Source of the DNA: Bacteroidales bacterium
GTDB taxonomy: Bacteria; Bacteroidota; Bacteroidia; Bacteroidales; UBA12170
Length of the DNA: 35,685 nt
Direction of reading: 5' to 3'
Assembly: GCA_021157585.1 (NCBI GenBank)
Contig: JAGGWH010000056.1
Span: 1 to 35,685, forward strand
The notes below the pieces were generated by a model. The model searched no databases. It was given only the letters and a program-made list of their open reading frames with translations, and was not told the origin of the DNA. This document shows positions 1 through 35,685 of the stretch, piece by piece; the first letter of the stretch is position 1; every line of letters begins with the position of its first letter. Made by a program: the position numbers and the translations under genes.

Positions 1-2055
1 CCTAAATACATAAGCTTTCGTATTTTTATTTCTTCAGCTTTACTGTACTTTTTTCTGGTTATTCCATTTGCCGGTTTTATGTGGGTACAAAAAATACCCG
101 ATTTATTAAAAATGGAAATAGGTGTAGATATTTCGCAAGTCGATAGCTTATTAAAAAGTAGAGTGAAGCAGCAAGAGCAAGTTATACAAAAGAGCACTCA
201 AGAATACGATACTCAGGATATTTTAATTACAAATATTTTTGAAAGAGCAACTTCAAAAGAAAAGCCTGATTTAGAAATAAAGAGTACAAGTCATATCGGT
301 AAAAGTTTCGACTACCTTCTAAATGCATTTTTGGTAAGTTTAATAATCTTGGGGCTTTTTAGCGTACCGTTCAAACGCTTTTTCCGCAGGAAAAAAAAGC
401 AAGTCTTTATCACACAAAAACTCGAAAATCATTGTCGTAAATGGCTATTAAAAACGCCTTTAATTCATACTGTTTTATTTGCAATTCCACTTTTAGTCAG
501 CCTTACCTATACCACTTGGGCTCTTTATTCGAATCCATTGAATAATAATGTTAGATTCAATTTATTGCAAGCATATTTTTATGTTAGTTTGCTGTCGTCG
601 TTTCTTACAATACTTTTTGTTTATTATTGGTCTAAGCACAGAGTTCACCTGTTTTATTTAGAAACGCTTTTTAGCGATATAGAATTACGAAAACGGATAT
701 TTAAAAAAAATGTTGGGAAAATAAGAGACCGCCTATGGATTTCGAGCGGAATGACTACTCTTCTCCCCCTTAGTATTGTGATTTTTTATATTGGGCTGAG
801 TGTAAGTAGTTTTAAAGACTTGGGCATTACCGATATCACTCCGGAAATTCGCAGTATTCTTTACGGTTCTTATGCCAATCTAACCGAGGAAATTTCTCTT
901 GGAAATATTATTTATATCAACTCCATAAATACCTATATGATGATAGTAGGTATTGGGACAAGTATTTTTGTTTCTCTCGTTTATATTTTTGCTTTTGTAA
1001 GATGGACAACCTTAGATATAGTATCTCCGGTTAAAGAATTACTCTATAATATTCATAAAACGGGGGAGGGCGAAGGTGATGCCAATTTTAGTATTGTTCG
1101 TACCAACGACGAAATTGGAGAATTAAGTGAGGGCTTTAATATTATGGCTCAGCGCATTAAAGACCATATAGATGATATTAATGCACTTAGCTTTTCCTAT
1201 TTTAGATTTGTACCTAAGCAATTTTTAGAATTCTTAGGTAAAAAAAAGATTACCGATATTAAATTAGGCGATCAGGTACAGAGGGAGATGACGGTGATGT
1301 TTTCCGATATTCGTAAATTTACCGAAATTTCCGAAAACTTTACCCCCAAAGAAAATTTTGATTTTATAAATCACTATTTAGGGTATATGGAACCTGTTAT
1401 AATGCGTAATAATGGCTTTATCGACAAATATATTGGTGATTCTATCATGGCTCTTTATAGTCTTTCTGTTAACAATGCTATTGATGCAGCCATTGAAATG
1501 AGAGCAAAATTAGAAGAGTTTAATGACGACCTTAAGATGAACGGAAAACCGGCAATTGACAGTGGGATAGGCATACATACGGGAGATCTTATGCTAGGTA
1601 TTGTTGGTGGAAGAAGTAGAATTGAAGGTACTGTTATTTCGGATCACGTCAATCTGGCTTCTCGTCTCGAAGGATTGACTAAAGTTTATGGTGCACCAAT
1701 AATTATTAGTCACGATAGCTTAATAAAAATTGAAAACCCCAAACAATATAACTTCCGTTTTTTAGATATTGTTAAGGTAAAAGGGAGAAAATCTTCTGTT
1801 AATGTTTTTGAAATTTTAGATGGAGAAAAGGCTGATCAGCGAAAGCTGAAGATAGAAACAAAAGACTTGTTTAATAACGCTATTGGGCTCTACCGCAATA
1901 AATCATTTGAAAAAGCCGCTACATTATTTGTAAGTTTACAAAAAATAAATCCAAACGATAAAGCAATTGATTTATATTTAGAAAGGTGTCATAAAAATTT
2001 AAAATACGGTATTCCTAAAGATTGGGATGGAATAGAGATTCTCCAGTTTAAATAA
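1..2055 (+). CDS. Membrane class III adenylate/guanylate cyclase with HAMP domain, 5' end outside window
   Basis: The reading frame is open from base 1, so the gene starts upstream. The first Met in view is at 79 and residue numbers count from it. About six hydrophobic segments (one before Met79, then near 75-100, 130-150, 165-185, 225-245 and 285-310) lead into a HAMP-like linker (about 310-370, with NDEIGELSEGFN) and a class III nucleotide cyclase domain (about 400-580). The two metal-binding Asp are visible: D410 in FSDIRKFT and D454 in DKYIGDS. The purine-selecting pair would be K450 and D522, and the transition-state residues N525 and R529 in NLASRLE. This pattern favours cAMP production. 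The C-terminal 65 residues look like a short TPR-like helical tail. The substrate (ATP or GTP) and the sensed signal are inferred, not seen. Confidence 0.9.
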   Translation, partial: PKYISFRIFISSALLYFFLVIPFAGFMWVQKIPDLLKMEIGVDISQVDSLLKSRVKQQEQVIQKSTQEYDTQDILITNIFERATSKEKPDLEIKSTSHIGKSFDYLLNAFLVSLIILGLFSVPFKRFFRRKKKQVFITQKLENHCRKWLLKTPLIHTVLFAIPLLVSLTYTTWALYSNPLNNNVRFNLLQAYFYVSLLSSFLTILFVYYWSKHRVHLFYLETLFSDIELRKRIFKKNVGKIRDRLWISSGMTTLLPLSIVIFYIGLSVSSFKDLGITDITPEIRSILYGSYANLTEEISLGNIIYINSINTYMMIVGIGTSIFVSLVYIFAFVRWTTLDIVSPVKELLYNIHKTGEGEGDANFSIVRTNDEIGELSEGFNIMAQRIKDHIDDINALSFSYFRFVPKQFLEFLGKKKITDIKLGDQVQREMTVMFSDIRKFTEISENFTPKENFDFINHYLGYMEPVIMRNNGFIDKYIGDSIMALYSLSVNNAIDAAIEMRAKLEEFNDDLKMNGKPAIDSGIGIHTGDLMLGIVGGRSRIEGTVISDHVNLASRLEGLTKVYGAPIIISHDSLIKIENPKQYNFRFLDIVKVKGRKSSVNVFEILDGEKADQRKLKIETKDLFNNAIGLYRNKSFEKAATLFVSLQKINPNDKAIDLYLERCHKNLKYGIPKDWDGIEILQFK

Positions 2056-2151
2056 CGACTGAAATCAATACGCTTATCCAATCTATTGTAACAATAATTC
2101 AATAGTTCTCCACGTTTATTCATTTTACATTATATTATTCTTAAACAAATG

Positions 2152-2159
2152 TACATTTG
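2152..2159 (+). promoter_or_regulatory. -7 element TACATTTG ahead of small membrane protein
   Basis: TACATTTG matches the Bacteroidota -7 consensus TAnnTTTG and lies 29 bases before the ATG at 2189. I find no good TTTG box 19-21 bases upstream, so only half of the promoter is supported. Its position favours the small ORF being expressed on its own. Confidence 0.35.
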
Positions 2160-2188
2160 AATACTTAGAAAATTAACGTAAAACAAAA

Positions 2189-2353
2189 ATGATGCTAGTA
2201 GATGTTCTAATAATGAGCTATGTACTTTTGATGGCTTTACTTGTCCGGAAATCAGAAAAATTACCCAAATTTAGTTTACAAGTTGTATTAATAGGATTAT
2301 TTTTAAGTCCTATAGCCGGCTTTATCAGTTATTATTATTTTCAACGACTGTAA
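2189..2353 (+). CDS. Small two-helix membrane protein, 54 aa
   Basis: A short ORF starts with two consecutive ATG codons and ends at TAA 2351-2353. The product is almost entirely two hydrophobic helices (about residues 2-19 and 30-50) joined by a basic loop RKSEKLPK. The second helix carries LFLSPIAGF, a pattern seen in many tiny Bacteroidota inner-membrane proteins. It fills the gap between the cyclase gene and the convergent uridine kinase gene and has its own -7 element. Function is unknown. The start could also be the second ATG. Coding status rests on composition and context only. Confidence 0.5.
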   Translation: MMLVDVLIMSYVLLMALLVRKSEKLPKFSLQVVLIGLFLSPIAGFISYYYFQRL

Positions 2354-2361
2354 GCAAAAGA

Positions 2362-2985
2362 TTATTTTTTACTTTTTTCGGCCATCGTCTGATGAATTTT
2401 TGATGCTACTAAATCAATAGCTACAAGGTTTGCTCCTCCTTGGGGAACAATAATATCAGCAAAACGCTTTGTTGGCTCTATAAAAAGTTGATGCATAGGT
2501 TTTACCCAAGTACTATAGTGTTCCAAGGTTTTATTGTAAGCCCTACCTCTTTCTTCCATATCACGTCTGATTACTCGCATTAAGCGGTCGTCAGCTTCGG
2601 CATCTACAAAAATTTTAATATCCATCTTATCACGTAATTTCTTATTTGTTAAAATCAAAATACCTTCGATAATAACAACTTCGTGAGCTTCAACACTTGA
2701 AGTTTCTTTAGCTCTTGAACAAGTTAGATAAGAATAAATTGGCATTTCTATCGACTTATTTTCTTTCAATTCGTCAATATGTTTATTTAAAAGTTCAAAC
2801 TCTATAGAAGAAGGATGATCAAAATTTATTTTAGCACGTTCCTCGACACTTAAATGCCCATTATCCTTATAGTAAGCATCTTGCGAAATAACCGTAACAG
2901 AATTTTCCGGTAACAAATCAATAATTTTTTTTACTACCGTTGTTTTTCCCGAACCTGAACCTCCGGCAATACCAATAATTAACAT
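2362..2985 (-). CDS. udk: Uridine kinase
   Basis: Phosphorylates uridine or cytidine to the monophosphate in pyrimidine salvage (cytosolic). The protein of about 207 residues opens with the P-loop GGSGSGKTT (residues 8-16). It then has SQDAYYKD, NFDHPSSIEF and EGILIL, and RRDMEERGR near 155-165, all typical of the Udk/PRK family. The frame extends upstream to a TTG at 3030, but that TTG overlaps the -33 box of a strong promoter (3001-3031). I therefore take the ATG at 2985, which also gives the normal family length. It converges with the small membrane protein gene, whose stop is 8 bases away. Confidence 0.93.
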   Translation of the reverse strand: MLIIGIAGGSGSGKTTVVKKIIDLLPENSVTVISQDAYYKDNGHLSVEERAKINFDHPSSIEFELLNKHIDELKENKSIEMPIYSYLTCSRAKETSSVEAHEVVIIEGILILTNKKLRDKMDIKIFVDAEADDRLMRVIRRDMEERGRAYNKTLEHYSTWVKPMHQLFIEPTKRFADIIVPQGGANLVAIDLVASKIHQTMAEKSKK

Positions 2986-3000
2986 ACGCTTAGTTTTTAG

Positions 3001-3031
3001 CAAAAATAAAGTTTTTATGTTCACTTGCAAA
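3001..3031 (-). promoter_or_regulatory. Promoter of udk (TTTG-N19-TATTTTTG)
   Basis: On the minus strand TTTG (3031-3028) is followed after exactly 19 bases by TATTTTTG (3008-3001) and a C. This is a full match to the primary Bacteroidota promoter consensus TTTG-N19-21-TAnnTTTG. Transcription would begin near 2996, about 10 bases before the ATG at 2985. This rules out the longer TTG-initiated reading. Confidence 0.75.
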
Positions 3032-3096
3032 CCCGAAAATTAACAATAATTATTAAATATCATTTCAAAATTCATATGCAATTAACTGAATATAAT

Positions 3097-3104
3097 TACT
3101 TTTG
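3097..3104 (+). promoter_or_regulatory. -7 element TACTTTTG of dsbD
   Basis: TACTTTTG followed by C matches the Bacteroidota -7 box and lies 49 bases before the dsbD ATG at 3154. The -33 side is weak (TATG at 3075-3078, spacing 18). It is divergent from the udk promoter. Confidence 0.5.
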
Positions 3105-3153
3105 CAAAAGCAAACACTATTTAGCCTAAATTGCTTCAATTGAAAGAAACGAG

Positions 3154-5193
3154 ATGAATAGAATAACACAAAACACAAAAATTAAATCTTTAGTCGGGAT
3201 TTTTATTTTAGTACTACTATTATCGAACAATATATTTGCGCAAATATTTAACCCAGTAGTATGGCAAATAAGCAGTAAACAAATAAGCGATACGGAAGTT
3301 GAATTAATTTTCAAAGCTGATATCGATGAACATTGGCATTTGTATTCGCAAGATATTCCAATGACTCCACCGGCTACCACTTTTAATTTTGAAGATACTA
3401 AAGCTTATGAACGTATAGGAGAAGTTAGCGAAACGGCATCAATTTCGGAGTACGATGAAAACTTCGATATGGTTTTAAAATATTTTACTAATGAAGCCAC
3501 TTTTATTCAAAGAATAAAATTATTGTCAAGCGAACGGGTTGATATTAATGGCTTTATCACCTTTATGAGTTGTGATGATACCCAATGTCTTCCTCCAACC
3601 GATAAAGAATTTAGCTTTGTTTTTAACGAAAAAACAAATACTCAAATTGAAACTGAAACAATTGCACTAAGTGATAAGCAAAGTAACTCCGGTAATAAAA
3701 GCGAAAGCGAAAATACTTTAATCGGCTTCTTTTTTGTGGCTTTTCTGTTTGGATTAGCCGCTATACTAACACCTTGTGTTTTCCCAATGATTCCTATGAC
3801 TGTTTCTTTCTTTATGAAAGACAGTGAAAACAAAGCAAAAGGAAGAACACAAGCAACTATTTATGGACTTTCTATTGTTGCTATTTATGTCTTTATCGGT
3901 TCTGTTTTAGCTGTAGTAGCCGGTCCGGGAATTGCTAATTGGCTTAGTACTCACTGGTTACCTAATCTTTTATTCTTTTTCATTTTCATGATTTTTGCTG
4001 CTTCCTTTTTTGGTATGTTCGAAATTATTATGCCTCATTGGTTAGTAAATAAATCAACAGCAAACGAAGAAAAAGGGGATTTTATTGGACCTGTATTTAT
4101 GGCTTTTACTTTGGTGTTAGTTTCATTTTCTTGTACAGGACCAATTGTTGGAACAATTTTGGTTGAATCGGCCGGAGGTCAAATATTAAAACCAATTATT
4201 GGCATGCTTGGCTTTTCTTTGGCTTTTGCATTGCCTTTTACTTTGTTTGCATTTTTTCCGCAATGGTTAAATAAATTACCTAAATCAGGCGGATGGTTAA
4301 ACTCTGTAAAAGTGGTTTTAGGATTTTTAGAATTGGCTCTTGGATTAAAATTTCTAAGCATAGCCGATCAAACTTACCATTGGGGGTTACTTGATAGGGA
4401 AATTTACTTAGCCCTCTGGATAGTTATTTTCACTTTAATGGGCTTTTATTTACTAGGCAAAATAAAATTTGCCCATGATAGCGATGTTCCTTTTGTTAGT
4501 GTTCCTCGCCTCTTACTCTCAATTATTACTTTTACCTTTGTTGTTTATATGATTCCAGGACTGTGGGGTGCTCCATTAAAAGCCTTATCAGGATATATTC
4601 CGCCAATGCATACGCAAGATTTTAATATCGACAAATCAATACGAGACAATTTAAAATTAGCAAATATATCTACATCATCGAATGAGAGAAAAGCTATTTG
4701 CGAAACTCCAAAATATCATGATTTATTACATCTTCCTCACGGTTTAGAAGGCTATTTTGATTATGATCAAGCTTTGGCTTGTGCGAAAAAACAAAACAAA
4801 CCTCTGTTTATCGATTTTACTGGTCATGGTTGTGTAAACTGTCGCGAAATGGAAGCTAATGTATGGGCTGATCCTGCAGTTTTAAACAGACTGGAAAATA
4901 ATTTTATTATTACCGCTCTCTATGTTGACGACAAAACAAGGCTTCCTGAAGAGGATTGGATTACTTCCGATTATGATGGAAAAGTAAAGAAAAGTATAGG
5001 CAAAAAATTTGCTGATTTCCAGATTAGTAAATTTAATACCAATGCTCAACCTTTTTATGTTTTATTAAATCCTGATGGTGAGATGTTAATGCAACCTAAA
5101 GCCTACGATTTGAATATTGATGATTTTATTCGGTTTTTGGACGAAGGAGTTAAGAATTTTAAAGAAGGGAAGACGGTTCAGCTAAAACGTTAA
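3154..5193 (+). CDS. dsbD: DsbD-family thiol:disulfide interchange protein (cytoplasmic electrons to periplasm)
   Basis: Carries reducing power from cytosolic thioredoxin across the inner membrane to periplasmic thiol proteins. Three modules are visible. A signal peptide (about 1-30, ending IFAQ) is followed by a DsbD-alpha-like domain with the pair C140/C145 (SCDDTQC). Next is an eight-helix membrane domain (about 185-490) with C208 in TPCVFPMIP and C327 in SFSCTGP. Last is a C-terminal thioredoxin fold with C560-V-N-C563. All six electron-relay cysteines are present, and 679 residues is normal for the family. The stop codon overlaps that of the convergent nucleotidyltransferase gene. Its direct substrates are not evident from the neighbours. 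Confidence 0.92.
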   Translation: MNRITQNTKIKSLVGIFILVLLLSNNIFAQIFNPVVWQISSKQISDTEVELIFKADIDEHWHLYSQDIPMTPPATTFNFEDTKAYERIGEVSETASISEYDENFDMVLKYFTNEATFIQRIKLLSSERVDINGFITFMSCDDTQCLPPTDKEFSFVFNEKTNTQIETETIALSDKQSNSGNKSESENTLIGFFFVAFLFGLAAILTPCVFPMIPMTVSFFMKDSENKAKGRTQATIYGLSIVAIYVFIGSVLAVVAGPGIANWLSTHWLPNLLFFFIFMIFAASFFGMFEIIMPHWLVNKSTANEEKGDFIGPVFMAFTLVLVSFSCTGPIVGTILVESAGGQILKPIIGMLGFSLAFALPFTLFAFFPQWLNKLPKSGGWLNSVKVVLGFLELALGLKFLSIADQTYHWGLLDREIYLALWIVIFTLMGFYLLGKIKFAHDSDVPFVSVPRLLLSIITFTFVVYMIPGLWGAPLKALSGYIPPMHTQDFNIDKSIRDNLKLANISTSSNERKAICETPKYHDLLHLPHGLEGYFDYDQALACAKKQNKPLFIDFTGHGCVNCREMEANVWADPAVLNRLENNFIITALYVDDKTRLPEEDWITSDYDGKVKKSIGKKFADFQISKFNTNAQPFYVLLNPDGEMLMQPKAYDLNIDDFIRFLDEGVKNFKEGKTVQLKR

Positions 5194-5789
5194 ATTATAC
5201 TTTCAAACAGATTAGGAAACCACTTTTTATATTCTTCAGGAGTGTTGATATTGGCCAAAATAGTTTCTTCTTGAGTGATAAGACTACGTTTTTCATGCTT
5301 ATTTAAAAAGCTCTTTAAATCAACTATTGAATTTTCATCTCTTTTCATCTCTTCAACTAAAGCAGAACCTAAAAGCAAAGGATGGCCATTCTTACCTTTA
5401 AATTGTGGAACTAAAAAAGAATCTGCTCGATAATCTTTGAGCATTGCTTGTAAAATATTTATAGATGTAAATGGGTTATCAATATTTTGAATAAACACAG
5501 CTCTCCCTTTTTCTATTTGTTTTAATCCGGTAATTATAGACCAATGTCTCCCTTTTTCGGCTTCAGTATTCGTTACAAATGTAAGTCGATCTTTAAATTC
5601 ACAACAAACTTGTTTTATAGTATTTTCGTTTTTGGGGCTTACTAATACAAAAATATTACTTTTCTGAAGTTTTAAATACGTTTGTATCAATTGGCATACA
5701 AAGCTTTTGTTTTCTGAAAAAGGCAGTAATGCTTTTTCTTGCCCCATACGTTTGGAGTTCCCGGAAATAAGTATAATTATATCAACCAT
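5190..5789 (-). CDS. MobA/MocA-like molybdopterin nucleotidyltransferase family protein
   Basis: A 199-residue NTP_transf_3-type protein. The start has a nucleotide-binding loop of the form ISGNSKRMGQEKALLPF (residues 8-24). NIDNPF near residue 101 is the metal-binding Asp region, and GKNGHPLLL near 135-145 and NINTPEEY near the C-terminus match the MocA/MobA branch. The likely activity is transfer of CMP or GMP to molybdopterin or a related cofactor. No molybdenum cofactor genes are nearby, so the substrate is open. A -7-like TACTTTTG (5804-5797, minus) sits only 8 bases before the ATG, suggesting a very short leader or a slightly later start. The 3' end overlaps dsbD by 4 bases. Confidence 0.8.
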   Translation of the reverse strand: MVDIIILISGNSKRMGQEKALLPFSENKSFVCQLIQTYLKLQKSNIFVLVSPKNENTIKQVCCEFKDRLTFVTNTEAEKGRHWSIITGLKQIEKGRAVFIQNIDNPFTSINILQAMLKDYRADSFLVPQFKGKNGHPLLLGSALVEEMKRDENSIVDLKSFLNKHEKRSLITQEETILANINTPEEYKKWFPNLFESII

Positions 5790-5828
5790 AATTTCTCAAA
5801 AGTAGTAAAAGCTACTAATACAAAAAAT

Positions 5829-5860
5829 AAAAAAAGCAAGTTTGGGAGCTTGCTTTTTTT
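5829..5860. terminator. Intrinsic terminator, A-tract/T-tract flanked, works on both strands
   Basis: Arms 5829-5840 and 5849-5860 pair over 12 bases (AAAAAAAGCAAG with CTTGCTTTTTTT) around an 8-base loop. Because both flanks are A/T runs, it can terminate from either side. On the minus strand it would end the candidate small RNA and insulate mobA. On the plus strand it could stop dsbD read-through. Confidence 0.8.
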
Positions 5861-5927
5861 AAAGGGGAGGGGAGGAATTTAATTTTGCGTCAAATAACAA
5901 AATAATGGGTGAGTATCTATAAAATTC
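5829..5927 (-). ncRNA. Candidate small RNA, copy C of a three-member family
   Basis: The minus strand carries a promoter-like pair (TTTG 5965-5962, 21 bases, TACTTTCG 5940-5933). It is followed by TTGACGCAAA (5893-5884), AAATTCCTCC and a pyrimidine-rich CCCTCCCC. It ends in a near-perfect 12-bp hairpin GCAAGC...GCTTGC with seven T. No sensible ORF is present. The core and the terminator resemble the units at 20300-20383 and 20517-20598. The 5' end is inferred from the -7 box. It could instead be an untranslated leader of mobA, but the terminator would then block that gene. Confidence 0.5.
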
Positions 5928-5932
5928 ATTTA

Positions 5933-5965
5933 CGAAAGTATAATTTCAATTTATATCTCAGCAAA
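5933..5965 (-). promoter_or_regulatory. Promoter-like pair for small-RNA copy C
   Basis: TTTG at 5965-5962 and TACTTTCG at 5940-5933 are separated by 21 bases, allowed for the Bacteroidota consensus, with one mismatch in the -7 box. A dyad GGACGTTCGTC (5982-5972, minus) lies just upstream and could be an operator. Confidence 0.45.
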
Positions 5966-6046
5966 AAATATGACGAACGTCCTAAACAAATTTGCAAACG
6001 TATTGATTTAGCAAATAAACGCTTGTTTTAAAAAAATAAACACAAA

Positions 6047-6076
6047 AAAAGCCGTTGAAAAATATCAACGGCTTTT
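6047..6076 (-). terminator. Intrinsic terminator of the ferredoxin gene
   Basis: Arms 6047-6058 and 6065-6076 form a perfect 12-bp stem (AAAAGCCGTTGA with TCAACGGCTTTT) with a 6-base loop. Read on the minus strand it is followed by a run of T, 21 bases after the ferredoxin stop codon. Confidence 0.88.
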
Positions 6077-6096
6077 AGTTTGAATTAATATCCTTG

Positions 6097-6264
6097 TTAT
6101 TCGGGATGAATTGCTTCTGTTGGACAAACATCTGCACAAGCACCGCAGTCAGTACAAATATCTGGATCGATAACATAAATATCTCCTTCAGTAATAGCTT
6201 CAACCGGACATTCGTCGATACATGTTCCACAAGCAACACAATCGTCATTAATTACATAAGCCAT
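6097..6264 (-). CDS. Small 2[4Fe-4S] ferredoxin, 55 aa
   Basis: A complete short ORF encodes MAYVINDDC... and ends HPE. It has two classic cluster motifs: C9-x2-C12-x2-C15-x3-C19-P and C37-x2-C40-x2-C43-x3-C47-P. This is the clostridial/Bacteroidota 8Fe ferredoxin type, a soluble low-potential electron carrier. It is transcribed divergently from korA-korB, which strongly suggests it accepts electrons from 2-oxoglutarate oxidation or another oxoacid oxidoreductase. It has its own -7 element upstream and a strong terminator downstream, so it is a single-gene transcript. The acidic character (many D and E) is typical. Very little doubt about identity. Confidence 0.95.
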   Translation of the reverse strand: MAYVINDDCVACGTCIDECPVEAITEGDIYVIDPDICTDCGACADVCPTEAIHPE

Positions 6265-6274
6265 AATAATAAAT

Positions 6275-6288
6275 TTTAACGTGTTAAA
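6275..6288. promoter_or_regulatory. Inverted repeat TTTAAC-GT-GTTAAA in the ferredoxin leader
   Basis: Perfect 6-base arms (6275-6280 and 6283-6288) with a 2-base spacer lie between the predicted transcription start (near 6304) and the ferredoxin start codon at 6264. The position suits an operator, but no binding protein can be named and such AT-rich dyads occur by chance. Confidence 0.25.
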
Positions 6289-6308
6289 TAAATTCTATTT
6301 CTTGGCTG

Positions 6309-6316
6309 CAAATGTA
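6309..6316 (-). promoter_or_regulatory. -7 element TACATTTG of the ferredoxin gene
   Basis: On the minus strand TACATTTGC matches the Bacteroidota -7 box 44 bases before the ferredoxin ATG. The expected -33 position has no clear TTTG. Confidence 0.45.
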
Positions 6317-6429
6317 TAAATATTTTACAATTTGAACGATTAATAATAATCATAAATAAAAAGATTTATATTCTTTCTAAATTAAGAAATTGATGGGTGA
6401 ATATTAGATGTTTAAACTAAAAATACAAT

Positions 6430-6437
6430 TACATTTG
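6430..6437 (+). promoter_or_regulatory. -7 element TACATTTG of korA-korB
   Basis: TACATTTGC lies 24 bases before the korA ATG at 6462. The -33 region carries only a weak GATG 19 bases upstream. The ferredoxin and kor promoters are divergent in a 197-base intergenic region, so a shared regulator is possible. Confidence 0.5.
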
Positions 6438-6461
6438 CCTTATCAAAAAAACTAAATTCTA

Positions 6462-8309
6462 ATGACTGATAAAATAGATAAAGTTATTGAACTCGATCAC
6501 GTTGTTATACGGTTTTCTGGCGACTCAGGTGATGGGATGCAGTTAACAGGAACTTTATTCTCCGACACCTCTGCTTTAATGGGAAGTGGCATTTCTACTT
6601 TTCCTGATTACCCAGCAGAGATTAGAGCCCCACAAGGTACTGTTGGAGGCGTTTCTGGTTTCCAAGTTCATTTTGGCCACGATATTAATACTCCTGGCGA
6701 TTATGCCGATGTATTGGTTGCAATGAATCCTGCTGCTTTAAAAGCAACATCCAAATGGGTTAAACAAGGAGGAAGTATTATTGTAGATCGCGATTCATTT
6801 ACAACTAAAAACCTGATAAAAGCAGGTTACAAAACAGATGATCCAATAAAAGAAGATTGTTTAGACCGTTTCAACGTTATTTTGGCTCCAATTTCATCAA
6901 TGACACAAGAGACGTTGAAAGATACCGGAATGGATAACAAAACTATTCTTCGAAGTAAAAACATGTTTGCTTTGGGAATGTGTTATTATTTGTTCAATCG
7001 CGAATTAACTTTCACAGAAAAATTCTTTGAAAGTAAATTCAAAAAAGTTCCTGCTGTTATAGAAGCCAATAAGCTAGTTTTAAAAGCCGGTTATAATTAC
7101 GGTTATAATGTGCAAGAGCTTACACCTTATAAGGTAGCTGCTGAAGAAATTAAATCAGGTGTTTATAGAAATATAAACGGAAATACAGCAACAGCTTGGG
7201 GTTTAACAGCTGCTGCCGAAAAAGCAAACCTTTCTCTTTTCTGCGGATCATATCCTATTACTCCTGCAACAGATATTTTACATGAGTTAGCCAAGTTGAA
7301 AAACTTGGGTGTTAAAACTTTTCAAGCTGAAGATGAAATTGGAGGTATTACTTCAGCAATAGGAGCTAGTTTTGCCGGCAACTTTGCAGTTACTACCACT
7401 TCAGGACCTGGTTTAGCTTTAAAATCAGAAGCTATCGGTTTGGCTGTTATTACGGAACTTCCGTTGGTTATTGTAAATGTTCAACGAGGCGGACCATCAA
7501 CGGGTTTACCTACAAAAACAGAGCAGTCCGATTTAATGCAAGCACTATATGGTAGAAATGGAGAAAGTCCTGTAGCTGTTGTTGCTGCAAGCACACCTTC
7601 TAATTGTTTCCATTACGCGTTTAAAGCAAGTCAAATTGCTCTTGAGCATATGACTCCTGTGGTACTGTTAACAGATGGTTTCCTTGCTAACGGAACTCAG
7701 CCTTGGAGAATTCCAAATATGGAAGATTATCCTGATATACAAGCACCTATTGCAAAAGAAGGAACTAAAGATTATCTTCCTTATCAACGTAACAAAGATA
7801 ATTTCGTTCGTGAATGGGCTATTCCAGGAACTCCAGGATTAGAACATCGTATTGGTGGTTTAGAAAAAATGGATAAAACCGGAACCGTTTCCTATGTCCC
7901 TGAAAATCACCAAGTAATGACGGATCTTCGTGAAAAGAAAATTGCACATATAGTTGCAGATATTCCTGATTTGGAAGTTATTGGTGAAGACGAAGGCGAC
8001 TTACTTGTTGTTGGTTGGGGAGGAACTTATGGACATATTTTAACTGCTGTTCATGATTTACAAAAAGAAGGTAAAAGTATCAGTATGGTACATTTTAATT
8101 ATATCAAGCCTCTACCTGCTAACACTAAAGATATATTTAAAAAATTCAAGAAAATTGTTGTTGCTGAATTAAATAACGGACAATTTGTAAATTATTTAAG
8201 ATTGTCATTACCTGAATTTACCTACTTACAATACAATAAAGTAATGGGATTACCTTTTACGTCTATCGAATTAATGGATAATTTTAATAATATTTTAGAG
8301 GAGAAATAA
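6462..8309 (+). CDS. korA: 2-oxoglutarate:ferredoxin oxidoreductase subunit alpha (gamma-alpha fusion)
   Basis: With KorB it oxidatively decarboxylates 2-oxoglutarate (or makes it reductively) to succinyl-CoA and reduced ferredoxin. The 615-residue chain is the fused form. An N-terminal gamma domain (about 10-200, with FSGDSGDGMQLTG and PDYPAEIRAPQGTVGG) is joined to an alpha domain (about 230-430) holding GSYPITPATDILHEL, the QAEDEIGG region and TTTSGPGLALKSE. A domain II-like C-terminal part ends near residue 610. It is cotranscribed with korB 2 bases downstream. The divergent ferredoxin is the likely electron acceptor. Another 2-oxoacid substrate cannot be excluded from sequence alone. Confidence 0.92.
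   Translation: MTDKIDKVIELDHVVIRFSGDSGDGMQLTGTLFSDTSALMGSGISTFPDYPAEIRAPQGTVGGVSGFQVHFGHDINTPGDYADVLVAMNPAALKATSKWVKQGGSIIVDRDSFTTKNLIKAGYKTDDPIKEDCLDRFNVILAPISSMTQETLKDTGMDNKTILRSKNMFALGMCYYLFNRELTFTEKFFESKFKKVPAVIEANKLVLKAGYNYGYNVQELTPYKVAAEEIKSGVYRNINGNTATAWGLTAAAEKANLSLFCGSYPITPATDILHELAKLKNLGVKTFQAEDEIGGITSAIGASFAGNFAVTTTSGPGLALKSEAIGLAVITELPLVIVNVQRGGPSTGLPTKTEQSDLMQALYGRNGESPVAVVAASTPSNCFHYAFKASQIALEHMTPVVLLTDGFLANGTQPWRIPNMEDYPDIQAPIAKEGTKDYLPYQRNKDNFVREWAIPGTPGLEHRIGGLEKMDKTGTVSYVPENHQVMTDLREKKIAHIVADIPDLEVIGEDEGDLLVVGWGGTYGHILTAVHDLQKEGKSISMVHFNYIKPLPANTKDIFKKFKKIVVAELNNGQFVNYLRLSLPEFTYLQYNKVMGLPFTSIELMDNFNNILEEK
8298..8303 (+). promoter_or_regulatory. Strong Shine-Dalgarno GAGGAG for korB
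   Basis: GAGGAG lies inside the last codons of korA, 8 bases before the korB ATG. Clear SD sites are uncommon in this genome type. Here it probably supports coupled, high-level translation of the second subunit. Confidence 0.6.
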
Positions 8310-8311
8310 TC

Positions 8312-9325
8312 ATGTCAACAGATATAAAATTAACTTTCAAAGATTTTAAAAGCGATCAGGAAGTGCGTTGGTGTGCAGGTTGTGGCGACCATGCTATTTT
8401 GAATTCCGTTCAAAAAGCAATGGCAGCAATGAACATTCCAAAAGAAAAATTTGCAGTAATTGCAGGTATTGGTTGTTCTTCTCGTTTTCCATATTATATG
8501 AATACATATGGCTTCCATACTATTCATGGTCGTGGAGCAGCCATTGCTTCCGGAGTTAAAACTGCTAATCCAGACCTTAGTGTTTGGGTTATTAATGGTG
8601 ATGGTGACGGACTCGCTATTGGAGGAAATCACTTTATTCATCTTAATCGTAGAAACATAGACCTTAATCTTTTATTATTTAATAATGAGATTTATGGTTT
8701 AACTAAAGGTCAGTATTCTCCTACAACAAAAGAGGGAACAAAAACCAAAACATCACCTTATGGAACTATTGAGCATCCTTTTAATCCCGGCGAATTGGTA
8801 TTGGGAGCTGAAGGAAAATATTTTGCTCGTTCTATTGATGTAAATATGAAACTTACACAAGAAATACTATTGAATGCACAAAATCATAAAGGAACTTCAA
8901 TAGTAGAAATATTACAAAACTGTGTGATTTTCTCAAATGGAGTTCATAGTTTTTATACCGATAAAGAAACCAAACTCGATCGTCAACTTATTTTACGTCA
9001 TGGCGAAAAAATGATCTTTGGCAAAAATAACGACAAAGGCATTGTACTGGATGGTTTAAAACTCAAAGTTGTTACTATTGGCGAAAATGGAGTTAGTGAA
9101 GATGATATATTAACACATGATGCTCACGAAGAGAGTCCATTTTTACATTGGATGTTAATCCATATGAAAGGTCCTGATTTTCCAATTGCTTTAGGTGTTA
9201 TCCGCGAGGTAAAAGCATCTACTTATGAGCAAAAAATGGAAGACCAAATTGCCGAAGTAAAAGCTAATTCGTCTATTAAAAATGTTAATGACTTACTTCA
9301 TAGCGGAAGTACATGGACAGTTTAA
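8312..9325 (+). CDS. korB: 2-oxoglutarate:ferredoxin oxidoreductase subunit beta (TPP-binding)
   Basis: The catalytic beta subunit binds thiamine diphosphate and an electron-relay [4Fe-4S] cluster. Cysteines C21 and C24 in WCAGCGD, the GIGCSSR cysteine and the LQNC cysteine fit the four cluster ligands of the family. The TPP motif runs from GDGDG (near residue 97) to the NN of LLLFNNEIYG about 30 residues later. HTIHGRGAAIASGVK is the usual neighbouring block. At 337 residues it is the standard KorB size, with no fused ferredoxin domain, so an external ferredoxin such as the one divergent from korA is needed. Confidence 0.92.
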   Translation: MSTDIKLTFKDFKSDQEVRWCAGCGDHAILNSVQKAMAAMNIPKEKFAVIAGIGCSSRFPYYMNTYGFHTIHGRGAAIASGVKTANPDLSVWVINGDGDGLAIGGNHFIHLNRRNIDLNLLLFNNEIYGLTKGQYSPTTKEGTKTKTSPYGTIEHPFNPGELVLGAEGKYFARSIDVNMKLTQEILLNAQNHKGTSIVEILQNCVIFSNGVHSFYTDKETKLDRQLILRHGEKMIFGKNNDKGIVLDGLKLKVVTIGENGVSEDDILTHDAHEESPFLHWMLIHMKGPDFPIALGVIREVKASTYEQKMEDQIAEVKANSSIKNVNDLLHSGSTWTV

Positions 9326-9346
9326 TTGGCATTATTAAATAAACAC

Positions 9347-9379
9347 AAAAAGCCTGTCAAAATTTTTGGCGGGCTTTTT
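9347..9379 (+). terminator. Intrinsic terminator after korB
   Basis: Arms 9347-9358 and 9368-9379 pair over 12 bases (AAAAAGCCTGTC with GGCGGGCTTTTT, two G-T wobbles) around a 9-base loop, followed by T-rich sequence. It lies 22 bases after the korB stop and separates the kor operon from the regulator gene. Confidence 0.85.
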
Positions 9380-9413
9380 CTTTTATATTCCTATATTTAC
9401 CAAAAAATTTGAT

Positions 9414-10097
9414 ATGGAAAATGAAGGTTGCTTAAATTGCAAGAGTGATGCTAATTGTTTTGGTGCATTAAATGATAATGAACTATTATCCATTGATAAA
9501 AATAAAGTAGCGGTAATCTTTAAAAAAGGCGAAACTATTGCAAAACAAGGTTCTTTTGCCTCCGGCTTAATCTATATCAGAAAAGGAATGGTAAAGCTTT
9601 ATAAAGAAGGAGGCGATAACAATAATCTAATTCTAAATATTTTTGGAGATGATGAATTAGTAGGTATCTCTTCTATTTACGGTGATAATGTTTTTAATTA
9701 CTCTATAGTTGCCATAGAAAAATCTGAGATATTTTTAATAGATATATCTATACTAAAAGAACTCATACAGACTAATGCTAAATTTGCTACAGCAATATTA
9801 AAACGCTCTAACAGAAATACTCTCAGAGCATACAACCAAATGTACAATCTTACACACAAACAGCTTAATGGAAGAATGGCTTCCGCGTTGATTTTTCTTT
9901 CTAATGAAGTTTATGAAAGCAACAAATTTAAACTTACACTCAGCCGAAAAGACTTAGCCGACTTTACCGGAATGTCTACTATGGGTGCTATTAGAGTTCT
10001 TAACAGTTTTAAAACGGATAAAATTATTACCGATCAAAAAGGAATTTTAGAAATTTTGGACATAGAAGCTCTCAAAATTATTGCCAAGGTTGGTTAG
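9414..10097 (+). CDS. Crp/Fnr-family transcription regulator with FNR-like cysteine triad
   Basis: 227 residues: a cyclic-nucleotide-binding-like beta barrel (about 20-130), a long dimer helix and a winged helix-turn-helix (about 165-220, with LSRKDLADFTGMSTMGAIR). The N-terminus carries C6-x2-C9-x5-C15, the same spacing as the C20/C23/C29 ligands of E. coli FNR. The protein contains no other cysteine, so a fourth ligand would have to be non-Cys, as in Bacillus Fnr. The frame runs upstream to a TTG at 9366, but that lies inside the korB terminator, so the ATG at 9414 is preferred. Its position next to korAB and ferredoxin suggests redox or oxygen control, which is inference. Confidence 0.85.
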   Translation: MENEGCLNCKSDANCFGALNDNELLSIDKNKVAVIFKKGETIAKQGSFASGLIYIRKGMVKLYKEGGDNNNLILNIFGDDELVGISSIYGDNVFNYSIVAIEKSEIFLIDISILKELIQTNAKFATAILKRSNRNTLRAYNQMYNLTHKQLNGRMASALIFLSNEVYESNKFKLTLSRKDLADFTGMSTMGAIRVLNSFKTDKIITDQKGILEILDIEALKIIAKVG

Positions 10098-10124
10098 TAA
10101 TATAATTATTGATACTTTAGAGGA

Positions 10125-13100
10125 GTGATTACCAGCTCCAAAAATACCGATTCTTCCGAACAAATTCCTCAAAAGAAAAAACGCTTTTGGCTGAAATTAT
10201 CTTTAGCTATTGCTTTAATTTTAATACTCATTGGTTTTAGCTTTAACATATTTTCTAATTTCTTTTTTAATACTGTTATTACTAAATCCTTTTCAAAATA
10301 CACAAAGCAACAGTATTCTCTTAATTTTAAAGATTTAAAAATTAATTTGATTACCGGAAAAATTATATTTTTCGATACGTATATTAATCCAACGGCAAAC
10401 ACAGACAGCTTAAGTAAATCAAAAATCAGCTTTTATTCTGATACTCTTTTGTTGCAAAATATAAATTTCCAAACCTTGTGGAGAAACAAAAACTTAGAAC
10501 TTAAAAACATATATATTCACCACTTAAAACTAGAAATAAAGCAAAAAAGTAAGGAAAATAAAAAGAATATAAATTTACCTTTAAACAACTATCTTAATAA
10601 ATTACAAATTGCTAACATTGAAGTAATAAAGGCCGAAATAAAATACAAACAAAATACAGATTCTGTCTACATCCCAAATTTAGCTTTTCAACTTCAAGAG
10701 TTTCATATTGATTCGCTTAGAGATACTGTAAAAAGTAACCGATTCCATTATGGTAACATTAATTTATTTTTAAAGAACCAACAATTACAGTTACCGGATA
10801 AAAGCCATACTCTTTATTGTAAAAATTTAAAACTATCAAGTAAAGAAAAATATTTTGAGCTTGATGGATTTAATATAAAACCTTCTGTAGGAAGCAATAA
10901 ACATACACGTTTTACAGCAGATATTTCAGAACTAAAAATAGAAGATTTTGAATTTGATTCACTAATTATAAAAAAACAGCTGCTTGCTAAAAACCTACTA
11001 CTCAATGTAAACCACTTAAATATTAAGCTAAATAGTAAATCGAAGAAAATAATAAATACCACGCTTAAAAAGCAAATAAATGTATTTTTTAAAGATAACT
11101 TTAGAAAAGTTTCTGTTGATAGCAGTAGAATAATAATTGCTGATAGTCGAATAAATTTACCCGATAATAAACAAATTAGCTTCTCTAAAAAAAGCAGTCT
11201 ATTTATTAATAATTTTAGGTTTAATCCAAAGAATAAAACTGAATTCTCTTTTACTGACGGTTCTCTCTCCCTTAAGAAACTGTATTTTTATAATCCCCTT
11301 AACAAACAAAAACTACAATTTAGTCAGGCAAATATAAACTACAAAAACCAAAGTTTAAATATTTTTGATATCGACTATATTTCCGATTCAAGTACTAACA
11401 TCAGTATTAAGTTAAATGAAATTAAACTGGAGAATGTTAATTGGGGAAAATTTCGAAATGAAAATAAATTATTAGCCACAAGATTATATTTAAAAGAAGG
11501 TAATATAAATCAGCAATACGCTTTAAACCCAATGTCTTCTTTTAATTTAAATAAAATTGATTCTCTTATATTTCCCATCTTTCAATTGCTTAAAATTAAA
11601 ACTATTCAATTTGATAATTGGAATTACCAGCTCGCATCTAAAGCAATCAAAGCTAAAAATATTAATCTTCAGCTCGAAGATTTTCAAATTCCAAGCGACT
11701 CTACTTTAGCTTTCAAAACCTTCTCTAATTTTAATACTAAAATTCAACAATTTAGCTGGATAAACAAAGACCAGACTCATCATTATTTAACTAAAGGAAT
11801 TGAATTAAACAGTCGGAAGAAAAATATAAATATCGAAGAAATCCAAAGCTTTCCGCGATGGAAAACCCTTAATAATAAGCTAATAGAGAATAAAGCACGT
11901 TTTAAAATATTTGGTAATAATATAGAAATAAAAACCGCAAAGCCTTTTTGTCAGATAAATTTAAACGACACTCTTATTTTAAGTAAGTTTTTTATCGATT
12001 CGCTTAATCTAAAACAATTTGACAAAAATATAAACGGAAAAAAATTAGAGTTAGAAATACCTCCTACTAAAATAATATCCTTTAAGTTAAGCCAAGGTAA
12101 TTTTGCAGCATATAACGATAGCTCTGTATTAAGCCGCTTAGCTCAAATAAACGGAATTCAGTTTCGGGGTGATTCTTTAGAAATATATAACGACAGTCTG
12201 TTTTCAATAAACTATAAACATTTGTTGGCAATTACAAAAAATGGATTCTATCAAAACGAAGATCAGGGATTAAGCTTTAATTTTAAAAAAATTAATTATA
12301 ATTCAGAAGATAGAACAATAGATATACATCAAATTAAAGCCGAAATATTATCTGATGGAAATGACAAAACATTTAGCCATAAACTAAATTCAAAACTACT
12401 ACAACTCAAAGATTTAGACTATAACTTATTTTTTCAACGAAATTTGATTTCGGCTAAAGAATTTAATTTGAGTTCGCCAAAACTTATAAGTAAAACTCGA
12501 TCTGAAAACAAACTGCAAATAAATTCTAAAGATATTTTTTCGGTCGAAAATTTACAACATCTTCCTTATTTAAAATTTGATCGCTTTATTATTCGCGATT
12601 TCACTTGGCTGGCGACGTACACTGTTAAGGGAATTACTAATATCACAACTTATGAAAAAGCAAACTTTGAAGCTATAGATTTCCGTTTAAGTCATCGCTC
12701 TTTTGCCAATCCCGAACGTTTATTTTTCTCTCAATCAATTAATTTCAGTATAAAAAATCTTAGGCAGCATATACAAAATGGAAATTATTTATTGATGGTT
12801 GATAATATTAATTTTTCGTCTATACAAAAACAAATGGATTTTAATAAAGTTCAGTTCTACACCTTACAAAAGTCAGAACGAAACAATTATAATTTTACAA
12901 TAGATCAAATTTCTTTTCATAAAATAAATTTTGCCGATTTTCAACGCGATTACAGCCTTACAATAGATAATATACTGATTAATAAACCTATAACTAAATT
13001 ACAACTCTTTAATTTAGATGAAGGTTCAACAATAAATAGCTTAAGTGCTATGGATCTTTATCCAACAATAAAGAACTTTTTCTCGAAAATTACATTGAAT

Positions 13101-14291
13101 AAAATAGATGTTAGAAATATGAATCTTAAGTTAGAAATCCCTAAAGGAAATAGTACCGATACTTATACTTTAGGACACCTTAACTTACAAGTACGTAATT
13201 TTATACTTGATTCTACAGCCAAGGCTTTTCAAAATAATCGCTTTTTCTATTCTCAAAACACTCTCATTCATTTACAAAATTATTCAGCTAATATTGATAA
13301 TAATCTTTATCGGATAAATTTTAGAGATTTGCGTCTATCAACACTTAACAGAATAATAGAAATTGATTCCTTTCGGCTTAAACCACAATATAACTATGCC
13401 GATTTTGCAAAACGCTTACAATATCAAACCGATCGCTTCGACTTAGAAATAGACAAAATAAAACTCTTAGGCATAGATTTCCAAGACGCTATTTTCCGAC
13501 AAAAATACATCGTCCATAAAGCAGAAATTGATAATCTTAAAGGAGAAGTTTATCGCGATGCATTATATCCACGATTACCCGACTATTATCCGGCAAATCC
13601 TATTCAACGCCTACTATCACTGCCATATTTTATCCAATTTGATACAGTATATCTGAATAATGCATATTTTGCTTATAAAGAAAAAGGGAATCGTACACCG
13701 GAGCCCGGTCATATTTTCTTCAATCAGTTAAATGCTCAGATATTAAATGTTTCCAATAATCCTGATTTTATAAAATTTGGAGGAAATACTGTTCTTAATG
13801 CACAAGCTCTGCTTATGGGTAAAGGAAAACTTATTTTAGATGTGCATTTTCCATTGCTTAAACAGGGAAAAGAATTCAAATTAAATGCAAATATGTCTCA
13901 AATAGAGATGGATGATTTAGAACCAATATTACGACCACTTGCATTAATTCAAGCACGTAGCGGAACCATTAAATCTGTTGAATTATCTGTTGAAGCAAAC
14001 GACGATTATGCCTTTGGAAACATGTTAATGCTCTACAATAATATGAAAATAGAAGTTTTGAATAAGTCGATGAAAAAAGGATTTTTTAGTTCCTTATTTG
14101 CCAATGCACTTATTAGAACGGGAAATACAAATACCATATTTCCCCGAAGAGGCCCTATCTATTTTGAACGGAACAAAGAACGCTCCCTATTCAACTATTG
14201 GGCAGAAATTAGCATTTTAGGAATGAAAACAAGTATGGGGCTTGCCGATAGGCGAATCGCTAAAAAAGTAAAGAAATTACAAAAGAAATAA
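10125..14291 (+). CDS. Very large AsmA-like (DUF748-type) membrane-anchored protein, 1388 aa
   Basis: A basic N-terminus is followed by one transmembrane helix (about residues 22-48). More than 1300 residues of beta-rich, Lys/Asn/Ile-rich sequence follow, with recurring strand-turn units. The final 250 residues (GKGKLILDVHFPLL, DLEPILRPLALIQARSGTIK, then an AsmA-like tail) resemble the C-terminal module of AsmA/TamB-type proteins. These proteins bridge the periplasm and handle lipid or outer-membrane traffic. That role is inferred from fold class only. The start is a GTG with AGAGGA touching it. The next codon, ATT, would be better spaced but is a rare start. The gene begins 27 bases after the regulator gene, so cotranscription is likely. 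Confidence 0.72.
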   Translation: MITSSKNTDSSEQIPQKKKRFWLKLSLAIALILILIGFSFNIFSNFFFNTVITKSFSKYTKQQYSLNFKDLKINLITGKIIFFDTYINPTANTDSLSKSKISFYSDTLLLQNINFQTLWRNKNLELKNIYIHHLKLEIKQKSKENKKNINLPLNNYLNKLQIANIEVIKAEIKYKQNTDSVYIPNLAFQLQEFHIDSLRDTVKSNRFHYGNINLFLKNQQLQLPDKSHTLYCKNLKLSSKEKYFELDGFNIKPSVGSNKHTRFTADISELKIEDFEFDSLIIKKQLLAKNLLLNVNHLNIKLNSKSKKIINTTLKKQINVFFKDNFRKVSVDSSRIIIADSRINLPDNKQISFSKKSSLFINNFRFNPKNKTEFSFTDGSLSLKKLYFYNPLNKQKLQFSQANINYKNQSLNIFDIDYISDSSTNISIKLNEIKLENVNWGKFRNENKLLATRLYLKEGNINQQYALNPMSSFNLNKIDSLIFPIFQLLKIKTIQFDNWNYQLASKAIKAKNINLQLEDFQIPSDSTLAFKTFSNFNTKIQQFSWINKDQTHHYLTKGIELNSRKKNINIEEIQSFPRWKTLNNKLIENKARFKIFGNNIEIKTAKPFCQINLNDTLILSKFFIDSLNLKQFDKNINGKKLELEIPPTKIISFKLSQGNFAAYNDSSVLSRLAQINGIQFRGDSLEIYNDSLFSINYKHLLAITKNGFYQNEDQGLSFNFKKINYNSEDRTIDIHQIKAEILSDGNDKTFSHKLNSKLLQLKDLDYNLFFQRNLISAKEFNLSSPKLISKTRSENKLQINSKDIFSVENLQHLPYLKFDRFIIRDFTWLATYTVKGITNITTYEKANFEAIDFRLSHRSFANPERLFFSQSINFSIKNLRQHIQNGNYLLMVDNINFSSIQKQMDFNKVQFYTLQKSERNNYNFTIDQISFHKINFADFQRDYSLTIDNILINKPITKLQLFNLDEGSTINSLSAMDLYPTIKNFFSKITLNKIDVRNMNLKLEIPKGNSTDTYTLGHLNLQVRNFILDSTAKAFQNNRFFYSQNTLIHLQNYSANIDNNLYRINFRDLRLSTLNRIIEIDSFRLKPQYNYADFAKRLQYQTDRFDLEIDKIKLLGIDFQDAIFRQKYIVHKAEIDNLKGEVYRDALYPRLPDYYPANPIQRLLSLPYFIQFDTVYLNNAYFAYKEKGNRTPEPGHIFFNQLNAQILNVSNNPDFIKFGGNTVLNAQALLMGKGKLILDVHFPLLKQGKEFKLNANMSQIEMDDLEPILRPLALIQARSGTIKSVELSVEANDDYAFGNMLMLYNNMKIEVLNKSMKKGFFSSLFANALIRTGNTNTIFPRRGPIYFERNKERSLFNYWAEISILGMKTSMGLADRRIAKKVKKLQKK

Positions 14292-14323
14292 CACCAATCA
14301 ATTTGATGCATTTTTGATATAAG

Positions 14324-14722
14324 CTACAAAAACCCTAAATCGAGCTGAGCTTCTTCACTCATCATATCCTTATCCCAAGGCGGTTCAAAAGTCATTTCAA
14401 TATGCACATCTTTAACACCTTCAATAGCTTTTACCTTTTCGTGAACTTCATTAGGCATTGACTCTGCAACCGGACAATTAGGTGCCGTTAAAGTCATAAC
14501 AATTTCCACTTGATAATCTTCTGCAACATTCACTTCGTAGATAAGACCTAAATCGAAAATGTTAACCGGAATTTCAGGATCGAAAATAGATTTAAGTACA
14601 TTTAAGATCTTTTTTTCGAGCTCCATTTTTGTTGTAATAATAGGTTTTTCACCCATTACTTTTTCCTCTTTCAGCTTTTCTTTAGCGACTTCTTTTTTCT
14701 CTTTTTTACCCCAACCAAACAT
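14324..14722 (-). CDS. sufT: MIP18/DUF59-family Fe-S assembly protein (SufT-like)
   Basis: The core (about residues 33-120) is a MIP18/DUF59 domain with IFDPEIPVNIFDLGLIY, the conserved cysteine in TAPNCP and the FEPPWDKDMMSEEA ending. The family acts in cluster maturation and transfer to target proteins. It is the last gene of the suf operon, 10 bases after sufE, which supports the role. The first 30 residues form an unusual strongly charged extension (MFGWGKKEKKEV and more Lys/Glu). An internal Met at residue 23 (MGEKPII) could be an alternative start. It converges with the AsmA-like gene. Confidence 0.85.
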   Translation of the reverse strand: MFGWGKKEKKEVAKEKLKEEKVMGEKPIITTKMELEKKILNVLKSIFDPEIPVNIFDLGLIYEVNVAEDYQVEIVMTLTAPNCPVAESMPNEVHEKVKAIEGVKDVHIEMTFEPPWDKDMMSEEAQLDLGFL

Positions 14723-14732
14723 AATTCATAAT

Positions 14733-15155
14733 TTAATTTCCTTTAGCTTGAAAAGCCAAAGCATACAATTTAATTTGTTTAATCATTGAAAGTAATCCGT
14801 TTGCTCTTGTTGGAGATAAATGCTCTTGCAAGCCAATTTGATTTAAAAATTCTAAGTCAGCATTAATGATATCTTCCGGTTTTTCACCAGACAAAATGTT
14901 TACTAAAAGATAAACAATACCTTTTGTTATTACAGCATCGCTATCCGCTCTCAATATCATTTTTCCATCTTCCATCTCAGCTGAAATCCAAACACGCGAC
15001 TGACAGCCAGTAATCAAATGACTTTCATTTCTATATTTATCATCAATAATTGGCAAAGACTGACCTAATTCTATCAGATAATTATATTTATCCATCCAGT
15101 CTTCAAAGAGGCCGAATTCTTCAATTATATTATTTTCTTTTTCTTGAATTGTCAT
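14733..15155 (-). CDS. sufE: SufE, sulfur-transfer partner of SufS
   Basis: Accepts persulfide sulfur from the cysteine desulfurase SufS and passes it to the SufBCD scaffold. The 140-residue protein carries the acceptor cysteine C51 in GCQSRVW, the same position as in E. coli SufE. The surrounding pattern LITGCQSRVW is standard, as is the C-terminal LSPTRANGL. It follows sufS by 27 bases and precedes the sufT-like gene by 10. No anomalies seen. Confidence 0.94.
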   Translation of the reverse strand: MTIQEKENNIIEEFGLFEDWMDKYNYLIELGQSLPIIDDKYRNESHLITGCQSRVWISAEMEDGKMILRADSDAVITKGIVYLLVNILSGEKPEDIINADLEFLNQIGLQEHLSPTRANGLLSMIKQIKLYALAFQAKGN

Positions 15156-15182
15156 TTCTAATTTTCTTACAAAATTAATGTT

Positions 15183-16403
15183 TTAACCAAACATTTCAAT
15201 GGTTTTTTGTATCGCTTTAACCAAACGATCAATCTCTTCTTTAGTATTGTAAGCAGCAAAAGAAGCCCTTATTGTTCCCCGTATTCCAAAGCGTTTCATA
15301 ATGGGTTCTGCACAATGATTCCCTGTACGAACAGCAATTCCAAATTGATCTAATATTGTTCCTACATCGTAGGGATGAATACCATCAATCAAAAATGAAA
15401 GTACGGCTGCCTTATTTTTAGCATTTCCAATAATTCGAATACGATCGATTTTCTGGAATTCAGCAGTTGCATAGCTTAAAACTTCATTCTCTATCTTCGC
15501 TAAATTATCAATACCTTCTTTTTGCATAAATTCAATAGCAGCTTCAAAGCCTAAGACATCAGCAACATTAGGCGTTCCTGCTTCAAATTTAAAAGGAAGT
15601 TCATTGTAAGTCGTTTTTTCAAAACTCACACTTTCTATCATCTCTCCTCCACCTTGATAAGGCTGAAGTTCTTCTAATAATACCTTCTTACCATATAAAA
15701 CCCCTATACCCATAGGTCCATACATTTTATGGCTCGAAAAAGCATAAAAATCGCAATCCAATTGCTGAACATCAACAGCCAAATGAGCAACTGCTTGAGC
15801 ACCATCAATTAAAACCAAACTTTTATTTTGATGTGCTAAATCAATTATTTCTTTTATAGGATTTAATGTTCCCAAAGCATTTGAGACATGACCAACAGCC
15901 ACTAAACAGGTACGTTCGTTCAACAAACCAGCATATTCGTTCATCAAAAGCTCACCTTTATCATTTACAGGAATAACACGAAGTTTTGCTTTTTTTCGTT
16001 CACAAAGCATTTGCCAAGGAACAATGTTAGAGTGATGCTCCAATTCGGTAACGATAATCTCGTCACCTTCCTTAATAAAAGTTTCTCCCAAAGAAAAAGC
16101 CAACAAATTAATAGAATCTGTAGTTCCTTTAGTGAAGACAATCTCCTTAGAACTATTAGCATTAATAAAATCCTTTACTTTTATTCGTGCTTGCTCATAA
16201 GCATCGGTAGCTCTTTGCGATAAATGATGTACTCCACGATGGATATTGCTATTGAAATTAGTATAGTAATTACTAATTCTATCAATTACCATTTGAGGTT
16301 TCTGAGTAGTTGCTGCATTATCAAAATACACCAAAGGATATTTATTTATCTTCTGTTTTAAGATTGGGAATTGCGCAATAATTTGTTCTTGGTTTGCATC
16401 CAT
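15183..16403 (-). CDS. sufS: SufS-type cysteine desulfurase
   Basis: A PLP enzyme that converts cysteine to alanine and delivers sulfur for Fe-S clusters. The 406-residue chain has the Schiff-base lysine K226 in SSHKMYGP and the persulfide cysteine C364 in RTGNHCAEP, numbered as in E. coli SufS. Other landmarks are FDNAATTQKP at the N-terminus, ELEHHSNIVPW near residue 120 and DGAQAVAH near 200. The short active-site loop marks a group II (SufS/CsdA) enzyme. It lies 4 bases downstream of sufD. Confidence 0.95.
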   Translation of the reverse strand: MDANQEQIIAQFPILKQKINKYPLVYFDNAATTQKPQMVIDRISNYYTNFNSNIHRGVHHLSQRATDAYEQARIKVKDFINANSSKEIVFTKGTTDSINLLAFSLGETFIKEGDEIIVTELEHHSNIVPWQMLCERKKAKLRVIPVNDKGELLMNEYAGLLNERTCLVAVGHVSNALGTLNPIKEIIDLAHQNKSLVLIDGAQAVAHLAVDVQQLDCDFYAFSSHKMYGPMGIGVLYGKKVLLEELQPYQGGGEMIESVSFEKTTYNELPFKFEAGTPNVADVLGFEAAIEFMQKEGIDNLAKIENEVLSYATAEFQKIDRIRIIGNAKNKAAVLSFLIDGIHPYDVGTILDQFGIAVRTGNHCAEPIMKRFGIRGTIRASFAAYNTKEEIDRLVKAIQKTIEMFG

Positions 16404-16407
16404 AAAA

Positions 16408-17814
16408 CTAAATTTTACTCATATCTATTTCAAAATTATATTCTTCAGGAGTACTACAGTGCAATACACATTGATCGCAGATAGAAAGCTCACCACGTAG
16501 ACGTTTCTTTATCATATCTTGGATACGATCGCGCAAAGAATCTATTTTAATTTCTTGAGTTACTTCAGCAGCAAAGGCGTACATCAATAACATTCTAGCA
16601 TTGTCTTCGCTAATACCTCTTTGGCGAATATAAAACATAGCACTTTCGTCGAGCTGACCAACGGTAGCACCATGACTACATTTAACATCATCGGCATAAA
16701 TCTCCAAAAAAGGTTTAGTGTTAATCATTGCCTTATCTGTAAGGATAATATTTGCATTATTTTGGAATGCCAATGTTTTCTGTGCATCCTTACGAACCAA
16801 AATGTGCCCTTTAAAAACGGCATGTGCATAATCGTCTAATATACCTTTAAACAACTCGTTACTTGTGCAATTTGGAACCGCATGATCTACATAAACTTGA
16901 TTATCGATATGCTGATTTTTATCGGCAAGATACACACCTCTAATATCGGCATTAGCACCTTCGCCATTAAATTTGGTATATGTTTCGTTTCTTATTAAAC
17001 CGCCATTAAGTATAAAACTATTAGTATTTAATCTTGAATCACGTGCTTGCTCAACAGCTAAACTATTAATAAGGCTGGAGTTATTATTTATGTTTTGCAA
17101 ACGATAATGATCGAGAGAAGCATTAGCTCCTAAAACAATTTCTGTAACCGAATTAGTTAAACTTCTTTTATAGTTATAAGAGTCGTCACACTGAATAATC
17201 TTAAGTTGACTATTCTCTTCAAGTATAATAAGGTTACGATTTTGCACAAATACATCATTGATTGTACCTACTGCATTTATAAGTTGTATTGGCTTTTCGG
17301 AAATAACATTTTTTGGTACGTATACAAAAAGACCATCTAAAAACAAGGCCGTATTTAAAGCATTAAAAGCATTATTTTCTGTTTTTGCATATTTACCAAA
17401 ATGCTTTGCAATCAATTCAGGATATTTATCAAAAGCTGCACTAAGACTTCCTACAATTACCCCATCTTTTAAAGTATAAATCGGGCTTTCATTATAAACA
17501 AATCTGCCTTTATAAAGATTTACCACAAAAGCATCTAAATCGTTTATATCGCATTCAAAGACTTCATCTAAAGCATCTTGCATTTGTAAATCTTCAGAGA
17601 CCATAGTATAATCAAACGATAAAACTGTTTTCAAATCGGTATTTCGCCATTTTTCGAGTTTTTTATGTGGAAAGCCCAAACGCTTAAATTCGGCTAAAGC
17701 AAGTGTTCTCTGCTTTTGTAAACCGGAAAAAGCCTTTCCATCCTTTTCTACAACAGCATCAAACCATTGTGAAATTTTGTTTAGCGCAGGTATTGTATTT
17801 ATTTCCTGACTCAT
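16408..17814 (-). CDS. sufD: SufD, scaffold subunit, with an extra C-terminal Cys motif
   Basis: SufD pairs with SufB and SufC to form the Fe-S scaffold complex. The 468-residue chain shows the usual divergent N-terminus (KLEKWRNTDL near residue 56), the beta-helix core, and the conserved block DDVKCSHGATVGQLDE with the functional histidine. Unlike E. coli SufD, it ends in a tail with C446-x2-C449-x3-C453 (CDQCVLHC). This tail could bind metal or a cluster, which is inference. The spacing to sufC is 2 bases, so translation is probably coupled. Confidence 0.92.
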   Translation of the reverse strand: MSQEINTIPALNKISQWFDAVVEKDGKAFSGLQKQRTLALAEFKRLGFPHKKLEKWRNTDLKTVLSFDYTMVSEDLQMQDALDEVFECDINDLDAFVVNLYKGRFVYNESPIYTLKDGVIVGSLSAAFDKYPELIAKHFGKYAKTENNAFNALNTALFLDGLFVYVPKNVISEKPIQLINAVGTINDVFVQNRNLIILEENSQLKIIQCDDSYNYKRSLTNSVTEIVLGANASLDHYRLQNINNNSSLINSLAVEQARDSRLNTNSFILNGGLIRNETYTKFNGEGANADIRGVYLADKNQHIDNQVYVDHAVPNCTSNELFKGILDDYAHAVFKGHILVRKDAQKTLAFQNNANIILTDKAMINTKPFLEIYADDVKCSHGATVGQLDESAMFYIRQRGISEDNARMLLMYAFAAEVTQEIKIDSLRDRIQDMIKKRLRGELSICDQCVLHCSTPEEYNFEIDMSKI

Positions 17815-17816
17815 AT

Positions 17817-18575
17817 CTAAGGCTTTTCTATTTCTTTTTTAATCCAATCGTAGCCTTTTTCTTCTAATTCCAAAGCTAACTCTTTTCCACCTGAAAGCAC
17901 TACTTCTCCTTCAAAAAGAACATGAACAAAATCAGGTACTATATAGTCTAATAAACGCTGATAGTGTGTGATAACTACCGTTGCATTTTCACTAGTTTTT
18001 AATTTATTAACCCCATTAGCTACAATTCGTAAGGCATCAATATCTAAACCCGAATCTGTTTCATCTAAAATAGCTAATTTAGGTTCGAGCATAGCCATTT
18101 GAAAAATCTCATTTTTCTTTTTCTCACCACCTGAAAAGCCCTCATTAACAGAGCGATTTGTGAGTTTAGAATTAATTTCCACCAATGCTTTTTTTTCTGC
18201 CATACGAGCCAAAAATTCCTTAGCAGCAATTGGTTCTTCGCCATGGTATCTACGTATCTCATTTAAAGCAGTACGCATAAAATTTGTCATGCTAACCCCG
18301 GGTATCTCAACAGGATATTGAAAACCTAAGAATATACCTTCTTGAGCGCGCACTTCTGGGGGCATTTCTGAAATATCTTTTCCATTGAAAAGTATTTCAC
18401 CTTGAGTAATCTCATAACCTTCTTTACCGGCAACCACAGCAGCCAATGTACTTTTACCGGTTCCGTTCGGACCCATAATGGCATGAACTTCGCCCTTATT
18501 TACTTCAAGATTAACACCTTTTAATATTTCTTTTCCATTAATGGAAACATGAAGATTTTTAATTTGTAATAACAT
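17817..18575 (-). CDS. sufC: SufC, ABC-type ATPase of the Suf scaffold
   Basis: A soluble ATPase that drives conformational change of SufBCD. The 252 residues contain the Walker A GPNGTGKST (about 36-44), the Q-loop region GFQYPVEIPG, the signature FSGGEKKKNE and the Walker B LAILDETDSGLD, which is the SufC variant of the DE box. The gene lies 47 bases after sufB. A small GC-rich hairpin-forming stretch (18591-18606) lies in that gap and might set relative mRNA stability. Confidence 0.95.
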   Translation of the reverse strand: MLLQIKNLHVSINGKEILKGVNLEVNKGEVHAIMGPNGTGKSTLAAVVAGKEGYEITQGEILFNGKDISEMPPEVRAQEGIFLGFQYPVEIPGVSMTNFMRTALNEIRRYHGEEPIAAKEFLARMAEKKALVEINSKLTNRSVNEGFSGGEKKKNEIFQMAMLEPKLAILDETDSGLDIDALRIVANGVNKLKTSENATVVITHYQRLLDYIVPDFVHVLFEGEVVLSGGKELALELEEKGYDWIKKEIEKP

Positions 18576-18622
18576 TCTTTATTTATTTAGTCCCGAAAAC
18601 CGGGGATAAAATTCTTTCTTAT

Positions 18623-20071
18623 TTAACCAACACTACCTTCTAAGCTAATACTCAAGAGCTTTTGTGCTTCAACGGCAAACTCCATTGGCAGTTTATTCAA
18701 TACTTCTTTGGCGTAGCCGTTAACAATAAGACTTACAGCCGATTCCTGACTAATACCACGTTGTTGACAATAAAACAATTGGTCTTCAGAAATTTTAGAT
18801 GTTGTTGCTTCGTGTTCAATTATGGAACTTTTATTTGCGCCTTCAATATAGGGAAAAGTATGAGCTCCGCATTTATCGCCTAATAAAAGACTATCGCATT
18901 GAGAAAAATTCCTGCTGTTTGTTGCACGCTTAGTCATTTTAACCAAACCTCGATAACTATTATGACTTTTTCCGGCTGAGATACCCTTAGATATTATTGT
19001 ACTTCTGGTATTTTTCCCCAAATGAATCATTTTTGAACCGGTATCGGCTTGTTGATAATTATTAGTGACTGCAACAGAATAAAATTCTCCTACAGAATTA
19101 TCGCCAATTAGTATACAACTTGGATATTTCCACGTAATTGCAGAACCTGTTTCTACCTGTGTCCATGAAATTTTAGAATGATCTCCTTTACAAATACCTC
19201 GTTTGGTTACAAAATTAAAGATACCGCCCTTCCCCTCTTTATTACCCGGATACCAGTTTTGTACTGTTGAGTATTTTACTTCAGCATCTTTCATGGTGAT
19301 TATTTCCACAACGGCAGCATGTAATTGATTCTCATCACGTTGAGGGGCGGTGCAGCCTTCCATATAACTTACATAGCCACCTTCGTCAGCAATAAGAAGC
19401 GTACGTTCAAACTGACCAGTATTGGCAGCATTTATACGAAAATACGTTGATAATTCCATAGGACTACGAACTCCTTTTGGAATATAACAAAACGATCCAT
19501 CGCTAAATACAGCAGAATTTAATGCAGCAAAAAAGTTATCACCCGGAGGCACAGCCATTCCAAGATATTTCTTAACCAAATCAGGGTGATTTTGTACTGC
19601 TTCGCTAAAAGAGCAAAATATAATACCATATTTTGCTAATGTATCTGTAAAAGTCGTTTTTACCGAAACACTATCAATAACAGCATCCACAGCAACCCCC
19701 GATAAATGTTTTTGCTCTTCAAGAGAAATTCCCAATTTATTAAAAGTATCTATTAACTCCGGATCTACCTCATCAAGACTTTTTAGTTCCTTTTTCTTTT
19801 TAGGAGCAGCATAATATATAATCTCCTGAAAATCAATCTCCGGTATTTTCAAATGTGCCCAGTCAGGCTGCTCCATTTCTTTCCACTTCTTAAAAGCTTT
19901 TAAACGATATTCTAAAAGCCAATCAGGTTCGTTTTTTTTAGCGGAAATAAACCGAACAGTATCTTCATTCAATCCTTTAATTGCTGTTTCAGTTTCAATA
20001 TCTGTAACAAAGCCATATTTGTACTCGCTTTGAGTAAGTTTGTCTATCAGTTGTTTTTCATCCCGAGCCAT
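18623..20071 (-). CDS. sufB: SufB, Fe-S scaffold subunit
   Basis: The main cluster-building subunit of SufBC2D. The protein has 482 residues with the family blocks [19 protein letters not shown] (about 195-215), [19 protein letters not shown] (about 255-275) and [20 protein letters not shown] (about 400), which holds the cysteine proposed as sulfur acceptor, followed by EHEATTSKI. It is the first gene of the operon sufB-C-D-S-E-T, preceded by a promoter at 20106-20136. No IscR/SufR-type regulator gene or recognisable binding site is present. Confidence 0.95.
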
Positions 20072-20105
20072 ATGATCTTATTTAGATTGATTTAAAATAA
20101 GTCTG

Positions 20106-20136
20106 CAAATTTACGAATTTTATTCTTTTTAGCATA
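20106..20136 (-). promoter_or_regulatory. Promoter of the suf operon (TATG-N19-TAAATTTG)
   Basis: On the minus strand TATG (20136-20133) and TAAATTTGC (20113-20105) are separated by 19 bases. The -7 box is a full match and the -33 box matches 3 of 4. The start of transcription would be near 20100, about 28 bases before the sufB ATG. Confidence 0.65.
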
Positions 20137-20299
20137 GCTGATTATGTAATTAGTCCTAAATGTATGTTAATTTTTATATATGATCAGATTTCTACCAAAT
20201 CCCATACGCTAAACCCATAAAACTACGCGTTTATTAAATAAATAAGGACGTTCATTCATTAGTATAATATTAGCCTTGTTTATATGTTACATTTGAAAC

Positions 20300-20383
20300 T
20301 TCTTTACCTCCGAGTAATTTGACGCATTATAAATTTCTCTCCAACAAGAAAAGCGAACGTATCGGTTTGCTTTTCTGTTTTTA
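20300..20383 (+). ncRNA. Candidate small RNA, copy A of a three-member family
   Basis: A -7-like TACATTTG (20288-20295) precedes a unit of about 80 bases. It holds TTACCTCC (20305-20312), TTTGACGCA (20318-20326) and AAATTTCTCTCC, and ends in a 12-bp hairpin (20347-20358 with 20365-20376, 6-base loop) with a T-rich tail. There is no clear -33 box. The core order TTGACGCA, AAAT, CTCC, terminator is shared with copies B and C. TTACCTCC is complementary to a Shine-Dalgarno sequence, so an mRNA-pairing role is conceivable. Confidence 0.45.
20347..20380 (+). terminator. Hairpin terminator of small-RNA copy A
   Basis: AGAAAAGCGAAC pairs with GTTTGCTTTTCT (one G-T wobble) around a 6-base loop, and a T-rich tail follows on the plus strand. 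Confidence 0.65.
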
Positions 20384-20516
20384 TGTTAAACATACAAAAA
20401 CGTTCGTCCTAAAATTATCAACGTTTATTCATAATCTACATACGCTAATACAATGGTCAATAACATTGGTTCATTTACAAAATCATTGAATAGTATCTAA
20501 CTTATATTCGCAACAG

Positions 20517-20598
20517 CATTAGAGATTAAACCTAACAGCTTAAATTGACGCAAAGGAAATCTCCATCTAAAGCAAGCCTATGGCTTGCTTTTTTTTAT
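20517..20598 (+). ncRNA. Candidate small RNA, copy B of a three-member family
   Basis: A TATATTCG element (20503-20510, one mismatch to the -7 consensus) precedes a unit with TTGACGCAAA (20545-20554) and AAATCTCC. A perfect 10-bp stem follows (20569-20578 with 20582-20591, 3-base loop) with eight T in a row. The unit sits downstream of copy A in the same orientation and converges with the sigma factor gene. The T-run on the plus strand only shows that the terminator serves a plus-strand transcript, although no gene lies upstream on that strand. This is good evidence for an RNA gene here. Confidence 0.5.
20569..20596 (+). terminator. Strong intrinsic terminator of small-RNA copy B
   Basis: AAAGCAAGCC pairs perfectly with GGCTTGCTTT, closed by the 3-base loop TAT, followed by a T-run on the plus strand. 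Confidence 0.85.
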
Positions 20599-20659
20599 AC
20601 GATAAAAATAGATAATGCTAAAACTTGGGTTAGATTTTAGAAATGGAATTCAACTTCGC

Positions 20660-21268
20660 TTAAATATTTCCCTTAGATTTTTTCATAATATTATAAAGAA
20701 ATTCACGCGCTCTAAAAAGCTGTGCTTTAACAGTTCCCAATGGGAGATCCATTTCTTTTGCAATTTCTTCGTATGAAAACTCTTTAAAATAACGAAGTTC
20801 TATTAATAATTTATAATGAGGTTTTAAACGATCGACCACCTTTCTCATCATCTCAATTTTCTGATCACGTACAAATATCTCTTCAGGATCCAAAGTGCTA
20901 GATTCTAAGTTTTGTGATAGTCTAGGTCCTGATTCCTCGCCACTTAAACTTTTATCAATAGATAATGTTCCTTGCTTCTTCTTACGAATAAAATCTATGG
21001 TATTGTTAGTTGCTATACGAAACAGCCACGTACTAAAAGCATATTTAGGGGAATATAAATGGATGTTTTTAAATGCTTTTCCAAAGGCTTCAATGGTCAT
21101 ATCTTCGGCATCCGTAGCATTATTAGTCATCTTCAATAACATAAAATAAAGTGAATCGCGATAATTATTCATCAAATCGGCATAAGCCGACTGGCTACCG
21201 TCTATAGCCTGCTGAACCAAAGCATAATCGCGCTTTCCTTTTTCTGTTAAGTGAACATTTATTTCCAT
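20660..21268 (-). CDS. ECF-type RNA polymerase sigma factor, 202 aa
   Basis: Contains sigma region 2 (about residues 20-95, with NNATDAEDMTIEAFGKAF and FSTWLFRIATNNTIDFIR) and region 4 (about 140-195, with LPLGTVKAQLFRAREFL as the recognition helix). An acidic linker joins them. It directs RNA polymerase to an alternative promoter set. No anti-sigma gene adjoins it: the only partner is the glycosyltransferase gene upstream, which overlaps it by 10 bases. This suggests coupled translation and control by expression rather than by a neighbouring anti-sigma factor. Its target promoters cannot be seen here. Confidence 0.9.
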   Translation of the reverse strand: MEINVHLTEKGKRDYALVQQAIDGSQSAYADLMNNYRDSLYFMLLKMTNNATDAEDMTIEAFGKAFKNIHLYSPKYAFSTWLFRIATNNTIDFIRKKKQGTLSIDKSLSGEESGPRLSQNLESSTLDPEEIFVRDQKIEMMRKVVDRLKPHYKLLIELRYFKEFSYEEIAKEMDLPLGTVKAQLFRAREFLYNIMKKSKGNI

Positions 21269-22401
21269 TTGTTTTTTCTATTGAAAACACCCAATGCCAT
21301 CGCCAATCCTTGCGAAGTATATAATAACAATTCAAGTATCGGCGAAAGTAATAATAATTTTTGTTCTTTTAACTTCGGCAAAGCACTTTTTTGAATAAGA
21401 AAAAAACTTAATAAACGAAGTGTAAACAATACTAAAACAACTATTAACCAGCTGTTTAATATGAGTAAAATAATACTTGAAACATAGAATAGAAAAAGCG
21501 AAATGGGGTAAAACATTAATAATAATCTATGTTTTAATTTATATAATCCGCTGGTAGATAAATGCCGTTTTTTTTGTTTTAACCACAAGCCTAATTGTTT
21601 TTCCGGTATTGAGTATGTAAAGCTCTCGGGAGCAATGCAAATACTTGTGTTTATTTTATTTGCTGCCTGATTAATAAACAAATCATCATCGCCCGAATTA
21701 ATTTTATAATGATTTATAAACCCATTTCGTTTATAAAACATACTCTTACTATATGCAAGATTACGTCCAACACCCATATAAGGCATACGTAAAAGAGCAA
21801 AAGAAAGATAATGTAAGGCAGCCATAAAAGTATCAAAACGAATAAGCTTATTTAAAAAACCAGGCTCAGACTTATAAGGACCATAACCCAAAACAATTTG
21901 TGTTTTTTCCTGAACAGATTGCTGCATATAGCTTATCCATTTATTAGACGGAACAATACAGTCAGCATCTGTAAGTAAAAGTGTATCGTACTGAGCAGAC
22001 TTAATTCCAATGGAAAGTGGGAATTTTTTTCCGCTAAAGAAATTAAGATTCTGATCTATTTGAACAACTTTTAAATGCTTATATTTTTTGGATAGCTCTC
22101 TTAAATAAAAATGCGTCTCATCATCAGAATTATCGTTAACCACCACTACTTCAAATTCAGGATAATCCTGATTAAGAATAGGTTCAAGCGTTTTTATAAG
22201 ATTATGATATTCATTACGTGCAACAATAACTACCGAAACTGCTTGATTACCTGTTGTTGTTTTAATCTTTGACTTATAAAAAGCCAAACGTGCAAAAACT
22301 ATCCAATGGTAAGCCAACTGAACAATAAAGCTCAGAATAAAAACTATCAGTAGAATATCAATAAGTTTAAACAAAATACAACTATATTTAGAAGTAACCA
22401 A
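21259..22401 (-). CDS. Membrane-bound GT2-family glycosyltransferase
   Basis: An N-terminal helix (about residues 12-35) is followed by a GT-A domain: VSVVIVARNE (55-64), VVVNDNSDD, the D145-A-D147 metal motif and GDDDLF near 238-242. QKKRH at 276-280 resembles the Q-x-x-R-W motif of processive enzymes. Two or three helices follow (about 295-340 and 355-370). Likely transfers sugar to a lipid or surface glycan; acceptor unknown. The start codon used here is TTG at 22401. No in-frame ATG precedes the domain, so the exact start is uncertain. The 3' end overlaps the sigma factor start by 10 bases. Confidence 0.82.
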   Translation of the reverse strand: MVTSKYSCILFKLIDILLIVFILSFIVQLAYHWIVFARLAFYKSKIKTTTGNQAVSVVIVARNEYHNLIKTLEPILNQDYPEFEVVVVNDNSDDETHFYLRELSKKYKHLKVVQIDQNLNFFSGKKFPLSIGIKSAQYDTLLLTDADCIVPSNKWISYMQQSVQEKTQIVLGYGPYKSEPGFLNKLIRFDTFMAALHYLSFALLRMPYMGVGRNLAYSKSMFYKRNGFINHYKINSGDDDLFINQAANKINTSICIAPESFTYSIPEKQLGLWLKQKKRHLSTSGLYKLKHRLLLMFYPISLFLFYVSSIILLILNSWLIVVLVLFTLRLLSFFLIQKSALPKLKEQKLLLLSPILELLLYTSQGLAMALGVFNRKNKWK

Positions 22402-22599
22402 ATTATTGATTTAACTCCCCATTTATTAATCATAAACTCGAAACTTACTAATGAATTAATGTTAATAATTGTAAACGATATAATCTAAAAATCATTTGAA
22501 TAGCAAAACTAAATTCTACTGATTTAATTATTTCATATTTCAATTAATCGTTGACGGCGTCTATTTTCGTTGCACAAATTGTTTATTGTGTACCCCGCT

Positions 22600-22623
22600 A
22601 AGCTTAATCTCCGGATTAAGCTT
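22600..22623. other. Perfect hairpin AAGCTTAATC-TCCG-GATTAAGCTT
   Basis: Ten paired bases with a UNCG-type loop (TCCG) on the plus strand. UUCG-like loops are very stable in RNA, so this would form strongly if transcribed. No T-run follows, so it is not a normal terminator. Confidence 0.5.
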
Positions 22624-22695
22624 GATAAAATATGGTCTCCCGGCCGAGATTAATTGTAGAGTCAAATTTTAATAAGTGCAATTTTAAACTTCTGT

Positions 22696-22703
22696 TATCT
22701 TTG
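22696..22703 (+). promoter_or_regulatory. -7 element TATCTTTG of the trmB operon
   Basis: TATCTTTGC lies 15 bases before the GTG at 22719. No clear TTTG is found at the -33 position. If used, the leader is only about 10 bases and excludes the hairpins upstream. Confidence 0.5.
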
Positions 22704-22718
22704 CACAAAAATTAAAAA

Positions 22719-23429
22719 GTGGCTCGACATAAATTAGCTCAGTTTGCAGAAAATGCGACTTTTTCCCATATGTTTTATATGCCTTGGGAAGAATTGTTAA
22801 AAGGTTTTCCTCTAAAAGGAAATTGGAAGAAAGATTTCTTTAAAAATGATAATCCAATTACACTGGAATTGGGTTGCGGGAAAGGCGAATATACCGTTGG
22901 TTTGGCTAAAAAATATCCCAACCGAAATTTTATTGGTGTCGATTTAAAAGGAGCCAGAATGTGGCATGGAGCAAGTGCTTCTCAAAAAGACGGATTGAAA
23001 AATGTTGCTTTTATACGTACCAAGGTCGATCAGATTTTACATTTCTTTGCAGCAAATGAAGTAGCTGAAATATGGCTGACTTTTTCCGATCCTCAACCAA
23101 AGAGAGAGAGAAGGAGATTATCCTCACCACGTTTTTTAAATCTCTATCGCGAGATTCTAGAACCCAATGGAATTATTCATCAAAAAACAGATAATCGTGA
23201 GCTATTTGATTACACTTTAGAAGTGCTTGCTCACTTTAAGCTGCCGCTTGATTATTCTACCTTCGATGTTTATAATTCGGATGCTCCTAAAGATGTATTA
23301 GAAATTCAAACATATTATGAGAGAATGTTTTTAAAAGAAGGAGTTCCCATTAACTATATGCGATTTCGTTTAAATAAGGAATTTGCTCAAAATAAATTAT
23401 TGGTTTTACCCAAAGAGAAAATGAAGTGA
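22719..23429 (+). CDS. trmB: tRNA (guanine-N7-)-methyltransferase
   Basis: Uses S-adenosylmethionine to methylate G46 of tRNA. The 236-residue protein has the SAM-binding ELGCGKGEYTVGLA (about 51-64), VDLKGARMW near 82 and the family signature TFSDPQPKRERRRL (about 122-135), followed by HQKTDNRELF. The GTG start gives the family-typical MARHKLAQFAE N-terminus, preceded closely by a -7 element. The stop codon overlaps the GTG start of the next gene (GTGA), so translation is coupled in a four-gene operon. Confidence 0.95.
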   Translation: MARHKLAQFAENATFSHMFYMPWEELLKGFPLKGNWKKDFFKNDNPITLELGCGKGEYTVGLAKKYPNRNFIGVDLKGARMWHGASASQKDGLKNVAFIRTKVDQILHFFAANEVAEIWLTFSDPQPKRERRRLSSPRFLNLYREILEPNGIIHQKTDNRELFDYTLEVLAHFKLPLDYSTFDVYNSDAPKDVLEIQTYYERMFLKEGVPINYMRFRLNKEFAQNKLLVLPKEKMK

Positions 23430-23809
23430 AAAAAACCGAACAATCTTTTTTTGAATTAGTTTGGGAGGTAGTTGCTTTAATTCCATATGGAAAAGTAACT
23501 TCTTATGGCGCAATTGCACGCTACTTGAGTACACCAAAAGCGGCTCGCATGGTAGGTTGGGCAATGAATGCTTCCCATGCTGCTAAATTGAGTATTCCCG
23601 CTCATCGTGTGGTAAACCGATTGGGTGTTTTAAGTGGGAAAACACATTTTGATCAAATGGATTTAATGGAAACTTTGCTCAAAAACGAAGGCTTGATAAT
23701 AAAGGAAGATAAGGTTATTAATTTTGAAGAAAATTTTTGGGATCCGATGAAGGAGTTAAGTATAATGAGTGAGAGTGCGACTCAAAGTCGCGCCCTCACT
23801 AAGGAATAA
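23426..23809 (+). CDS. Alkyltransferase-like protein (MGMT family, catalytic Cys replaced by Ala)
   Basis: Resembles the DNA-binding domain of O6-alkylguanine DNA methyltransferase: GKVTSYGAIARYLS, RMVGWAMNAS (about 41-50) and IPAHRVVNRLGVLSGK. The active-site PCHR is PAHR, with A59 at the cysteine position, so it cannot accept alkyl groups. Such ATL proteins flag alkylated guanine for nucleotide excision repair. The GTG start overlaps the trmB stop. The last 13 codons are supplied by a palindromic repeat (23768-23800). The ancestral protein probably ended near MKEL, so this tail looks acquired. Confidence 0.85.
   Translation: MKKTEQSFFELVWEVVALIPYGKVTSYGAIARYLSTPKAARMVGWAMNASHAAKLSIPAHRVVNRLGVLSGKTHFDQMDLMETLLKNEGLIIKEDKVINFEENFWDPMKELSIMSESATQSRALTKE
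23768..23800. repeat. REP-like GC-rich palindrome at the 3' end of the alkyltransferase-like gene
   Basis: Arms AGTGAG-a-GTGCGAC (23768-23781) and GTCGCGC-c-CTCACT (23787-23800) pair over 13 of 14 positions (one G-T wobble, one mismatch) around TCAAA. It is much richer in GC than its surroundings and lies at a gene junction, as dispersed REP/BIME elements do. Only one copy occurs in this window. Confidence 0.6.
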
Positions 23810-23810
23810 A

Positions 23811-24275
23811 ATGATGGATACAAAGAAAAAAGAAGCCCGCTACCAACGCATATACAAACAGCTTGAAAAGTTGATGTTAACTTGCGCTGATGAAGAAGCT
23901 CGTAAAGCGAGTATTATTGCTGTTCTGCATCATAAAATGGAGTATTTCTTTTGGACAGGATTTTATATGTTAAACGAAGGCGAACTGGTAGTTTCTAAAT
24001 ATCAAGGACCGGTTGCTTGTATGCTTTTGAAAAAGGGAACAGGTGTTTGTTGGGCTGCTATTAATCAAGAAAAAAGTATAGTTGTTGAAGATGTGCATAA
24101 TTTTCCGGGACATATTGCTTGCGATTCTCGTTCTCAGTCTGAAATTGTAATACCACTAAAAAATAAAGCGGGTAAGATTGTTGGTGTTCTTGATGTTGAT
24201 AGTAAAGATTTGAATTCCTTTGATAAAATTGATCGTATTTATCTTGAAAAGATTTTAGACCTGATATATATTTAA
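23811..24275 (+). CDS. msrC: Free methionine-(R)-sulfoxide reductase (GAF domain)
   Basis: Reduces free Met-R-sulfoxide. The 154-residue GAF protein shows the signature GPVAC (C70), GTGVC (C80) and GHIACD (C104). The spacings of 10 and 24 residues equal those of the three cysteines in E. coli fRMsr (84, 94, 118). The frame extends to a GTG at 23769, but that lies within the palindromic repeat and the upstream gene. I choose ATG 23811 (ATG 23814 also possible), 1 base after the previous stop. A Trp follows the second Cys (CWAA) where Gly is common. Confidence 0.9.
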   Translation: MMDTKKKEARYQRIYKQLEKLMLTCADEEARKASIIAVLHHKMEYFFWTGFYMLNEGELVVSKYQGPVACMLLKKGTGVCWAAINQEKSIVVEDVHNFPGHIACDSRSQSEIVIPLKNKAGKIVGVLDVDSKDLNSFDKIDRIYLEKILDLIYI

Positions 24276-24278
24276 AAG

Positions 24279-24839
24279 ATGAGTGATTTTTTAATTTATT
24301 CAATAATATTAGCTTTTGCCATTTCGGGCGAACTTATATTTTTAGCTATTGGTGCAGGCGTTACTATGCATCCTTATTCTTCTTGGTTGAATATAAAAGC
24401 AGCATTTATTTTTGGTTTAGCTCAATTTGTTATGGCAACTTTTGCTTTATTTATGGGAAGTCTTATTTCCGGTTTTATGCCGGAATTCTCTTTTATGGCA
24501 GGTGCAATTATAATTACATTTGTCGGTGTAAAATTGATCTTAGAAGCAAACAAAGTGAAAAATAATAGCCGAACATTTTTAATTGAAGATTCTCAAATTT
24601 TATTAGGAGTTTCGTTGGCAGCTTCTTTTAACACAGTTATTGTTTTTACTGGTTTGGGAATGATATTAACGCAATTCTTATATTTTCCGCTACTTATACT
24701 TACGACTATTGCTACAATTACTGTTTTTATTGGAATATTTATAGGAAATAAATACAGACCGGAACGTTTGGGTAGATTTAGTAAATATTTAGGGGGCTTA
24801 TTACTTGTTTTCTTCGCTCTATATTTACTCTTTCAATAA
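24279..24839 (+). CDS. Six-helix membrane protein, divergent MntP/LysE-like
   Basis: 186 residues with six hydrophobic helices arranged as two similar halves. The pattern VGVKLILEA (about 81-89) and the C-terminal RLGRFSKYLGGLLLVFFALYLL are like the manganese exporter MntP. The first-half position that is Asp in MntP aligns with Glu in ISGELIFLAIGAG, and the second-half one with Asn in SFNTVIVFTG. Ion export is therefore uncertain, and a related LysE-type transporter is an alternative. It is the last gene of the trmB operon, 3 bases after the reductase gene. Confidence 0.55.
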   Translation: MSDFLIYSIILAFAISGELIFLAIGAGVTMHPYSSWLNIKAAFIFGLAQFVMATFALFMGSLISGFMPEFSFMAGAIIITFVGVKLILEANKVKNNSRTFLIEDSQILLGVSLAASFNTVIVFTGLGMILTQFLYFPLLILTTIATITVFIGIFIGNKYRPERLGRFSKYLGGLLLVFFALYLLFQ

Positions 24840-25002
24840 TCGGTTGATATTCAAAAAAAATGTTTCTTTGCAAAAGAATTGAGTTTGCATTCATTTGAAT
24901 GATCAGTACCTTAGTGGTAAAAAAAATAAACCACAGAGAAATAAAGACACAATGGGTACAAGAAATAGAGATGATAATTAGTCGGATTTTGGGAATAAGA
25001 TT

Positions 25003-25455
25003 ATGGCAAAAATTAGAATTACAAAAGAGTTTAAATTTGAAACTGCTCACGCTTTAAAAGCTTATGATGGACTTTGTAAACATATTCATGGTCATTCTTA
25101 CGAATTATTGGTTACAGTAATTGGTAATCCTATAGAAGATAAAAGCTCCCCTAAATTAGGAATGGTAATGGATTTTGGCGATCTTAAGATGATAGTGAGA
25201 GAAGAGATAGTGGATAAAATGGATCATGCTTTGGTTTTAAACAAAGATTCAAAAGCAGCACAAAATTTATCTGGTAGCGATGATATGTTTAGTCGTTTGG
25301 TATTGGTTGATTATCAGCCAACAAGCGAAAATATGTTAATAGATTTTGTAGATAGAATCCAGCCCCGTTTGCCCGATGGTATTAAGTTGTATTCTATGTT
25401 TTTACGCGAAACAGTAACTTCTTATGCCGAATGGTTTGCTTCTGACCAAGATTAA
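25003..25455 (+). CDS. 6-pyruvoyl-tetrahydropterin synthase / QueD family protein
   Basis: A 150-residue T-fold protein. FETAHAL (about 12-18) and CKHIHGHSYE (about 25-34) supply the zinc histidines and the catalytic cysteine. VMDFGDLK (about 55-62) and LRETVTSYAEW near the C-terminus supply the substrate-binding Glu. In bacteria the usual role is 6-carboxytetrahydropterin synthesis for queuosine; no other queuosine genes are adjacent. Slightly longer than typical QueD (about 120-140). Its stop overlaps the stop of the convergent radical SAM gene. Confidence 0.85.
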   Translation: MAKIRITKEFKFETAHALKAYDGLCKHIHGHSYELLVTVIGNPIEDKSSPKLGMVMDFGDLKMIVREEIVDKMDHALVLNKDSKAAQNLSGSDDMFSRLVLVDYQPTSENMLIDFVDRIQPRLPDGIKLYSMFLRETVTSYAEWFASDQD

Positions 25456-27392
25456 TTTCTCCTGAATTTATTTTTTTTAGGCTTATTCGTTTTAAAACTT
25501 TTTGGACTGCTGCTTTCTTGCACTTTTACTTTGCGAGCTAACAATTTTTTTATCAAATCAGGTCTATTTTTTAAAACACTCCTAATCCAAGATGCATTTT
25601 CTCCTTTATACCAAAAAAAGAAACGGTGTTGTTCTTGTTTTTCCAGTTTTTTTCGTGCGGTATAAACCTTTTCTAAAGTATAGGGGTGGTAACCGGAGTA
25701 GTAGGCTACGGTGGCAACTGTCATTGGTGTTGGAGTAAAGTCTTGTACTTGCTCTAAATGAAATCCCATATCTTTAGTTTCGGCGGCTAAATTGGCCATA
25801 TCTTCCAGTTTGGATTCAGGATGTGAGGAAATAAAATAGGGGATAAGTTGAAGTTTTTTTCCCAGCTTCTGATTGATGGTGTCAAACTGTTTTTTAAACG
25901 AGTGAAAATATTTGAAAGATGGTTTACGCATCATCTTCAGCGTTTTGTCAGAGGTATGCTCCGGAGCTACTTTTAATCGTCCACTAACGTGGCGGTCGAG
26001 CAGTTGTTGCATATATGCATTCATTCCTTTTTCATCTCCTTCTGTATTAAAATCCTTCACTAATAAATCGTAGCGAATACCGCTTCCAACATAGGCTTTC
26101 TTTATTTTGGGATGAGCATCTACTTTCTTGTAAATATTAAGCAAGGCTTGATGAGAAGTATCTAAATTATGACAAACAGTAGGATGAATACAAGATGGGC
26201 GTTTACATTGATCGCATAACTCCTGATATCGTCCTTTCATTTTGTACATATTTGCCGAAGGACCACCTAAGTCAGAAATATTTCCTTTGAAATCAGGCAT
26301 CATAGTTATTTGTTCAACTTCTTTCATAATAGAAGCTTCTGATCGGGAAGCAATAAATTTTCCTTGATGTGCCGAAATAGTACAAAAGCTACATCCTCCA
26401 AAACAACCACGATGCAGATTCACTGAAAATTTAATCATTTCAAAAGCGGGAATCGGGCCTCGTTTTTTGTATTTGGGATGAGGTAAACGAGTATAAGGTA
26501 AATCAAAAGCAGCATCAATTTCCTTTTCTGTCATGGTTGGAAAAGGAGGATTAATAATTACCGTATCTTTTCCAATTTGTTGCAAAATTCTTTTAGCGTT
26601 TATTTTATTAGATTCTTGTTCTATATGTTTAAAGTTTTTGGCAAACTTCAATTTATCTTTCAAACATTCATCGTGAGAATATAATTTAACATCACGCCAA
26701 TTTTTATTTTGCGGAATAGTTTGTCCTTCTATAATAAGAATTCCTGTTTGAGGAATAGTATTTAAAGCTTTGAAAGGAACGCCTTTTTTTAATAATTCCA
26801 AGATAGACAGTAAAGGCTGTTCGCCCATTCCATAAACCAATAAATCTGCTTTACTTTCTTTTAAAATGGAGGTTTTAAGTTTATCCGACCAATAATCGTA
26901 ATGTGTTAATCTACGTAATGAAGCTTCAACGCCACCTAATACAATTGGAATATCGGGATAAATATTTTTAAGTATATTGCAATAAACAATTGATGCGTAG
27001 TCGGGGCGGAAACTTTTATCACCTCCCGGAGTGTAAGCATCGTTGGAGCGTAGACGTTTGTTGGCGGTATAATGATTTACCATAGAATCCATATTCCCGG
27101 CAGTAACTGCAAAAAATAGTCGGGGTTTACCAAATTTTTTAAAATCACGTAAATCATCTTTCCATTGGGGTTGTGGAATAATACCAACGCGTAAGCCTTC
27201 TGCTTCGATAATTCTGCCAATAACTGCCGCACCAAATGCAGGATGATCAACATAAGCATCACCGCTTATTATTACAATATCCAGTTCTTCCCAGCCTCGT
27301 TGTAACATTTCCTTACGAGTAATAGGAAGCCAGTCTTCTATCCTTGGTTCTTTATACATTGCGGCAAAGCTACAATAAATCGGTTTAGCCAT
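25452..27392 (-). CDS. YgiQ-family radical SAM protein
   Basis: 646 residues with the family opening LPITRKEMLQRGW and ISGDAYVDHPAFG. A B12-binding-like N-terminal half follows (GGVEASLRR near 153-161), then the radical SAM cluster motif C330-x3-C334-x2-C337 in HRGCFGGCSFC. APEHTSDKTL and the PTPMTVATVAYYSG block lie near the C-terminus. YgiQ proteins are widely conserved with an unsettled function. The C-terminus ends in a basic, low-complexity tail (KVQESSSPKSF onward). The true start may be the ATG at 27359 (MYKEPRIED): a -7-like TAGCTTTG (27372-27365, minus) lies inside the longer reading. Confidence 0.9.
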   Translation of the reverse strand: MAKPIYCSFAAMYKEPRIEDWLPITRKEMLQRGWEELDIVIISGDAYVDHPAFGAAVIGRIIEAEGLRVGIIPQPQWKDDLRDFKKFGKPRLFFAVTAGNMDSMVNHYTANKRLRSNDAYTPGGDKSFRPDYASIVYCNILKNIYPDIPIVLGGVEASLRRLTHYDYWSDKLKTSILKESKADLLVYGMGEQPLLSILELLKKGVPFKALNTIPQTGILIIEGQTIPQNKNWRDVKLYSHDECLKDKLKFAKNFKHIEQESNKINAKRILQQIGKDTVIINPPFPTMTEKEIDAAFDLPYTRLPHPKYKKRGPIPAFEMIKFSVNLHRGCFGGCSFCTISAHQGKFIASRSEASIMKEVEQITMMPDFKGNISDLGGPSANMYKMKGRYQELCDQCKRPSCIHPTVCHNLDTSHQALLNIYKKVDAHPKIKKAYVGSGIRYDLLVKDFNTEGDEKGMNAYMQQLLDRHVSGRLKVAPEHTSDKTLKMMRKPSFKYFHSFKKQFDTINQKLGKKLQLIPYFISSHPESKLEDMANLAAETKDMGFHLEQVQDFTPTPMTVATVAYYSGYHPYTLEKVYTARKKLEKQEQHRFFFWYKGENASWIRSVLKNRPDLIKKLLARKVKVQESSSPKSFKTNKPKKNKFRRN

Positions 27393-27409
27393 GCTGCTTT
27401 GTTTTTTCG

Positions 27410-27440
27410 TTTATACGTCGGGAAAATATTCTTAGCTTTG
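27410..27440 (+). promoter_or_regulatory. Promoter of the gldA-like gene (TTTA-N19-TAGCTTTG)
   Basis: TTTA (27410-27413), 19 bases, TAGCTTTGC (27433-27441). The -7 box is a full match and the -33 box 3 of 4. Transcription would start near 27447, which excludes the upstream TTG start at 27443 and supports ATG 27458. Confidence 0.6.
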
Positions 27441-27457
27441 CTTTGAAAATAAAGCCA

Positions 27458-28369
27458 ATGTCTATAAAACTAAAAAATATCAGTAAAGTTTATGGAAAAC
27501 AGTTAGCTCTAAAAAATGTTTCCATTACTATTAATCAAGGAGAAGTTGTAGGGTTGTTAGGTCCCAATGGAGCCGGAAAATCGACATTAATGAAAATCAT
27601 TAGTGGTTATTTACCTCCAAGCGAGGGAAAGGCATTTGTTTATGGTTTTGATGTAGAAACTGATGACAAAAAGGTAAAAAGTATAATAGGATATTTACCT
27701 GAAAGTAATGCTTTGTATTTGGATATGTATGTCCGCGAGTATTTGCATTTTATAGCGAATTTATATGGGCAGAAAAATATAAAAGAAGAGGTGAATAAGG
27801 TTGTTAGTATGTGTGGTTTAAGTCCGGAACAAAATAAAAAAATCGGAGCTCTTTCTAAAGGATATAAACAAAGAGTTGGACTGGCGCAAGCTTTGATTCA
27901 TAAACCTGATGTCTTAATTCTCGATGAGCCAACAACAGGTTTAGATCCAAACCAGTTGGTTGAAATCAGAAAACTTATCAAGGAAGTAGGAAAAGAAAAA
28001 ACCGTTTTGCTATCTTCCCATATTATGCAAGAAGTTGAAGCTATTTGTTCTAGGGTAATTATTATTAATAAGGGCGAAGTAGTAGCCGATGATTTAACAG
28101 AAAATTTATCGAAATATATAAATAGCGTAGAGAAAATATTACTTGAACTTGACGAGGGAATTGATGATAATGAACTAATGCAGTTGGAAGGTGTTACAGG
28201 TGTTAAGTCGATAGCCTTAAATACTTGGGAGATTCAGTCAGAAGGAACTGCTGATGTTCGCCAAGCTTTATTTGGATTAGCTGTTAAAAAGGGTTTAAAC
28301 ATTCGCTCTTTACAAAAAGTAGAAAACTCTTTAGAACAAATCTTTCAAGAATTGACAAAGGAAAACTAG
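27458..28369 (+). CDS. GldA-like ABC transporter ATP-binding protein
   Basis: The ATPase half of an export-type ABC transporter. 303 residues with Walker A GPNGAGKST (about 33-41), signature LSKGYKQRVGLAQALIH (about 131-147), Walker B VLILDEPTTGLDP and switch His in SSHIMQEVEA. The blocks GYLPESNALYLDMYVREYL and LDPNQLVEIRKLI are strongly GldA-like. In gliding flavobacteria GldA works with GldF and GldG. Neither permease gene is here, so the partners must lie elsewhere. A motility role is not implied. Confidence 0.85.
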   Translation: MSIKLKNISKVYGKQLALKNVSITINQGEVVGLLGPNGAGKSTLMKIISGYLPPSEGKAFVYGFDVETDDKKVKSIIGYLPESNALYLDMYVREYLHFIANLYGQKNIKEEVNKVVSMCGLSPEQNKKIGALSKGYKQRVGLAQALIHKPDVLILDEPTTGLDPNQLVEIRKLIKEVGKEKTVLLSSHIMQEVEAICSRVIIINKGEVVADDLTENLSKYINSVEKILLELDEGIDDNELMQLEGVTGVKSIALNTWEIQSEGTADVRQALFGLAVKKGLNIRSLQKVENSLEQIFQELTKEN

Positions 28370-28383
28370 TTTTCTTTATAAAG

Positions 28384-28415
28384 CAGACAAATAAAAAACA
28401 GAGTGCTTTTGTCTG
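28384..28415. other. Weak hairpin after the ABC ATPase gene
   Basis: CAGACAAA (28384-28391) and TTTGTCTG (28408-28415) pair over 8 bases around a 16-base loop, 15 bases after the stop. No T-run follows, so terminator function is doubtful. Confidence 0.3.
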
Positions 28416-28522
28416 ATAAGGAAAGCATTTAGAGTGTATTCAATTTCGTAGCCTTCATTGTGAAATTGGCGGTAAATAATAGCTTCCCTTTATTATAATT
28501 TTAGTTCTCACTGAGGAGAGCA

Positions 28523-28897
28523 TTAGGTGTAGCTAAGTTCATACATTTGCCTGATAGACCAACTGAGTATAAAAGATACCGCAAGTGAAATAATTGCCCA
28601 CATAAGATATATTTCTGTTTGACTAGCGTGTAGAGAGGATTGCAAATAGTAAATGCCTCCAAGCCCCAAAAGAATCATAACAATGCCCCCTAAAAGTTCA
28701 TATTCCCATGCTAAAAGAAGCGTGAGAAGTAGTAAAAACCAAGGTAAGGCATTGGGAAGATTTCTTAAGATATTTTCTATGGTAATTCCATATTTTATAG
28801 CCCCGGTAAATATTGCAATACTGACCATTGTAAATCCTAAGAGGATAGTTCCAAAACGTGCAAAAGCCCTAAAAAAGTTTGCAATATTTAGTATCAT
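28523..28897 (-). CDS. Four-helix membrane protein, 124 aa, unknown function
   Basis: Four predicted transmembrane helices (about 15-33, 48-63, 65-84 and 95-113) with short loops. PNALPWFLLLLTLLLAWEYELLGG has the look of the small membrane proteins common in Bacteroidota genomes (DUF7670-like by impression). There is no enzymatic motif. It has a good promoter of its own (28929-28959) and no operon partner. Function cannot be assigned. Confidence 0.65.
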   Translation of the reverse strand: MILNIANFFRAFARFGTILLGFTMVSIAIFTGAIKYGITIENILRNLPNALPWFLLLLTLLLAWEYELLGGIVMILLGLGGIYYLQSSLHASQTEIYLMWAIISLAVSFILSWSIRQMYELSYT

Positions 28898-28928
28898 TTT
28901 ATATTTAGGTATTTAGCCTTTTATTAAG

Positions 28929-28959
28929 CAAAGGTATTAGTTTTTTGTACGTATATCAA
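28929..28959 (-). promoter_or_regulatory. Promoter of the 124-aa membrane protein gene
   Basis: On the minus strand TTG (28959-28957), 20 bases, TACCTTTGC (28936-28928), a full -7 match and a 3-of-4 -33 match (ATTG), leaving a leader of about 25 bases before the ATG at 28897. Confidence 0.6.
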
Positions 28960-28986
28960 TTAAATTTGGAATGCAAAGATACAAAT

Positions 28987-29973
28987 TTATTGATTTATAA
29001 TAGTTTGAAGTTCAGTCTCTGACACTTTTAGTAAACCTGAAACGGGTAAACGCTTAGTCATTTCGCGCCAATTAGCATTATTTGCAAAGACTATTTTGAA
29101 GATAGGAAGAGCATTTTCTATCATTCCATTATTTGCCATAGTTACCGCTTTCCAGTATTTCATCTCAAAGTTGTTGGCTTGCATTTCTTCCGCTGCCGCA
29201 TATTCTTTAAGTGCTAGTGTCATATCTCCGTGTTCAACGGCTAAATCTCCTTTATTCATATGTTCGTAGGCACGGTGTACAATTAGTAAACGATTAAGTT
29301 CAATAAGTGGATATGGATTATCATCAACACGTAAATCTACTTTTTTGTCTTGCCATTCCGGAACTTTTTCCGGACCTACAACTAATAATGCAGCTGATTG
29401 TCTGCCTCTTATATCGCCTCCGGCTTCTTGAGCAGCCATTAGTACTTTTACAACTCTTTCTGCCAAAGGTAAATGAGCATTTTCTAAGAAAGCTTTTTCC
29501 ATAGCTGGAACAACTTTATCGTTCAACATCATATTGGCTTGAACTGCAAAATTATTGCCAACAATATGGTGGGCAGACTGAACACATTTGGTGCCCGTAT
29601 ATGAAAAAACAGAACCATTTACATCTAACAATGCGAGTTGTCTGAAATCCCGACCTTCGTCTGATTCAATAAGCTGATTTAAAGCCTCTTTTGCAGAAAT
29701 CCCGTTTTCCATTAATTTTAATCCTTTAGGTCCAAAAGCAGGATTTATAAAGGATTGAGTAGCTACAACACCAACACCGGATTTTCCCCAACTGACTAAT
29801 GTGCCAACAGAAAACCAGTGACTTTGAACACCAACAGCCATTTCTCCCGTAGCAGTGTCACGAGCTACTATAGAAAATGTGTGGGCAAAGGGCTCCGTAC
29901 TTTTATAGGTTTGGGCATTTAAACTTAAAAAGCTAATAAAGTAGATGGATATAAAAAGGATAATTTGTCTCAT
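28987..29973 (-). CDS. Secreted DUF1028 (Ntn-hydrolase-like) protein
   Basis: 328 residues. A signal peptide (about 1-20, ending LNAQ) is followed by the DUF1028 domain: HTFSIVARDTATGEMAVGVQSHWFSVG and GVGVVATQSFINPAFGPKGL (about 30-85), then GGDIRGRQSAALLVV (about 190-205). A helical C-terminal part (about 235-325) resembles a short TPR-like region. DUF1028 proteins are related to Ntn hydrolases; substrates are uncertain. The gene lies 17 bases after the racemase-like gene, so they probably form an operon. Confidence 0.85.
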   Translation of the reverse strand: MRQIILFISIYFISFLSLNAQTYKSTEPFAHTFSIVARDTATGEMAVGVQSHWFSVGTLVSWGKSGVGVVATQSFINPAFGPKGLKLMENGISAKEALNQLIESDEGRDFRQLALLDVNGSVFSYTGTKCVQSAHHIVGNNFAVQANMMLNDKVVPAMEKAFLENAHLPLAERVVKVLMAAQEAGGDIRGRQSAALLVVGPEKVPEWQDKKVDLRVDDNPYPLIELNRLLIVHRAYEHMNKGDLAVEHGDMTLALKEYAAAEEMQANNFEMKYWKAVTMANNGMIENALPIFKIVFANNANWREMTKRLPVSGLLKVSETELQTIINQ

Positions 29974-29990
29974 TATTTGTTGGATTAATG

Positions 29991-30683
29991 TTAATTTAAA
30001 GCAAATTCAACGGCTTTCTCGGCATGAATTTTTGTTGTGTCAAAAATGGGAATTGGACTGTCCTTTTGTTTGATAAGCAAAGGAATTTCTGTACAACCCA
30101 AAATAACACCTTCAGCTCCTTGATCTTTTAGTTTTTTGATTATGTCCTGATATTTTTTGCGAGATTCATCTTTGATATTTCCGAGGATGAGTTCATTATA
30201 AATAATATCATGAATTATTTGCCTATCAGTTTCGTTAGGTGTTATCACTTTAAGCCAGTGTTCTTCTTCTAAACGACCTTTATAAAAGTCTTGGGTCATA
30301 GTGAAGTTTGTTCCCAATAAGCCAATTTTTTTTATGCCTTTTTCTTTTATTTTTTCTGCTGTTGCATCGGCAATATGTAAAATAGGTATCGATATTTTTT
30401 CTTTTATTTCGGGAACCATTTTATGCATAGTATTGGTGCATATTATTAGAAAATCAGCTCCCGCTTTCTCGACTTTCTGAGCGGCATCAATCATAATTTC
30501 TGTTAGTTTATTCCAATCTTCAGCATGTTGAAGTGTTTCCATCTCGTGAAATTCTACAGAATACATCACGCTTTTTGCAGAATATGTACCGCCAAGAGTT
30601 TCTCTTACTTTTTCATTAATCAGTTGATAATAAACGGCAGATGATTCCCAGCTCATTCCACCTAATAATCCTATGGTTTTCAT
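29991..30683 (-). CDS. Aspartate/glutamate racemase family protein
   Basis: 230 residues with the two catalytic cysteines of the family: C82 in ICTNTMHK and C197 in LGCTEIPLLI. The N-terminus GLLGGMSWESSAVYYQLIN is typical of the YgeA/aspartate racemase branch. It would interconvert L- and D-amino acids (Asp, Glu or a broader range) in the cytosol. It probably heads an operon with the DUF1028 gene. A -7 element (30723-30716) precedes it. Substrate specificity cannot be read from sequence. Confidence 0.88.
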   Translation of the reverse strand: MKTIGLLGGMSWESSAVYYQLINEKVRETLGGTYSAKSVMYSVEFHEMETLQHAEDWNKLTEIMIDAAQKVEKAGADFLIICTNTMHKMVPEIKEKISIPILHIADATAEKIKEKGIKKIGLLGTNFTMTQDFYKGRLEEEHWLKVITPNETDRQIIHDIIYNELILGNIKDESRKKYQDIIKKLKDQGAEGVILGCTEIPLLIKQKDSPIPIFDTTKIHAEKAVEFALN

Positions 30684-30715
30684 GTGTTTTATTTGTGTTG
30701 TTTAATCTTTTGCCT

Positions 30716-30723
30716 CAAAGATA
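30716..30723 (-). promoter_or_regulatory. -7 element TATCTTTG of the racemase-DUF1028 operon
   Basis: Full match to the Bacteroidota -7 box on the minus strand, 32 bases before the ATG at 30683. No clear -33 box. Confidence 0.4.
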
Positions 30724-30729
30724 TAAGAT

Positions 30730-31626
30730 TTATTTGTTTGGTTTAAGATTATATAGCATCGAAAAGCGTATGCTTTGGTAATTAGAATCTTTCATTCCAT
30801 ACTGGAAACGGATTTTGTAGTTCACTGTACTTTTTAGTTTGCTTTGAATATCAATACGATATACTTGTGGATGATCGCCATTGTCTAAATAGCCGGAAAA
30901 TCCTCCAAAATTTTGATTGATACTAAAGTGTTTCGATTCTAAATTCGCACCAAGACCATAAATTACAGCATCATTCTGAAAGTGATCGGGGAGATTGGTT
31001 TGCCAAGCATAAAAGCCAAGCATTCCATAAAATCGTAGTTTAGTTTCCGGTGATAATGCAAATGATTTCCCAAAACTAAGATCGAAATAATAGCCAGGGG
31101 AATCTGAAAAACGAGCTGCTCCATATTGATTTCCTGAAGCTGTTTTGATATTTATGCTGAGTAAAATATCGGGTAAGATTTTGTGATTCTTTAGTAATTG
31201 AATATGTGTGCCAATATATAAATCGCCTATTGCAACTCCCTGACCATCATAATCTGTAGAGCTTCTTTGAGCGCGGGTAAAGGCATCGTATTCATAAATT
31301 TCAAAAGGAACTATAAATAATTGAATCCCGACTTTTTTATTCTTAAAAGGAATAAATAAACGGGTGAAAAGATTTAGTGTTTGTTCGTGCTCATTAAAAT
31401 GACCTTCGGCAGCAGTTTCAAAAGTTAAGGACTTTTCAATAATTCCCGTTTTAATTTCAGGGACAGGAAAAGCATTAGGTCCCATAAAACCGGGCGAAAG
31501 AGTGAGGTATCTTTCCCAAGGTGTAATTCTATCCCAATTATTTTCATTATTCCACCACGTACCTTGAGCAAAACTGTAGTGGCTCAGCATCAAGAAAAGA
31601 AAGAAGAGGGGGGCGATTCTTTTCAT
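30730..31626 (-). CDS. Predicted outer-membrane protein, paralog 2 of a tandem pair
   Basis: 298 residues. A signal peptide (about 1-20, ending SFAQ) is followed by aromatic-rich alternating strands suggesting a beta barrel, ending in FSMLYNLKPNK. It shares its whole plan with the gene directly upstream: TPWERYLTLSPGFMGPNAFP, GDLYIGTHIQLLK, ASGNQYGAARFSDSPGYYF and the NLPDHFQNDA block. The start codon overlaps the upstream stop by 4 bases (ATGA). No named family is recognised. Outer-membrane location is inferred. Confidence 0.7.
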   Translation of the reverse strand: MKRIAPLFFLFLMLSHYSFAQGTWWNNENNWDRITPWERYLTLSPGFMGPNAFPVPEIKTGIIEKSLTFETAAEGHFNEHEQTLNLFTRLFIPFKNKKVGIQLFIVPFEIYEYDAFTRAQRSSTDYDGQGVAIGDLYIGTHIQLLKNHKILPDILLSINIKTASGNQYGAARFSDSPGYYFDLSFGKSFALSPETKLRFYGMLGFYAWQTNLPDHFQNDAVIYGLGANLESKHFSINQNFGGFSGYLDNGDHPQVYRIDIQSKLKSTVNYKIRFQYGMKDSNYQSIRFSMLYNLKPNK

Positions 31627-32525
31627 GATTTAAAATTGTAGATTAGTGAAAGACGAATAGAACGAAAATTATAATCTTGTATTCCATGCTCAAATCGTAA
31701 GCGGAGATTAAGTTTTTTATTGCGCTTAGTTTGGATACTTGAACGTAGAACAATAGGCCGGTCTCCATTGTTTAAATAACCGTAAAAACCACCAATTTCA
31801 TTACTTAAAGTGAATAAAGCTGAATGAAGTTGGAATCCAGCACCAAAAAGTATAGCATCATCTTGCATATGATCGGCTAAATTGGTTTGCCAAACGTAGA
31901 ACCCCAACATAGCATAAACTCTTATAGATTGAATATGTTGATTTTTAAAAGCGTATGTTTTTCCTGCACTTAGATTAAAATAATAGCCCGGAGCATCAGC
32001 AAATCGGGCAGAGCCAAATTCATTTCCAGAGGCCGTTCGAAGGTTAATACCTAATAATAAATCCGGCCATTTTGGATGGCCTTTTAGTAACTGAATCTGA
32101 GTGCCAATATATAAGTCACCGGATGCATGTCCTTTTCCTTCATAATTTCTTGAGAAACGTTCATCACGAATTAGAGTGTCGTGTGAGAAAAATTCAATAG
32201 GAACCATCCATAGTTGTAGTCCAACCTTGCCTTTTAAAAGTGGAATAAAAAATTTTGTGAATAGATTATTTGTTTGTTCGTGCGAATTATAATGTCCCTC
32301 AAAAGCAGTTTCTACTTGCAAATCCGACTGAAGCAGTCCTTGGTTGATATCGGGAATGGGAAAAGCGTTTGGGCCAAAATAAGCAGGCGACATAATCAAA
32401 TAGCGTTGCCATGGAGTAACACCATCGTGCTGGTGAATTTTGTACCACCACCAATGCTCATTCTGTGCTTGAGTAAAGCTGCTGACAATTAAAAAAAAGA
32501 AAACAAAAAGTTTTGTTTTCAACAT
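31623..32525 (-). CDS. Predicted outer-membrane protein, paralog 1 of a tandem pair
   Basis: 300 residues with a signal peptide (about 1-20, ending TQAQ) and the same architecture as the gene that follows. Shared blocks are TPWQRYLIMSPAYFGPNAFP, GDLYIGTQIQLLKGHPKWPD, ASGNEFGSARFADAPGYYF and NLADHMQDDA. The C-terminus (SIRLSLIYNFKS) has the alternating, aromatic end of a barrel. The pair arose by tandem duplication followed by clear divergence. Function unknown; no transport partner or SusD-like protein adjoins. Confidence 0.7.
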   Translation of the reverse strand: MLKTKLFVFFFLIVSSFTQAQNEHWWWYKIHQHDGVTPWQRYLIMSPAYFGPNAFPIPDINQGLLQSDLQVETAFEGHYNSHEQTNNLFTKFFIPLLKGKVGLQLWMVPIEFFSHDTLIRDERFSRNYEGKGHASGDLYIGTQIQLLKGHPKWPDLLLGINLRTASGNEFGSARFADAPGYYFNLSAGKTYAFKNQHIQSIRVYAMLGFYVWQTNLADHMQDDAILFGAGFQLHSALFTLSNEIGGFYGYLNNGDRPIVLRSSIQTKRNKKLNLRLRFEHGIQDYNFRSIRLSLIYNFKS

Positions 32526-32727
32526 AGAGCAAAGTAAAATTTTAGTCCGATAAAAATACTAAACTTCTTCTATTTATGCTTTATAGTTGCTTAATTTTAT
32601 AAAAGCTTTGAGCTGTTTGGCTTTGTTTCTAATTTCAATTTTGTTCATTTTTGGTTATGTTCTGCAACTACTGGTGTTTGTGCAGGGCGAAAATATCCAA
32701 ATGTTTCTAATAAGAAGATAGGAATTG

Positions 32728-33699
32728 TTAATGATCTAAACGTCGTTTTTTTACGTATCCACCTTTAGTAGCGTTTATGCTGCTGTATATAATAAATGCA
32801 CCGGGATCAATTTTATCAATTTCTCTTTCCAGTTCAGCAATTTCTAATCGAGTAACAACAGTATAAATAATATCTGTTTGTTCTAAGGTACAGCCTTTTT
32901 TTCCATAGCCACGCTTGCCAGAGTATACCGTTACTCCTTTACTCATCTTTTCTGTCAGCAAAATCCTAATATCTTCGCTCTCTGGTGAAATGATGGTTAA
33001 GCCTGTGTATTCGTCTATCCCTTCAACAACAAAATCAACGGTTTTGGATGCAACAATATAAGTGAGAATAGCATAAAGTGCAATTTCAACGGTAAGAATA
33101 TAAGCTCCGAATAGGAAGATAATTACATTGAAAATCAATATGATATCGCCCATACTTAAGCCCGTTTTCTTATTCAAATAGATGGCTAGCACTTCAGTCC
33201 CATCAATTACAGCACCACCTCTTACGGCGAATCCAATTCCAGCTCCTAAAAAGAATCCGCCAAAAACTGCAATTAATAATTTATCGGTAGTGACTACTGG
33301 ATAGGGAATGAATTGCAAAGCCAGAGCCAATAAAATTATGGCTACGATGCTTTTCAACGCAAATTGTTTTCCCATTTGAGATAAGCCTAAATATAAAAAA
33401 GGGAGGTTGATAAGGACAATTAATATAGCTAAAGAGAATCCGGTTACTTCTCTTGTTAGCAGTGAGATTCCCATTACTCCACCATCGATAAAACCATTAG
33501 GTAATAGGAATCCTTTTAGACCAAATCCGGCAGATGCAATACCAATAAGTATCCAAAAACTATCACGTAAAAAGTGGTTAAAATCAACTTGAGCAATTTC
33601 TGCTTCGGACAAAAGTAACTTTTGTGAGATTCTTTCTTGATTTTTATCGTGACGTATTTTTAAACGCTTTAGAATAGCTTTCTTAATAATTTTAAGCAT
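32728..33699 (-). CDS. YitT-family membrane protein (DUF161/DUF2179)
   Basis: 323 residues. A basic cytosolic N-terminus (about 1-45) precedes five or six helices (about 50-215) holding the family blocks GLKGFLLPNGFIDGGVMGIS and GFFLGAGIGFAVRGGAVIDG, the latter followed by TEVLA. A soluble C-terminal DUF2179 domain follows (about 230-320, with GKRGYGKKGCTLEQTD). Function of the family is not settled. It stands alone, with about 200 bases of non-coding sequence downstream and 68 upstream. Confidence 0.88.
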   Translation of the reverse strand: MLKIIKKAILKRLKIRHDKNQERISQKLLLSEAEIAQVDFNHFLRDSFWILIGIASAGFGLKGFLLPNGFIDGGVMGISLLTREVTGFSLAILIVLINLPFLYLGLSQMGKQFALKSIVAIILLALALQFIPYPVVTTDKLLIAVFGGFFLGAGIGFAVRGGAVIDGTEVLAIYLNKKTGLSMGDIILIFNVIIFLFGAYILTVEIALYAILTYIVASKTVDFVVEGIDEYTGLTIISPESEDIRILLTEKMSKGVTVYSGKRGYGKKGCTLEQTDIIYTVVTRLEIAELEREIDKIDPGAFIIYSSINATKGGYVKKRRLDH

Positions 33700-33767
33700 A
33701 CAATTTGCTTTTCTGTAAAATTAATAAGAAATTGATAGAAAATGGATATAATTATAATTATAATCTT

Positions 33768-34826
33768 CTATATCTGAATAACTTCAAATAGAGTTCTATT
33801 CTCTTCGTAGGCTTCTAGCTTACGTTTTACTTTTTCTTTTGTCTCAGTATTAGCAAAAGAAACATTTAAAGCTTGAAGATTCATCTTATAAAGCTCTTTA
33901 CAACTAAAATCTTGGTTTAGTAATAAGAAATATTCCTGAATTAAAGATGTTGAAAACATTGCAGGATCGTCGGAATTTACTGTGCAGTTTACACCTGCAT
34001 CAAGTAATTGTCGAATGGGATGAGGATCTCCATTTTTAACTATTCCAAGAGCGTAATTGCTTGTTGGTGAAACCTCTAATGTAATTTTATTATCTATTAA
34101 ATATTGAATCAACTTGGGGTCTTCTAAGCTTCTAACTCCATGTCCAATTCTTTCTGCACCAAGGTTTTTTATTGCTCCCCATACACTTTTGGCACCTTCT
34201 GTTTCTCCTGCATGAGCAACCACTCTTAGGCCATTAGCCTTCGCTTTTTTAAAAGCTTCTGTATATAATTCCGGAGGAAAACCTTGTTCCGGTCCACCAA
34301 TTCCCAATCCAATAAATAAACCGCGTTTATAGCCTTCAGTTACAAAATCGACTACCGCCATTTGTGTATTTGGCAGTTCGCGGGAAATATCCGGAATGAA
34401 GTTGATTTTTATGCCGTATTTTTCAGAGCCCAAACGAATACCTTGCTCTATGGCATCTAAAATAGCATCGGTTTCAAATTTCTGAATGATAAATGAAGCA
34501 CTGATAAAAGCTTCAGAGTAGACTATGTTTTGTTCAGCCTGATGTTTATAGAATTCGGTTATGATAAAGGTGTAATCTTCCGGGGTTTTTAAAGCGGTTA
34601 CAGATTTAGTATATACTTCTAAAAAATGGCTAAAGTCTTTAAAAGCGAAAAAACTTTTCCATTCTTCTAGTGAGTTTACCTTAAAATCGACCTTGTTTTT
34701 TTGTGCTAAATTGTAAAATGTTTCTGCATGAGTTGCACCTTCAAGATGAATGTGTAGTTCAACTTTTGGCATTTCTTTTACTTGTTCTTTCAGTTTAGCG
34801 GGAAGATTGTTTTTATCGAAAATCAT
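33768..34826 (-). CDS. add: Adenosine deaminase
   Basis: Deaminates adenosine (or deoxyadenosine) to inosine for purine salvage. The 352-residue chain has the zinc motif H25-I-H27 in VELHIHLEGA, VVAHAGETEG (about 203-212) with the zinc His and catalytic Glu, ERIGHGVRSLED, SPTSNYALG and NSDDPAMF with the zinc Asp pair. The usual HLDG is HLEG, a variant seen in some bacterial enzymes. Related adenine deaminases are the main alternative, but the overall pattern favours adenosine. Confidence 0.88.
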   Translation of the reverse strand: MIFDKNNLPAKLKEQVKEMPKVELHIHLEGATHAETFYNLAQKNKVDFKVNSLEEWKSFFAFKDFSHFLEVYTKSVTALKTPEDYTFIITEFYKHQAEQNIVYSEAFISASFIIQKFETDAILDAIEQGIRLGSEKYGIKINFIPDISRELPNTQMAVVDFVTEGYKRGLFIGLGIGGPEQGFPPELYTEAFKKAKANGLRVVAHAGETEGAKSVWGAIKNLGAERIGHGVRSLEDPKLIQYLIDNKITLEVSPTSNYALGIVKNGDPHPIRQLLDAGVNCTVNSDDPAMFSTSLIQEYFLLLNQDFSCKELYKMNLQALNVSFANTETKEKVKRKLEAYEENRTLFEVIQI

Positions 34827-35081
34827 ATTTTGTTGATGAGTTAATACTTAGTTGAAATTTTGGTGGGCAAATATCGTACAAATTCTGGTTTTTTCCGAAT
34901 CTTGCTTGTTTAAAATAGTAGCGTATACGACTAATCCATTACTATCTATATCGGAGATATGTAAAAATGTCCTCTAACTATAAGGTAAATTTTTATGACT
35001 TGTTGAGTGTAAAACTGCAAAATAAAATGCGGAATTGGGAAATTGTAAAAGAAAAAGTAATTGAAGTCGATTGTTGTTTTT

Positions 35082-35438
35082 TTACTCTTCCCAATCTAAA
35101 AGTAAGTCGAGAATAAATATTTTCTTACTGAAGTTCATTGTTTGAGCACTAAAAAATAAACCTCCTAAAATAGGCATAAACTGAAATCCCATTTGCAATA
35201 AAATGTTGTTAGGGCTTTCATTAAATCTAGCTAAAGAGAGCATTAATACGATAACTATCAATATAACAATGAAGGCAATAGAGTTAAATTTCTTCTTTCT
35301 TTTGTATTTGATTAGCATTTCTTCAAGTAATTCTTTTGGCAGATGATTTTCTTTAAATTTCTGTCTTTCAGCATAAAGCAGTATACTGTTTTCATTAAGT
35401 TCTGCAATTAGTTTTTGTTTGAGTAATTCTGTGTTCAT
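35082..35438 (-). CDS. Hypothetical two-helix membrane protein, 118 aa
   Basis: A charged helical N-terminal half (about 1-48, rich in Glu and Lys, coiled-coil-like) is followed by two transmembrane helices (about 51-70 and 80-98) and a short tail ending LLLDWEE. No family recognised. It is divergent from the mannose-6-phosphate isomerase gene and lies 255 bases upstream of add, with no clear promoter of its own. Confidence 0.6.
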   Translation of the reverse strand: MNTELLKQKLIAELNENSILLYAERQKFKENHLPKELLEEMLIKYKRKKKFNSIAFIVILIVIVLMLSLARFNESPNNILLQMGFQFMPILGGLFFSAQTMNFSKKIFILDLLLDWEE

Positions 35439-35523
35439 AGGGTGAGAATTTTTAGTAAAAATAAGAAAGTTTTAATTTATATGTTTGTGGTAGATACAGT
35501 TTATTTTTCATTTAATCTTTTTG

Positions 35524-35531
35524 TACTTTTG
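35524..35531 (+). promoter_or_regulatory. -7 element TACTTTTG of the phosphomannose isomerase gene
   Basis: Full match to TAnnTTTG, 21 bases before the ATG at 35553. The -33 region is AT-rich without TTTG. Confidence 0.45.
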
Positions 35532-35552
35532 TAAGTATAAAATCGAACAATT

Positions 35553-35685
35553 ATGCTTTATCCATTAAAATTTGAACCCCTATTTAAAGATAAGATTTGG
35601 GGCGGACAAAAGATTAAAACAGTACTGAATAAAGATTTTGGTAATTTGCCCAATTGTGGAGAAATGTGGGCTTTGTCGGGCTTTC
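35553..35685 (+). CDS. manA: Mannose-6-phosphate isomerase class I, 3' end outside window
   Basis: Only the first 44 codons are present. They read MLYPLKFEPLFKDKIWGG, then PNCGEMWALSGF, matching the start of type I phosphomannose isomerases (FEPLFKDKIWGG and the GE-x-W block). The enzyme interconverts mannose-6-phosphate and fructose-6-phosphate. The metal-binding residues lie beyond the edge. Confidence 0.82.
   Translation, partial: MLYPLKFEPLFKDKIWGGQKIKTVLNKDFGNLPNCGEMWALSGF

Follow-up and report, generated by a model that had tools for sequence, protein, structure and literature searches.

Three short units, here called A, B and C, lie in the window, by which we mean the whole 35,685-nt stretch of Bacteroidales DNA that was analysed (Table 1). 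Unit A sits past a T-run hairpin found 3' of a ferredoxin gene and is followed on the same strand by a MobA-like gene. Units B and C converge with an opposite-strand ECF sigma gene, reaching its 3' end, and no sense-direction gene follows them before 22719. A sequence-only reading of this DNA had proposed that the units form a paralogous small-RNA family, each with a -7 box, the string TTGACGCA and a T-run hairpin, and all of these elements are found in A, B and C where it placed them. It was also right that the plus-strand terminators have no gene to serve, as neither B nor C has a same-direction gene upstream. TTGACGCA has no occurrence in the window beyond the three units; taken alone, its count is weak evidence, since shuffled windows hold 0.81 copies on average and 6 of 100 reach three.

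Table 1. Positions and parts of units A, B and C, their promoters and neighbouring features in the window
Feature	Position (strand)	Parts	Remarks
Unit A	5829..5927 (-)	core TTGACGCA, CU-rich linker TTCCTCCCCTCCCCTTT, T-run hairpin	predicted RNA ~99 nt
Unit B	about 20300..20382 (+)	core, TTTCTCTCC linker, covarying hairpin, T-run	predicted RNA ~83 nt
Unit C	about 20516..20596 (+)	GAGATT/AATCTC pairing flanking core, then GCAAGCC/GGCTTGC hairpin, T-run	predicted RNA ~81 nt
Core of A	5886-5893 (-)	TTGACGCA	
Core of B	20319-20326 (+)	TTGACGCA	
Core of C	20545-20552 (+)	TTGACGCA	
Promoter of A	5933..6024 (-)	three 21-bp-phased repeats GCGTTTATT, ACGTTTGCA, ACGTTCGTC; -7 box TATACTTTCG	R1 50.1 bits (R1 training sequence)
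Promoter of B	20204..20295 (+)	phased repeats; -7 box TTACATTTG	R1 55.6 bits (R1 training sequence)
Promoter of C	20398..20510 (+)	four 21-bp-phase repeat registers (two strong, two weak); -7 box TTATATTCG	R1 46.5 bits (R1 training sequence)
MobA-like gene	5190-5789 (-)		
T-run hairpin 3' of ferredoxin gene	~6047-6079		by eye
Weak R1 match	2062..2136 (+)	upstream of 54-aa ORF	E 0.015 (window), 0.123 (genome)
54-aa small ORF	2189..2353 (+)	MMLVDVLIMSYVLLMALLVRK...	apparently membrane-spanning

Phased repeats in the promoters

Upstream of A, B and C, direct repeats (consensus about TACGTTTRTACATT and ACGTTYGTAC) are spaced at exactly 21 bp and keep a constant distance to a -7 box of the Bacteroidota type. 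The strict pair RCGTTY-N15-RCGTTY occurs four times in the window, always upstream of these units, compared with a mean of 0.03 and a maximum of 1 in 100 shuffles of the window. Across the organism's own genome the same pair gives 10 matches against 13 for a reversed control, so that its frequency away from the unit promoters is largely what chance would give; of the six strict pairs found there, one (C89:10433) belongs to the promoter of a ComEA-like gene. RCGYY pairs were counted in 13 units from six genomes, where a distance of 21 was found 17 times, a distance of 42 nine times and any other distance at most twice; across 2000 mononucleotide shuffles, none of the distances from 6 to 59 was seen more than twice. 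Alignment of the 13 promoters by MAFFT gave 92 columns with zero gaps. Two models were used, a promoter model trained on 13 units (R1) and an RNA model for unit searches (R2). Three points go beyond the sequence-only reading and are described below: the phased repeats of LytTR type, the wider family of promoters and the survival of the CU-rich linker without the core.

According to excerpts of PMC2766830, the repeats bound by LytTR proteins are 9 bp long with 12 bp between them, and the repeats of the units have this geometry, with a period of 21. The half-site resembles ACGTTCGTC / CCGTTCGTC by eye, CCGTTCGTC being the AlgR site in excerpted text of PMC4064291. The known sites of AgrA, VirR, ComE, AlgR and SilA are likewise direct half-sites of about 9 bp, about 12 bp apart, with period 21 (PMC2766830, PMC4064291). 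Unlike the units, they usually consist of two repeats, whereas three are the rule here, with as many as four registers, and their distance to a Bacteroidota -7 box is fixed. We infer from this likeness that a LytTR protein may bind the repeats. Alternatively, the repeats could be bound by a regulator outside the LytTR family that uses direct repeats of two helical turns. This has a small but real likelihood: candidate LytTR gene loci lack the sites, as that alternative would have it, but the 21-bp period and the ACGTTYGTC-like half-site both fit the LytTR sites given in the excerpts of PMC2766830 and PMC4064291.

The organism's own genome encodes four LytTR genes, and each of the 11 genomes of its group has at least two. 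A C72-type protein was the first candidate regulator because it is present in each of the six genomes that have B and C. It is found in 9 of 11 genomes and a C46-type protein in 10; since a C153-type clade is also present in 10 of 11, missing only in G007 (74% complete), the C72 type is one candidate among several. The tree used here comprises 30 selected rows, a subset of the LytTR genes. Searching LytTR gene loci with R1 gave no match at E<=10 in nine loci; in a further 20, a single weak and partial match (E 0.05) came up. Autoregulation of a LytTR gene was not seen in these loci.

Homologous units in related genomes

A model search of relatives, suggested at the outset as a check on the small-RNA proposal, located 26 units in 10 of the 11 genomes of the group, and as many as four follow one another at a single locus (the boundaries of G008_C and G007_A were set by hand). 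Thirteen of these lay outside every training set; R2 matches each of them at E<=1, with values from 1.4e-6 to 0.75, and for 11 an R1 match lies nearby among the matches listed. Exact patterns containing TTGACGCA were too strict for this purpose and matched in the own genome alone. In G006 (99% complete), LytTR orthologues are present and the model search found no unit. The proposed family is thus supported by units that are often tandem and carry a promoter and a terminator, with no shared ORF. Among the 26 units, an ORF is shared only by the near-identical G002_1 and G003_1, and ORFs of at least eight codons occur in six; a coding element was rejected for this lack of a shared ORF.

The arrangement of B and C upstream of sufB is kept in all five relatives with a readable intergenic region and adjoining sigma gene. 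At the locus of unit A, homologues occur in G001, G004, G005, G007 and G008, and near-identical ACGCATTA...CTTCTCTCC parts are found in the tandem units that G002, G003 and G010 carry at another locus. These positions bear on whether the units are attenuator-like or riboswitch-like leaders of the genes behind them, which we consider very improbable. The terminator of unit A does end 40 nt before the same-strand MobA-like gene, and a gene of this kind lies close behind in G004, G005 and G008, as it does in G010 behind the last of the tandem units. However, in G001 the gene behind unit A is not MobA-like, the units of G002 and G003 precede a different, membrane-type ORF, the gene-free arrangement of B and C recurs in the five relatives, and the tandem units are each equipped with a promoter and a terminator.

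Conservation of the core, which a family of this kind was expected to have, holds in most units and fails in two. ACGC is present in 22 of 26 and TTGACACA in two; the core is altered in G001_B and G007_B and gone from G004_A and G008_A, where a pattern match in G008_A is false. In the latter two units the CU-rich linker is retained although the core is lost, and a C-rich part, possibly able to pair with Shine-Dalgarno sequences, is retained in many units. In the hairpin of B and A, 8 of 16 pairs show a change of both bases in at least one sequence, a compensatory pattern. Predicted openness averages 0.67 in the core and 0.69 in the CU linker against 0.60 in the rest of the pre-terminator part, these means standing without a shuffle control. 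Could the promoters alone be functional, with the RNAs as by-products or decoys, for example as short transcripts that disturb the sigma gene opposite them or obstruct its 3' end? B and C do converge on that gene, the promoter arrays are kept better than much of the RNA and two units have lost the core. We nevertheless think this unlikely, as terminator pairs are preserved by compensatory change, near-identical parts recur in the G002, G003 and G010 tandems at their other locus, and neither these tandems nor unit A face the sigma gene.

Rfam gave no match in the window at gathering scores, and at E<=1 four unit-bearing loci gave only rliD (E 0.18, L274 594-632), off the units; the families that the sequence-only reading had singled out for comparison do not match them. 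Searching more widely, R2 matched 2 of 80 sufB loci of other genomes at E<=1. One of these (L050) was rejected as a unit, being by eye without core or array, and the other match is hairpin-only. Over 393 genomes of the order, R2 matched in 61 at E<=0.02, 57 of them outside the group. Among 26 such outside loci inspected (L276-L301), a core-like string was found in five, at the match only in L277, and a simple array test was positive in 0 of 26; these loci are therefore treated as terminators. That the similarity of the units reflects chance, plain terminators or parts of mobile elements is scarcely credible. TTGACGCA alone is within chance and R2 alone matches many terminators in the order, but the promoter register is gapless, positions in relatives are orthologous and R1 and R2 coincide independently. 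In G009, where a repeat element lies at the units, it interrupts them.

A proposed wider regulon and its possible roles

R1 also matches upstream of protein genes. These include a ComEA-like HHH protein in five genomes (E 7.8e-9 to 0.0064; Pfam HHH_3, under the NCBIfam ComEA cut-offs), SSB in two, and three small unknown protein families of 64 aa (four genomes), 52-54 aa (five) and, Cys-rich, 78-79 aa (two). Of genes that might belong to a competence regulon, the comparison covered the ComEA-like gene and SSB. In the window, the 54-aa ORF, which has no Pfam or NCBIfam match, is a likely member of the regulon, and similar small-ORF promoters match R1 better in G004, G005, G008 and G009. Over 295 genomes, R1 matched in 48 at E<=0.01, 44 of them outside the group; loci of six of these were read, and all matches stand before protein genes. 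Since 44 is above the E-value expectation, some of the weak matches may belong to other LytTR regulons or be noise.

The best reading of promoter geometry, conservation, terminators, the lack of a shared ORF and the wider promoter set, all of which can be seen directly in the DNA, is that the units would supply the RNA members of a LytTR regulon. A multicopy small-RNA family driven by LytTR-type promoters, with its own terminators, is the probable identity of the units. Each RNA (~80-105 nt) would be transcribed alone from its own promoter and ended by its intrinsic terminator. A LytTR-type response regulator on the tandem 21-bp direct repeats would presumably activate, rather than repress, each promoter, so that, with the regulator active, the levels of several RNAs and of a few mRNAs sharing this promoter would go up in concert. 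The RNAs would then probably pair in trans with mRNAs via unstructured CU- or C-rich parts (linker, 5' loop, terminator loop) beside the TTRACGCA core. That they act as antisense RNAs, and on which targets, is a guess. Pairing over the start codon was rejected as a target pattern: Shine-Dalgarno plus start codon regions complementary to the RNAs gave 12 matches against 10 for the control, after removal of nine self-matches to RNA genes. A bolder reading, and an improbable one, is that a LytTR regulon including the ComEA-like protein and SSB serves competence-like DNA uptake in uncultured Bacteroidales and has the RNAs as its post-transcriptional arm. The RNAs would act via anti-Shine-Dalgarno-like CU-rich parts and, because the ribosomes of the phylum hide their own anti-Shine-Dalgarno, only on the few mRNAs with a real Shine-Dalgarno.

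LytTR regulators are known to drive regulatory RNAs elsewhere, as in the pairs AgrA-RNAIII, VirR-VR-RNA and FasA-FasX. Those are single Firmicutes RNAs, whereas the putative family described here is multicopy, from Bacteroidota and unrelated in sequence. Multicopy small RNAs under one response regulator include Qrr (LuxO), the csRNAs (CiaR) and LhrC (LisR). They are alike in having homologous copies under one two-component regulator and unlike in their regulator families and phyla, with no sequence relation (no Rfam match). A CU-rich motif is a feature of the CcsR RNAs. These 'cuckoo' RNAs of alphaproteobacteria are also tandem homologous small RNAs in a stress-type regulon, as excerpts of PMC10253847 describe. 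CcsR RNAs share a single RpoH-dependent transcript with a DUF1127 gene and are processed from it, whereas each unit here has a promoter and a terminator to itself, and no DUF1127 was found among the 20 window proteins scanned.

To our knowledge, little is known about small RNAs of Bacteroidota whose upstream regulator can be recognised. No report of a LytTR-controlled small RNA in the phylum was found in the literature searched, most subscription journals being outside its scope. If our reading is true, the on-switch of a multicopy RNA family can be read from sequence, its candidate regulators are few, and the promoter model predicts the other members of the regulon, with a possible link to DNA uptake. 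In such cells, whose ribosomes skip Shine-Dalgarno pairing according to excerpts of PMC9976891, the usefulness of RNA ends that pair with Shine-Dalgarno sequences would become testable.

A phased repeat array upstream of the units

Upstream of each of the three units lie direct repeats with a 21-bp period, a feature absent from the sequence-only reading. The strict pair RCGTTY-N15-RCGTTY occurs four times in the window, always upstream of a unit (shuffle mean 0.03). Thirteen units were anchored on the -7 box, picked by eye: unit A of the window, plus B and C in six genomes (the source genome G000, G001, G004, G007, G008 and G009). The repeat ends are equidistant from this box across all 13, and a MAFFT alignment of the promoters spans 92 columns and is gapless. 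RCGYY pairs fall at a distance of 21 bases 17 times, at 42 nine times and at any other at most twice, and in 2000 mononucleotide shuffles no distance within the range 6-59 ever exceeded two; the promoters are related, so these are not 13 independent cases. The register is weak at the proximal repeat of window unit C and at the two distal repeats of G009 B, which have a repeat element directly upstream. This element of ~150 bases (..CCGATTAGTCAACTAAATGCCGCATATTTTCACTTCGTTC..) sits within the B array upstream of sufB (G009 contig C210, L016), in place of the distal repeats; at the end of that contig (L267) it directly follows the A promoter.

LytTR regulators are described as using 9-bp repeats with a 12-bp spacer (PMC2766830), and the AlgR site as CCGTTCGTC (PMC4064291). 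Compared with these sites, the unit arrays have the same spacing of repeat and spacer, and their geometry is that of LytTR regulators.

Coordinates of the units and of neighbouring features
Feature	Location	Position	Strand
Unit A	window	5829-5927	minus
Unit B	window	~20300-20382	plus
Unit C	window	~20516-20596	plus
54-aa ORF	window	2189-2353	
1388-aa ORF	window	10125-14291	
LytTR gene and receiver-HATPase gene	L137 (G000 contig C72)	5511-7461	

Conservation and anatomy of the RNA

The source genome comprises 2.93 Mb in 183 contigs (estimated completeness 95.5%), the window being contig C56. The nearest named relatives of its SufB are uncultured Bacteroidales (best identity 85%), so the source is most likely of Bacteroidales type and not a flavobacterium. 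The comparison covered 11 group genomes (G000-G010), all assigned to one genus. Between sufB and the ECF-sigma gene, B and C are both present in all five readable relatives (G001, G004, G007, G008 and G009); gene order differs in G010, G002 and G006, and the region runs off the contig edge in G003 and G005. Searches with R1, a sequence-only promoter model of the 13 units, and R2, an RNA model of B and A, recovered untrained copies: unit A in G001, G004, G005, G007 and G008, a tandem of four units in G010, and a further two units in each of G002 and G003. All 13 match R2 at E<=1, and 11 have an R1 match near by among the matches listed (to E ~0.49), the exceptions being G003_2 and G010_4. The census stands at 26 units in 10 of the 11 genomes. 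Neither model found a unit in G006 (99% complete), and in G009 the A promoter is followed by the repeat element and the contig end.

Every element that the sequence-only reading had described as shared by A, B and C was found in place, and the units hold no notable ORF, as it had proposed. No tRNA was found, and the Rfam check it had named gave no match. Its shared TTGACGCA is indeed present three times in the window but is insufficient by itself, since 6 of 100 shuffles reach three. The core is conserved in relatives, with ACGC in 22 of 26 units, TTGACACA in two and loss in two (G004_A, G008_A); exact TTGACGCA occurs in 10.

The units are ~83-111 bases long, counted from -7 box to T-run. A simple pattern finds a pyrimidine-rich linker (TTTCTCTCC, CTTCTCTCC, TTTCTCCCC and similar) after the core in 20 of the 26. 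The final hairpin, a predicted terminator, has 8 of 16 pairs changed on both sides in the B/A set and 1 of 9 in the C set, and its loop contains CCC in 20 of 26 units. Predicted openness is 0.67 for the core and 0.69 for the linker against a pre-terminator mean of 0.60, a slight difference that comes without a shuffle baseline.

Mode of action and candidate regulators

Downstream of B and C the sense strand has no gene until 22719, so they cannot be leaders at their locus. Unit A could be the leader of a MobA-like gene in some genomes, not in G001. With leaders thus limited to A in some genomes at most, the units most likely act in trans through putative pairing. The reverse complement of core and linker would read as a Shine-Dalgarno sequence followed by a start codon (GGAGAGAAGTAAATTTAATGCGT). 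Such complementary sites number 21 in the 11 genomes, nine being the RNA genes themselves; the remaining 12 compare with 10 in the control. Pairing by the CU-rich part alone is compatible with this negative start-codon search. Bacteroidia ribosomes are described as lacking Shine-Dalgarno pairing despite the anti-sequence in their 16S RNA (PMC9976891), so an RNA with Shine-Dalgarno-pairing ends may be aimed at rare mRNAs.

The source genome has four LytTR genes, named here by contig (C46, C72, C73 and C153), and none of the LytTR loci scanned carries the phased array. C46-type rows, assigned without a tree, occur in 10 of 11 genomes. The C72 type, a response regulator beside a REC-HATPase protein, occurs in nine (absent from G003 and G005); at L137 its unusual neighbour has a HATPase domain after its receiver domain, and the pair is conserved in further group genomes. 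The C153-type clade (support 99/98) occurs in 10, being absent from G007 (74% complete). As a first guess, the C153 type is the regulator of the units, because it is an orphan gene and fits G003 and G005.

Other promoters and the wider setting

Non-RNA matches to R1 precede recurring protein families in several genomes, grouped by eye from translations.

Proteins preceded by R1 promoter matches
Protein	Genomes (R1 E-value)
ComEA-like protein with helix-hairpin-helix, encoded downstream of guaA-like genes	G000 (1.2e-9), G001 (0.0064), G004 (7.8e-9), G008 (7.5e-6), G009 (0.0013)
64-aa protein (..ALFGWKYVKD..)	G000, G004, G008, G009
52-54-aa membrane-type protein	G000 (weak), G004, G005, G008, G009
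Cys-rich 78-79-aa protein	G000, G004
SSB	G000, G005
Single cases, e.g. CapD-like protein	G000

Pfam recognized HHH_3 and SSB in this set, and the ComEA models of NCBIfam gave matches below their cut-offs only. The presence of ComEA-like and SSB genes behind R1 promoters may point to DNA uptake as a theme. Outside the group, R1 also picks out promoters in tandem that are nearly identical, carry 21-bp repeats and precede large proteins of secreted type (L199, G230:C99; L195, G057:C148), perhaps another LytTR regulon. Within the window, an unlisted 54-aa ORF lies between guanylate-cyclase-like and uridine-kinase-like genes, with akin ORFs in G004, G005, G008 and G009, and the 1388-aa ORF, after a CRP-like regulator gene, has no Pfam match at E<=0.001.

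A literature search of incomplete coverage turned up no paper on small RNAs under LytTR control in Bacteroidota. Multicopy small RNAs driven by response regulators are a kind known from other phyla, and the units appear to be an addition to that kind, with a different switch.
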